DNA of 50,963 nucleotides, from contig JAFWSS010000038.1 in NCBI GenBank assembly GCA_017524385.1, positions 1 through 50,963 of the forward strand. The letters are read 5' to 3'. This document shows, piece by piece, positions 1 to 50,963 of this stretch (within the stretch, counting starts at the first letter, position 1; each line of letters begins with the position of its first letter). The position numbers and the translations under genes are program-made. Under the pieces are notes generated by a model, which did no database searches, was not told the origin of the DNA, and worked only from the letters and a program-made list of their open reading frames with translations. This DNA is from Prevotella sp. (GTDB lineage: Bacteria; Bacteroidota; Bacteroidia; Bacteroidales; Bacteroidaceae).

Positions 1-892
1 AATCTGAATAGGTCTCTGTGAATAAGTCGAGGATATATTCTTCAGCACCATCTACCATGTCGTCGGTGCAACATTGATTGGGTAATGTCTTCATGAATAA
101 GACATTAAGCAACCGTTGAACACATGATGTCACCGCATCATAACGGTTGTATACGTCCTCAACGGCCTTGCTTTCAATACTTTTCCCATGTTTTTCAAAC
201 TGTTTCTGAGCAAACTCCACATATTTGTCAACTGATATGGGCCTTAGGTTCATAATCAGCACCGACTGATAGAACGGCCTCGATGGTGACGTGAAGATTT
301 CCCCCATCAAATGGCGTTTGCTGCCAGAAAAGATGAAAGTGGCATTGATACATTTCTGCATGTAGGTTCTGAGCGTTGCCTCAATATTGGGGGATTCTGT
401 GTATTTCGTTATCTGCTGAAATTCGTCAATACATACAATACAAGGTTTATCTGCCTTTCCCAAATATTCGAAAATCTCGTCGAGGGTAGTTTCAGGATGC
501 TCAATATCACCTAAGCCAAGACTCCATGTTGGAAAGTTATTGATATCGTAAGTAATCTCACTACGAAGCGAGCGGAGCAAGTGCAGGAATCCCTCCCATA
601 CGATTTTTCCTTTTGGCTTTAATTCATTCAAGATGGTGCGGCCAAAGACATTTACGAAGTCGCGAAGACTGCTGGTGGCATAGATGTCAATATGAAAGGT
701 GTAATACTTGTCCTTGATTCTGGGCTGTTGGAATAAATGGCGAATCAAATCGGTCTTTCCAACCCGGCGCGGTGATATCAAAGCAATATTGTTGCCATTG
801 GTAGTCAGTTCTAACAATTGGCTTGTTTCCTTCACTCTGTCGCAGAAATATTCAGGGCCTGCGTACCCTTTTGTTACAAACGGATTATCCAT
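1..892 (-). CDS. AAA+ ATPase (archaeal-ATPase-like), 3' part outside window
   Basis: The gene is open from an ATG at 892 leftward past the window edge, giving 297 visible codons with no stop. The product begins MDNPFVTKGYAGPEYFCDR. A Walker A motif SPRRVGKTDLI lies at about residues 38-50 (GKT at 45-47) and a Walker B motif CIVCIDEFQQI has its acidic pair at D156-E157. This matches the family of P-loop ATPases (archaeal ATPase / AAA, often with a C-terminal winged helix) that is abundant in Bacteroidetes; their cellular role is mostly unknown. There is no signal peptide, so it is probably cytoplasmic. The start is supported by a consensus promoter just upstream and by palindromes overlapping that promoter, which hint at autoregulation. 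The C-terminal domain lies outside the window, so completeness cannot be judged. Confidence 0.85.
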   Translation of the reverse strand, partial: MDNPFVTKGYAGPEYFCDRVKETSQLLELTTNGNNIALISPRRVGKTDLIRHLFQQPRIKDKYYTFHIDIYATSSLRDFVNVFGRTILNELKPKGKIVWEGFLHLLRSLRSEITYDINNFPTWSLGLGDIEHPETTLDEIFEYLGKADKPCIVCIDEFQQITKYTESPNIEATLRTYMQKCINATFIFSGSKRHLMGEIFTSPSRPFYQSVLIMNLRPISVDKYVEFAQKQFEKHGKSIESKAVEDVYNRYDAVTSCVQRLLNVLFMKTLPNQCCTDDMVDGAEEYILDLFTETYSD

Positions 893-911
893 ATTTTTCT
901 TCTTGTGAATG

Positions 912-942
912 CAAAGATAACAGAAATATAGAATTTATCCAA
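912..942 (-). promoter_or_regulatory. Bacteroidetes-type promoter of the AAA+ ATPase gene
   Basis: Read on the minus strand, TTG at 942-940 is followed after 20 nt by TATCTTTG (919-912), a good match to the -33 TTG / -7 TAnnTTTG consensus. The ATG lies about 20 nt downstream at 892. The -33 element lies inside a perfect 18-bp palindrome. Confidence 0.65.
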
Positions 943-966
943 ATTTGGATAATCCTATTTAGGATA
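935..966. promoter_or_regulatory. Paired palindromes overlapping the -33 box (candidate operator)
   Basis: Positions 935-952 form a perfect 18-bp palindrome with half-sites TTATCC and GGATAA around AAATTT. It is followed directly by ATCCTA-TT-TAGGAT at 952-965, so the TATCC/GGATA half-site recurs four times. The first palindrome covers the -33 TTG of the ATPase promoter, where a bound protein would block RNA polymerase. Repression by the gene's own product is an inference. Confidence 0.5.
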
Positions 967-1143
967 ATTTAAGTTCCTATCACTATGAAACCATCCAAAA
1001 ACCCTTTTATTATCTTCTTTTTAATGCTTAAACAATCTTAACCAATTCTTAAACATTGTTGTCCCTCGACTGCTTAATGGTTGTCAAAAAAATTCAACAA
1101 AGCGACACCAAAGAATCCATTATCGGGTAATAAAAAGTTGAGT

Positions 1144-1198
1144 CCACTTGAAAAAGTGGACAGGGAGCAAAAGGGCGGTGCGCATCTCCCCTCCCTTC
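1144..1198 (+). repeat. Dispersed intergenic repeat, copy 1 (second copy at 48432-48486)
   Basis: About 55 nt here match 48432-48486 at roughly 80-85% identity in the same orientation, including the identical core GGTGCGCATCTCCCC. Both copies are intergenic and both run into another repeat: a G/C-rich hairpin here, and the flanking inverted repeat at the second copy. No open frame explains the conservation. Confidence 0.6.
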
Positions 1199-1286
1199 GC
1201 AGGGGAGGGGTTGGGTTGGGGTGAATAAGTCTTGAAAAACAACAAGTTACAGACCCCATCCCAGCCCCTCCCCTTGAGGGGAGGGG
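1189..1286. repeat. G/C-rich nested inverted repeats
   Basis: Two local hairpins, CCCCTCCC-N-GGGGAGGGG at about 1189-1210 and CCCCTCCCCTTGAGGGGAGG at about 1265-1286, are also related to each other. The stretch at 1200-1222 is nearly the reverse complement of 1253-1275 with two mismatches, so the whole unit could form a large cruciform. It lies between two leftward genes and encodes nothing recognisable. The rest of the 893-1499 gap, apart from promoter, repeats and terminator, is A/T-rich and shows nothing else. Confidence 0.55.
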
Positions 1287-1393
1287 ATAACTAACACCAA
1301 TATTTGCTCAAACAGGATTTTTTAAAGTGGGCTCAAAGTTGAATTATATTCGAAAACAGGCTTGAAAACCGATATCATAAAGCTGCCTCAAAT

Positions 1394-1435
1394 CAAAAAA
1401 AGCACAGCCTCCATACAATATGCATGGAGGCTGTG
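1394..1435 (-). terminator. Rho-independent terminator of the LRR gene
   Basis: A perfect 12-bp stem, CACAGCCTCCAT (1403-1414) with ATGGAGGCTGTG (1424-1435), closes a 9-nt loop. On the minus strand it is followed by a run of T (1402-1395). It lies about 65 nt after the stop codon of the LRR gene. Confidence 0.8.
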
Positions 1436-1499
1436 TTGTGAAGTGAATGATGAAGTCTTACAACTATTTCCACCCGGAATCGTCATCATCCGAATTTTA

Positions 1500-3257
1500 C
1501 TACTCAGAAATCCTTTTTCCATCTGTTAGTATTGTTCCTGAAGACTCACTGACAATAACGATTTTGCCATCTACGATTCTCTTTACGGGGTGAGAGTTGT
1601 GTGTGGGCAATCCATCTATATCGACGTAGATAATACCAGTGGCATCCTCTACTATGCTTTTGAATTCCGACCAATATGGAGAAGACGCATAACGTTCGGT
1701 TGTTCCAGCAGGAACATGTAAGGTCATTCCCAATGTGTGTTGGTAACCATCAAAAATGTTATCATCCAGTTGGATGGGGGTCTGCCAATGTGCATAGACA
1801 TCCTTTAACTTGTATCCATAGGAAAAGGCATCCCTTCCGATGCTTTCAAGGCTCTCTGGCAAGGAAATCGACTCCAACTCTTCCAACTGTGAAAAGGCGT
1901 CTTCGCCAATGGAAGCCAAACCATCCGGCAAAACAATGGTTTTTAGTCGATTGCAAAATGCAAAGGCAGAGCTTCCTATTGTCTTGACTGATGATGGGAT
2001 GGTAATACTTTCCAACTTTGAACACTGCCAAAAGGCATAATTGCCTATTCTTTCGAGACCCTCAGGCAAGTTCACTTTCTTGACACCTGAGCACATGTTG
2101 AAGGTATTGTCTGGTATATAGGTGATGGAAGGAGGAAGTGTTATCGATTTCAACGCATAACAATTAGCAAACATTTCGACTCCCAGTGTGTCGATATGGG
2201 AAAGGTCGGGTAACTTGGTTAGCGATTCACAATCTGAAAATACCCTGTCGCATAATTTATGTACTGATGCCGGATATGTCACCTCCCTCAACTCAGAACA
2301 GCCTATGAAAGTTTCTTCTGGTATGCTGTCCAATGGGTTTTCCAGTATTGCCTTCTTCAGGTTCCAGCCAGTGTTGAACACCGCTTTGCCGAAGTTCTTC
2401 ACTGAAGATGGTACGGTAATTTCTTCTATGTGCGTTTGGCCGAAAGCATTATTCCCAATGGTTTCCACCGAACGTGGAATATTCATCCTTTTGATATGGC
2501 TGCCGTCAAATGCATATTCCGATATGGTCTTCACTGTATTGGGAATCACCACCTCGTCCAAGAAGGTGAAAATAAACGCCCCTTCTCCTATCACCTCTAT
2601 GCCGTCTGGAATCGTATAAGTCTGGCCCTGAGACTCATAATTCGTCATCGGATAATAGAAGAAATATTTGTCGTTGTATAGCGGCGTGACCATTTGGGGA
2701 CAATACATGAATGCTTCATAGCCTACATACTCCAACGATTGAGGTATGTTGATGGATGACAATTCCTGGCAACCTTCGAAAGCATTAGGGCCTATGGCAA
2801 CAAGGTTCTCGCCCACATCCACTTTCTGCAAATCTTCAGCCCAATAGAACGAGAGACTCTCCAGATACAACATTGTATTGGGGAGATACACCTCTGTCAG
2901 CCCTATACAATCACGAAAGGCAAAGACACCTACGCCAACAACCGGGGTGTGCTGTTCACTCACATAGGGAGGAACCTTGATGATGCCAGTATATTTTTCC
3001 GGTCCTGCCACCAATTCACAATAACCTTGCTCTATATAGCGGTAATATAGCATAATTCCCTCTTCATTGGCTTCGCAGAAGTCGTAAGTAGGGGTATCAT
3101 CGTCCTTGATGGCGGCTCGTTCAGGCAGAATGGATGGGAACATGACTCTGGCTTTCTTCAATGTCATGTCACGCAGTATTTCAGATTTGTCTTGTGCCTG
3201 CCCATTCAATGCTACGAAAAAGAGCAGGACGGATAGTGTGGTAAATTTCAGATTCAT
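1500..3257 (-). CDS. Secreted BspA-type leucine-rich repeat (LRR_5) protein
   Basis: The 585-residue product starts at an ATG with a clear signal peptide (residues 1-21, cleavage after GQAQ). From about residue 90 to 510 it consists of repeats of about 23 residues of the form 'I..GAF..C..L..I.IP.SV..IG', the LRR_5 / BspA family pattern (for example IGPNAFEGC, IGNYAFWQC and IGSSAFAFC). Members are surface or secreted proteins linked to adhesion in oral and gut Bacteroidetes. The end, KIVIVSESSGTILTDGKRI, resembles the short Por-type C-terminal tails of Prevotella exported proteins, suggesting type IX secretion. The gene has its own promoter and terminator and so is a single-gene unit. The specific ligand cannot be inferred. 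Confidence 0.88.
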   Translation of the reverse strand: MNLKFTTLSVLLFFVALNGQAQDKSEILRDMTLKKARVMFPSILPERAAIKDDDTPTYDFCEANEEGIMLYYRYIEQGYCELVAGPEKYTGIIKVPPYVSEQHTPVVGVGVFAFRDCIGLTEVYLPNTMLYLESLSFYWAEDLQKVDVGENLVAIGPNAFEGCQELSSINIPQSLEYVGYEAFMYCPQMVTPLYNDKYFFYYPMTNYESQGQTYTIPDGIEVIGEGAFIFTFLDEVVIPNTVKTISEYAFDGSHIKRMNIPRSVETIGNNAFGQTHIEEITVPSSVKNFGKAVFNTGWNLKKAILENPLDSIPEETFIGCSELREVTYPASVHKLCDRVFSDCESLTKLPDLSHIDTLGVEMFANCYALKSITLPPSITYIPDNTFNMCSGVKKVNLPEGLERIGNYAFWQCSKLESITIPSSVKTIGSSAFAFCNRLKTIVLPDGLASIGEDAFSQLEELESISLPESLESIGRDAFSYGYKLKDVYAHWQTPIQLDDNIFDGYQHTLGMTLHVPAGTTERYASSPYWSEFKSIVEDATGIIYVDIDGLPTHNSHPVKRIVDGKIVIVSESSGTILTDGKRISE

Positions 3258-3445
3258 TATGTGTCTTTTTTAAGTACAATGCCGTTTCTTTGTTATGTCT
3301 CCTGCCTTCGAGATTATACCTATGGATTAGTCTTCTCCGTCTGTCAGGCTGATGTAGTCATCTTCATTCTGCTTAATAACCGTTATCTGCGTATTCTGTA
3401 CCGTTATCTTTGCCATATTGTCTTGTGTATTTCAAACTTTGGATG

Positions 3446-3474
3446 CAAAGTTATAACTTTTCCAGCAACTACAA
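3446..3474 (-). promoter_or_regulatory. Candidate promoter of the LRR gene
   Basis: On the minus strand TTG (3474-3472) is followed after 18 nt by TAACTTTG (3453-3446). The spacing is slightly short and implies a leader of about 180 nt before the ATG at 3257, so the call is moderate. Confidence 0.4.
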
Positions 3475-3796
3475 CTAATTTGTCATTAAAATAGGGTTAA
3501 GAGAACGCCTTTCACCCTATTCTTCACACCTTCAATGAAGCCCCAAAATATGCTTTTATTGTCAGTCAGATTTGACAAACGTATCAGATTACCCGTCCTC
3601 TTGATACATACTTGATTCCCCGGTATTAAAATGACAAGATAGACAAAGGGAAAAGTCTTATTTTTGTCATTTGAAATGATGTGATGGTAGTTGTAACAAA
3701 TATCAGCGAAGCAGAAAAATGATCATATATCGGGAAATCATTGCCGGGGCGCGACAGCCAAACGTGCTTCAAATGACAGCAGTTGTGACAGAGAAT

Positions 3797-4012
3797 GTGA
3801 CGGGTGGTGTGACGCTCCTTGTGACGGGTGGTGTGACGCTTCTTGTGACGGGTGGTGTGACGTTTTCAGACACTATGAAACCAGGTTCAACAAATTGTAA
3901 TTCAATCAGTTGTGAACGCGACCATTTGGAGGGTGTGACGCTTGGTGTGACGGATGGTGTGACGGGTGGTGTGACGTTCCTTGTGACGGGTGATGTGACG
4001 CTCTGTGTGACA
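3797..4012 (+). repeat. Degenerate GTGACG tandem repeats in two blocks
   Basis: Three 24-nt units beginning GTGACGGGTGGTGTGACG lie at 3797-3820, 3821-3844 and 3845-3868. A second block (about 3932-4012) repeats a 12-nt sub-unit GGTGTGACGNNN. The unit length is a multiple of three, so both strands remain open and would encode VT-rich peptides (VTGGVT on plus, VTPPVT on minus). The 60-nt spacer between blocks is unrelated. Confidence 0.8.
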
Positions 4013-4200
4013 ACAAAAAAAGAAAAAAACAAAAGAAAGAAGAAATTCCCCCTGCACCCCCTAAAGAAGAAAAAAAACAAAAAAAGAAAAAAACAACCAC
4101 ACATACGCGCGTGCATGCGAGAAAAATCCGGCAGGAAAACTCGAAGAGCGACGACAGCCATCCTTGCCACACTCGCTCCCAGCCGAGAATGTACTCACCG

Positions 4201-4248
4201 TCCCATACGCCGCCATTTGAAAAGTCCCATATGGCGCCATTTGAAAAG
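4201..4248 (+). repeat. 24-bp tandem duplication
   Basis: Copies at 4201-4224 and 4225-4248 share 22 of 24 bases and both end in GCCATTTGAAAAG. The second contains the palindromes CATATG and GGCGCC. It lies about 80 nt upstream of the promoter of the membrane-protein gene. Confidence 0.7.
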
Positions 4249-4329
4249 AAGACTGTCACAGAATGGAAAAATCCTTCCCATACATCAAAAAAACTTCTTT
4301 GTTCGTGCTGCTTTCCGCTTGATTTGCAC

Positions 4330-4337
4330 TATCTTTG
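4330..4337 (+). promoter_or_regulatory. -7 element of the membrane-protein gene
   Basis: TATCTTTG matches the Bacteroidetes -7 consensus and lies 45 nt before the chosen ATG at 4383. No TTG sits at the ideal -33 distance. Because transcription would start near 4343, an upstream in-frame ATG at 4335 cannot be the start. Confidence 0.5.
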
Positions 4338-4382
4338 CATTGTCATCAAAACAAGTTTACCACCGAATCGTATAATATTATT

Positions 4383-5048
4383 ATGGCAGAAAAAAAGAAT
4401 GGAAAGAAAAGCAAGGGCCTGGAGCCGAAAATCAATTGCGACTATCGTGTGAAACTCTATGAGGACGGCAAGTATCATTGGATGTACGACGTCAACTTGC
4501 TGAAAAACCCGGCAGTGCTGATTGATGTGTTCAGGGTGCTGGGTTGGACTGTGGGCATCGTGGCCTTCATCATCGCTATGATACAGGCTTGCGAGAATGG
4601 CATGCGTGCGGAAGACATGCTGTTCGGCCTGAAGTTGATAGGTATCATGATGGCCGTCATGTTCGTGCTCGGCATACTGGGTTACTTGATTTATGCCGCG
4701 ATGTCGGGCTGGGTATATTCGGCACATTTCACCATGGATGAGCAAGGCGTGGTGCATGAGCAGTCGGCCCGTGCGGATAAAGTGGCGAAGCGCATCGGGT
4801 GCCTCACCGTTCTTGTCGCACTCCTGGCACGCAAGCCCGGCGTGGCGGGGACGGGCATGTTGGCGGCAAGCCGTACGACGATGTCCTCCAAATTCTCTTC
4901 AGTCAAGATGGTGAAGGCAATCCGGCGGATGAACACCATCAAGGTGAATGAACGCTTTGGAAAGAACCGCGTGTATGTCAGCGACGAGGACTTCGACTTC
5001 GTCTATGACTACATCACATCACGCTGCACGAACGCAAAAATCAAGTGA
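4383..5048 (+). CDS. Hypothetical inner-membrane protein with two membrane segments
   Basis: The 221-residue product starts MAEKKNGKKSKG, chosen over the in-frame ATG at 4335 because that codon lies before the likely transcription start. A basic N-terminus is followed by a soluble stretch and two hydrophobic segments at about residues 55-78 and 85-112, then a cytoplasmic C-terminal half rich in basic residues. A third weakly hydrophobic stretch (IGCLTVLVALLA) lies near residue 140. There is no signal peptide or known motif, so function is unknown. The gene stands alone between repeat-rich spacers and shares no operon with its neighbours. Confidence 0.7.
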   Translation: MAEKKNGKKSKGLEPKINCDYRVKLYEDGKYHWMYDVNLLKNPAVLIDVFRVLGWTVGIVAFIIAMIQACENGMRAEDMLFGLKLIGIMMAVMFVLGILGYLIYAAMSGWVYSAHFTMDEQGVVHEQSARADKVAKRIGCLTVLVALLARKPGVAGTGMLAASRTTMSSKFSSVKMVKAIRRMNTIKVNERFGKNRVYVSDEDFDFVYDYITSRCTNAKIK

Positions 5049-5052
5049 GTAG

Positions 5053-5092
5053 AGTAGGAGCGAGTAGGAGCTAATAGGAGCAAGTAGGAGGG
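5053..5092 (+). repeat. 10-nt tandem repeat, four units
   Basis: Four units of AGTAGGAGCN follow the stop codon of the membrane-protein gene with few changes, then decay into purine-rich sequence (GGGAGAGGCCGAGAGAG) to about 5145. No coding or terminator function is evident. Confidence 0.65.
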
Positions 5093-5229
5093 AAAAGTAG
5101 GTTTTTAGGAGAGGCTGAGAGGTATTGGGAGAGGCCGAGAGAGAAAGATGTCGTGGGGGCAAGGCAGCCAAAATGAAGTGTTTTTGAAAAATTAACACTC
5201 AATACACCCCTTATGCCTCTGATTATTTA

Positions 5230-5237
5230 TATTTTTG
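5230..5237 (+). promoter_or_regulatory. -7 element of the exported thioredoxin cluster
   Basis: TATTTTTG lies 48 nt before the ATG at 5285 and is the only promoter-like element ahead of the five-gene run; no clear -33 TTG precedes it. The leader that follows is the 21-bp tandem duplication. Confidence 0.45.
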
Positions 5238-5244
5238 CATCTTA

Positions 5245-5286
5245 ATTGCATAATTTAATAGGTATATTGCGTAATTTAATAGGTAT
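5245..5286 (+). repeat. 21-bp tandem duplication abutting a start codon
   Basis: Two adjacent 21-bp units (5245-5265 and 5266-5286) are identical at 20 of 21 positions; each ends AATTTAATAGGTAT. The second unit's last two bases are the first two of the thioredoxin ATG. The A/T-rich unit therefore forms the leader and ribosome entry region of the gene. Confidence 0.85.
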
Positions 5287-5773
5287 GAAGAAGATTTTCC
5301 TACTGTTTGCCATAGCCTTTTCGTGCATGGCAAGCCATGTAAGTGCCCAACTTCCTGCCATCACCATCAAGACGATGGAGGGCAAGACCATACGCACCGA
5401 CACCCTGTCTAACGAAGGCAAACCGTTCATCATCGATTTCTTCGCCACGTGGTGCAAACCCTGCAACCGCGAACTCGACGCCATCAGCGAGGTGTATGAG
5501 GATTGGCAGGACGAGACCGGTGTGAAAATATTTGCCGTCTCGACAGACCAGGCCCAGAACATCAACAAGGTGAAGCCTTTGGTCGACAACCACGGCTGGA
5601 CCTACGACGTGCTGCTCGACACCAACAGCGAGTTTATGAAAGCCCTTGGCATTCAGATGATTCCCGCCACCTTTGTCCTCGATGGCAACGGCAAGATAGT
5701 GTACCGCCATGTAGGTTATAACGAAGGCGAAGAGCAAGAACTCATCGAAAAGGTTCGTGAACTTGTGAAATAG
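5285..5773 (+). CDS. Exported TlpA/ResA-like thioredoxin
   Basis: The 162-residue product has a signal peptide (about residues 1-22, ending HVSAQ) and a thioredoxin fold with the active site FFATWCKPC (cysteines 57 and 60) and a cis-proline motif MIPATFV further on. This is the TlpA/ResA type of periplasmic disulfide oxidoreductase, which reduces or rearranges disulfides of exported proteins. The ATG at 5285 is used because translation from 5246 would add residues encoded by the tandem repeat in front of a clear signal peptide. It lies 2 nt before the next gene and leads a run in which two further proteins carry CxxC Omp28/thioredoxin-like motifs, suggesting a shared redox role outside the cytoplasm. 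Confidence 0.88.
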   Translation: MKKIFLLFAIAFSCMASHVSAQLPAITIKTMEGKTIRTDTLSNEGKPFIIDFFATWCKPCNRELDAISEVYEDWQDETGVKIFAVSTDQAQNINKVKPLVDNHGWTYDVLLDTNSEFMKALGIQMIPATFVLDGNGKIVYRHVGYNEGEEQELIEKVRELVK

Positions 5774-5775
5774 CC

Positions 5776-7419
5776 ATGAGGACGTATGTTGCATTGTTGG
5801 CCGTCATGCTTGCCATCCCCATGGTGATGACGGCCCAGAACGAGGGCGGCAGCGGCGTGACGGTCACCGGGAGCATCCAGAGCGATGTGCTCTTCCCCCA
5901 AGAGGATGAGGACATCGGAACGATGGATTATGACCACAAGGTGCTCACCAACAGTTACGCCGACGTCCATGTCATGAGCAAGCATGTGGATGCCGGCGCC
6001 AGGGTGGAGTTCATGCGATTCCCCCTCCCCGGCTACGAGAACGACTTCAAGGGTTGGGGCCTTGCCAACATCTACGCCAAGATGCACACCGACAAGTTGG
6101 AGGTGACGCTTGGCAACTTCTACGAGCAGTTTGGCAGCGGTTTCATCCTCCGCACTTATGAAGAGCGGAGCCTCGGGGTGGACAACTCCCTCCTTGGTGC
6201 CCGCGTGATGGCGAAGCCCCTGAAGGGCGTCACAGTGAAGGGCCTTGCCGGTTGGCAGCGCCGTTATTGGAGTTACAACGACGCCCTCGTCTCCGGCGGC
6301 GACTTGCAACTCAGCATCGACCAGTGGTCGAAAGCCCTTCAAGACAACGGCACCTATCTGTCGCTCGGAGCATCGATGGTGAACAAGCACGAGCGCCCGG
6401 AGGAACTGATGTGGGATGTCAACCATCGCCTCAACGTCCCCGAAAACGTCAACGCTTTCGACTTCAGGGCCAGCCTGCAGAAGGGCAATGTCAGCGTGCT
6501 GGCAGAATATGCCTTCAAGACGCAAGACCCCTCCATCGACAACCAGTTCATCTATCGCAAGGGTCAAGTGGCCATGCTCTCCGCCTCTTATTCCAAGCGG
6601 GGCATGAGCCTTCTGTTGCAAGCCAAGCGCAGCGACAATATGGCGTTTCGGTCAAACCGTATGGAAAGAGGCACATCGTCGTTCATCAATCACCTTCCCG
6701 CCTTCACCCTCGACCACACCTACGCCCTCGCCGCGCTGTATCCCTATGCCACACAACCCGACGGGGAATGGGCCTATCAGGCGGAACTGGGCTACAACTT
6801 CAAGCGCAACACGTTTTTGGGAGGGAAATACGGCACCAACGTGAAGGTGAACTTCTCCCATGTCCACAGCATCGACAAGAACATCTACGAAGACGGCACC
6901 GCCCACGACACCAACGGCTATGGGTCGGCGTTCTGGAAATGGGGCGACGGCATGTATTACCAAGACCTGGACATCCAGGTGGACAAGCGCATCACCAAGG
7001 CCTTCAAGCTCAACCTTATGTATATGAACCAGTTCTACAACAAGACGGTGATAGAGGGCGAGGGCGGCATGGTACACTCCGACATCTTCGTCGCCGACGG
7101 AAAGTACAAGTTCAACAACAAGGTCACGCTCAGGGGAGAGTTGCAATACCTTGCCACCAATGAGGACGAGGGCGACTGGGCCTTCGCGCTGCTGGAACTC
7201 TCCGTGCTGCCCCGTCTGATGTTCACCGTCTCCGACATGTACAACTGCGGCGAGACCGACCTTCACTATTACCAAGGCTTGGTCACCTTCACCTACGGCG
7301 CCCATCGCCTGCAGGCCGGATACGGCCGCACCCGCGCCGGTTACAACTGTTCCGGTGGTGTCTGCCGCTACGTACCAGCCACCAAGGGCTTCACTTTGTC
7401 GTACAACTACAACTTCTGA
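5776..7419 (+). CDS. Predicted outer-membrane beta-barrel (DUF6029-like)
   Basis: The 547-residue product has a signal peptide (about residues 1-20, ending MTAQ) followed by alternating amphipathic strands rich in aromatic residues, ending in LSYNYNF with a terminal phenylalanine as in outer-membrane barrels. The segments GNFYEQFGSGFILRTYEER and 'DNSLLGARV' fit the DUF6029 family, which in Bacteroidetes accompanies thioredoxin and Omp28 genes. It begins 2 nt after the thioredoxin stop and ends 6 nt before the Omp28 lipoprotein, so the three are almost certainly cotranscribed. Biochemical role is unknown. Confidence 0.75.
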   Translation: MRTYVALLAVMLAIPMVMTAQNEGGSGVTVTGSIQSDVLFPQEDEDIGTMDYDHKVLTNSYADVHVMSKHVDAGARVEFMRFPLPGYENDFKGWGLANIYAKMHTDKLEVTLGNFYEQFGSGFILRTYEERSLGVDNSLLGARVMAKPLKGVTVKGLAGWQRRYWSYNDALVSGGDLQLSIDQWSKALQDNGTYLSLGASMVNKHERPEELMWDVNHRLNVPENVNAFDFRASLQKGNVSVLAEYAFKTQDPSIDNQFIYRKGQVAMLSASYSKRGMSLLLQAKRSDNMAFRSNRMERGTSSFINHLPAFTLDHTYALAALYPYATQPDGEWAYQAELGYNFKRNTFLGGKYGTNVKVNFSHVHSIDKNIYEDGTAHDTNGYGSAFWKWGDGMYYQDLDIQVDKRITKAFKLNLMYMNQFYNKTVIEGEGGMVHSDIFVADGKYKFNNKVTLRGELQYLATNEDEGDWAFALLELSVLPRLMFTVSDMYNCGETDLHYYQGLVTFTYGAHRLQAGYGRTRAGYNCSGGVCRYVPATKGFTLSYNYNF

Positions 7420-7425
7420 TTCGAC

Positions 7426-8226
7426 ATGCAACCACTCAGATATCTTTTTTTGCCGCTCCTCACACTCCTCCTGCTCGCTGCTTGCAGCGAAATCGATGAG
7501 GACGAGCGACTCATTTACGTCAAGCCCGACCCCGTGGGGCGCAACGTGCTCATCGAGGACTTCACCGGGCAGCGGTGTGTGAACTGTCCCACTGCCACGT
7601 CGGAGATAGAGAAACTGCAGGAGTATTATGGTGCCGACCATGTCGTCGCCGTCGGCATTCACAGCGGACCTTTTGCCAAGTCGGTGCGTGGCATCCCTTA
7701 TCCGCTATACACGGAAACAGGCGATGAGTATTACAACTACTGGAAGGTGGAATCGCAACCTATGGGTGTCATCGACCGCTTGGGCACTTGCGACTACAAC
7801 CTCTGGGCAGCAAAGGTGCGTGACGAACTTTCCAAGACCGCACCCCTTTCGCTTGTGGTGACCAGCAGTTGCGACAAGGAAAGTCGCCATGCCGCCATCA
7901 CTGTGAGTGGGAAGGGAGTCGATGGCAGTGTTTCCGGCTCTTTGCAGGTGTGGCTCACCGAAGACGGCATCACCGACTTCCAACTCATGCCCGACGGCAG
8001 CAGGAACGATGCTTACGTGCACAACCACGTGCTTCGCTGCGCTGTCAACGGCACCTGGGGCACGCCTTTCAATATCGGCGAAGGCGAGCAATTCATAATC
8101 AACTTCAACCAGGTCCTCGAGGAAGGCTGGATGCCTGAAAACATGCACGTCGTGGCGTTTGTCTATGATGACAGCGGCGTCTGCCAGGTGAGCACCTGCC
8201 CGGTGGTTCCAGGGTCGGAGAAGTGA
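7426..8226 (+). CDS. Omp28-related lipoprotein with thioredoxin-like CxxC
   Basis: The 266-residue product has a lipoprotein signal LLLLAAC with the lipidated cysteine at position 20. The motif EDFTGQRCVNCPTA (cysteines 51 and 54) followed by a conserved stretch VVAVGIHSGPFA is typical of the Omp28/thioredoxin-like family first described in Porphyromonas. The C-terminal half is beta-rich. It lies 6 nt after the barrel gene and probably acts at the outer membrane together with it. Whether the CVNC pair is redox active is not known. Confidence 0.82.
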   Translation: MQPLRYLFLPLLTLLLLAACSEIDEDERLIYVKPDPVGRNVLIEDFTGQRCVNCPTATSEIEKLQEYYGADHVVAVGIHSGPFAKSVRGIPYPLYTETGDEYYNYWKVESQPMGVIDRLGTCDYNLWAAKVRDELSKTAPLSLVVTSSCDKESRHAAITVSGKGVDGSVSGSLQVWLTEDGITDFQLMPDGSRNDAYVHNHVLRCAVNGTWGTPFNIGEGEQFIINFNQVLEEGWMPENMHVVAFVYDDSGVCQVSTCPVVPGSEK

Positions 8227-8316
8227 GCGTGGCCTGACAAGTCCGATGGGGCTGGGCGGGTTCGACTCGTCCGACTGATATCAAAGAAAGAAAACAACCA
8301 ATATTAGAGTAAATAT

Positions 8317-10101
8317 ATGAAAAAACTATTACTTTTTGCAGCCTTGATGGCATGGGTGGGCGTAGCAAGCGCACACACCGTGACCGTGGGCTATTCCAAT
8401 GGCCAAGTGGCCGAGACAAGTCCTTACAAGATTTCAGGCAAGGGGCATGTGAGTGCCGCTGTATACATCACGCCCGAAGTGTATCAGAGATATGCCCAAT
8501 GCGACATCATGGGCATCAGCGTGGGCCTTGCCTCCGCCAAATACTGCGACTCTCTCACCGTATGGATGCGTGAGTCGCTCGACGGCGATGACATCGTCAC
8601 GAAGACCATCAAGAGAAGCGCCAATGCCAGCATCGACCAAGGATGGAACAATGTCTTGTTTGACACGCCCATGCCATTGGAAGGAAAGAGTTTCTACATC
8701 GGCTACACCTATCACCAGTCCTACAAGGACGGTGCCGTGTCGGTGGTGGGAGACCCCATACCCAACACCTCCTACCTCAAGCGTGGAAACCTGGCCAACT
8801 GGGAGGACATCTCCTCGGGGGGCGTCCTCAGTCTGGAACTGCTCGTTGGTGGTGACAACATGCCGCCCTACGACCTGAAAGTAGTGTCCGCCACCGCCAC
8901 ACGTGGTGCAGACAACGTGGTCAACGTCGTGACCAACATCATCAACAACGGTTCGAAGGCTGCTACGGAATACGACCTCACCTTCTCGGCAGAGGGATAT
9001 AATTATGTGAAAACCATCAGCACGCCGATTGCCAGCGGTGCCAACACGAAGGTTTCCACCATCCTGTACGACGTGCCCGAAGCGGTGGGATTCGACCTTC
9101 CCATGACGGTGACCGCCACGCGCATCGCCGATGGCGAGGACAGTTACCCTGAGGACAACAGTGCCGTCGTCTCCATGCGCATATCGCGCAATGTCGTGGT
9201 GGAGGAATTCACCGGCACCGGCTGCGGTTGGTGTCCTCGCGGCCTAGTGGGCATGGACAAGATGCATGAGAGATATGGCGAGCAATTCATAGGCATCGGC
9301 ATCCATCAGTACAACAGCAGCGACCCCATGTGCCCCTCCCGTTACAAGAACCTGGGCTTTGACAGTGCTCCCCTTTGCAAGATCAACAGGAGATATTTTA
9401 CCGACCCCTATTACGGCAATGGCGAGGACATCTGCAATGACTTCGAGGCAGAGATGGAAGTGCCGGCATACATCTCCGTGATGGTTTCCGCCACTTTCAA
9501 CGCCGACCGCTCGGCGGTGGACATCACAGCCGATTTGAATTCCCAGGCAGTCATGAGCGGACTTTCCGTGGCCTTCGTGCTCACCGCCGACAGCGTCACG
9601 GGAACGGAAAGGGCTTGGAAGCAGGGCAATTACTATTACCAGTATTCGCAGTCGCAACTGCCTGACGACTTGAAGCAGTTTGGCAATGGCGGCGTGAACG
9701 GCAGTAGTTCTTTCTTCTGGATTTTCAACGACGTGGCCATCGGAAGCTATTATGAGGGTGGCAAGTATGAGATGTCGATAGGCAACATCGGCAACCATGA
9801 GACGAAGACCGTCACCGCCACCGTGGAAATGCCCACCAAGGCCGTGCTGGTGAATGCTCTCCGCTACGACCTCATCACCGCCAACGTTCTCGTGTTGGAT
9901 GACAGAGGCATCGTTGCCAATGCCGCCAAGGTCAGGGTGGTGGATCCCACCGACGTGAAAGAGTTGGATGTCAAGCCCGCCGGCAACCTCCGCGAGGTGG
10001 CCCGTTATACGTTGGACGGACGGATGATCACCACTCCCCAGAAAGGCATCAATATCGTCAAGTTGTCGGATGGTTCCACCATCAAGGTCAATGTGAAATA
10101 A
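8317..10101 (+). CDS. Secreted Omp28/thioredoxin-fold protein with T9SS-like tail
   Basis: The 594-residue product has a signal peptide (1-19, ending GVASA). An N-terminal beta domain (about 20-190) precedes a CARDB-like Ig domain (about 190-285), then an Omp28 module beginning VVEEFTGTGCGWCPRG with C303 and C306, and a tail YTLDGRMITTPQKGINIVK at about residues 565-594. The tail resembles short Por/type IX sorting signals of Prevotella. The CGWC module is clearly related to the lipoprotein encoded just upstream, so the two look like a membrane-anchored and a secreted version of one fold. A gap of 90 nt without a promoter separates them. Confidence 0.82.
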   Translation: MKKLLLFAALMAWVGVASAHTVTVGYSNGQVAETSPYKISGKGHVSAAVYITPEVYQRYAQCDIMGISVGLASAKYCDSLTVWMRESLDGDDIVTKTIKRSANASIDQGWNNVLFDTPMPLEGKSFYIGYTYHQSYKDGAVSVVGDPIPNTSYLKRGNLANWEDISSGGVLSLELLVGGDNMPPYDLKVVSATATRGADNVVNVVTNIINNGSKAATEYDLTFSAEGYNYVKTISTPIASGANTKVSTILYDVPEAVGFDLPMTVTATRIADGEDSYPEDNSAVVSMRISRNVVVEEFTGTGCGWCPRGLVGMDKMHERYGEQFIGIGIHQYNSSDPMCPSRYKNLGFDSAPLCKINRRYFTDPYYGNGEDICNDFEAEMEVPAYISVMVSATFNADRSAVDITADLNSQAVMSGLSVAFVLTADSVTGTERAWKQGNYYYQYSQSQLPDDLKQFGNGGVNGSSSFFWIFNDVAIGSYYEGGKYEMSIGNIGNHETKTVTATVEMPTKAVLVNALRYDLITANVLVLDDRGIVANAAKVRVVDPTDVKELDVKPAGNLREVARYTLDGRMITTPQKGINIVKLSDGSTIKVNVK

Positions 10102-10107
10102 GAGGAT

Positions 10108-13100
10108 ATGTATAAGACTATCAAGACATTGGCTCTGGCAGGAGCTGTCATGGCCTCAATGGTGGCCATAGGCAGTTCAAGGCTTTCCGGTGCCTCCGAA
10201 GACGATTTCATCGTGCCGCCTTATGAGGAGGATTGGAAAACCGAGGGGATATTCGACAGATACACTGTTGTCGACGGCAATGAGGACAATCGCACGTGGA
10301 CTTTCAGCAACGGACAGGTGCGCTACCATTATTCCTCTGTCAACGCCGCCGACGACTGGCTTCTCACTCCTGAAATCCTTATGGAGTCGGGCAAGGTGTA
10401 TGAGTTCCTTGCCACCGCTTTCGCTGTCAGCGACTCATATACCGAGCGCATCGAAATCTGCCTGGGACAGGGTGTGGACCCTGCATCCTTCACCCAGGTG
10501 GTGGTGCCTCCCACCGACTTGGAGGGTTCCACCCCCCAGGAACTACCCGCCACCTTCACCGTCAGCGAGGGTGGATACTACCGCATAGGCTTCCATGCCA
10601 TCTCTGACAAGAACCATTTCTTCCTCACCCTCCAAGGGTGGTCGTTGAAGGTCTTGGTTGAGAGTGGCGCACCCACTGCCGTGACCGACTTGCAGGTGGT
10701 GCCTGGCGAGAAGGGCGCCCGCACGGCCACGCTGAGTTTCATCGCCCCGACGACGATGGTGGCTGGTGACCCGCTCACCGAACTGGACCGCATAGAGGTG
10801 TATGGCAACGGTCGTTTGCTGACCACCATCGACCATCCCGTCCCCGGTGAGGCCCAGAAGGTTGATGTGACATTGGAGGAAGATGGCATGTACGACTTTG
10901 AAGTGGTGGGATGCAATTCCTCTGGCGTGGGCATATCGGCCTATGCCAGTGCTTACATTGGTAGCGACGTTCCCGTTGTCGCCGGTGCCGTGGGGTGCTT
11001 CGACCTGCGTGATGGCAAGATGTCGTGCTCCTGGAGTGCTGCCGGCGAGGTGGGTGAGCATGGGGGGTATGTCGATTCCACGGCTGTGGAATACCGTCTC
11101 TACTCCCTCGATGCCAGTGGAAAGCGTGGCGAGATGCTCGCCTCGACGACGGATACCTGTTGCGTGGCCGACTATTCCTCCTTCGACAATGATATCGCCA
11201 GGATTCTTGAGGTGGAGATGGTGCCGGTGTGCGCTGAGAAGGAAGGCAGTGCCATAGGTGGTAGGCTCATCCTTGGAAAGCCAACCCAATTGCCTTATCG
11301 GCAGTCGTTTGGCACCTCTTCAAAAGATGTCTTCTGGTGGCAGGAAGCCCAGGGTGGACGCTGGCTCTCCAGTCAGCAAACCGCCGACGGCGATGGCGCC
11401 TGCCTGCGCTTCGTGGCCGATGACTCCATCGCCAGAGGCAAGGCATGCAGTGAGAAACTGACTCTCGTGGGTGCTGCGCGGCCTATGCTTCTTTTCCAGC
11501 ATTCCACCAAGCCTGGGCAGAATATCCGTCTGCACGTGTTGGCTGACCGCCAGGATGCCAACGGCCCTGTATTGCTCAAGACCATCTTCCCCGATGATGA
11601 GAAGAGCGAGGCGTGGGTGCAGGAAGGCATCGACCTGGGCGAATTCTTGGAGGATGACTACCTGGTGCTGACCTTCATTGTCGAGGCCGACGAGAAGGAT
11701 GCCGTGTGCCGCATCGACGACATCCAGGTGAGGGACGTGCCCGACTGTGACCTGGAGTTGGTGTCTGTGCAGTTGCCCAATCAGGTGAAGGTAGGTCATG
11801 AAGAGTTGGCTGTCGTCACCGTGCGCAACAATGGTCTGATGTCGGTTGGAGAGGATGCCTATGCATTGGAACTCATCGTGGGCGATAGCACGGTCACTGC
11901 CTGCGCCCAGGTGTTGGAGTTGGCTCCGTTCAGTGGGACGGCCACCTATACCTTCACGTTCACGCCTTCCATCTTCGACCAGGTGGTGATAGAAGTGGGT
12001 GCCAAGGTGTCGTGCCCGGAAGACATTGATGAAGACAACAATGTGGCCAAAGCGGTGGCAAGTGTCAAACAACCGTCGGTGGCCCGCATGGTCAACCTGA
12101 CAGCAGAGGCTTGTGGTTCCGATGTGTCGCTTGCATGGAGCCTCCCCAATGGCTCTCTCGACGTGGGAAACATCATCACCGAGGATTTCGAGGATACCGA
12201 GACGTTCGCCAATCTGTCTGCCGGTGGCATCACTGCCGACAATCATTGGGGTGAGCTAGGAAGTTGGAAACTATATGATGGCAACGGCACGCCGGTGCGT
12301 GTGGTGGAGTTATGCGACTCCGACAGCATAGGTTCGCCGAAGGCCTTCCAGGTGTTCAACGCCTTTGAGAGCGGTCTCGACATGACCGACTACGATGTGG
12401 TGGAGTCGATGGCTTCCTACTCGGGCGAACAGATGCTGTTGGCTATGACTCCTGCCGATGGACAGCCAAGCGACAAGTGGCTCGTCTCTCCGTTGCTCTC
12501 CGGTACCGAGCAGACCATCAGCCTTTTCGTCAGTGCTACTGCCAACGACCCGGGTACGACGTTTGAAGTGTTGTACACCACATCTAACACTCCCGAGGAT
12601 TTGGAGCAATACCGACTGCTCCATGAGGGCGTGGCGTCTACCATGGACTGGAACGAGGTGAGGCTCGACCTGCCTGTTGGCGCTCGCTATTTCGCCATAC
12701 GCAGCACGGCTTCCGGAACCGCCGGTTTCATGGTTGATGACATCACCTTCACCGCCTCTCCCGTGATGCAGATGCCGAAGGCTCGTCCTGTGCTCACGGG
12801 ATGCCATGTCTATCGTGACCAGGTGCTCATTGCCCAGTTGGATGCCAGTACCGTGGAATATGTCGACAACGAGGTGGAGAATGGCCAACACACCTATTAT
12901 GTCACTGCCGTATATGGCGAGACAGAGTCGGCACTTTCCAACCCCGCCATAGTGGATGTTGGTGCCACAGCCATACCAGAGGTACCGGCTTCAGCGACCC
13001 GCTTCGGCGACGACATCATGGTATATGACCTTCGCGGAGTCTTGCTGGGCCATGGCCGTGATTGTTTCTCCTCCCAGCCCAGGGGTGTATATGTAATCAA

Positions 13101-13143
13101 GGACAGGCAAACGGGTCGTGTGGCGCGTGTGGCCAAGAAATAA
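10108..13143 (+). CDS. Choice-of-anchor-J / fibronectin-III adhesin-like protein
   Basis: The 1011-residue product starts 6 nt after the preceding gene. After a signal-like segment (about 1-25) come a choice-of-anchor-J (cleaved-adhesin-like) jelly roll (about 28-190), a fibronectin-III-like domain (about 192-290), a second jelly-roll-like region (about 390-545), a CARDB-like domain (about 548-655), another anchor-J domain (about 680-890, with the motif WLVSPLLSG) and a final fibronectin-like strand set. The last 40 residues (MVYDLRGVLLG ... GVYVIKD) resemble a Por/type IX C-terminal tail. Related modules occur in HagA/gingipain adhesin regions. Most likely a cell-surface or secreted adhesion protein; its ligand is unknown. 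A strong terminator follows. Confidence 0.8.
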   Translation: MYKTIKTLALAGAVMASMVAIGSSRLSGASEDDFIVPPYEEDWKTEGIFDRYTVVDGNEDNRTWTFSNGQVRYHYSSVNAADDWLLTPEILMESGKVYEFLATAFAVSDSYTERIEICLGQGVDPASFTQVVVPPTDLEGSTPQELPATFTVSEGGYYRIGFHAISDKNHFFLTLQGWSLKVLVESGAPTAVTDLQVVPGEKGARTATLSFIAPTTMVAGDPLTELDRIEVYGNGRLLTTIDHPVPGEAQKVDVTLEEDGMYDFEVVGCNSSGVGISAYASAYIGSDVPVVAGAVGCFDLRDGKMSCSWSAAGEVGEHGGYVDSTAVEYRLYSLDASGKRGEMLASTTDTCCVADYSSFDNDIARILEVEMVPVCAEKEGSAIGGRLILGKPTQLPYRQSFGTSSKDVFWWQEAQGGRWLSSQQTADGDGACLRFVADDSIARGKACSEKLTLVGAARPMLLFQHSTKPGQNIRLHVLADRQDANGPVLLKTIFPDDEKSEAWVQEGIDLGEFLEDDYLVLTFIVEADEKDAVCRIDDIQVRDVPDCDLELVSVQLPNQVKVGHEELAVVTVRNNGLMSVGEDAYALELIVGDSTVTACAQVLELAPFSGTATYTFTFTPSIFDQVVIEVGAKVSCPEDIDEDNNVAKAVASVKQPSVARMVNLTAEACGSDVSLAWSLPNGSLDVGNIITEDFEDTETFANLSAGGITADNHWGELGSWKLYDGNGTPVRVVELCDSDSIGSPKAFQVFNAFESGLDMTDYDVVESMASYSGEQMLLAMTPADGQPSDKWLVSPLLSGTEQTISLFVSATANDPGTTFEVLYTTSNTPEDLEQYRLLHEGVASTMDWNEVRLDLPVGARYFAIRSTASGTAGFMVDDITFTASPVMQMPKARPVLTGCHVYRDQVLIAQLDASTVEYVDNEVENGQHTYYVTAVYGETESALSNPAIVDVGATAIPEVPASATRFGDDIMVYDLRGVLLGHGRDCFSSQPRGVYVIKDRQTGRVARVAKK

Positions 13144-13164
13144 CCTAGGAAAACTAGAAATACT
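13144..13164 (-). repeat. CTAG-type repeat, reverse complement of 45005-45025
   Basis: The 21 nt immediately after the stop codon, containing CCTAGGAAAACTAG, are an exact reverse complement of 45005-45025 in the CTAG-repeat tract near the GH98 gene. A related sequence lies inside the 5' end of the DUF1593 gene (about 15240-15300). Confidence 0.7.
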
Positions 13165-13174
13165 ATTAATTCGT

Positions 13175-13212
13175 CCCGCCGTTTCATTGATGGAATGGCG
13201 GGGCTTTTTTTA
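13175..13212 (+). terminator. Rho-independent terminator of the exported cluster
   Basis: CCCGCCGTTTC (13175-13185) pairs with GGAATGGCGGG (13192-13202) with G-U pairs, followed by CTTTTTTT. It lies about 30 nt after the anchor-J gene. Confidence 0.8.
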
Positions 13213-13349
13213 TCATTATGGTGATAAAATAATGAAATATCAGATGAAAAATCGTCATTATGTGATGCTTTAGACCCTAAATTTGCATGTTTTTGTGAAA
13301 AATTTGAAAAAATAGGCTTGAAAATTTCACGTATTTGGATTTTATTTCG

Positions 13350-13357
13350 TATCTTTG
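13350..13357 (+). promoter_or_regulatory. -7 element before a small membrane ORF
   Basis: TATCTTTG matches the -7 consensus and lies 62 nt before the ATG of the small ORF at 13420. No TTG sits at the proper distance, so strength is uncertain. Confidence 0.4.
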
Positions 13358-13419
13358 TGGCCTAAAGTGAGAAGATCAGCATTGATTTAAAAGATTAGCA
13401 CTGTTTCATTATTGGATCT

Positions 13420-13623
13420 ATGATTCTTTCCTTGGGTATATGTTGCATAGTTGCCATAATGTTACTCATCCTAGCTAAGACTATGGGCAGGAAGGAGTGC
13501 AAGGCTGATACCTTTGATGGCGTAAGCGCCTCAGAGGTTGAAATGCTATGTCGTCCCATGGGGGCAGTGACGCTGGCTTCTTGTTGGAAGAGAATATTTT
13601 CACACAACAGACATGCTAAATAG
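13420..13623 (+). CDS. Possible small single-pass membrane protein (67 aa)
   Basis: The frame starts with a hydrophobic segment (residues 2-19, with LGICCIVAIMLLILA) followed by KTMGRKE and a soluble tail with three more cysteine or aromatic positions. A terminator closes the previous transcript upstream and a consensus -7 element lies 62 nt before the ATG, so the ORF has its own likely transcript. There is no clear Shine-Dalgarno sequence and no recognised family. Short length makes chance a real alternative. The surrounding 13213-13840 gap otherwise shows only A/T-rich sequence, a weak hairpin near 13633-13655 and the inverted repeat at 13808-13834. Confidence 0.35.
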   Translation: MILSLGICCIVAIMLLILAKTMGRKECKADTFDGVSASEVEMLCRPMGAVTLASCWKRIFSHNRHAK

Positions 13624-13807
13624 TACTACAGATGTCGGACGGTCAGCGGACCGCCCTTATGGATATACATCGAAAAGGTAAGAAGTTAATAGTGAAATAA
13701 GTGACCTTTTTTTTAAGTTTTGAATGAATGGGGGCTATGGCGATGGGTTCGTCGTAGTCTCTTTTTTTATTCTATTTTTTTGCTTCGCTGTTTTTTGTCG
13801 CGACTCG

Positions 13808-13834
13808 GCAGAGTTCAAGCAAGCTTGACTCTGC
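13808..13834 (-). terminator. Inverted repeat after the DUF1593 gene
   Basis: GCAGAGTTCAAGC (13808-13820) pairs with GCTTGACTCTGC (13823-13834) apart from one bulged base, 7 nt after the stop codon of the leftward gene. No T-run follows on the minus strand until about 13800-13760 on the opposite face, so it may act as a transcript-end stem rather than a classic terminator. Confidence 0.45.
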
Positions 13835-13840
13835 TAATCT

Positions 13841-15337
13841 TCAATTTTCAATCTTCAATATAACCCTGTGGTATGCAGCGAGTGAGATGGTGTGGTTGTC
13901 GTGCACCTCGCATATGACGTGTATTTCTGCTCCATCTGCCCCGGTGGGGATGGTGAGAGAGGCCTTTTCTTGTGTACCGTTGATGGTGATGGAAGTTGGG
14001 CATTTGCCAGCATCCCGTTGTATCCACCATTTGAACGAGATGGCGTCTCCGTCAGGGTCTTTGGTGCCGGAAGCATCGAGGGTGACGGTTGTTCCGGGTT
14101 TTGCAGTCATCAGGGTGGGGTAGGGGCCTTGTTCTCCATTGACGATGACGATGGGGTTGCGGTTTCCCTTGCCTGTTGCCGCCCATTCGATGCGTGCGGC
14201 GAAGTCGTTGAAGATGTCGGGATAGAATTGTTCCTCGTATTGTCTGGAAATGTTTTTCTGCGGTGGTCGCCAGTTGGTCCACGCCACGGTAAGTGAGTCG
14301 GGGCACATGTCACGGCAGAAGCATCCTGCCCAACCTATTTGCGTCGGGTCGTCAGGGTTGTGCAGTCCGTTGGGAAGGATGTTGAGCCAACTGGGTGTGT
14401 CGCCCTCCACTCCCCATTTGTAAGTGGGGTAGGTGCTGCCGAGTTTCCCCTTGCCTTGAATCATCGATGCGTATTGCGACCAGTTCTTGACCCCCAATTC
14501 GTTTTGTGACAGCCATGCGCTTTCGTCCCAGATGAAGAGGAGGTCGCGGGCGAATTCCCTTCGTAGCCATTGGTGTGAACTGTAGGCTCTGTTGGCACGC
14601 ATGGCCCACACCATGTCCTGGTCGGTGATGGTGAAGAGTCGCAGTTTGCTCAGGAACGTGCGCAGTTGTTCAGGCGTACGCTGCTTGCTCACCTGCCAGA
14701 TGGCCTGTGCCAATGTGTTGGCGCCCCCCCAGGCAGCCACCCACAGCGGTCGCGGGTCGTCTTCGTCCACCAGGCGTATGATGAGGTCGCTGCCGGCAGA
14801 ACGGTTGTCCTCGCCGATGACACCGATGCCCGACCGTGTGCTGCCCATTGCCACGCGGCTGCGCAGGTATTCGGCACTGGGCCAATAGCCTATCTCCTGG
14901 CATCCCGACTCCTCTTCCACGCTGTGGAAGCCTTTTTGGCCGGAGCGTTTCATCAGTTGTCGCACGTCGTGGCTGTAGGCATCGATGACCCTCCAGAGTG
15001 AGTCAGCCCACTCCCTGGGATAGGGGTCGCAGTTCCACCCTGTGGTGGTGATCAGCGCCTCGATTTCCACTTGGTCGGCATAGGTCATCAGCCTCACCAT
15101 CGACTCCATGTCGTCGGGTTCGATGTCGCCCGGGGCGATGTCGGTGAGCACCACGAGCCTCGGTTTCAAGTAGGGGGCTCCATAGGCCGTTACTGTCAGG
15201 CTTGTGAGGAGAAAACAGATGGCAAGGAGGCTGGTAATCTTAACTCCCCTGGAGATGCCAGTGCCCCTAGGAAAACAAGTGGCCCTAGGATTACTAGAGC
15301 CCTTGCAAGTATTGGTAGTATGAAAAATCTTTTTCAA
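13841..15337 (-). CDS. DUF1593 / Sde182-like nucleoside-hydrolase-fold protein
   Basis: The 498-residue product contains a nucleoside-hydrolase-like domain from about residue 55 (KPRLVVLTDIAPGDIEPDD, with the acidic cluster DIEPDDMES) to about 320, then a C-terminal PKD/Ig-like domain (about 395-498) containing ASGTKDPDGDAISFKWW. This is the DUF1593 family, described as cellulose-binding Sde182-like and often found with plant-polysaccharide enzymes; substrate unknown. The N-terminus is odd: the only start in frame before a stop is a TTG at 15337, and about 30 residues (FHTTNTCKGSSNPRATCFPRG) precede the hydrophobic signal-peptide core SLLAICFLL. Those extra codons contain two CCTAGG sites like the local CTAG-type repeat. 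The gene is leftward, upstream of which lies a MITE-like element and then GH8. Confidence 0.82.
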   Translation of the reverse strand: MKKIFHTTNTCKGSSNPRATCFPRGTGISRGVKITSLLAICFLLTSLTVTAYGAPYLKPRLVVLTDIAPGDIEPDDMESMVRLMTYADQVEIEALITTTGWNCDPYPREWADSLWRVIDAYSHDVRQLMKRSGQKGFHSVEEESGCQEIGYWPSAEYLRSRVAMGSTRSGIGVIGEDNRSAGSDLIIRLVDEDDPRPLWVAAWGGANTLAQAIWQVSKQRTPEQLRTFLSKLRLFTITDQDMVWAMRANRAYSSHQWLRREFARDLLFIWDESAWLSQNELGVKNWSQYASMIQGKGKLGSTYPTYKWGVEGDTPSWLNILPNGLHNPDDPTQIGWAGCFCRDMCPDSLTVAWTNWRPPQKNISRQYEEQFYPDIFNDFAARIEWAATGKGNRNPIVIVNGEQGPYPTLMTAKPGTTVTLDASGTKDPDGDAISFKWWIQRDAGKCPTSITINGTQEKASLTIPTGADGAEIHVICEVHDNHTISLAAYHRVILKIEN

Positions 15338-15342
15338 TTTTA

Positions 15343-15527
15343 AAGTAGGTAATCAAAATTATCTGTTACTATCATTCTTGTAGGTGTTGTATAGTCTTTT
15401 ATGTTTCTTTGGCGCATATTTTTCACTCATCCTCAGTCACATAGCCCGCTATGCTCCTTCGTCTGAGAGCAAAATCTGCATCCAAATAAATCATAAAATA
15501 CTATCATCTAATTTTGATCACCTACTT
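15343..15527. mobile_element. MITE-like element with 19-bp terminal inverted repeats
   Basis: Ends 15343-15361 (AAGTAGGTAATCAAAATTA) and 15509-15527 are inverted repeats with one mismatch, 185 bp in all. The interior carries no gene but contains segments (CATAGCCCGCTATGCTCCTT at 15440-15459 and the CCAAATAAATCATAAAA region at about 15482-15498) that recur at 22569-22722. The right end overlaps the GH8 gene: its stop codon (15518-15520) and the two codons before it lie within the terminal repeat. No target-site duplication is clear. Confidence 0.55.
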
Positions 15528-17692
15528 ATCACTTTATTAACAGTCTTGAGGAGTTGTTTTGATGGGGCAGCCTCTCCGTTGTAGGGTATGAGATACCATT
15601 TCACCGTCCAGGAGAGAGATTCTCCCGGCGCCAGTTTGGTGTAGGCCCCTTGACTCTCCAGTTCGATGTATGTCTTTCCCCTGTTGACATATACTTGTAT
15701 CTCCGCCTCGTCGGGAGCCGGTTGGCCGGGTTTCAGGTCTTCGAATTTCTTCACCATGAGCAGGCCTTTGTTGAGATAGGCGAGCCACCCCTTTCCATCG
15801 GCGTTGATTTTTCTGTTCTCATTGGTTTCGTCGGTGGTGTACCAAGCGGCTTTGAAGGCTGTTTTGAAGGGTATGATTCCCGCCGGCGTGATTTGCTCGG
15901 CAGGAGCATCGAAGAAGATGAGCCCCTCGTTGGGTACGCGTGTGATTTCCCAAGGAGCCACCTGTTTTTCCTTTCCGCTTTCATTGATGATGGTGTAGGT
16001 CACATTGATGGCGTCTGACTTCGGGTCGGTGGTGAACGCCTTGCGGATGCGGAAACCCAGTTTCTGCGACACTTCGCTGGTGAGCACGAGCGAGTTGCCG
16101 TTTTGCTCAACCTTATAGGCCCCCTTGTCGTATTCCTGCACCGGGGGCCAGTTCCACTCCTTTTGCGGACTGGTCCAGAAGGTGCTGCCGTATGCCTCCC
16201 GCATGGGCATTTGCGAGACGACCTCTTGTCCTTTGTATTTATATGACAGGATTTTTCCACCTTCAGAGGGGTCGATGGTCATCTTTACGTCGCCCGTCTG
16301 CAAGTAGCATTTCGGGAAGATGACGCGGTAGTGGCCGCTGAGGTGCATGAAGGCGAAGAGTCGGAGCAGACCGTCGTAGTAGGCATCGAAATAGCCGTCC
16401 TCGAAGGGTACGTGCTTGGCCTCCCAGAGGGCTTTGACAAACTCCTTGCTCTTCTCGTGTGAGCACATCATCGACGCAGCCGCCGTGGTGGCCACCAGGC
16501 CGATGCTGTGGCGCAGTTTGCGGAAGCCTCCTGCCTGCAGGATTTCGTTTCCTTCGGGCAGCGACCCGTCTGTGCGGTATTGGTCGACGAAGGAGTCAAT
16601 GCCTTGGCTGTAGAAGAAGTTTTGTATGCGCTCGCCATACTGCCGCTGCCATTCCTTGTCGGCGCAGCTCCATTCATAGTCGAGGGCGATGTTCATCGGC
16701 ACGCGCCATGAGTCGTAGCGGAAGTTGCTGCTGCCGTTGCGGGGAGGAGTTTGTGGTTGTCCCTGCTGCCCCTGTTGCCCCTGTGCTTGTCCTGGAGGTC
16801 TTCCAGGGAACCTTGGCATCTGCAATTCGCTGCCGTCATACTGGCACATGTCAGGATTCAGGCCCGTTTTCTCATCAATGGCCTTGTGCAGGAACTCTCG
16901 GCTTTTCCTGGCACATTCATTCCAATAGTCGCTGCGTCCGTCGTCGGCCCATCGTGCCCACACCTCGTAGAATGCAGGAATGTGATAGGATGGGTCGGTG
17001 TAGCGCTGTCCGAACCCGTCAGGTGTGAAGGTGATGAGCATCGTCTCCGGGTCGATGAGGTACATTTTCTGCGGTCCAGACTGTTGCTGTCCTCCAAAGC
17101 CCCCAAAGCCTCCGAAGCCTCCTCTCTGCTCCGGTTCATACTCCTTTGGCATGGTGCAGTTGAGGATATGCTGGGCTTCAGCCTTGTAGTTGATGCCAGT
17201 GTCGTCGCCCCAACGGTTGGATGCGAAAATCAGTGCTGTGATGAAATATAGTTCACCGTCTGAGGCGGCACCCTGTGCGTTGCGTGTTCCGTCGGTCTTC
17301 AAGCTCCATGCGAAGTAGCCTTCCCTTGAACCGTCTTGATGCTGCATGTATTTCTTGCACCATCTCCAGAGTCGGTCGAAGATGTCTTTCTTGTCCATCT
17401 GCACGGCAATCATCATTCCGTAGGACATTCCTTCGGTACGCACGTCGTGATTCTTGATGTCGCTGATGTAGCCCAGTGTGTCTCCCACTTCGAAATACAC
17501 CTTGTTGGGACCGGTGAACACATCGTTGAACACTTCCTGCAATTTCCTTTCGACAGCCATGGGGTTGTAGCCCATTTCCACGAAGAGGTTGCGATACTGT
17601 TGGGTTTCAAAGCCGCCCTTGTCCCACGGCTTCTGGGCTTGCATGCCGATGGCAGCCATGACAAGTAACAGGAGGATATACCATTTTTTCAT
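15518..17692 (-). CDS. Glycoside hydrolase family 8 enzyme with DUF4380-like C-terminus
   Basis: The 724-residue product has a signal peptide (1-20, ending GMQAQ). The GH8 (alpha/alpha)6 domain spans about 25-460: the acid motif HDVRTEGMSYGM puts the likely general acid at E87, ASDGELYF contains D145, and RYDSWRVPMN contains D327, the position of the base in reducing-end xylose-releasing exo-oligoxylanases. GH8 also includes chitosanases and cellulases, but the Rex-like subset is common next to xylan systems. Residues about 470-710 form a DUF4380-like beta-sandwich. Two low-complexity inserts, GGFGGFGGFGG (191-201) and a Q/G/P-rich stretch (297-318), lie within the catalytic region. A -7 element lies 32 nt upstream. 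The stop codon lies in a MITE-like end. Confidence 0.88.
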   Translation of the reverse strand: MKKWYILLLLVMAAIGMQAQKPWDKGGFETQQYRNLFVEMGYNPMAVERKLQEVFNDVFTGPNKVYFEVGDTLGYISDIKNHDVRTEGMSYGMMIAVQMDKKDIFDRLWRWCKKYMQHQDGSREGYFAWSLKTDGTRNAQGAASDGELYFITALIFASNRWGDDTGINYKAEAQHILNCTMPKEYEPEQRGGFGGFGGFGGQQQSGPQKMYLIDPETMLITFTPDGFGQRYTDPSYHIPAFYEVWARWADDGRSDYWNECARKSREFLHKAIDEKTGLNPDMCQYDGSELQMPRFPGRPPGQAQGQQGQQGQPQTPPRNGSSNFRYDSWRVPMNIALDYEWSCADKEWQRQYGERIQNFFYSQGIDSFVDQYRTDGSLPEGNEILQAGGFRKLRHSIGLVATTAAASMMCSHEKSKEFVKALWEAKHVPFEDGYFDAYYDGLLRLFAFMHLSGHYRVIFPKCYLQTGDVKMTIDPSEGGKILSYKYKGQEVVSQMPMREAYGSTFWTSPQKEWNWPPVQEYDKGAYKVEQNGNSLVLTSEVSQKLGFRIRKAFTTDPKSDAINVTYTIINESGKEKQVAPWEITRVPNEGLIFFDAPAEQITPAGIIPFKTAFKAAWYTTDETNENRKINADGKGWLAYLNKGLLMVKKFEDLKPGQPAPDEAEIQVYVNRGKTYIELESQGAYTKLAPGESLSWTVKWYLIPYNGEAAPSKQLLKTVNKVISR

Positions 17693-17723
17693 CTTGTTGA
17701 GTAATAAGTTGTTGATAATTGTG

Positions 17724-17731
17724 CAAAGTTA
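17724..17731 (-). promoter_or_regulatory. -7 element of the GH8 gene
   Basis: On the minus strand TAACTTTG ends 32 nt before the ATG at 17692. No TTG lies at the expected -33 spacing. Confidence 0.45.
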
Positions 17732-17868
17732 GGAAGAATTGTTGACATTTCTCCTAATTGGATGAAGAAATATGTTTTAAAAACGAATCTGTGTGGACAG
17801 ATGCAAATCATTCCGCCATTTTCCATCCGTCCAAGCGCTTGGTTTTCGTGGAGAAGTTGGCACCTATT

Positions 17869-19077
17869 TTATATAAGTGGCGTGCGTCTTGTTCCTTTCT
17901 CCACGTCTTTCACGAAATTGGTGACAAACGATGGTCCCTGGGTGGGGTTGAGACAGGTGAAAAAGGGTAGGAGGAATTGTGTGAATCCTCTTTCTACCTC
18001 ATCATTTGGAAACCCTAATTTGTAAGTATGAAAGCGTTCATCGTAGCTCTTGATGGTCAGGTACCCGCTCTGATAGAGCAAAGGCAGTGGATTGACATCG
18101 AGGCTGTCGATGCTGCCCAAAAGGTCGGCGGTCACCTCTTCTTGCAACAGCTCTTCAAGGTGGTAGTTTCCCTTCTTCAGGGCCTCTGCCAGTATGGTAG
18201 GTGTTCCTGTCTCAAACCAGTAGTCCTTGAAAACCTGGCTGTCGAGGGTGCGCAGCAAGCTGAAGGGATTGTAAACGCCCACGGTGTCGGCATCGAAATG
18301 ATAACCATCGTAGGTGTGTTTCAGTCTCTCGTAGCAAGCGTCCTTGGTGATTTTGCAGCGCTCAGCCAACTTCCCTACTTCCTCGTCGAGATCACCTCTT
18401 ATCTCTTGTTCTGTTATTCCGCAGATTTCGGCATACCGATGATCCATGGAGATGTCCGCAAGGTTGTTCAGGTCGCTGAAGACGCTAACTTTTGACAATT
18501 TCGTCACTCCAGTGAAGAAAGCCATCTGTATGTAAGCTCCCATCGACTTCTCCACGCCATAGAAGGCTTTCAACGTGGCTCGATAGTCTTCTTGCAGTTC
18601 CTTGTTGTCAAAAGCCTGCAACAAGGGTTTGTCGTATTCATCAACCAGTATGACGACCTTTTTTCCCGTTTGTTCTGCTGCCCTTTGGATGATTCCAGAA
18701 AACCTAGCCGACAGCGTGTCCTCGTTTTCGTCTTTTCCATAGGCCTTTTCCCATTTGGCCATATGCCTGTTCAATATGGAAGCCAGTGCTTCTGGGGTTG
18801 TGTATTTCTCGGCATTCAAGTCGAGGTGGAGTACGGGATAGGATAGCCACTCCTTTTCGAGTTGGTCGATGGCCAGTCCCTTGAATAGTGTGCGTTCCCC
18901 TTTGAAATAGCATTCCATCATGGAGACGAGCAAGCTTTTTCCAAACCTACGTGGGCGACTGAGGAAATAGAATTGCCCCCCCTTGACGAGTTTGTAAAGC
19001 AAGGCTGTCTTGTCCGCATAATAATAGTCGTTCGTGCGGATGGTTTTGAAGTCTTGGATGCCAATAGGGTATCTCAT
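17869..19077 (-). pseudogene. AAA-ATPase-like / PD-(D/E)XK family protein, C-terminally truncated
   Basis: From the ATG at 19077 the 402-residue product begins MRYPIGIQDFKTIR, the usual start of this family (pfam09820-type AAA-ATPase); an earlier in-frame start at 19164 adds an unrelated 29 residues. The Walker A region SRPRRFGKSLL lies near residue 47, followed by the family motif VDEYDKPLL. Family members normally run to about 520 residues, with a C-terminal PD-(D/E)XK nuclease domain. Here the frame ends at FVKDVEKGTRRTPLI, just where that domain should begin, and no continuation is visible in 17700-17868. It is therefore either a decayed gene or an ATPase-only variant. It lies downstream of kdtA, separated by about 110 nt. 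Confidence 0.75.
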
Positions 19078-19186
19078 GCCATGTGGATTTTCTACAAAGT
19101 AAAGGATATTTCCTGAAACGTCAAAGAAATCATGTGAAAAACGACGGAAAACGCATGGTGCCAAACATCCTATGAGGGCAGTCTGT

Positions 19187-20404
19187 TTATAGTCCCAAGT
19201 CGTTCATGACCTTGTCGGTGGCTCCGGCCTGCCCTTTGACGAATGTACCAGCAGCGCTGCTGACGTTGTCGAGGAATTTTTGGTCGGATGCCAGGTGGTC
19301 CATCGTCTCTTGGAAGGCGTCGGGGCCGTCCACCTCGAATCCCCCCTTTGCGGCGAGCAGTCCCTGTGCCTCTTGGAACCTCTTGTTGTTGGGTCCGAAG
19401 ATGACAGGCATGTCCCACACTGCGGCCTCCAGCACGTTGTGTATGCCTACGCCGAATCCACCGCCCACGTATGCCACCTCGCCATACTGGTAGATGCTTG
19501 AGAGCAGTCCGAAGCAATTGATGATGAGGCATTGTGCATTTGCCGCTTCCTCCGGTGTCGTCTCGGTATAGAGCACGGTCGGCACCTTCAGCATCGCACG
19601 TATCTGCCTCAGGTGGTCCTCTCCGATGACGTGAGGAGCTATGATGAGGCGCCAGTCGCTATGCTCGTTGAAATATTTGATGAACACGTCCTCGTCGGGA
19701 GGCCAGCTTGAACCCGCCACGAAGACGCGGTGCCCACGCGAGAAGGCTTCTGCGATGGGCAGTTGCTTTGCGGCATCACGGATTTGCAGCACGCGGTCGA
19801 AGCGTGTGTCGCCCACCACCGTGGCATTCTTCAGTCTGAGGCTAGCGAGCAGTTGGCGGCTGGTCTCGTTCTGCACGTAGAAGTGTGTGATGCACCTCAG
19901 CACGTGAGAGTATTCGCGTCCATACCATTGGAAGAACACCTGTTCGGAACGGAAGATGCTCGACACGCTATATACCGGCACTTTGCGGTGGCGTAGTATG
20001 TGTAGGTAGTTGTACCAGAACTCGTACTTGATGAAGAAAGCCATCACAGGTCTCACCAGCCTTAGGAATCGTCGTGCGTTCGCGGCGGTGTCGAGTGGCA
20101 GGTAGCAGATGATGTCGGCCCCTTTGTAGTTTTTGCGCACCTCATATCCGGATGGCGAGAAGAAGGTGAGCAGGATCTTGTATTCCGGGTGGTCGCGCCG
20201 GAGTCGCTCCATCAGCGGACGCCCCTGTTCAAACTCCCCCAAAGATGCAGCGTGGAACCATACATACTGCGCCCCTTCCTCCACTTTTTCACGTAGCACG
20301 TCGAATGCGTCGCGCTCACCACGCCACATTTTACGCACCTTCTTGTCAATCAGACTATAGATGGCTACGCCGAAGAGATAGAAGTACATCAGTATGTTAT
20401 ACAC
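19187..20404 (-). CDS. kdtA: 3-deoxy-D-manno-octulosonic acid (Kdo) transferase
   Basis: The 405-residue product begins with an N-terminal membrane anchor (about 1-18) and then the GT30 glycosyltransferase fold. The N-terminal half has WFHAASLGEFEQGRP and the C-terminal half GSSWPPDED and VGGGFGVGIHNVLEAAVW, all typical of KdtA/WaaA, which transfers Kdo from CMP-Kdo to lipid A on the cytoplasmic face of the inner membrane. The chosen start is a GTG at 20404 because Bacteroidales homologues begin with the matching sequence MY..LMYFY; an ATG at 20389 would remove five residues. It follows gltX by 45 nt, a pairing seen in other Bacteroidales, and is likely cotranscribed with it. Confidence 0.93.
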   Translation of the reverse strand: MYNILMYFYLFGVAIYSLIDKKVRKMWRGERDAFDVLREKVEEGAQYVWFHAASLGEFEQGRPLMERLRRDHPEYKILLTFFSPSGYEVRKNYKGADIICYLPLDTAANARRFLRLVRPVMAFFIKYEFWYNYLHILRHRKVPVYSVSSIFRSEQVFFQWYGREYSHVLRCITHFYVQNETSRQLLASLRLKNATVVGDTRFDRVLQIRDAAKQLPIAEAFSRGHRVFVAGSSWPPDEDVFIKYFNEHSDWRLIIAPHVIGEDHLRQIRAMLKVPTVLYTETTPEEAANAQCLIINCFGLLSSIYQYGEVAYVGGGFGVGIHNVLEAAVWDMPVIFGPNNKRFQEAQGLLAAKGGFEVDGPDAFQETMDHLASDQKFLDNVSSAAGTFVKGQAGATDKVMNDLGL

Positions 20405-20449
20405 GAAGGGGAGTTTTGGTTTGTTGCAAATGAAGCGTCTCCTGCGTTG

Positions 20450-21964
20450 TCAGATTTTTGCGATGGCGCGTCTCAGCCTTCTCACTGTTTCTTCCTTTCC
20501 AAGGAAGGCAGAGATGTCGAACATTCCAGGTCCTTTCCCTATTCCCACGAGGGCGAGTCTGAAGGCGTTCATCACGTCGCCCAACTTGTATCCCTTCTGC
20601 TCGATCCAAGCCATCACCACCTTCTCTTGGTTTTCGATGGAGAAGTCGTCGAGGCTTTCCAGCAGGTCGGCCAGTTCACCCATCACTGTTGGCGAGTCTT
20701 CCTTCCAGCGCTTGCGTACGGTTTTCTCGTCATATTCAGTTGGCGGGACGAAGAAGAAGGAGCATAGCGGCCACAATTCCTTGACGAAGTTCACGCGGTC
20801 CTTCATCATCGCCACTACCTCGACCACCCGTTCGAAGGGTTCGTCCACTCCATGTCCTGCCACGATGGGTGCGAAGAGTCCCGCCACCTCCTCGTTGCTT
20901 TTGTTCAGCATGTATTCGTGGTTGAACCAAATGCACTTTTTGTAGTCGAAGCGAGCGCCCGACTTCGAGCACTTGTTGATGTCGAACAGGCGTACGAGTT
21001 TGTCAAGTGTGAAGACCTCCTGCTCCGTTCCGGGGTTCCATCCGAGGAGTGCGAGGAAATTGATGATGGCATCGGGGAAATATCCATCCTCCCTGTATCC
21101 CATGGACACCTCACCCGACTTCGGGTCTTTCCACTCCAAGGGGAAGACGGGGAATCCCAGTCGGTCGCCGTCGCGTTTCGACAGTTTGCCCTTCCCCTCA
21201 GGTTTTAGCAGCAGTGGCAGGTGTGCGAATCTTGGCATGGTGTCTTCCCATCCGAGTGCTTTGTAGAGGAGCACGTGCAGCGGTGAACTGGGCAGCCATT
21301 CCTCTCCGCGTATGACGTGTGTGATTTCCATCAGGTGGTCGTCTACAATGTTGGCGAGATGGTAGGTGGGCAGTTCGTCTGCGCTCTTGTAAAGCACCTT
21401 GTCGTCCACCACATCGCTCATGAACTTCACTTCTCCACGTATGATGTCGTCGATGAGTATTTCCTCGCCTGGTTCCACCTTGAATCGCACCACGTATTGT
21501 GTGCCGTCATCGATGAGTGCATCCACTTCCTCTTGTGGCATCGTCAGTGAGTTGCGCATCTGTCCGCGCGTCCGTGCATCATATTGGAAATTGGGTGTCT
21601 CGGTGCGTTTGGCGTTCAACTCCTCCGGGGTGTCGAATGCGATGTATGCCTTTCCGCTCTCGAGCAACTGGTCGACGTAACGTCGGTATATTTTCCTACG
21701 TTCGCTTTGGCGGTAAGGCCCGTAGTTTCCACCTATGGAGACCCCTTCGTCAAACTTGATGTCCAACCATTGGAAAGCCTCGATGATGTATTCCTCCGCT
21801 CCCGGCACCAGGCGTGTGGAGTCGGTGTCTTCGATGCGTAAAACGAGGCTTCCCCCGTTTTGTTTGGCAAAGAGATAATTATACAATGCGGTGCGTACTC
21901 CGCCGATATGCAAGGGCCCTGTAGGGCTGGGTGCGAAGCGCACCCTCACTTTTCTTTCAGACAT
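20450..21964 (-). CDS. gltX: Glutamyl-tRNA synthetase
   Basis: The 504-residue product carries the class I synthetase HIGH-type motif in [14 protein letters not shown] (residues about 8-21) and the KMSKS-type motif KLSKRDGD (about 250-257), with the usual GluRS catalytic domain and anticodon-binding C-terminal half. It charges tRNA-Glu, and possibly tRNA-Gln if the organism uses the amidotransferase route. Length is normal. A -7 TAATTTTG lies just upstream, giving a leader of only about 10 nt. It is the first gene of the gltX-kdtA unit. Confidence 0.96.
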
Positions 21965-21980
21965 ATTCTTGTTTTTTGTG

Positions 21981-21988
21981 CAAAATTA
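21981..21988 (-). promoter_or_regulatory. -7 element of the gltX-kdtA unit
   Basis: On the minus strand TAATTTTG ends 17 nt before the gltX ATG, so the transcript would have a very short leader. The -33 element is not clear. Confidence 0.45.
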
Positions 21989-22336
21989 ATGTATTTTTTC
22001 TTAATAGTAGCATTTTCATCTGTATTTTGTATGAAAGGAGGGGAGTTTTTTTCAAGGAGTTAAAGGGACATATGCTCACTTTTAGTAATAGCAAAAAAAT
22101 AACTTGGTACTGTTTTTAACATATAATTATCATATAATTAGTCATAAATTCTTGCTTTGGCAAGCGTCTCCTTCGTCGCCGAGCGGCTGTGCGTCAGAGT
22201 TTTTGTTGAATTTATGAAAATTCTTGGACGAGCCAAGCGGCAGAGCCGTCTTAAAGGTGCTGTACAACAACGTAGGCCGCAACACCCCACTGTCTGAGAC
22301 CGAGGACGTGCCCAGGCATAAACCTCTTACTCTATA

Positions 22337-22439
22337 TGCGACGCTCGGAGGCGTCGACCCCTAAATGAGCACCGACCTCTTGCTCTGTATGTGCGCACCC
22401 CGTGAGTTCACCTAGGGGTCGACGCCTCCGAGCGTCGCA
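22337..22439. repeat. Perfect 27-bp inverted repeat, self-palindromic arms
   Basis: The arms 22337-22363 and 22413-22439 are exact reverse complements separated by 49 nt. Each arm itself contains a near-palindrome (GACGCTCGGAGGCGTC and its mate). The loop carries no gene. Such a structure could form alternative hairpins or be the ends of a small transposon-like unit. Confidence 0.8.
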
Positions 22440-22568
22440 ATCAACAGAAGCCACAGAAATCAAAGTGCGCGACGAAATTCCGCCGAACACTTCGAATGAT
22501 GTGGACACGCCTAATAGCGAACTTGAGGGGTATCCGTTGGCAAATATACGCCTACCCGTAGCCTTTGC

Positions 22569-22722
22569 CATAGCCCGCTATGCTCCTTTGTCTGAGAGAA
22601 AATTGCGAATAAGCGAGTGCCATGCAAGCTTGCTTGCAAATGTCCGAGCTTGAGCAATTTATGCAAAAAGCTGCATTCAAATAAATCATAAAAAACTATC
22701 ATCAATTGTTAATCATCTACTA
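22569..22722. repeat. Longer copy of the dispersed repeat in the MITE-like element
   Basis: CATAGCCCGCTATGCTCCTT and the AAATAAATCATAAAA region match the interior of 15440-15505, and the right end (AATCATCTACT) resembles the terminal repeat there. Relative to that copy it carries about 65 extra nt containing the palindrome GCAAGCTTGCTTGC. The left terminal repeat is not visible, so this copy is decayed or only partly related. Confidence 0.6.
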
Positions 22723-22751
22723 AAAATTTGGCATTTTTTTCGCGAAAGGGG

Positions 22752-22781
22752 TTGCAGTATCATATATTATTGCTATATTTG
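22752..22781 (+). promoter_or_regulatory. Promoter of the CE1 esterase gene
   Basis: TTG (22752-22754), a 19-nt spacer and TATATTTG (22774-22781) match the Bacteroidetes consensus closely. Transcription would start near 22788, leaving a leader of about 150 nt before the ATG at 22937. Confidence 0.7.
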
Positions 22782-22936
22782 CTCCCGAAAGCCGAAGGAA
22801 AGGAAGAATTTACAGTCTCATCTTGGGCGACAGACGCATCTTGTCCAAGGAGTAGCGTGTTGCCAAGCAGATGACATATATGAAAGCACTAATTCAACAT
22901 TTGAAATCCATAACAATCGACTAATAATCTAAAAAT

Positions 22937-24808
22937 ATGAAAAAGTTTTATTTAGCATCAGTTTTGTTGTGCTTGGCAGGTTTTGTGCAAGCCCAGCCGT
23001 CAGGACAGACACTCGTCAACTCCACGATATGCAACGCGGATAGTACGGTGACATTCTATTATCAGAACGACCACGCCAAAGAGGTGATGGTTGATGTTCA
23101 GTTTGCTGGCCGTCAGCCGATGACTCGTGATGCAGAGACGGGTTTTTGGAAGGCCACTTTGGGCCCTGCGGCCCCCGACATGTATCCTTATTGTTTCATT
23201 GTTGACGGTGTTAGCGTGATGGATCCTCTCTGCGACCAGTATTTCCCCAACGAAGGTTTCAAGAACAGTCTTTTGGAGATTACTGTATTGAAGGGGCATC
23301 TGGCCCACGATGTCATCGACGGCATACCCCACGGTTCTGTGGAATACATCCATTACTACTCGAAGAGCCTGGGTGCCACCAATCAGGCGGTGGTCTATCT
23401 TCCCCCCAGTTATCAGATGAAGCGAGAAAAGAAGTATCCGGTGTTCTATCTCATCAGCGGCACCACCGACACCGAGGAGGTGTATTACAAGGTTGGACGT
23501 GTGAATTACATTCTCGACAACCTCTTGGCTCGTGGCAAGGCAGAGGAGATGATCGTGGTGCTCCCTTATGGCAATCCTTTCAAGTTACTTCCCACGCCAG
23601 GCGAGGGGTCGGGGATGCCACAGATGCAGTTTGGTCGCGATGTGTTCAGCCTTGACCTCATCGACGACCTCATGCCATACGTGGAGTCGCATTACCGCAC
23701 CATCGCCGACCGCGACCATCGTGCCATAGGAGGTTTCTCTCGTGGAGGCAACCAAGGTCTGTCGATAGGTTTGCGCAACATCGACAAGTTCTCCTATCTC
23801 TGCAGTTACAGTTCGTTCACCTCAACCGACATCCCCCAGGTTTACGACGATGCAGCCTCCCTCAACTCCAAGCTCCATCTCTTTTGGCTTGGTGTGGGCA
23901 CCGACGACTTCCTTTATGGCAACGCCCGTGACTACATGGAGTTTCTCGACAAGAAAGGCATCCGCTCAGTGAAGGAATTCACCACCGACAAGTATGGGCA
24001 CACCTGGATGAACGCCAAGTACTTCCTCAGCAAGACCCTCCCCCTCCTTTTCAAGCCTCAGGCAGCCGAGAAGGCCATGGCAGAGGGTCAGCCCGCCCCC
24101 GCCGCCACTGGCCAGGAGCAGCAGTTCACCGCCGGCGTGATGGCCCGTCTCTTCCCTCGTCCCATTGTCTCGCCGGAATACAAGAAGGAGAGCATCGTCT
24201 TCCGTTTCAAGGCTCCTGATGCTCAGAAGGTGCAGTTGGCAGGCGAACCCTTTGCCCAGCCGCTGTCGATGGAGAAGGATGCCGACGGAGTATGGTCGGT
24301 GGAGTTGAGAGACCATGTGATGGAGGTTTTCACCTATTATTTCCTTGTCGATGGCATGCAGGTAGCCGACCCGAACAACATGTACCTCGCTCCGTCGAGA
24401 GGTTTCAAGCCCAGCATCGCCAACCATCCCTCCAATCCCTACAATTTCGCATCGATGGGCGACATCGAGCATGGTGAGTTGAGTTATAACATCATGGCTC
24501 GCGAGGCATGGTACATATCCCCGATGGCCCACCGGCGTGAGAACGGCTTCCCCTCGTTCATCCAACTCGTACCCGGCAAGGATGACACATGGGAGAGTTG
24601 GTTCAAGGTGGGAGGTGCCGAAGCCATAGCCGACAAGCTCATTTCCCAGAAGAAGACCAAGGCCTGCATCATCACGACGAGTCGTCTTGAGTTCATGAAG
24701 AATTCGCAAGGTCCCAAGCCCGAGGTCCACACCTTGCGTGCCGACGATTACAAGACTTGGTCAGAGCGTCGCAGCGCCCTCGAGGCGTTGCTGAAACAGT
24801 TGAAATAA
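22937..24808 (+). CDS. CE1-like esterase with E-set domain and vestigial second copy
   Basis: The 623-residue product has a signal peptide (1-19, ending FVQAQ), an N-terminal E-set (CBM48-like) domain (about 22-125) and an alpha/beta-hydrolase of the esterase D / CE1 type (about 126-375). The nucleophile elbow GGFSRGGNQ puts the serine at 268, and the catalytic histidine is likely H355 in KYGHTWMNA. Such enzymes remove acetyl or feruloyl groups from xylan and other hemicelluloses. After a proline/alanine/glutamine linker (about 380-397), a second E-set domain (about 400-500) and a segment (about 505-600) align with the start of the first hydrolase domain but stop before any nucleophile. It has its own promoter and terminator, just upstream of the FAS1-SusCD operon. 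Confidence 0.85.
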   Translation: MKKFYLASVLLCLAGFVQAQPSGQTLVNSTICNADSTVTFYYQNDHAKEVMVDVQFAGRQPMTRDAETGFWKATLGPAAPDMYPYCFIVDGVSVMDPLCDQYFPNEGFKNSLLEITVLKGHLAHDVIDGIPHGSVEYIHYYSKSLGATNQAVVYLPPSYQMKREKKYPVFYLISGTTDTEEVYYKVGRVNYILDNLLARGKAEEMIVVLPYGNPFKLLPTPGEGSGMPQMQFGRDVFSLDLIDDLMPYVESHYRTIADRDHRAIGGFSRGGNQGLSIGLRNIDKFSYLCSYSSFTSTDIPQVYDDAASLNSKLHLFWLGVGTDDFLYGNARDYMEFLDKKGIRSVKEFTTDKYGHTWMNAKYFLSKTLPLLFKPQAAEKAMAEGQPAPAATGQEQQFTAGVMARLFPRPIVSPEYKKESIVFRFKAPDAQKVQLAGEPFAQPLSMEKDADGVWSVELRDHVMEVFTYYFLVDGMQVADPNNMYLAPSRGFKPSIANHPSNPYNFASMGDIEHGELSYNIMAREAWYISPMAHRRENGFPSFIQLVPGKDDTWESWFKVGGAEAIADKLISQKKTKACIITTSRLEFMKNSQGPKPEVHTLRADDYKTWSERRSALEALLKQLK

Positions 24809-24826
24809 CCCTTGTGGAATGGTGTT

Positions 24827-24873
24827 GTGAAAACGTGCGAAAAGCCTTGTATTTTGCACGTTTTCACCACTTT
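24827..24873 (+). terminator. Terminator of the esterase gene
   Basis: GTGAAAACGTGC (24827-24838) pairs perfectly with GCACGTTTTCAC (24856-24867), with weaker pairing beyond, about 20 nt after the stop codon. The following CACTTTTC supplies only a short T-tract. Confidence 0.65.
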
Positions 24874-24959
24874 TCATCTGTTGAAACAAAAACGAAATGT
24901 TTTGAAACATTATTGAAAGGATGTAAAGTTAAAATGCAAACAGGTGCGACAAATTATTA

Positions 24960-24990
24960 TTGTTAATCTGAATTAAAAAATGTAATTTTG
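24960..24990 (+). promoter_or_regulatory. Promoter of the FAS1-SusCD operon
   Basis: TTG (24960-24962), a 20-nt spacer and TAATTTTG (24983-24990) match the consensus. The predicted start near 24997 lies after an in-frame ATG at 24988, so translation must begin at 25027 or later. No promoter of comparable quality is seen before 45084, suggesting that this one drives the whole run. Confidence 0.7.
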
Positions 24991-25026
24991 CACAAAACAA
25001 ATTACAAGTTAAACGCAATTCTTTTT

Positions 25027-27567
25027 ATGGTAACCGAAAAGACATTATGGAGCCATCGTCGTAACCGGCTGTTAATGGCTTGCTTTGTGTTGGCTGCGGG
25101 CATTTCCATGACCTCTTGCTCAGATGAGTATGACCTGGATGAGCGTTCCCCTGAAGGTTGGGGTTCGAGCATCTACAATTGGCTCGTGGAAGATGGCAAC
25201 TACACCAACACCGTTCGGATGATTGAGGACTTGGGCTACAAGGAAGTACTCGCGAAGACGGGTTCTAAGACCCTCTTTGTCGCAGACGACCAAGCCTATG
25301 CTCGATTCTTCCAGAACAACAGTTGGGGAGTGAGAAGCTATGAGCAATTCTCCACCTCCCAGAAGAAATTGCTGCTCTTCGGCAGCATGATGGACAACTC
25401 CATGCAGCTCAACAGTCTGCCAAGCGTGGAGGGAACGCCACCCCGTGAGGGAGAGTGTATGAGGCGCTTTGCCTCCAACACCCCCTACGACTCCGTGGCC
25501 ATACTCTATCCCCAACAGATGCCCGACAATCCTTATTGGGCACGTTACAGGGAGTCTGGCAAACCGATGGTGTGCATGACCGACAACTCCGTCGTGCCTC
25601 TTGTGCAGTTCATCGAGAAGCAGTTGGTCAACAAGCGCATCACCAACAACGACTACGATTTCCTCTACAACAAGACTACCCACAGGGTGTCGGGCGACGC
25701 CAGCATCAACGGTGTGCAGGTGGAATCTCCCAACATCAAGTGCTCCAACGGCTTCATCCACAAGATGAGCGAGGTCATCATGCCCTTGCCCAACATGGCC
25801 GAACTGGTAGCGAAGAAACCCAATGTCAGCACCTACAACAAGTTGCTGGAGCGTTTCTGCGCACCATACTGGGTGGGCGAGGCAGTCACTACACAATATA
25901 ATTATTTATATGACCAGAATGTAGACTCCGTATTCCAGAAGCGTTTCTTCTCCGAGAAGTCACAAGGCGGCAACCCTCTCGGCGCCACCCCCACCAACGG
26001 TGCCGTCAACGGCCTGTTGAAGTATGACCCGGAATGGAACGCCTATTACGCCGGACTCGACGACCAGGGTGGCAACATCGCCCTTCAGCGCGACATGGCC
26101 GTTATGATGGTGCCCAGCAACGAAGCCATGGAGGAATACTGGGAGTCGGGAGCCGGCCGTGTGCTGAAGGACTATTACGGCACATGGGAGAACGTCCCCG
26201 ACGAGGTTGTGGTGAAACTTCTGAACAACAACATGCTCAGTTCTTTCGTCTCCTCCGTTCCTTCCAAGTTCCAGGGCATCCTCAACGACGCCAACGACCC
26301 CATGGGCGTGGAGGTGTCGGCCATCGACTCCGTGTGGCTCGGATGCAACGGTGCCATCTACCTCACCAACCATGTCTATTCACCCACCGCATACGTCAGC
26401 GTCTCCTTCCCGGCCTTGGTCAACGAGAGCATGAAGATTCTTTATTGGGGCATCGAGCAGTTACAATATAATGTGTATCTCAACTCCCTCAACTCCTACT
26501 ACAGTTTCTTCATCCCCACCAACAAGGCGTTGCTGGAGTATATCGACCCCGTCTCCTATGGCAAGAACCAGACGCAACTCTTCAGGTTCCATTACGACCC
26601 GACCAAGGTCAACGTGCAAGACAGGGTGTGGGCCGGTATCTATAACTACGACCCGGTGACCGAGACCGTGGGCGACTCCATCGGAAGGGCAGGATACGAC
26701 ATGGTGAGAAACCGCTTGAAGGACATCCTCGACACCCATATCGTCATCGGCAACGTGGAGGACGGACAAACCTACTACCGCACGAAGGGCGGCACTGAAA
26801 TCAAGGTCTCCAACGTCCAGGCCGGCGCCAACGGCATGACCGTGGAAGGCAGTTACCAGACCAATGAAAGCGAACCCCTCAGGGTGAGTTACATCTACGA
26901 CCAGACCGATGGCGGCAACGGCAAGAGCTACATCCTCGACGACAAACCCATCATGGGCACGAGGCAGACCGTGAGGGACGTCCTCGCCAGCAAGCCGGAA
27001 TTCTCCAAGTTCCTCGAACTGATGGACGGCAGCGGCCTGTTTGAGCAAATCCACAACCGTCGCAACGCTTGTGGCGGCACGAACGTCTCCGTCTTCAACA
27101 CCTATCATTATACAATCTACGTTCCCACCAACGAGAGCATCACCGAGTTGCAGAAGCAAGGCAAGCTCTCCTCCTGGGAGGCCGTCGACGCCTTCGAGGA
27201 GGCCGGCAACCTCACCGCCAAGACACGCGACTCGTTGCAGATTGTCAACTTCCTGAAGTACCACATTCAGGACAACGCCCTCTTCATCGGTGCCGGTGAG
27301 GACTCCGGCGACTTTGAGACCGCCGTCATCGACCCCGCCACCGAGCGCTTCTACAGGGTTACCGCCCGACTCACCTCCAGCGGTTTGGAAATCACCGACC
27401 ATGCACGCAACACCCGCCGCGTGGTCACCTCCAACCCCTCTCTTTACAACTTGGTGGCTCGCGAGTTCCAGTACAACACCGCAGATGCGTCTAGTGCCAG
27501 TCAGATAGAGACCTCCTCCTCGGCGGTCATCCATCTCATCGACCAACCGCTGATGATACAGAATTGA
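25027..27567 (+). CDS. Surface lipoprotein with four FAS1 (fasciclin) domains
   Basis: Translated from the ATG at 25027 (the upstream ATG at 24988 precedes the transcription start), the product has 846 residues, a lipoprotein signal ending ISMTSC with C31, and four fasciclin-type H-box motifs: TLFVADDQAYARFF (about residue 83), VMMVPSNEAMEEYW (about 358), SFFIPTNKALLEYI (about 493) and TIYVPTNESITELQ (about 697). FAS1 domains mediate adhesion or protein and glycan contacts. Being first in an operon with two SusCD pairs, it probably sits on the outer face of the outer membrane. A role in glycan capture is inferred; no substrate is known. Confidence 0.85.
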   Translation: MVTEKTLWSHRRNRLLMACFVLAAGISMTSCSDEYDLDERSPEGWGSSIYNWLVEDGNYTNTVRMIEDLGYKEVLAKTGSKTLFVADDQAYARFFQNNSWGVRSYEQFSTSQKKLLLFGSMMDNSMQLNSLPSVEGTPPREGECMRRFASNTPYDSVAILYPQQMPDNPYWARYRESGKPMVCMTDNSVVPLVQFIEKQLVNKRITNNDYDFLYNKTTHRVSGDASINGVQVESPNIKCSNGFIHKMSEVIMPLPNMAELVAKKPNVSTYNKLLERFCAPYWVGEAVTTQYNYLYDQNVDSVFQKRFFSEKSQGGNPLGATPTNGAVNGLLKYDPEWNAYYAGLDDQGGNIALQRDMAVMMVPSNEAMEEYWESGAGRVLKDYYGTWENVPDEVVVKLLNNNMLSSFVSSVPSKFQGILNDANDPMGVEVSAIDSVWLGCNGAIYLTNHVYSPTAYVSVSFPALVNESMKILYWGIEQLQYNVYLNSLNSYYSFFIPTNKALLEYIDPVSYGKNQTQLFRFHYDPTKVNVQDRVWAGIYNYDPVTETVGDSIGRAGYDMVRNRLKDILDTHIVIGNVEDGQTYYRTKGGTEIKVSNVQAGANGMTVEGSYQTNESEPLRVSYIYDQTDGGNGKSYILDDKPIMGTRQTVRDVLASKPEFSKFLELMDGSGLFEQIHNRRNACGGTNVSVFNTYHYTIYVPTNESITELQKQGKLSSWEAVDAFEEAGNLTAKTRDSLQIVNFLKYHIQDNALFIGAGEDSGDFETAVIDPATERFYRVTARLTSSGLEITDHARNTRRVVTSNPSLYNLVAREFQYNTADASSASQIETSSSAVIHLIDQPLMIQN

Positions 27568-27586
27568 CAATTGAAACAAGACAACT

Positions 27587-30500
27587 ATGGCAACAAATAG
27601 AATTAGTAGAATCATTGGGGCTGTCATCCTCTGCCTCCAATTGTCAGTTCTCAGCACCTTTGCACAGAACCCTGGCGACATTGTCAGCGGCACCGTCAAC
27701 GACGCCTACGGGCCAGTGATCGGCGCCAACGTCGTGGAGCTTGACGGCGCCAACCGTATCGTCGCCTCCACTGTGACCGACATCAACGGCAACTTCTCCT
27801 TGAAGATTGTGTCGCCCAAGAACAAGTTGCGTTTCACCTATGTGGGCCACAAGACCGTCACCCAGTCCATCAACAAAGTCAAGTTTGACATCATGCTGTC
27901 CGACGAGGAGCAGCTCGACGAGGTTGTCGTCCTCTCCAAGAAACGTGCTGGAGGCTCCGGCCTGGCCATCCCGGTCGATGAGATCTCCACCGCCCGTGAA
28001 AGCATCAGCATGACAGAGTTTGAAGGACTTTCCATCACCACCGTCGACGAGGCACTTCAAGGCCGTATCGCAGGTCTCGACATCGTGGCCAATTCCGGCA
28101 ACCTTGGTGCCGGCACCTCCATGCGCTTGCGTGGTGTGTCGAGCATCAACGGCTCCAGCGAGCCCCTCATCGTCGTCGATGGCAACGTATGGGAGACCAA
28201 CACCAACAATTTCGACTTCTCATCCGCCAACGAGGAGAAGTTTGCGGAACTCCTCAACGTCAACCCAGAAGACATCGAGAGCATCGACGTGCTCAAGGAT
28301 GCCGCCGCCACCGCCATCTGGGGTTCGCAAGGCTCCAACGGTGTGATTGAGATCAAGACGAAGCGTGGTTCGCGCGGCGCCACCAGGGCCACCTACAGTT
28401 TCCGACTCACGGGCACCTACCAGCCCAACGGTTACAAGATGCTCAATGGCGACGAATACACCATGCTGCTCAAGGAAGAGTATTTCAACCCGTCGATGAG
28501 TGATGCAGCCAGCAACATCCCGGAGTTGAACTACAACCCCAGTTTCCCTGAATACGAGATGTACAACAACAACACCGACTGGTTGAAGGAAGTCAAGCAG
28601 ATAGGTTGGCGCCAGAACCACTACCTCGCCCTCAGCGGCGGTGGTGAGAAGGCCCACTTCCGCATCGGTGCCGGCTACGACCATGAGACCGGCTCCATCA
28701 TCAAGCAGCAGCTCGACCGCTTCACCTCACGTGTGAACCTCGACTATTTCGTCAGCGACCGCATCAAGATAGAGACCAACATCGCCCTCACCTACACCAA
28801 GAATGAGAAGAACAACGGCGACCTCCTCTCCATCGCTTACACGCGCATGCCCAACCTCTCCATCTACGAGCAGGACAAGAACGGCAACGACCTCGACGAA
28901 TACTACAGCATGCTGCCCACCGTCTCCAACGCCTTGAGAGACCAGTTGGGCAACAAGAACCCTATCGCGCTGGCCTATCAAGCCAAGAACCACGACACCA
29001 GTTACAACATCGAGCCGGAATTCAAGCTGAAATATAATTTCTTGGGCCTGAGTGCCTCTGACACCCAACTCAGTTATGAGGGCAAGGTGGTGTTCAACAT
29101 CTTCAACCGTTATGAAGACACCTTCATGCCACTCTCTCTCAGCACGACGGGATGGAATGACACCGATGGCAAGCAAAGCAACAGGACGACCGCCAACTCC
29201 TCCAAGAGTTTCGGTGTCACCACCACCCACACGCTCACCTTCACGCCGGTGTTCAAAAACAAGGACCACTACCTCACGATGCTGCTCCGCGGCCAGTTGA
29301 CCAGTGGCAAGAACAGCTCGCAGAACACCGTGGAGTGGGGACTCCCCTCCGGCACCATCACCAGCCCCGCAGCCCCCGGCATCATCGACGGCATCGGCAC
29401 CGGCAGTGGCCAGTGGAGGAGCATCTATTTCACCTATTCCGCCCACTATGCCTACAAGGGACGCTACGTGCTCGACTTTTCCGTCCGTCGTGACGGCACC
29501 ACCAAGTTTGGTTCCGACCAGCGCTGGGGCAACTTCCCCGCACTCTCCTTGAAGTGGCTCATCCACAAGGAGAAGTTCATCACCGAGCATCTTCCTTGGA
29601 TTTCCACCTTCTCCGTCCGTCCGGGCTGGGGTATCGTGGGCAAGCAACCCGGTTCGGAATACCTCTATTTCAGCAAGTATGCCAACGGAAGCGGGTATAT
29701 GAACGAGCGAAGCATCTATCCGCAGAACATCCAGTTGAAAAACCTGAAATGGGAGCAGAAAGAGACTTGGAACGTAGGTTTGGACTACGGCTTCTTCAAT
29801 GAGCGCATCACCGGTAATGTGGAGGTCTACCGCCAGTACACCACCGACCTGTTGATGAGCGGCAGGGGCATTCCCTCCTCTTCAGGTTTCAGCCGATTCG
29901 ATTGGCAGAACGTGGGTGAGATGAAGAACGTCGGTTGGGAGTTCAACATCAACGGCAACCGCATCATCAGGGCCGGGAAGTTCAGCGTCGATTTCAACGT
30001 CACCTTCGCCAACAACAAGAACCAGATCACCGCCATGGAGGAGACCTGCCTCGCCAGCCTCAACAGCGAGTTCGACCGCAACAACGGTTCCTACCTCTCC
30101 CGCGTGGAGCTCAACCGCTCCTTGGGCAGCATCTACGGTTTCCGCTACAAGGGAGTCTATCAATACTCCGACTACACACCTGAGGAGATCAAGGGTGTCA
30201 GCGGCCCCAACGCCCCCGTCGTCAGGGATGAGAACGGTGTGGTCATCATCGACGAGAACGGTATGACCAAGCCTATGACCTTCTGCTACGGGTCGGTCAA
30301 CTATGAGTTCCGCGGCGGCGACGCCATCTACGAGGATGTCAACCACGACGGTCAGATCAACGAACTTGACATCGTCTATCTCGGTTCGTCACTTCCCAAG
30401 TTCACCGGTGGTTTTGGTTTCAAACTCAATTTCGGCCGCTTCACCTGGAACAACCAGTTCAACTTCAGGTATGGCAATAAGATAGTGAATCGCGCGCGCA

Positions 30501-30883
30501 TGCGTGTTGAAAATATGTATGAGAACAACAACCAGAGCCGTGCCGTCAACTGGAGATGGCGTGTTGAGGGCGATGTGACAGAAATCCCACGCGCACTTCA
30601 TCAGTCGGGCTACAACTGGTTGGGCAGCGACCGCTTCGTGGAAGACGGGTCGTTCATCAGGCTCAATTACTCGCAGATCAGCTACAGCCTCGACCCCAAA
30701 TTGCTGAAGAAATGGGGCCTGAAGCAAGTGAGCCTCTATGTCTCAGCCAACAACTTGTTCTGCCTCACCAAATATTCCGGAGCCGACCCGGAAGTGGGCT
30801 ATGGTTCGTTCGGACTGGTGACCGACGAAGCAAAGACACCTCGTTCGAAATCTTTCACCGGAGGTATTACGATTCAATTCTAA
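27587..30883 (+). CDS. SusC/RagA-type TonB-dependent transporter (first pair)
   Basis: The 1098-residue product has a signal peptide (about 1-26, ending STFAQ), a CarboxypepD_reg-like domain (about 32-115, with GTVNDAYGPVIGANVV and FTYVGHKT), a TonB-plug region (about 140-255, with LRGVSSINGSSEPLIVVDG) and a long beta-barrel ending GGITIQF. This is the standard SusC layout, importing oligosaccharides with its SusD partner. It starts 19 nt after the FAS1 gene; susD follows almost immediately. There is no N-terminal anti-sigma-interacting extension, so ECF signalling through this transporter is unlikely. Confidence 0.93.
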   Translation: MATNRISRIIGAVILCLQLSVLSTFAQNPGDIVSGTVNDAYGPVIGANVVELDGANRIVASTVTDINGNFSLKIVSPKNKLRFTYVGHKTVTQSINKVKFDIMLSDEEQLDEVVVLSKKRAGGSGLAIPVDEISTARESISMTEFEGLSITTVDEALQGRIAGLDIVANSGNLGAGTSMRLRGVSSINGSSEPLIVVDGNVWETNTNNFDFSSANEEKFAELLNVNPEDIESIDVLKDAAATAIWGSQGSNGVIEIKTKRGSRGATRATYSFRLTGTYQPNGYKMLNGDEYTMLLKEEYFNPSMSDAASNIPELNYNPSFPEYEMYNNNTDWLKEVKQIGWRQNHYLALSGGGEKAHFRIGAGYDHETGSIIKQQLDRFTSRVNLDYFVSDRIKIETNIALTYTKNEKNNGDLLSIAYTRMPNLSIYEQDKNGNDLDEYYSMLPTVSNALRDQLGNKNPIALAYQAKNHDTSYNIEPEFKLKYNFLGLSASDTQLSYEGKVVFNIFNRYEDTFMPLSLSTTGWNDTDGKQSNRTTANSSKSFGVTTTHTLTFTPVFKNKDHYLTMLLRGQLTSGKNSSQNTVEWGLPSGTITSPAAPGIIDGIGTGSGQWRSIYFTYSAHYAYKGRYVLDFSVRRDGTTKFGSDQRWGNFPALSLKWLIHKEKFITEHLPWISTFSVRPGWGIVGKQPGSEYLYFSKYANGSGYMNERSIYPQNIQLKNLKWEQKETWNVGLDYGFFNERITGNVEVYRQYTTDLLMSGRGIPSSSGFSRFDWQNVGEMKNVGWEFNINGNRIIRAGKFSVDFNVTFANNKNQITAMEETCLASLNSEFDRNNGSYLSRVELNRSLGSIYGFRYKGVYQYSDYTPEEIKGVSGPNAPVVRDENGVVIIDENGMTKPMTFCYGSVNYEFRGGDAIYEDVNHDGQINELDIVYLGSSLPKFTGGFGFKLNFGRFTWNNQFNFRYGNKIVNRARMRVENMYENNNQSRAVNWRWRVEGDVTEIPRALHQSGYNWLGSDRFVEDGSFIRLNYSQISYSLDPKLLKKWGLKQVSLYVSANNLFCLTKYSGADPEVGYGSFGLVTDEAKTPRSKSFTGGITIQF

Positions 30884-30884
30884 T

Positions 30885-32585
30885 ATGGAAAAAATAACCA
30901 TTATGATGGACAAAATCAAACATATCATGGTAGCCGCATCCCTGGTGTTCACTCTCACGGGATGCTCCGACTTCCTCGACATCCTCCCCATGAACGAGGT
31001 GGTGCTCGAAAACTTCTGGACGGAGAAAGGCGACGTGACCAGCGTGATGAACAGTTGCTATGAGACGCTCGAAAGCGGCGACTGCCTCACCAGGATGGGT
31101 GTGTGGGGAGAGTTGCGCTCCGACAACCTCAGACTCGGCTCTTCCGTTCCCAATGAGATCAACGAGATACTCAAGGAGAACCTTCTCCCGTCGAACCCCA
31201 TGTGCAACTGGTCGAGTTTCTATGTGGCCATCAACCGTTGCAACACCGTTTGCCATTACGCACCGATGGTGCAGGAAATCGACCCCAACTACACGTTGGA
31301 GGAGATGAAGGCCAACATCGCCGAGGCCACAGCCATCAGGGCGCTCTGCTACTTCTACCTCATCCGCACCTTCCGCGACGTGCCCTACACCACGCAGCCC
31401 AGCATCGACGACACCCAGCCTTACGTCATCCCTGCCACTCCGTTCAACGCCGTGCTCGACTCCCTCATCATCGACCTTGAGAAGGTGAAGGACGACGCCG
31501 TGAGGAGATACTATCAGGACGACAGCCCCAATGCCTACCAGAACTCGAGCAAGATCACCCGGTGGGCCATCTACGCCCTGCTTGCCGACCTCTACCTGTG
31601 GAAAGGCGACTGGGACAACTGCATCAGGTATTGCGACATGGTCATCGATTTCAAGAAGGAGCAATACAAGGAGATGATAGAGCGTGAAGGCAATGTCAAC
31701 AACATCGCTCTCTTCGGCGACATTCCCATGATCCTGGAGAAGCCAGTGGGCAGCACCGTCTGCGGCAACGCTTACAATGAGATATTCGGAGAAGGCAACT
31801 CCTTCGAGAGCATCTTTGAATTGTATTTCCGCTCCAACCAGAGCCAGCAGAACTCATGGGTGAGCAGTTATTACGGAAACAACAACACCACCATGGGCCG
31901 CCTCAGCGCCCCCGACTTCCTCTGCAAGGATGCCGCCTTGGGCAACAACTTGATTTTCAAGAAAACCGACGGAAGGGTGTATGAGTCGACCGAACTCGAC
32001 AACTCCAGTTACGCCATCACGAAGTTTGTGAGAAGAAGCGTGAGTTATTCCACCCAGAACGTCACGAAGGAAGCCGACCTCAACTTGTCGAGTTCACGTC
32101 GTTCCAGCTCCGATGCCAACTGGATTTTCTACCGCCTGAGCGACATGCTGCTCATCAAGGCAGAGGCAGAGATACAGCGTGGCGAGGGCGGTTACGAAAG
32201 GGCTTTCAACCTCATCAACATCGTCAACAAGCGTGCCAACGACGTCATCAACAACGCTCGCACAGACACGTTGAAGATGGCCGACTATGTCACTTCCAAG
32301 GCATCCATGGAGGAACTGCTGCTGGAAGAGCGCCAAAGAGAGTTCATGTTTGAAGGCAAGCGCTGGTTCGACCTCGTCAGGGTAGCAAGGAGGGATGGCA
32401 ACAACACCAGGCTCATCTCCCTGGCTTCGAGGAAATACATCGAGAATGTCAATGCCATCAAGATCAAGTTGGCCGACCCCAACATCATCTACTTCCCCTA
32501 TGCGAAGAGCGAACTCAAGGTTAACCCTTTGCTAGTGCAGAACCCCGCCTTCGGCAACGAGGAAGACAATGAACTGACCAAATAA
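30885..32585 (+). CDS. SusD/RagB-type surface glycan-binding lipoprotein (first pair)
   Basis: The 566-residue product has a lipoprotein signal ending FTLTGC, then the SusD fold with the N-terminal motif DFLDILPMNEV and C-terminal LLEERQREFMFEGKRWFDLVRVAR, diagnostic of RagB/SusD. It forms the lid of the SusC transporter. An ATG at 30903 is also possible and would give a shorter signal peptide with more usual spacing (19 nt) from susC; the ATG at 30885 lies 1 nt after the susC stop. Confidence 0.93.
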   Translation: MEKITIMMDKIKHIMVAASLVFTLTGCSDFLDILPMNEVVLENFWTEKGDVTSVMNSCYETLESGDCLTRMGVWGELRSDNLRLGSSVPNEINEILKENLLPSNPMCNWSSFYVAINRCNTVCHYAPMVQEIDPNYTLEEMKANIAEATAIRALCYFYLIRTFRDVPYTTQPSIDDTQPYVIPATPFNAVLDSLIIDLEKVKDDAVRRYYQDDSPNAYQNSSKITRWAIYALLADLYLWKGDWDNCIRYCDMVIDFKKEQYKEMIEREGNVNNIALFGDIPMILEKPVGSTVCGNAYNEIFGEGNSFESIFELYFRSNQSQQNSWVSSYYGNNNTTMGRLSAPDFLCKDAALGNNLIFKKTDGRVYESTELDNSSYAITKFVRRSVSYSTQNVTKEADLNLSSSRRSSSDANWIFYRLSDMLLIKAEAEIQRGEGGYERAFNLINIVNKRANDVINNARTDTLKMADYVTSKASMEELLLEERQREFMFEGKRWFDLVRVARRDGNNTRLISLASRKYIENVNAIKIKLADPNIIYFPYAKSELKVNPLLVQNPAFGNEEDNELTK

Positions 32586-32615
32586 GTCCCGCACAACCTT
32601 TAACAGATAAGAATC

Positions 32616-34541
32616 ATGAAGAAATTACCCATATTCCTATTAGCCGTCCTGGTCATCGGTTTTGTCGCTTCCTGCGTCGACAATGACGACGACGTGCCCA
32701 TGAACTACTACCAGTCGAAGAAGGTCACTGCGGCAGGCTTCCTGGAGGACAACCAGGAGCAGTTCAGTGAGTTCATCGCCATCCTCAAGCGGACACCTTA
32801 TTTCTCCATGCTGTCCACTTATGGCACCTTCACCCTCTTCGCCCCCAACAACGAAGCCATCGGGAGGTATCTCAGCCGCTCCGGTTACGGCACAGTGGAC
32901 AACATCCCCACCGAGACCTGCGACACCCTTGCGCGCACGCACATCATCAAGAAAGGTGCCTTCTTCACCACCGACATCGGCGAGGGAGCATTGCCCGAAC
33001 TGAACATGGACGATTCCTACATCGTCCTCTCGAGCGACTCCGATGTCAACAACCACAACGCCCTCGTCTATTACATCAACAAGAACTCCAGGATGATCGA
33101 CTACAATGACTCCGTCACCAACGGTGTCGTCCACGTCATCAACAACGTCATCACCTCCAGCAGCCTCCTCCTCCCCGACAAGATAGCAGAGGACCCTGAG
33201 CTCACCATCTTCTCACAGGCACTCAGCCTGACGGGAATGTGCGACTCACTGACGAAATATCTCGACGAGAGCTATTATTGCAGCGAGGACTCCGTGCACG
33301 AGGGTGTGATGGTGCGATGCACCTCGGGTTCCGCCCTCTACACCCGCTCGTTCTGGCCAGAGAAGCGCTATTTCAAGTACACCGCCTTTGTCGAGCCAGA
33401 CTCTGTTTATCGTAACAAGGGCATCAACAACATCGAGGACCTCAAGGCGTATGCCAAGAGCGTGTATGACCAGACCTTCCCCGAGGATGCCGGCAAATAC
33501 GACGACAACCCCAAGGACCGCCGCAACCCGCTCAACCGCTTTGTCAGCTACCACCTCCTGCCCCGCATCGGACAGTACAACAGCTGGGTGATGTCAGGAG
33601 AGTTGAGGGAGCACTGCTGGTACACCTCTCTCAGCGACCCCGAGGAGTTCTATGAGACGATGTGCCCAGGCACCATCATGAGGTTCGCCGGACCATCCGC
33701 CGGCCTCTTCATCAACCGCAAGGGTTTGCAGAACAGGTACACCGTGCGCGGTGTCAAGGTCCTCTCCCCGTCGGAGTCGGGAAGCACCGACCAGAACGCG
33801 CTCAACGGTGTCTATCACTATCTCGACGACATCCTCGCCTACACACCAGAGGTGAGAGACGTGGTGCTCAACTGCCGCATCCGCATCGATGCCACCGTCT
33901 TGAGTCCCGACTTCATGAACTGCAACGGTCGTGGCCGCTACGGAGAGGACATCCTCACCGGTTTCAAGAACAAGTACATCACCGACTGGAAAGTGAGCGA
34001 CGAAACCTATGTGGGCGTGCATAGCGACGTGGGTTATTGGAACTCCTACCAAGCCAATGCCGTCTGTATCAGCGGTGTCTTCGACGTGGCCTTCAAACTC
34101 CTCCCCGTGCCTTCAGGCACCTATGAGGTAAGGCTCGGCTACACCGTGGGCGAGGAACGCGGAGTCGTGCAGGTCTATCTCAACAACGAGCCTTGCGGCA
34201 TCCCCGTCGACCTCAGGGTTTACGGTCCCGACCCCAACATCGGCTGGATGGAAGACACCGACGACGAGGAAGAGAACAGGGCCAACGACAAGGCCATGCA
34301 CAACAGAGGTTACATGAAGGGTATGGACAGTTACCGCCCATGGGATGCCGACCATCCTCTTCGTGGCAACAACTGGAACCTCAGAAGGGTTCTTGCCACA
34401 CAGTACCTGGATTCCAACAAGACTTATTACCTGCGCTTCCGCCAGGTGCTCGACGACCCAGACCGCTATTGGTCGTTCGACTACATCGAACTTTGCCCGA
34501 AGAGCATCTATGGAAGTCCGGAGGGAGAAGATACGCATTAA
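32616..34541 (+). CDS. FAS1-domain lipoprotein with C-terminal carbohydrate-binding-like domain
   Basis: The 641-residue product has a lipoprotein signal VIGFVASC (cysteine about 20). Two FAS1-like domains span about 38-185 (H-box FTLFAPNNEAIGRYL) and 190-400. Residues about 415-635 form a beta-rich domain (DVVLNCRIRIDATVLSPDF, then SGTYEVRLGYTVGEERGVVQVYLN) resembling galactose-binding-like modules that end YWSFDYIELCP. It lies 30 nt after susD1 and 28 nt before the next FAS1 gene. The combination suggests a glycan-binding partner of the SusCD complex, though this is inferred. Confidence 0.83.
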   Translation: MKKLPIFLLAVLVIGFVASCVDNDDDVPMNYYQSKKVTAAGFLEDNQEQFSEFIAILKRTPYFSMLSTYGTFTLFAPNNEAIGRYLSRSGYGTVDNIPTETCDTLARTHIIKKGAFFTTDIGEGALPELNMDDSYIVLSSDSDVNNHNALVYYINKNSRMIDYNDSVTNGVVHVINNVITSSSLLLPDKIAEDPELTIFSQALSLTGMCDSLTKYLDESYYCSEDSVHEGVMVRCTSGSALYTRSFWPEKRYFKYTAFVEPDSVYRNKGINNIEDLKAYAKSVYDQTFPEDAGKYDDNPKDRRNPLNRFVSYHLLPRIGQYNSWVMSGELREHCWYTSLSDPEEFYETMCPGTIMRFAGPSAGLFINRKGLQNRYTVRGVKVLSPSESGSTDQNALNGVYHYLDDILAYTPEVRDVVLNCRIRIDATVLSPDFMNCNGRGRYGEDILTGFKNKYITDWKVSDETYVGVHSDVGYWNSYQANAVCISGVFDVAFKLLPVPSGTYEVRLGYTVGEERGVVQVYLNNEPCGIPVDLRVYGPDPNIGWMEDTDDEEENRANDKAMHNRGYMKGMDSYRPWDADHPLRGNNWNLRRVLATQYLDSNKTYYLRFRQVLDDPDRYWSFDYIELCPKSIYGSPEGEDTH

Positions 34542-34569
34542 CATCAATCACTAACAGACAAAATTCATC

Positions 34570-36174
34570 ATGATGAACCATAAACATATCATCTGTGCCA
34601 TCTTCGCCCTCTGCGGCCTCGTTGGTTGCTCAGAATGGGATGACCATTACGAGGACACCAGTGTGGTTGGCAGTTCCACCACGCTATGGGAAGAACTGAA
34701 GGCGAAGCCCGAACTCAGCGACTTCTGCCAGGTGTTGGAGCAGACCAAGGTTTTCAGAATGCACAAGAAGACCCCTGTGAGTTATGCCGACCTGCTCAAC
34801 AGCGGACAGTCGTTCACCGTCGTGGCTCCTGTCAACGGGACATTCAACAAGGACTCGTTGCTCAATCTCGTCCAGACCAACCAGGGCGACTCCGTGGTGG
34901 AGCGATTCTTCGTTCTCAACCACCTCTCGCGCACCCTCCGCTCCGTCTCCCCCGTTCCCAACAACATGTTGCTGCTCAACTCCAAATACGTGGAAGTGGG
35001 AACAGATGCCATCGAGGGCGTAGGTGTGGTCTCTCCCAACAATCATGCCAAGAACGGCGTGCTCCATGTCACAGCAGGCCCGCTGCCTTATCGCTACAGC
35101 CTTTATGAGCAGTTGTGCAACAATGCAGGTCTGAACCAGATCGGCACGGTGCTGCGCACCTACCAAGAGGACTATTTCGATGCCGAGCACTCTGTGTCCA
35201 GCGGCATCGTGGAAGGCGTCCCCATCTATGTCGACTCCGTTGTCATCGAGCGCAACAAGATGCTTCAACGCATCGGCTACATCGACTCCGAGGACTCCAC
35301 CTACATGATGGTCGTCCCCTCCAACGCTGGATGGGCGAAGGCATGGGCAGAGGCCAGCAAGCATTTCGTCTATGACGAGACAGTGCAGAAACGCGACTCC
35401 TTGCAGCAGTATTGGACAACCCGTGCACTCCTCGACGACGCCATCTTCAACGTCACCGACCAGAAGTCAGTGCAAGACTCCCTTGTCTCCGTGCAATATA
35501 CCCGTTCCACACCAGAATATCACGTCTTCTACAAGCCGTTCGCCCAGGGAGGCATCCTGGCAGGAGCCCTGCCAGTGGAATGCAGCAACGGCCAGTTGTA
35601 TGTCACCCAGGAGTGGCCCTTCAACCCGGCAGACACCTATTTCAAGGAAATATGGAGCGAGGCAGAGGCCACACAGCTCATCCTGCAGGAGAAAGACTGC
35701 CAGTACAACGTCAGGCACATCGCAGTCGACAGCATCTCCAAGGGAGGCTACCTCCATGTCGTCCCACGTACCGCCACCTCCAACTGGGAACTCACCTACA
35801 AGGTGAACAACACCCTCAGTGGCGACTACGACGTCTGCGCCATCATCCTTCCCAAATCCGTCGACAACCCCATCAACCCCAACTTGAAACCATGCAAGTT
35901 CAGGGCGCTCATCACCTACGTCGACTCTCTTGGCAACGAACAGACGTTCAACTGCGGCAACACGCAGTTCAAGACCAACCCCGAGAAGGTGGACACCGTG
36001 GTCCTCGCAGAGAACTTCCATTTCCCTGCCTGCAACTTCGACCAGAACGACATCAAGGTCACCGTGAAACTGACCTGCTCCATCCTGGCAAGAGAGACTT
36101 CCTCTTATGCTCGTGAGATGTATATCGACTGCATCTATCTGAGACCAAGAACCACTAAATCCGAAGAACAATGA
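34570..36174 (+). CDS. FAS1-domain lipoprotein, shorter
   Basis: The 534-residue product has a lipoprotein signal ALCGLVGC (cysteine about 20) and two FAS1-like domains (about 38-170 with FTVVAPVNGTFNKDSL, and about 175-345), followed by a beta-rich domain (about 370-530) that is similar in strand pattern to the C-terminus of the preceding protein. Two ATG codons are adjacent (34570 and 34573). Its stop overlaps the ATG of the second susC by four bases (ATGA), showing tight translational coupling. Probably anchored on the cell surface. Confidence 0.8.
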   Translation: MMNHKHIICAIFALCGLVGCSEWDDHYEDTSVVGSSTTLWEELKAKPELSDFCQVLEQTKVFRMHKKTPVSYADLLNSGQSFTVVAPVNGTFNKDSLLNLVQTNQGDSVVERFFVLNHLSRTLRSVSPVPNNMLLLNSKYVEVGTDAIEGVGVVSPNNHAKNGVLHVTAGPLPYRYSLYEQLCNNAGLNQIGTVLRTYQEDYFDAEHSVSSGIVEGVPIYVDSVVIERNKMLQRIGYIDSEDSTYMMVVPSNAGWAKAWAEASKHFVYDETVQKRDSLQQYWTTRALLDDAIFNVTDQKSVQDSLVSVQYTRSTPEYHVFYKPFAQGGILAGALPVECSNGQLYVTQEWPFNPADTYFKEIWSEAEATQLILQEKDCQYNVRHIAVDSISKGGYLHVVPRTATSNWELTYKVNNTLSGDYDVCAIILPKSVDNPINPNLKPCKFRALITYVDSLGNEQTFNCGNTQFKTNPEKVDTVVLAENFHFPACNFDQNDIKVTVKLTCSILARETSSYAREMYIDCIYLRPRTTKSEEQ

Positions 36175-39100
36175 GAAAGATACTTATTTTCGTATTGTTG
36201 ATGGCGGCAGTATCGATGACCGCCCAGGACATGAAGAACGTGACGGGACAAGTGGTGGATGCCGCGACAGGGAAACCTTTGTCGGGTGTCATGGTGCAGG
36301 CCTATGGCGATGCGAGATACTCCACCCTTACCGACGAGCAAGGCAACTACGTGCTCAAGACACCTGAATACACCCGCTCCATCATCATCAGGGTTGATGG
36401 ATACAACCTCGAGCAGAGCGCAGTGAGGAACGGTGTGGCCAATGGCAAGCTTTACCCGGAAAGCTTTGGCGAACTCTACAAGACGGCCACCAGCGCCACC
36501 GCCACAGCAGAAGCATCCAACTTCGCCAACACCTCCGAAGTCAGCATCGACCCGCTCGTGTCACAACAGATTGCCGCCGACGTCAGGCCAACCACGCTCA
36601 GCGGACTGCCCGGAATGGGAGGGCGCATGCTCATCGGAGGCATCAACTCCCTGCATGCCAACAGCCAGCCCCTCGTGGTCATCGACGGTGTCATCATGGA
36701 CATGCAGTACAACCGCGACATGCTTCACGACGGCTACTACAACAACATGCTTGCCAACCTCAATGTCAACGACATCGAGAAGGTGACCGTGCTGAAAAAC
36801 GGCACCGCCCTCTTTGGAGCGAAAGCCGCCGACGGTGTGATCCTTATCCAGACCAAGCGCAACAAGAGCATGGCCACCAAAATCGACGTGACCATCAACG
36901 GACGCTATGAACTGGTGCCGAAGCTTCCCGATATGATGGATTCCGAGGACTACAGGCTGTACACCACAGAATTGCTGGCCGGCAAGACCAAGTTGCAGGG
37001 TTCGATGAAATATTTGAACAACGATCCCAACTACTTCTACTACAAGCAGTATCACAACCAGACCGACTGGACGAAGGAAGTGTATGAGAGCGCCTTCTCC
37101 CAGAATTACGGCATCAACGTTCAGGGTGGTGACAACGTGGCGTCATACAACCTCTCCGTGGGCTATTCCTTGGGAAACAGCACGCTGAAGAAGAACGACT
37201 TCTCCAGGTTCAACATGCGCCTCAACTCAGACATCGAGGTCATCAGAGGGCTTGATGTCAGATTCGACGCCTCCTACAGCGACCTCGACCGTTCGCTCAC
37301 CGACGACGGTGCGCCCATCGACCCGCTCGAGGGCGTCATCACCTCTCCGTCATTCCTCGGATTGGCCAAGGCTCCTTTCCTCTCACCCTATGCCTACGAT
37401 ATGAACGGCAACCTCAGCCACTACCTCTCCGAGGCCGACGACTACCTCGAGGGAATGTTCCAAGGCAAGGGAAGACTCGCCAACCCGACGAGCATCCTCA
37501 AGAATGGCGACGGCACCAACCGCAACTCCTTCGGCAGCCGACTCATCATGTTCGCCATCACTCCGAAAGTGAGACTCAACAGGCATCTCAAACTGGCTGA
37601 GCATTTCTCCCTCGGACTGGTCAACACCAACGAGAACTACTACCTCCCCATCATGGGCGTGCCCACGTTCACCATCAAGGGACTTGACGAGGGTGCAACA
37701 CTTCAGAACTATGTGCAGAGTGCTTCCGCAAGGCAGACATCCATCCAGAGCGACACTTATCTCGACTGGAACAACCGTTACGGAGCGCACCGCATCAACT
37801 TCAGGGGCGGCGTGAGGTATCTCACCAGCGAATACAAGTCCACTTGGCAAAGAGGCTACAACACCGGCAACGACAAGACGCCCAACATGAGCAACTCCTT
37901 GCAGTTCAAGAAAACCGGTGGCGCCGACGACAAGTGGAAGGAAATAGCATGGTATGGCGTGGCAGGCTACAACTACGCCGAGCGCTTCTATCTTGACGGT
38001 GGCTTCTCCCTCCAGTCGTCCTCACGCTTCGGCGACGATGCCGACGGACTGAAACTGGCAGGAGTGGTGTGGGGCCTCTTCCCCAGCATCGAGGCGGCAT
38101 GGGTGCTCTCCAACGAGAAGTTCCTCGCCAACTTGAAAGGCATCAACTACCTCAAGATCAATGCAGGATTCGATGTCACCGGCAATGACGACATCGACTA
38201 CACCGCCTCACGAAGCTATTTCGTGTCCAACCTCATGCTCAACAACGAAGTCACAGGACTCTCCATCGGAAACATTGGCAACACCGAACTGAAATGGGAA
38301 ACCACGAGGCGTGTGACCGCAGGACTGGAAGCCAATTTCCTTAACAACAGGATCAGCCTTAGGGCCAACATCTTCAAGAGCTGGACGGAGAACCTCCTCG
38401 CCTTGAGGCAACTCGCCTGGACCAGCGGCTTGCAGGAGACATGGACCAACGCTGGCAAATTGGAGAACAGCGGCTTCGATGTGAGCCTCAAGGCAAAGGT
38501 GCTTGCCCTCAAAGACTTCCAATGGGAGGTTGGCGCATCCGTCGGACATTATTCCAACGAGATCACCGCACTGCCCGATGGGCGCTCCTTTGAGACGGAA
38601 GCCTATGGTGCCAACATCCTGACAAAGGTGGGCCAGCCCGTGGGCGTCTTCTATGGATGGAAGACCAACGGCGTCTATCAGAACACCACGCAAGCCACCA
38701 GCGAAGGGCTGTACATCGACACGCCGACGGGTGGACGCAGCTATTTCCAAGCCGGAGACATGCGTTTCGCCGACCTCGACGGCAACAAAGTCATCAATGA
38801 TGCCGACAAATGCATCATAGGAGACCCCAACCCCGACCTCTACGGAAACATCTTCACCACGCTCTCGTGGAAGAGGTTCTCCCTCTCTGCCGTATTGAAT
38901 TACTCTCTGGGCAACGACCTCTACAACTACCAGCGCTCGCTGCTCGAAGGAGGAAGCTTGTTCCTCAACCAGACCACGGCCATGAACAACCGTTGGAACA
39001 CCGAGGGGCAGCTGACCACCATCCCAAGGGTCAGTTACGACGACCCGATGGGCAACTCACGCTTCAGCGAAAGATGGATAGAGGATGGCAGCTATCTCAG

Positions 39101-39320
39101 GCTCAGTTCAGTCACCCTCAGCTACCACCTGCCCATCATCAGCACCTACCTGCAAGGCATCACCGTGTGGGGTAATGCCTCCAACCTCTTCACCATCACC
39201 AAATACCTGGGAAGCGACCCCGACAGGGCATTGCCCGGAAGCCAGCTCTACCAAGGCATAGACTTCGGATGTCTCGCCCCGGGACGCACCTTCTCACTCG
39301 GTGTCAATATCAACCTCTAA
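36171..39320 (+). CDS. SusC/RagA-type TonB-dependent transporter (second pair)
   Basis: The 1049-residue product has a signal peptide (about 1-18, ending MTAQ), a CarboxypepD_reg domain (about 22-95, with GQVVDAATGKPLSGVMV), a plug (about 120-240, with LVVIDGVIMDMQ and VTVLKNGTALFGAKAADGV) and a barrel ending FSLGVNINL. It is clearly diverged from the first SusC: the plug has LIGGINSLHANSQ in place of LRGVSSINGSS. Two different pairs in one operon suggest two glycan sizes or decorations. It overlaps the preceding FAS1 gene by 4 nt. Confidence 0.93.
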   Translation: MRKILIFVLLMAAVSMTAQDMKNVTGQVVDAATGKPLSGVMVQAYGDARYSTLTDEQGNYVLKTPEYTRSIIIRVDGYNLEQSAVRNGVANGKLYPESFGELYKTATSATATAEASNFANTSEVSIDPLVSQQIAADVRPTTLSGLPGMGGRMLIGGINSLHANSQPLVVIDGVIMDMQYNRDMLHDGYYNNMLANLNVNDIEKVTVLKNGTALFGAKAADGVILIQTKRNKSMATKIDVTINGRYELVPKLPDMMDSEDYRLYTTELLAGKTKLQGSMKYLNNDPNYFYYKQYHNQTDWTKEVYESAFSQNYGINVQGGDNVASYNLSVGYSLGNSTLKKNDFSRFNMRLNSDIEVIRGLDVRFDASYSDLDRSLTDDGAPIDPLEGVITSPSFLGLAKAPFLSPYAYDMNGNLSHYLSEADDYLEGMFQGKGRLANPTSILKNGDGTNRNSFGSRLIMFAITPKVRLNRHLKLAEHFSLGLVNTNENYYLPIMGVPTFTIKGLDEGATLQNYVQSASARQTSIQSDTYLDWNNRYGAHRINFRGGVRYLTSEYKSTWQRGYNTGNDKTPNMSNSLQFKKTGGADDKWKEIAWYGVAGYNYAERFYLDGGFSLQSSSRFGDDADGLKLAGVVWGLFPSIEAAWVLSNEKFLANLKGINYLKINAGFDVTGNDDIDYTASRSYFVSNLMLNNEVTGLSIGNIGNTELKWETTRRVTAGLEANFLNNRISLRANIFKSWTENLLALRQLAWTSGLQETWTNAGKLENSGFDVSLKAKVLALKDFQWEVGASVGHYSNEITALPDGRSFETEAYGANILTKVGQPVGVFYGWKTNGVYQNTTQATSEGLYIDTPTGGRSYFQAGDMRFADLDGNKVINDADKCIIGDPNPDLYGNIFTTLSWKRFSLSAVLNYSLGNDLYNYQRSLLEGGSLFLNQTTAMNNRWNTEGQLTTIPRVSYDDPMGNSRFSERWIEDGSYLRLSSVTLSYHLPIISTYLQGITVWGNASNLFTITKYLGSDPDRALPGSQLYQGIDFGCLAPGRTFSLGVNINL

Positions 39321-39332
39321 AAAGACAGGAAA

Positions 39333-41033
39333 ATGAAACACATCATTCAATTCTTCACAGTCATCACCCTGTCGGCCTTCCTCTTCGGCTGCGCCGACCT
39401 TATGGAAACCGACTCTGAGCTTGTAGAGTTTGAGGAGGACAACACCCTGAACCATCCCACCGACACCGTATATAGTGTCATGGGCATCATGGGGAAGATG
39501 CAGCTCATCGCCGACCGCACCGTACTTCTTGGCGAGGTGAGAGGAGACCTGCTGACCACCACCGACGCCGCCAACGCCGACCTCAAGAGGCTCGCCGCCT
39601 TCGACGTCACCCCCGACAACAAGTACAATGTCGTGAGCGACTACTATGCCGTGATCAACAACTGCAACTACTTCATCCAGCATGTCGACACCACTCTGCA
39701 GCGCAGGGGAAGAACCATCTTCACCTCTGAATATGCCGCAGTGAAAGCCTTCAGGGCCTGGACCTACCTCCAGCTCGCTCTCGCCTATGGCGAGGTGCCC
39801 CTGGTCACCGATCCGGTGATGACGGAACAGGACGCCAAGAACGAGATGAACAAGGCCAGGTCGGGCATCGTAGACATCTGCAACTACTTCATCGACGACC
39901 TCAAGCCCTACGCACTGGTGGAGAAACCGAAATACGGGTCCATCAACGGCATCAGTTCCGAATTCTTCTTCATCCCCGTCAGGGTGCTGCTGGGCGACCT
40001 CTGCCTTTGGGCTGGACGCTACCAGGAGGCAGCCACATGGTATCATGACTACCTCAACGACAAGAGCGAACCGAGGCCAATGAATGCGTCGGCACGCTCC
40101 AGATGGAACACCAACATCACCGAGTTCAACCTCGCTACGCCCATCAACGGATACGATGTCGCCAACACCCGCGAGACCCTCTGCCTCATCCCGATGGAGG
40201 ACCGCATTTTCGACGGTGTGGTGAGCGACTTGCAGAACGTGTTTGGCTCCACCCGCGAGAACAAGTATTTCTTCCAGGTCACTCCTTCCCAGGCCATGAT
40301 GGACTTGTCGTCAGACCAGACCTATTGCATGGAGTTCAAGACCGACACCGAGACCGACACCATCTATGTTCCCAAGGTGGGACTCATGAGAGATGTCATG
40401 GTGGGCGACCTCAGACTCTGGTCCAACTTCACCCAAAACTCCGTGGGAGGAAAGGACGAGTATTCGGAAGAGTCCACCATCCGTCAGAACTTTAACAAGA
40501 TCACCTCCAGGTGGGTGGCCATGTACCGTCTCAACATGATTTATCTCCGCTATGCCGAGGCACTCAACCGCTGCGGCCTGCCACAGTCGGCGATGGCCGT
40601 GCTGAAATACGGCCTGTGCCCGGAGAACGTGGTGGCATACGTCGACAGTACGGAGCAGGTGGCAGCCGGCAACCTCATCGCCTTCGACAGCAATGTCTTC
40701 ACTCGTGAGAACACCATCGGCATCCACTCCATCGGTTCGGGCGACTCGCAAGCCAACGGTCTCTACGTGCTGCCCATGCCAAGTGAGCCTCTGGCCACGC
40801 GTCAGGACACCGTCAACTACCAAATCCCCCTCGTGGAGGACATGATAGTCAACGAACAGGCGCTTGAGGGCGCTTTCGAGGGCTACCGCTTCTACGACCT
40901 GATGAGAATCGCGATGCGACGCAACGCCCCAGAATACCTCGCCGTTCCCATCTCCAAGCGCAACGGCGTGGTGGACGAAGCACTTCGTGCCCGCCTCATG
41001 GAAAGGAGGAACTGGTATCTGCCACTACCTTGA
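39333..41033 (+). CDS. SusD/RagB-type lipoprotein (second pair)
   Basis: The 566-residue product has a lipoprotein signal SAFLFGC and a SusD-like fold: an N-terminal ADLMETDSEL region, TPR-like helices (AAVKAFRAWTYLQLALAYG) and a C-terminal EGAFEGYRFYDLMRIAMRR, which corresponds to the family motif. It partners the second SusC, starting 12 nt after it. It is followed by a 9-bp hairpin before the next gene. Confidence 0.92.
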   Translation: MKHIIQFFTVITLSAFLFGCADLMETDSELVEFEEDNTLNHPTDTVYSVMGIMGKMQLIADRTVLLGEVRGDLLTTTDAANADLKRLAAFDVTPDNKYNVVSDYYAVINNCNYFIQHVDTTLQRRGRTIFTSEYAAVKAFRAWTYLQLALAYGEVPLVTDPVMTEQDAKNEMNKARSGIVDICNYFIDDLKPYALVEKPKYGSINGISSEFFFIPVRVLLGDLCLWAGRYQEAATWYHDYLNDKSEPRPMNASARSRWNTNITEFNLATPINGYDVANTRETLCLIPMEDRIFDGVVSDLQNVFGSTRENKYFFQVTPSQAMMDLSSDQTYCMEFKTDTETDTIYVPKVGLMRDVMVGDLRLWSNFTQNSVGGKDEYSEESTIRQNFNKITSRWVAMYRLNMIYLRYAEALNRCGLPQSAMAVLKYGLCPENVVAYVDSTEQVAAGNLIAFDSNVFTRENTIGIHSIGSGDSQANGLYVLPMPSEPLATRQDTVNYQIPLVEDMIVNEQALEGAFEGYRFYDLMRIAMRRNAPEYLAVPISKRNGVVDEALRARLMERRNWYLPLP

Positions 41034-41041
41034 CAAGATGC

Positions 41042-41073
41042 TCGGAGTACTCGGAGCAATCTGGGTACTCCGA
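41042..41073 (+). promoter_or_regulatory. Intercistronic hairpin between susD2 and the 1243-residue gene
   Basis: TCGGAGTAC (41042-41050) pairs perfectly with GTACTCCGA (41065-41073), 8 nt after the susD2 stop. A T-run (TTCTTTTTT) comes about 20 nt later, so it is not a classic terminator. It could protect the 3' end of the operon mRNA or partly attenuate transcription into the next gene, which lacks its own consensus promoter. Confidence 0.5.
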
Positions 41074-41135
41074 ATATTCGGAATCATCAGAATTCTTTTT
41101 TATCAACCTTTTTCTATAATTAAATTCATTCATCT

Positions 41136-44100
41136 ATGCGAAAGCTTTACAAAATTTTCATCGCACTGACACTATGCGTGTTTGGCGTGGTGAACGCGAA
41201 TGCAGGCGAGCGCACACCGCTCACCCCCGACATTTTCTTCGCGTGGGACGGATGGGGTGCTGATGCACAGCAGACCGGTCCCGCCGATTGTGCTTACGTG
41301 CTAAATGAGTCAACAGGACAGCCCTATGGTGACCCCTCGGTCATCAACTACGCCGACCTGTCGCTCTACTCGAAACTCTATGTCACGTGCACGGAGGGAA
41401 CACCCCGCTTCCTCTTCAACCGCACGAAGGATGAAGGCCAGTACAATGAGAACGAGGCAGAGTCCTACCTCCTCGAGTATCCCAAGAACGGCTGGTCTGA
41501 CCGTTACTTCACCAAGGACGGCGACACCTACATCGTCGACCTCAAGCAGATGGTGAAGGACAAGGGCTTCGCCCACCTCCACGCCATCAAGGGCGCCAAC
41601 TGGGCCAATGTCACCGTCACAGCCATGGATCTCGAGCGTGAGGGCAAGGCACAGCAGGTGGGATGGACCGACCTCCTTGTCAACGGCAACCTCGAGGGTG
41701 ACGACGTCTCCAGCTTCTTCTCCAAGGAAGCCCCCTCTACAGAAGTTCTCCCCTCCGTCATCTACGACGGTGTCGGTGTCGATGGCAGCCGTGGCATCAT
41801 GGTGCAGTCTGCCGACAATCCCACGCAGGATTGGGACACCCAGTTCTGGATGTACTTCCAGGAGAACATCCCCGAAGGCACCAAGTGGCGTGTGTCCTTC
41901 GACTATCGTGCCAGCCAGGATGGTGGCTCCGATACCCAGGCCCATGCCGAGCCAGGCGACTACATCCACTATGAGATGATTGGCTCGCCCAACTTCTCCA
42001 CCGAGTGGCAGCACTGGACCAACGAAGGCGTTGTCACAGCAACCCAGGCCGGTCCCAATGGCAATGGCGGCCTCTTCCACTCCATCGCCTTCAACCTCTC
42101 CAAGAACAAGGTGGCCACACAGTTCTTCTTCGACAACCTCAAGTTTGAAATCTTCAAGGTCGGTACCGTGGCTGAGTTCTCCAACGACGTCATCCTCATC
42201 GACTTCGGTTTCGAGACCAACATGAAGGAACTCGTGCAAGCCAGCGGACAGAAACGCTTGATGTACCCGCTCAATTGCGTCACCGTCAAGGTCAATGGCG
42301 AAGTGAAGGAGCTCTACTCCGTGGAAGGCTTCGAGGACGGACGCTTCTACATCTTCCTCAACGAGGGTGTCGAGCCCAACGACTTGGTGGAGGTGACCTT
42401 CACCAACCCGGGCGACCAGAAGTACCACCTCACTTATCAGTCGGGCCCCGGTGGTGATGTGCAAAACTTCACCGGCGTAGCCGAGTACAACCCCGAAGTG
42501 GAGGAGAACGACGGCTATCCTTACGACTACCTCACACCTGTTGTCATGGTGGCCGACCCCGAGGATGGTTCCTTCAACCTCCCCAACAGCATCAAGGAGT
42601 TCAAGCTGAAGTTTGACAAGGATGTCGACTGCGGCGCTTTGGAAGCCAAACTCAACAACGAGTCACTGAGCATCTCACCCGCCGAGGGCAATGCTTCAGA
42701 GGTCACTCTTGTCCGCAACAGCTCCAACGACCTCGCTGATGGCGAGTACACACTCCATGTCACCAAGATCTATCCCATCCTCCGACTGGATGACTCCATC
42801 TACGGCGACACCATCATCACCATCAACGTCGGCAAGGTCAACACCGACCCGAACGATGTGCCGAAGGACATCCTGCCCGACTACCTGGCATCTGCACCCA
42901 ACGGCGGCATCCCCGAGGGTTACCTCGTCATCTTCGGCGAAGGTGAGGAGCGCGTGGCTCCCAACACCTTCAGCTCAGGCGCTCGCGTGTTCGACTTCGC
43001 TGCCGGTGGTGATTTCACCAAGGGCCTCTATTTCCGCGACAACTATGTGGAGTATGGCTGCTTCACCGACTACCCACTCCCCTTGGAGGCAGGCAAGAAG
43101 TATGATGTGTCCTTCAACGCTGCTGGCTGGAAGGACAATGGCGGTTGGATGAAGTTCCAAATCCTCACCGAGTCTGAGGAGATTGTCTTCGAGACCGTGG
43201 TCAAGACCGCTCCCAATGTCAACGGAAGCACCGGTGCTGTCAACGGCGCCGCAAGCTTCAACACCAAGTTCGTGCCCGACTTTACTGGCAACTACAAACT
43301 CAGATGGATTCCCGCCACCAACGAGAATGGCGACCAGGGTGGTTTCAACGAGGTGATCCTCGCCAACCCGAGAGTCAAGTATGTGCCCAATGTCGCCGGT
43401 ATCGAGGAGACCCAACTCCTTGCCACCGCATTGGAGAATGCCAAGAGCACTCTCGCAGCCAACTCCGAAGACAGGTATAGTGGTGCTGCTTTCGACTTGC
43501 TGAATTCTCTCATCCAGAAGTACGAGGCCGAAGGCCCCAACTACACTGCTCCTTCCGCTTACAGGAACGCCGCCGCCGCCCTTGACGCTGCTGCACAGGC
43601 ACTCAAGGATCACCGCGTGCTTTGCGACACCTATGACGCACTGCCCACCAGGGCTCAGCAGATCGTGGACAACAATGCAGAGAAGAAGTTCGCTGCCACC
43701 GCACTCTATGCAAGCCTCAAGGAGACTGCCGCCAAGTATGTCACCAAGGAGACCAGCACCGTGACCGATCCTGAGACCGGTGAGACCTCCGAGGTTGTCA
43801 ACTACATCATCAAGGTCATCAAGGACGACGCTGAACTCCAGGCCGCCATCGAGGAACTCCAGTACCTCGTCAACACCACCGACCTCCTCTTCACCGAGGG
43901 TGAGTCGAAGACTTCCGACACTGGCGTGAAGGTGCTCGTCGAGCGTCTCCGTCTGGGTGCCGAGGCCCTCAAGAGCCTGGGTGCCGGCGACGACCCGCTG
44001 GTTGCCGCTGCCAACAACGCCCTCACCGACGACGATGGCTTGGCAGAAGCCATCCAGAACAAGTTGAAGGTTGTGCTCTATGAGCAACTTAAAGACCCCA

Positions 44101-44867
44101 ACAACCAACTGTTTGCCGAGCAGGTCAACGAGGAAACCCTCGAGAACTTCACTCCGACCTATGACATGACCGTGTTTGTGAAGAACCCCAACATCTACAA
44201 GCAGCAGGACAACATGAACTTCACCGATGAGAATGTTCCTGGTTGGTATACTCCGGAAGGCTACAACCGTCCAGGCCTGAGCGTGGGCTGGGGTCAACCG
44301 AGAGGCAACAACGAAATCGCCGAGGACTGCATGTTCCAGACATGGGGCAGCAGCTTCAGGGTTGAGCAGACCGTCTACAACGCTCCTGTCGGCGTCTACA
44401 CGCTGAAGGTCGGCTTCGGCGAGCGTATGAATGAAGACGAGAACAACTTCGTGGACAGCTACATCTATGCCAAGACCTCCGACACCCTCGAGGGTGAGGA
44501 CGGACAGATTGGCGAGTGCCCGGGAATCGGACAGTCCTTCCCCTATGCCAACGCAGTCATCGAGAACATCGTGGTCACCGACGGCATCATCACCTTTGGT
44601 GCAAACGGTGGTCCTTCATCACACACCTTCGTCAATGACGTGAGGCTGCTCATCGCTGCTCCCGCTCCGTATGTGGACTATGGACAATTGTACCAAGATG
44701 CCTTCACCGACATCGAGGGCAATGTCATCAAACCTGCCACCGTGCGTGCCGTGGAGTTGTATGACCTCAACGGACGCCGCCTTGTCACTGCCGGCAAGGG
44801 TGTCATGATTGTCAGGAAGTACATGAGTGACGGCACCATCAGAGTAGAAAAGGTGGTGAAGAAGTAA
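41136..44867 (+). CDS. Large multidomain secreted protein of the PUL, probable glycan binding
   Basis: The 1243-residue product has a signal peptide (1-23, ending VNANA). Visible parts: an N-terminal beta domain (about 26-165), a carbohydrate-binding-like jelly roll (about 170-330, starting LLVNGNLEGDD), strands and an SbsA-like Ig domain (about 470-575), a domain at 592-753 shared with the downstream GH98 enzyme, a helical FIVAR-like region (about 760-960), a second jelly roll (about 980-1195) and a Por-type tail (VELYDLNGRRLV...GVMIVRK). No catalytic residues of a known hydrolase family are apparent. It follows susD2 in the same direction without a promoter and has a strong terminator. A surface or secreted binding protein is most likely. 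Confidence 0.75.
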   Translation: MRKLYKIFIALTLCVFGVVNANAGERTPLTPDIFFAWDGWGADAQQTGPADCAYVLNESTGQPYGDPSVINYADLSLYSKLYVTCTEGTPRFLFNRTKDEGQYNENEAESYLLEYPKNGWSDRYFTKDGDTYIVDLKQMVKDKGFAHLHAIKGANWANVTVTAMDLEREGKAQQVGWTDLLVNGNLEGDDVSSFFSKEAPSTEVLPSVIYDGVGVDGSRGIMVQSADNPTQDWDTQFWMYFQENIPEGTKWRVSFDYRASQDGGSDTQAHAEPGDYIHYEMIGSPNFSTEWQHWTNEGVVTATQAGPNGNGGLFHSIAFNLSKNKVATQFFFDNLKFEIFKVGTVAEFSNDVILIDFGFETNMKELVQASGQKRLMYPLNCVTVKVNGEVKELYSVEGFEDGRFYIFLNEGVEPNDLVEVTFTNPGDQKYHLTYQSGPGGDVQNFTGVAEYNPEVEENDGYPYDYLTPVVMVADPEDGSFNLPNSIKEFKLKFDKDVDCGALEAKLNNESLSISPAEGNASEVTLVRNSSNDLADGEYTLHVTKIYPILRLDDSIYGDTIITINVGKVNTDPNDVPKDILPDYLASAPNGGIPEGYLVIFGEGEERVAPNTFSSGARVFDFAAGGDFTKGLYFRDNYVEYGCFTDYPLPLEAGKKYDVSFNAAGWKDNGGWMKFQILTESEEIVFETVVKTAPNVNGSTGAVNGAASFNTKFVPDFTGNYKLRWIPATNENGDQGGFNEVILANPRVKYVPNVAGIEETQLLATALENAKSTLAANSEDRYSGAAFDLLNSLIQKYEAEGPNYTAPSAYRNAAAALDAAAQALKDHRVLCDTYDALPTRAQQIVDNNAEKKFAATALYASLKETAAKYVTKETSTVTDPETGETSEVVNYIIKVIKDDAELQAAIEELQYLVNTTDLLFTEGESKTSDTGVKVLVERLRLGAEALKSLGAGDDPLVAAANNALTDDDGLAEAIQNKLKVVLYEQLKDPNNQLFAEQVNEETLENFTPTYDMTVFVKNPNIYKQQDNMNFTDENVPGWYTPEGYNRPGLSVGWGQPRGNNEIAEDCMFQTWGSSFRVEQTVYNAPVGVYTLKVGFGERMNEDENNFVDSYIYAKTSDTLEGEDGQIGECPGIGQSFPYANAVIENIVVTDGIITFGANGGPSSHTFVNDVRLLIAAPAPYVDYGQLYQDAFTDIEGNVIKPATVRAVELYDLNGRRLVTAGKGVMIVRKYMSDGTIRVEKVVKK

Positions 44868-44918
44868 CAGTTTCGAGAAAGTGATGAAAAAGTGATTTTT
44901 CATCTCAACACCCATCAG

Positions 44919-44956
44919 GGCGGGTCATGGACAAGGCATCCATGGCCCGCCTTTTT
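44919..44956 (+). terminator. Terminator closing the PUL operon
   Basis: A 13-bp stem (44919-44931 with 44939-44951, one G-U pair) and a 7-nt loop are followed by TTTTT. It lies about 50 nt after the stop of the 1243-residue gene. Confidence 0.85.
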
Positions 44957-45050
44957 GCTAGGGATTCTAGGGATTCTAGTTTTCCTGGTATTTCTGGTTT
45001 TCCTAGTATTTCTAGTTTTCCTAGGGCTTCTAGTATTCCTGGGGCTTTTG
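44957..45050 (+). repeat. CTAG-type degenerate tandem repeat
   Basis: About nine degenerate units around CTAG or CTGG (for example CTAGGGATTCTAGGGATT and TTCCTAGTATTTCTAGTTTT) fill the gap between terminator and GH98 promoter. The part 45005-45025 is the exact reverse complement of 13144-13164. The tract looks like an intergenic mosaic repeat rather than a binding-site array. Confidence 0.7.
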
Positions 45051-45083
45051 AAACGAGATGAAAAACCATTGAAACGTCCTGTC

Positions 45084-45114
45084 TTGGGTGTGTCGTGCTT
45101 TATGCCTACCTTTG
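45084..45114 (+). promoter_or_regulatory. Promoter of the GH98 gene
   Basis: TTG (45084-45086), a 20-nt spacer and TACCTTTG (45107-45114) match the Bacteroidetes consensus, with the ATG 25 nt further on. The GH98 gene is therefore expressed separately from the upstream operon. Confidence 0.72.
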
Positions 45115-45138
45115 CCGCCGAAAACAAAAAGCTAAAAC

Positions 45139-48100
45139 ATGAACTACAAACTACCCCGCATTCTCCTCATGCTGTTGGTCGCATGGTGGAGCGTTCAGAC
45201 AACGACGGCACAGTCGCGCCGTCCCATCGATTCCAAACACCCGCTTTGGCTCATACACGTAGACGTGTGGAACAAAGCTGACCCACAGAAAATCATCGAC
45301 CTCATCCCCGACGATGTGAAGCCATACGTCTGCATGAACCTTTCCCTCTCGTGCCAGTATGACACGGAGAAGAATGCCTATAAGATGCCGCAGAACGCAG
45401 TGCGGACCTACAAGTCGTGGGGCACCGTATGCCAGCAAAACGGCATGTGGTTCACCTGTCAGCCCGCCAGTGGAGGACATACCCACATCCAGGACGACGA
45501 CCTCGAGACCTTCGAATACTTCTACAAGCGCTATCCCAACTTCCTCGGATGGAATTACGCCGAGCAGTTCTGGGGCTTTGACGAACCCAACGACCGCAGT
45601 TCGAGCACCCAGGCCTCACGCATCGCCCTCTTTGCCAAACTCGTCCCCATGGCACACAAGTATGGCGGTTTCCTCACCATCTCCTTCTGTGGAAACATCT
45701 GGTCGCATCCGCTCAACCCCATGGGGATGATGAAGCGCAACAAAGACCTCCTCGCCGCATGCAAGGAATATCCCGAGGCCATCCTCTGGCTGTACAAATA
45801 CACCACCTCCTCCTGCTTCTACAACAACGAGAGCGTCACCTTCGGCCCCTTCTTCTCGGGACTCGCCAAGAGTTACGGCGTGCGCTATGACAACTGCGGA
45901 TGGAACGGTGCCCTCAGTTCGCTGCTGGGTGAAAACCATGGCAAGAAGTATCCTGTCGCCGCTGGAATCGGCACCGTGATGGAGCAGTGCGCCGTGAACG
46001 GAGGCGCCGTGTGGGACGGTCCCGAACTCATCTGGACCGAAGACTTCCAGAACCTCAGCAACAGCACCGTGGAAGGCTACACCCGCCGCAACTGGGGCAC
46101 CTTCCCCGGTTTCAGGAACGCCTGGATCGACATGTTCAGGAAAATCATCGACGGCACCATCTACATCCCCACACGCGAAGAAGTGGTGGAAAAGACGAAG
46201 ATTGTTGTCATCAACGATGTCAACTCAGGCAACGACGAACAGAAATACGCCACCTGGGGCAGCCTCTACGACGGCCTTTACAAGCAGAGCGACCCCTTCA
46301 ACAGAGGCAACGGACAATGGATGGACAACTTCTGCTATTTCAAGAAGACAGGGCGCTATGCCGCCATCCCCCTCGTCATCGGACTCTATGACGACGCAGC
46401 CAACGCCGTGCCGGTCAAGGTGAAGAAGTCCAACTACACCTCCAGATGGAACACGCAGTCGAAGAAAGTCGCCGAATTCAACGAGCAATACCCTGAGGTG
46501 AGCAAGGGAGACCTCTATGTCTCGCGTATGAAAAACCAGCTGGTCACCTATACGCCGTATACCTATATGAACGCCAAGAAGACCGCCACGGGAGAGATTC
46601 CATTGCTCTACAACACCTGCGACAGCCTCAAACTCACCTTGGGAAAACTCAGCAGCGGCCTCGTCAGGGAATACGCCGACCACATCAACCTCTACCTCAA
46701 CAACTACAGGAACGACACCATTGCACAGGTGTTGGACAAAATCGTGGTCACCGGTGTCACCAGCCAACCTTCCTACAAGATGACCAAGCGCCAACAGGCT
46801 ACTGCCAGCGCCACCGCCAACTTCGACGAAGCCCAGGGAGTGTTCACCCTTGAGGTCAAGCACAACGGACCAGTGGACGTCACCGTCAATTGCTCGGGAG
46901 CAGCCATCGGCAGAAGCACCGACTTGCTCAGCGACACTGAACTATCCCTCGACCTTCCCAAACAACCGGAGGACTACAGAGGCGAAATCATCATCGAGGC
47001 GGAAGACATGGACTTCAAGAGCATCAAGAGTTGCGTCACCGACCCCTATGGATGGTATCCCAACGTCAGGGGGCATGCCGGAAACGGCTTCGCCGACATG
47101 GGCACCAACACCTCCGGCTCGCTACGCCACCGCATCAACATCAAGCACCCGGGCGAGTACAAAATCGCCATTCGCTATACTTCGACCCAGCGCACAGGCA
47201 ACCTCTCCGTCAAGGTGAACGGCGCAGCACAGCCCGTGGCATGCGAGAAGACCGCCGTCAACCAATGGAGGAAGGCCATCCTCACCGCCAACCTCTTGGA
47301 GGGAACCAATGAACTGATCATCAACAACACCAGCGGCATCAACATGTATATCGACCAGGTGGTCTACACCCCGGCCGACGTGGAGAGCGAGCAATTCGCA
47401 GTGACCGTCAGGCAAGCCGAGCATGCCTATGTGGTGGCCGACGTCGACTCCGCTGCCGAGGGACAGACGGTGACACTCGACGTGACCCTCGACGAGGGCT
47501 ATGCACTCCAAGGATGGAACATCCTTCATGGCGACGTCATCATCAACGAGGACGGGACATTCCTCATGCCCGATGACAATGTCACCGTCCAACCCGTGAT
47601 TGTCGACAAGAGTGCCGTCTATGCCCTTGACTTCACCAACGTGCTGGCAGGGACCATCCCCGAGGGATGGCGCGTGGTGCAGGAAGACAACGCCGTGCAT
47701 GAATATCCCAACAACTACAGTTCGGGCGCAAGGACTTTCTCCGGTTTCGCCGGATATCAAGGAAAGGCGCTCTACTGGCGTGTGAACAACTGTGAGTATG
47801 GTCGTCAGAATGCCTTCCCGCTCTTGCTTGAAGAGGGTGAATACAAACTCACCTTCGCCATGGCGGCATGGAAGGAGAAGCCGACCTACAAGGTCCGCAT
47901 CCTCAACCCGTCTAATGCCGTGGTGGCCACCACCGAAGTGTTGACGGCAACACCCAACGCCAATGGAAACACTGCAGCCAACCTCGCTTCCGCAACGCTG
48001 TATGAACTGCCTTTCGAGGTCACGCAGAAAGGAAACCATGTCATCAGTTTCCTCAATAACGGGACGGGTTTCGATGAGTTCCTCCTCCTCGAATGCCGTG

Positions 48101-48258
48101 TCAACATGACTGGGGCCACGGGCATCCATGAGCGGGAATTCATCAGCACCATGCCCGCCGGCATTTACAGCATGCAGGGTGTCAGGCGCGAGACTCTCCA
48201 GCGTGGAATCAACATCGTCGTCACACCAGATGGGAAGACGCGGAAGGTGCTTTATTGA
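45139..48258 (+). CDS. GH98 family endo-glycosidase with CBM, repeat and T9SS-like tail
   Basis: The 1039-residue product has a signal peptide (1-24, ending TTTAQ) and a GH98 catalytic domain: HPLWLIHVDVWNKADPQKII opens it, and YAEQFWGFDEP (E142) and DNCGWNGAL carry likely catalytic or substrate residues. Its C-terminal GH98 module runs to about 600. A CBM6/35-like domain (about 615-750, with IIIEAEDMDFKS and INMYIDQVVY), an InlB-B-like repeat (about 755-825) and a domain at 840-990 shared with the 1243-residue protein follow, then a tail GIYSMQGVRR...GINIVVTPDGK. GH98 contains blood-group endo-beta-galactosidases and endo-xylanases of complex xylan. Nearby GH8 and CE1 genes favour xylan. It has its own promoter. 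Confidence 0.85.
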   Translation: MNYKLPRILLMLLVAWWSVQTTTAQSRRPIDSKHPLWLIHVDVWNKADPQKIIDLIPDDVKPYVCMNLSLSCQYDTEKNAYKMPQNAVRTYKSWGTVCQQNGMWFTCQPASGGHTHIQDDDLETFEYFYKRYPNFLGWNYAEQFWGFDEPNDRSSSTQASRIALFAKLVPMAHKYGGFLTISFCGNIWSHPLNPMGMMKRNKDLLAACKEYPEAILWLYKYTTSSCFYNNESVTFGPFFSGLAKSYGVRYDNCGWNGALSSLLGENHGKKYPVAAGIGTVMEQCAVNGGAVWDGPELIWTEDFQNLSNSTVEGYTRRNWGTFPGFRNAWIDMFRKIIDGTIYIPTREEVVEKTKIVVINDVNSGNDEQKYATWGSLYDGLYKQSDPFNRGNGQWMDNFCYFKKTGRYAAIPLVIGLYDDAANAVPVKVKKSNYTSRWNTQSKKVAEFNEQYPEVSKGDLYVSRMKNQLVTYTPYTYMNAKKTATGEIPLLYNTCDSLKLTLGKLSSGLVREYADHINLYLNNYRNDTIAQVLDKIVVTGVTSQPSYKMTKRQQATASATANFDEAQGVFTLEVKHNGPVDVTVNCSGAAIGRSTDLLSDTELSLDLPKQPEDYRGEIIIEAEDMDFKSIKSCVTDPYGWYPNVRGHAGNGFADMGTNTSGSLRHRINIKHPGEYKIAIRYTSTQRTGNLSVKVNGAAQPVACEKTAVNQWRKAILTANLLEGTNELIINNTSGINMYIDQVVYTPADVESEQFAVTVRQAEHAYVVADVDSAAEGQTVTLDVTLDEGYALQGWNILHGDVIINEDGTFLMPDDNVTVQPVIVDKSAVYALDFTNVLAGTIPEGWRVVQEDNAVHEYPNNYSSGARTFSGFAGYQGKALYWRVNNCEYGRQNAFPLLLEEGEYKLTFAMAAWKEKPTYKVRILNPSNAVVATTEVLTATPNANGNTAANLASATLYELPFEVTQKGNHVISFLNNGTGFDEFLLLECRVNMTGATGIHEREFISTMPAGIYSMQGVRRETLQRGINIVVTPDGKTRKVLY

Positions 48259-48261
48259 AGA

Positions 48262-48352
48262 ATTTTTTAGATTTGAGATTTGAGATTTATTTAGATTTGA
48301 GAATTGAGAATTATTTCGATTTGAGATTGAAGATTTGAGATTTGAGAATTGA
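48262..48352 (+). repeat. ATTTGAGA heptamer/octamer tandem repeat
   Basis: Directly after the GH98 stop, about ten imperfect copies of ATTTGAGA and GAATTGAGAATT variants form an A/T-rich tract. It sits before the terminator, and no coding or regulatory role is evident. Confidence 0.7.
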
Positions 48353-48359
48353 AAACTGG

Positions 48360-48404
48360 GTGCGCTCGGGTGGATTGAAATCTGCCTGAGCGCACGATTC
48401 TTTT
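48360..48404 (+). terminator. Terminator of the GH98 gene
   Basis: GTGCGCTCGGGT (48360-48371) pairs with GCCTGAGCGCAC (48384-48395), two G-U pairs included, followed by GATTCTTTT. It lies about 100 nt after the stop because of the repeat tract. Confidence 0.75.
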
Positions 48405-48431
48405 AAACGTTTCGTATATTCATACTTGTGC

Positions 48432-48486
48432 CTACTTTAAAAAGTGGAAAGTGAGTAAAAGGGTGGTGCGCATCTCCCCTTCCCTT
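48432..48486 (+). repeat. Dispersed intergenic repeat, copy 2
   Basis: This stretch matches 1144-1198 in the same orientation with the identical core GGTGCGCATCTCCCC. It leads directly into the inverted-repeat arm at 48487. Confidence 0.6.
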
Positions 48487-48550
48487 GTTACGTTTCGCTC
48501 CACCACCTGCCTGTGGTTGTCCCGGCCCACGGGGCTGCACTTCACAACCG
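48487..48550 (+). repeat. Left arm of a 64-bp inverted repeat around the 7TM-HD gene
   Basis: This arm pairs with 50828-50891 in inverted orientation at about 57 of 64 positions; the first 30 nt (through CTCCACCACCTGCCTGTGGT) differ at one position only. The rest of the 48259-48656 gap is filled by the repeats and terminator noted here, with no gene. Confidence 0.75.
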
Positions 48551-48656
48551 AGTGAATGATGCAGGCTAATTTTCCATTTTCAATCATAAAAAATCTTCAA
48601 AATTCCATTTTCTTGTTTTTTTTTCGTATTTTCGCCACCGAAGAAACCAAACGTGT

Positions 48657-50756
48657 ATGATAATGGACATACTCAACTATAAAAAACATCCCAAATGGCT
48701 ATCCATAGTCACCAGTAGCATTGTGGCCATTCTCACCACAATCGGCATTGTAGCGGCTTTGCCGACGAAGACCGAGGTCAATTACAATTATACGTTGGGT
48801 AGACCATGGACTCATGGCAAACTTATCGCTGAATTCGACTTCGATGTTTTCAAGTTGCCTGAAGTTGTGGAGAAACAGAAGCATAACGAACTTAAGAATT
48901 ATAGACCTTATTATTTGTTGGACACTCTTGTAGGCAAGAAGGCCTTGGCCGACTTCGAGCGAGCAGTAGCAAATGACACTGCCAGCATATTGGCAAAATA
49001 CAGTGACATCATCGAGCGTCGCCTCCATTTCCTTTATGAAAAGGGCATCATGGAGGATGCAGACTATGATAAAATCATACTCGACTCAACCAGTGCCATA
49101 CGCGTTGTCAAGGACAAGTTCGAGTCATCCGAGGATGTGGCCAGCATCCTAACTGTGAAGGTTGCATACAACCGTTTGTTTGATGACGAAGAACTTAGGG
49201 AGCACATCGATCAACTCAGCACTTCCCACCTCTTGTATTATGTGAGAGCCAACCTGAAAGACGATGTCAATCGCAACAGCATAGCGAAAGCAGAGCTCGT
49301 CAAGGCCGTTGACACCTCTATCGGGGAGATAAAAAAGGACCAGTTGATCATCGACCAAGGAGAGATAGTAGACAGTGTCAATGCTGCGGAGATAGAGACG
49401 TTGAAAGAAGAACTCGCTAAACGCAAAAGCAATGATGTCAAGAACAGGCAATATCGCAACACCGGTCAGCTTATTTTCGTGGGTGTCTTCATCTTGCTCT
49501 TCACTTGCTATCTACAGATTTACAGGAGGAAATTCTTCGTCAAGCCTCTTAACATCATCATGCTGTATGTGCTTATCGCCGCCTTCCCCATCGCCATATC
49601 GTTGATGGTGCGATATACCACCATCAACATCTACATCGTTCCCCTTGCCTTGGTGCCCATCATCACGCAGGTGTTTTTTGACGCGAGAACGGCCTTCAAC
49701 ACACTCGCCACATCCGTGCTCATCTCTGCCATCGCCGCCAACTACCAATATGATTTCATCATTGTCGAGATGGCGGGGGGTATGGCGGCTGTTTATGCCC
49801 TCAGTGACATGTCGAAACGTTCGCAACTGGTAAATGCCACTCTCATGGCGACAATATGCTCCACTCTCGTCTATTACGGCATATCGCTCATCACCAGCAA
49901 AACTTTCACCCCTCAGGAAAGGGGGATGTATGCCTACCTCATCATCAGCGGAGTGCTGCTGTTCCTTGCATATCCCATAATGTACATCATAGAGAAAGTG
50001 TTTAGCTTCACTTCCAACATCACTTTCTTCGAACTCTCCGACACCAACCAAGTTTTGCTGCGGCAACTCAGCGAGAAGGCACCAGGCACCTTCGCCCATT
50101 CCACCACAGTGGGAAACCTCGCTGCAGAGGTGGCAAGGAAGATTAAGGCCAACGCTCTCCTCGTGAGGACGGGAGCACTCTACCACGACATCGGCAAGAT
50201 GGAAAACGCCGTCTTCTTCTCGGAGAACCAGGCGGGTGCCAACCCCCATGACAAACTTTCTGAAAAAGGCAGGGAGAAGGAGAGCGCCCGCATCATCGTC
50301 AGCCACGTCACCGAGGGGCTCAAACTCGCAGAGAGATATGGTCTGCCAGACGTCATCACCGACTTCATTCGTACGCATCATGGAAGGGGGATGGCGAAAT
50401 TCTTCTATATCCAATACAAGAACAAACACCCGGAGGAGGACATAGACCCCACACCTTTCCAATATCCAGGACCAAACCCAGAGACGCGTGAGCAAGCCAT
50501 CCTCATGATGGCAGACGCCGTGGAGGCAGCCACCAAGTCGCTTAAAGTATATAGTGACGAGACCATCAGCAAAAAAGTCAACGAACTCATCGACGCACAG
50601 GTGAATGCCGGATGCTTCGAGGAGTGCCCCATCACATTCCGTGACATAGCAATAGCAAAGCAGGTGCTCGCCGACAAACTAAAAAGCATATATCATACAC
50701 GCATCATCTATCCAAAACTCAACGAGGAGGAAAATGTTGAGAAAAATGAAGATTGA
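48657..50756 (+). CDS. PgpH-type 7TM-HD protein, probable c-di-AMP phosphodiesterase
   Basis: The 699-residue product has an N-terminal membrane segment (about 15-38), a large extracytoplasmic domain (about 40-270), seven membrane segments (about 272-470) and a cytoplasmic HD domain with ALYHDIGKMENAVFF (H510-D511) and HVTEGLKLAERYG. The order and length fit 7TM-HD proteins such as Listeria PgpH, which hydrolyse cyclic di-AMP; the activity here is inferred from family. An ATG at 48663 (MDILNYKK) is an alternative start. It is flanked by inverted repeats and has no operon partner in the window. Only a weak -7-like TATTTTCG lies near 48625. Confidence 0.9.
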   Translation: MIMDILNYKKHPKWLSIVTSSIVAILTTIGIVAALPTKTEVNYNYTLGRPWTHGKLIAEFDFDVFKLPEVVEKQKHNELKNYRPYYLLDTLVGKKALADFERAVANDTASILAKYSDIIERRLHFLYEKGIMEDADYDKIILDSTSAIRVVKDKFESSEDVASILTVKVAYNRLFDDEELREHIDQLSTSHLLYYVRANLKDDVNRNSIAKAELVKAVDTSIGEIKKDQLIIDQGEIVDSVNAAEIETLKEELAKRKSNDVKNRQYRNTGQLIFVGVFILLFTCYLQIYRRKFFVKPLNIIMLYVLIAAFPIAISLMVRYTTINIYIVPLALVPIITQVFFDARTAFNTLATSVLISAIAANYQYDFIIVEMAGGMAAVYALSDMSKRSQLVNATLMATICSTLVYYGISLITSKTFTPQERGMYAYLIISGVLLFLAYPIMYIIEKVFSFTSNITFFELSDTNQVLLRQLSEKAPGTFAHSTTVGNLAAEVARKIKANALLVRTGALYHDIGKMENAVFFSENQAGANPHDKLSEKGREKESARIIVSHVTEGLKLAERYGLPDVITDFIRTHHGRGMAKFFYIQYKNKHPEEDIDPTPFQYPGPNPETREQAILMMADAVEAATKSLKVYSDETISKKVNELIDAQVNAGCFEECPITFRDIAIAKQVLADKLKSIYHTRIIYPKLNEEENVEKNED

Positions 50757-50827
50757 AGCATAATAAACAGCTTAAGTTTCGGAAGTAAAAACACCTTACA
50801 AAACTAGGATTTATCTTGTATGCCTAC

Positions 50828-50891
50828 CGGTTGTGAAGTGAAGCCCGAAGGGCTGGGACGACCACAGGCAGGTGGTGGAGCGAAGCGTAAC
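50828..50891 (-). repeat. Right arm of the 64-bp inverted repeat
   Basis: This is the reverse complement partner of 48487-48550. Next to it, CCCGAAGGGCT and ACCCCGAAGGGGT (50922-50934) form small hairpins typical of Bacteroidales intergenic mosaic repeats. The rest of 50757-50963 holds no gene and no clear terminator. Confidence 0.75.
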
Positions 50892-50963
50892 CCCTGCTTG
50901 ACGATGATATGAAATCAACAACCCCGAAGGGGTGGCAGAGCAACGATATGAAGTGTATGAAGT

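Follow-up and report, generated by a model that had tools for sequence, protein, structure and literature searches.

FAS1-domain lipoproteins as candidate surface glycan-binding proteins in a conserved cassette with two SusCD importers

A stretch of Prevotella sp. DNA of 50,963 nt (contig JAFWSS010000038.1), hereafter the window, contains seven consecutive genes that are probably best explained as one inherited import cassette, in which two different SusCD importers are served by three surface FAS1 lipoproteins (FASA, FASB and FASC) acting as their surface glycan-binding proteins (SGBPs). In the mechanism that we propose, polysaccharide would bind to the CBM-like C-terminal domains of FASB and FASC. 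The FAS1 domains in tandem (probably four of them in FASA and two apiece in FASB and FASC) would hold these binding modules at a distance from the membrane and let them dock to the SusCD lids. The substrate in the window would most likely be complex (glucurono)arabinoxylan, which a GH98 enzyme would cleave at the surface; in relatives the same cassette may handle different plant matrix glycans, rhamnogalacturonan being one example.

The cassette spans positions 25027-41033, with the gene order FAS1(x3-4)-SusC-SusD-FAS1x2-FAS1x2-SusC-SusD (Table 1). The intergenic gaps are 1-30 nt, with one 4-nt overlap, and the coordinates of the seven genes bear out the order and spacing described in an earlier, sequence-only reading of this DNA. 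Two adjacent susC/susD pairs (Pfam, NCBIfam), together with the carbohydrate-active enzymes in the locus (GH98, esterase), mark the region as a Sus-type polysaccharide utilisation locus (PUL).

Table 1. Features of the cassette and its neighbours in the window
Feature	Position	Strand	Description	Basis
Esterase	22937..24808	+	Esterase with CBM48-like part	Resembles feruloyl-esterase half of xylanase/feruloyl esterase, below family cut-off
Promoter-like site	24960..24990	+	Bacteroidetes-type, TTG-N20-TAATTTTG	Pattern scan
FASA	25027..27567	+	846-aa lipoprotein; FAS1 domains, three clear and one weak	Pfam, alignment, profile comparison
SusC1	27587..30883	+	SusC/RagA-type TonB-dependent transporter	Pfam; NCBIfam TIGR04056, 705 bits
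SusD1	30885..32585	+	Lipoprotein	Pfam
FASB	32616..34541	+	Lipoprotein; two FAS1 (about 36-181, 186-410), CBM-like C-terminal sandwich 413-632	Pfam, profiles, model
FASC	34570..36174	+	Lipoprotein; FAS1 (about 33-175), second FAS1-like (to about 350), CBM-like C-terminal sandwich 353-527	Pfam, model
SusC2	36171..39320	+	SusC/RagA-type TonB-dependent transporter	Pfam; NCBIfam TIGR04056, 547 bits
SusD2	39333..41033	+	Lipoprotein	Pfam
P8	41136..44867	+	1243 aa, signal-peptide-like start	102-nt gap after SusD2
GH98	45139..48258	+	GH98 enzyme, 271 nt after P8	Pfam, sequence search against solved structures

The promoter-like site lies exactly where the sequence-only reading had placed a consensus promoter. 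Its -7 motif, TANNTTTG, is found upstream of FASA in 63 of 85 cassettes, where shuffles give about 0.15, and upstream of the six internal genes in just 1-13 of 87. The full two-element pattern precedes FASA in 11 of 85 cassettes, where about 0.009 would be expected, and the six other genes in 0-3 of 87, making the -7 motif alone the stronger promoter result. Matches in generic sigma-70 and terminator scans were no commoner than in shuffles. The short gaps, and the enrichment of the -7 motif upstream of the first gene only, support the earlier proposal that the cassette is a single transcription unit read from one promoter.

All three FAS1 proteins match PF02469 (57.9, 59.1 and 32.6 bits; Pfam cut-off 22), and in each of FASA, FASB and FASC the lipobox cysteine is invariant in 37/37 aligned sequences, window included. 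These lipobox calls were taken from alignment columns, as a simple regular expression also caught cysteines within signal peptides. For the domain limits, comparing the three FAS1 proteins by profiles of 37 close sequences proved too weak, and a classical FAS1 profile performed better. The sequence-only reading had counted four FAS1 repeats in FASA: profile comparison clearly recovers three of these, the second of the four being weak, and a distant FASA homologue has four Pfam FAS1 stretches. Single-sequence FAS1 profile hits in FASA are few, 61 of 87 giving none, and FAS1 domains alone are recognised in this protein by Pfam and profile comparison. For the two shorter proteins the sequence-only domain count needs correcting: FASB has two FAS1 domains by both model and profile comparison; in FASC the first is clear, and the second comes from the model and is weak by profile.

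The predicted structures of FASB and FASC contain the FAS1 fold, and their predicted C-termini resemble CBM6/35-type domains, in line with the earlier impression that two of the FAS1 proteins end in beta-rich, carbohydrate-binding-looking domains. The C-terminal CBM-like domain was present in 10/10 cassette FASB proteins inspected and in 9 of 11 further ones; of the remaining two, one is truncated where its contig stops (L238) and the other is split (L239). Exchange of the C-terminus, considered for FASB relatives that matched just the FAS1 part of the model, was rejected on finding the domain in 9 of these 11 regions.

The FAS1 proteins share several features with SGBPs: a lipobox cysteine, a gene encoded beside and inherited with susC/susD and, for FASB and FASC, a predicted carbohydrate-binding fold. 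The glycan-capture role suggested by the sequence-only reading gains from the SGBP-like gene position and the modelled C-terminal folds, and it is from these that we infer binding itself.

The same gene order was looked for in related genomes, where its absence would have spoken against the sequence-only reading, and it was found widely. All seven genes stand in this order at 50 of 53 Prevotella-group loci, contig ends cutting the other three, and at 30 of 40 examined Bacteroidaceae FASB matches, alongside four variants and six lone FASB genes. Further families of the order, and further orders of the class, have the cassette too; it is present in the genome record of Xylanibacter muris (L037), and some genomes from gut and rumen carry it several times. 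That the order is kept at so many loci excludes chance. Distance correlations between the seven genes are 0.93-0.98, from which the genes are judged to share one history; they were computed first on all 87 cassettes and then with the near-identical ones left out (8 of 87, including the window and two records that appeared in both sets). The recurrence of seven genes in one order, even in distant relatives, suggests that the FAS1 proteins belong permanently to a plant-fibre-capturing machine.

A docking or scaffolding role for FAS1 is compatible with these data. A bolder proposal, possible and on balance doubtful, is that FAS1 is a docking module and that FASA, FASB and FASC are stoichiometric subunits that join a pair of unlike SusCD importers in a single outer-membrane complex feeding on one complex polysaccharide; such an assembly would be conserved over several Bacteroidota orders and so far undescribed. 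We consider it unlikely that the main role of the FAS1 lipoproteins is in assembly, tying two non-identical SusCD importers into an outer-membrane hetero-complex of fixed composition, with glycan binding secondary. The large majority of examined cassettes do have a single copy each of FASA, FASB and FASC with two unlike SusCD pairs, all co-inherited, and in distant pairs the FAS1 domains are better conserved than the C-termini; that FAS1 domains alone are recognised in FASA fits as well. However, two cassettes (L207, L208) have three FASB genes, which speaks against composition being strictly 1:1, and the CBM-like C-terminus is kept in nearly all FASB proteins inspected.

It is less likely still that the FAS1 lipoproteins are adhesins for plant particles or other cells, merely sharing the promoter of the importers. 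FAS1 is a classical adhesion domain, lone FASB genes exist, and passages of PMC10199937 and PMC2668756 interpret bacterial FAS1 genes as adhesion genes, but this reading sits poorly with the strict order around two SusCD pairs across distant families and with inheritance shared with both importers. Nor is FAS1 as such linked to SusCD: SusC/SusD was found near other FAS1 genes in 0 of 7 regions examined (L130-L136), and only 10 of 56 short FAS1 loci had a SusC or SusD piece, all from four cassette genomes. Simpler layouts, in which a single SusCD pair is present, occur twice (L141, L143).

The neighbours of the cassette point to plant matrix glycans. The window GH98 scores 561 bits against the Bacteroides ovatus GH98 endoxylanase entries, its closest solved relatives, and 37 bits against other solved GH98 enzymes; this much better match makes a blood-group or mucin substrate, which we also considered, unlikely. 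The esterase gene lies upstream of the promoter and therefore belongs to a neighbouring unit. Taken with these neighbours, the substrate of the window cassette is probably complex xylan. P8 had no significant match in Pfam, NCBIfam or PDB; its relatives flank other cassettes. Among 20 window proteins scanned, a subset of the window ORFs, there was no GH10 and no HTCS, SusR or ECF sigma regulator; HTCS genes occur near several relatives' cassettes. Import of a non-polysaccharide, for example glycopeptides or another glycosylated polymer, with the CAZymes as incidental neighbours, is highly improbable: several cassettes have no CAZyme among the flank proteins scanned, and peptide import is proposed for SusC proteins of other Bacteroidales in a passage of PMC7661554, but the window cassette lies between a feruloyl-esterase-like gene and a GH98 gene, 6 of 53 Prevotella-group relatives have GH98 within the short stretch examined upstream, and several distant cassettes have plant-cell-wall enzymes around them.

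As a domain, FAS1 is known for adhesion, and few of its bacterial roles have been worked out. Glycan capture or complex scaffolding by FAS1 would, if true, be a new function, and a cassette recurring over several orders would give these proteins a function, define a second architecture of SGBP, and pose the question of why two unlike importers are kept together. The open-access literature searched did not yield any account of FAS1 proteins belonging to SusCD loci. The label unusual in the sequence-only reading fits that literature but not genomes, with FASB-type genes in 105 of 151 sampled Bacteroidaceae genomes.

Among known systems, the Prevotella xylan utilisation system xusABCD-E, from a xylan-degrading group, has two adjacent susC-susD pairs in tandem; the window also has two pairs, but with two FAS1 genes between them and a third leading. 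We suspect that the rhamnogalacturonan-II locus BT1024-BT1030 of Bacteroides thetaiotaomicron shares the cassette layout. No open-access paper describing such a layout there was found; an excerpt of PMC10434189 lists BT1028 as a RagB/SusD family protein, which fits without showing the layout. PUL-XylL of B. ovatus, for complex xylan, likewise combines two SusC/D pairs with a GH98, its surface endoxylanase BACOVA_03433, according to the excerpted text of PMC4491172. That excerpt names no FAS1 protein in PUL-XylL, whose SGBP is instead an inactive GH10 (BACOVA_03431; PMC4491172). Unlike periostin, TGFBIp and fasciclin I, the cassette FAS1 proteins are bacterial lipoproteins with predicted CBM-like C-termini, encoded in a putative glycan import operon. 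The SGBPs (SusE/F-like) of Sus-type PULs are, like FASB and FASC, lipoproteins encoded beside susC/susD, with beta-sandwich C-terminal domains, which for FASB and FASC are predicted. Their usual spacers are Ig-like, whereas the cassette has FAS1 domains, three such proteins per locus, and one of them preceding susC.

The cluster proposed in the sequence-only reading, in which FAS1-domain lipoproteins accompany two SusCD importer pairs, is real. Seven genes share one orientation in the order FASA-SusC1-SusD1-FASB-FASC-SusC2-SusD2 (the cassette), with successive gaps of 19, 1, 30, 28, -4 and 12 nt, and their FAS1, SusC and SusD assignments are backed by Pfam and NCBIfam. The lipobox cysteine, at residue 31 in FASA and residue 20 in FASB and FASC, is conserved without exception in the 37 sequences aligned for each FAS1 protein (window included). 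In the window, it is followed by acidic stretches (SDEYD, VDNDDD and SEWDD), which resemble the signal that directs Bacteroidota lipoproteins to the surface. The window is contig C38 of an assembly that comprises 5.05 Mb in 272 contigs, with a contamination estimate of 6.56%, and the closest relatives of its FASB are found in Prevotella-group records, most of ruminant origin.

Features of the window, with positions on the forward strand
Feature	Position	Strand	Remarks
Sde182-like cellulose-binding protein gene, adjoining a gene that matches GH8 and DUF4380	13841-17692	minus	
Promoter-like site	24960-24990		TTG-N20-TAATTTTG
Seven-gene cassette	25027-41033		
P8	41136-44867		1243 aa; signal-peptide-like start

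The cassette is conserved, and is more general than the sequence-only reading knew: the neighbourhood search that it had proposed across Bacteroidales, here taken phylum-wide, finds the gene order in relatives, other families and other orders. With FASB as query, the order was complete in 50 of 53 relative loci, the remainder (L022, L023 and L041) each ending at a contig edge. A FASB-type match occurred in 105 of 151 Bacteroidaceae genomes, with a maximum of 11 per genome. Forty such matches from 31 genomes, hand-picked down the list of best matches and overlapping the 53 loci by at least two records (L169 = L034 and L170 = L037, at distance zero), gave the strict order in 30. Four carried variants: SusD2 was not detected in L187, SusC1 was spread over two ORFs in L188, and L207 and L208 had three FASB genes in a row, flanked by SusD1 on one side and FASC on the other. 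The other six had FASB without a cassette (L186, L190, L191, L193, L196 and L203). Among 11 further FASB loci chosen for a partial match to the model, three lay in cassettes, including L232, truncated by a contig end, and eight lay outside, L235 having an opposite-strand SusC-like ORF and L239 being split. All seven genes were present in four of four extra Bacteroidaceae genomes chosen for weak FASB matches, with SusD2 cut at the stretch edge in one.

The six cassette-free loci, together with L230, L231, L233, L234 and L236, hold solitary full-length FASB-type genes without adjoining SusCD, some genomes having more than one. In L244, L247 and L250 (genomes G306, G164 and G250), an ORF of 352-549 aa without a Pfam match lies immediately 5′ of FASA, at a gap of about 10-20 nt; that of L244 is cut by the stretch edge.

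FAS1 was found in 11 of 60 genomes sampled order-wide and, among the matches listed, in at least 43 of 99 sampled phylum-wide; because samples were gathered through FAS1, the counts given here describe this cassette family, not all FAS1 genes or PULs. The strict order recurred in other families of the order (G007, G029 and G058) and other orders of the class (G066, G080 and G092). A 626-aa ORF with no Pfam match occupies the FASC position in G023, G061 has no recognisable FASC, and the G038 cassette is divided between two contigs. The first models used to scan these distant cassettes were built without distant members; later models took in members from most. Seven regions around other FAS1 genes (L130-L136) contained no SusC or SusD, and only 10 of 56 short FAS1 loci held a SusC or SusD piece, all from four cassette genomes. 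L141 and L143 show a simpler layout, one SusC-SusD pair and only one FAS1 gene (product about 480 aa), which follows the pair directly in L141 and after one ORF in L143.

Elsewhere in the genome of the window, contigs C120 and C21 carry two more cassettes, both diverged (L010, L011 and L013). That on C120 lacks FASA, which is probably on the 3-kb contig C59; the SusD genes on C21 are present, and were missed by scripted order calls because ORF calls overlap.

Across 87 complete cassettes (79 once near-identical ones were removed), patristic distances of cassette genes correlated at 0.93-0.98, and at 0.89 or more for pairs over 1.0 apart (2409 of 3081); when labels were permuted 200 times for one of the gene pairs, FASB-SusC1, no value exceeded 0.28. 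Operon linkage by itself yields such correlation, so these values speak for shared inheritance rather than contact. In seven two-cassette genomes the paired cassettes are distant from each other (tree distances 1.0-3.4) and mostly group with those of other genomes; in G209, three of seven genes pair inside the genome.

A promoter-like site lies where the sequence-only reading placed a consensus promoter. Its putative -7 motif, TANNTTTG, recurs upstream of FASA in 63 of the 85 cassettes that extend far enough in that direction (shuffled sequence would give about 0.15), as against only 1-13 of 87 upstream of the six internal genes; a stricter two-element pattern precedes FASA in 11 of 85.

Functionally, the cassette resembles a PUL importer equipped with SGBPs. 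The most economical reading of its FAS1 proteins is that they would bind glycan or dock to SusCD, as their position, predicted folds and shared inheritance suggest. Open-access FAS1/fasciclin literature, as far as its accessible text extends, yielded no link between FAS1 and SusCD loci. The available portions of PMC7661554, PMC12008871, PMC12420790 and PMC2668756 draw none; PMC10199937, the sole paper in which both occurred, takes FAS1 as a hint of adhesion unconnected to its SusCD loci in its available portions, and the bacterial examples in the available portions of a FAS1 review (PMC6032426) are mycobacterial, rhizobial and cyanobacterial proteins.

Neighbouring enzymes bear on the substrate. 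P8, encoded 102 nt past the cassette, has no significant match in Pfam, NCBIfam or PDB; its C-terminus looks like a type IX sorting tail. A GH98 gene follows 271 nt later, and its closest solved relatives, at 561 bits, are the GH98 endoxylanase entries from Bacteroides ovatus, whereas the GH98 entries ranked next reach 37 bits. An esterase encoded upstream of the promoter-like site resembles the feruloyl-esterase part of a xylanase/feruloyl esterase, at 159 bits, far under the family cut-off of 1200. Short flanks of the 53 relatives contained GH98 in six, P8-like proteins in 17 (also found beside L173, L178, L179, L181 and L183) and the esterase in two. Selected flank ORFs of other cassettes encoded PL11, a PL4-like lyase, GH106, GH28, GH88, GH115, GH35, GH5, GH9, GH115 with GH43-CBM6, and a GH51-type arabinofuranosidase, the remaining scanned proteins being housekeeping or matchless. 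Judged by these enzymes, the cassette appears to be a general module for plant matrix glycans, and complex xylan is the likeliest substrate in the window. According to the available part of PMC4491172, intact complex xylan did not support growth of a B. ovatus mutant in the surface GH98 xylanase; the complex-xylan PUL of that species, like the window cassette, has two SusC/D pairs.
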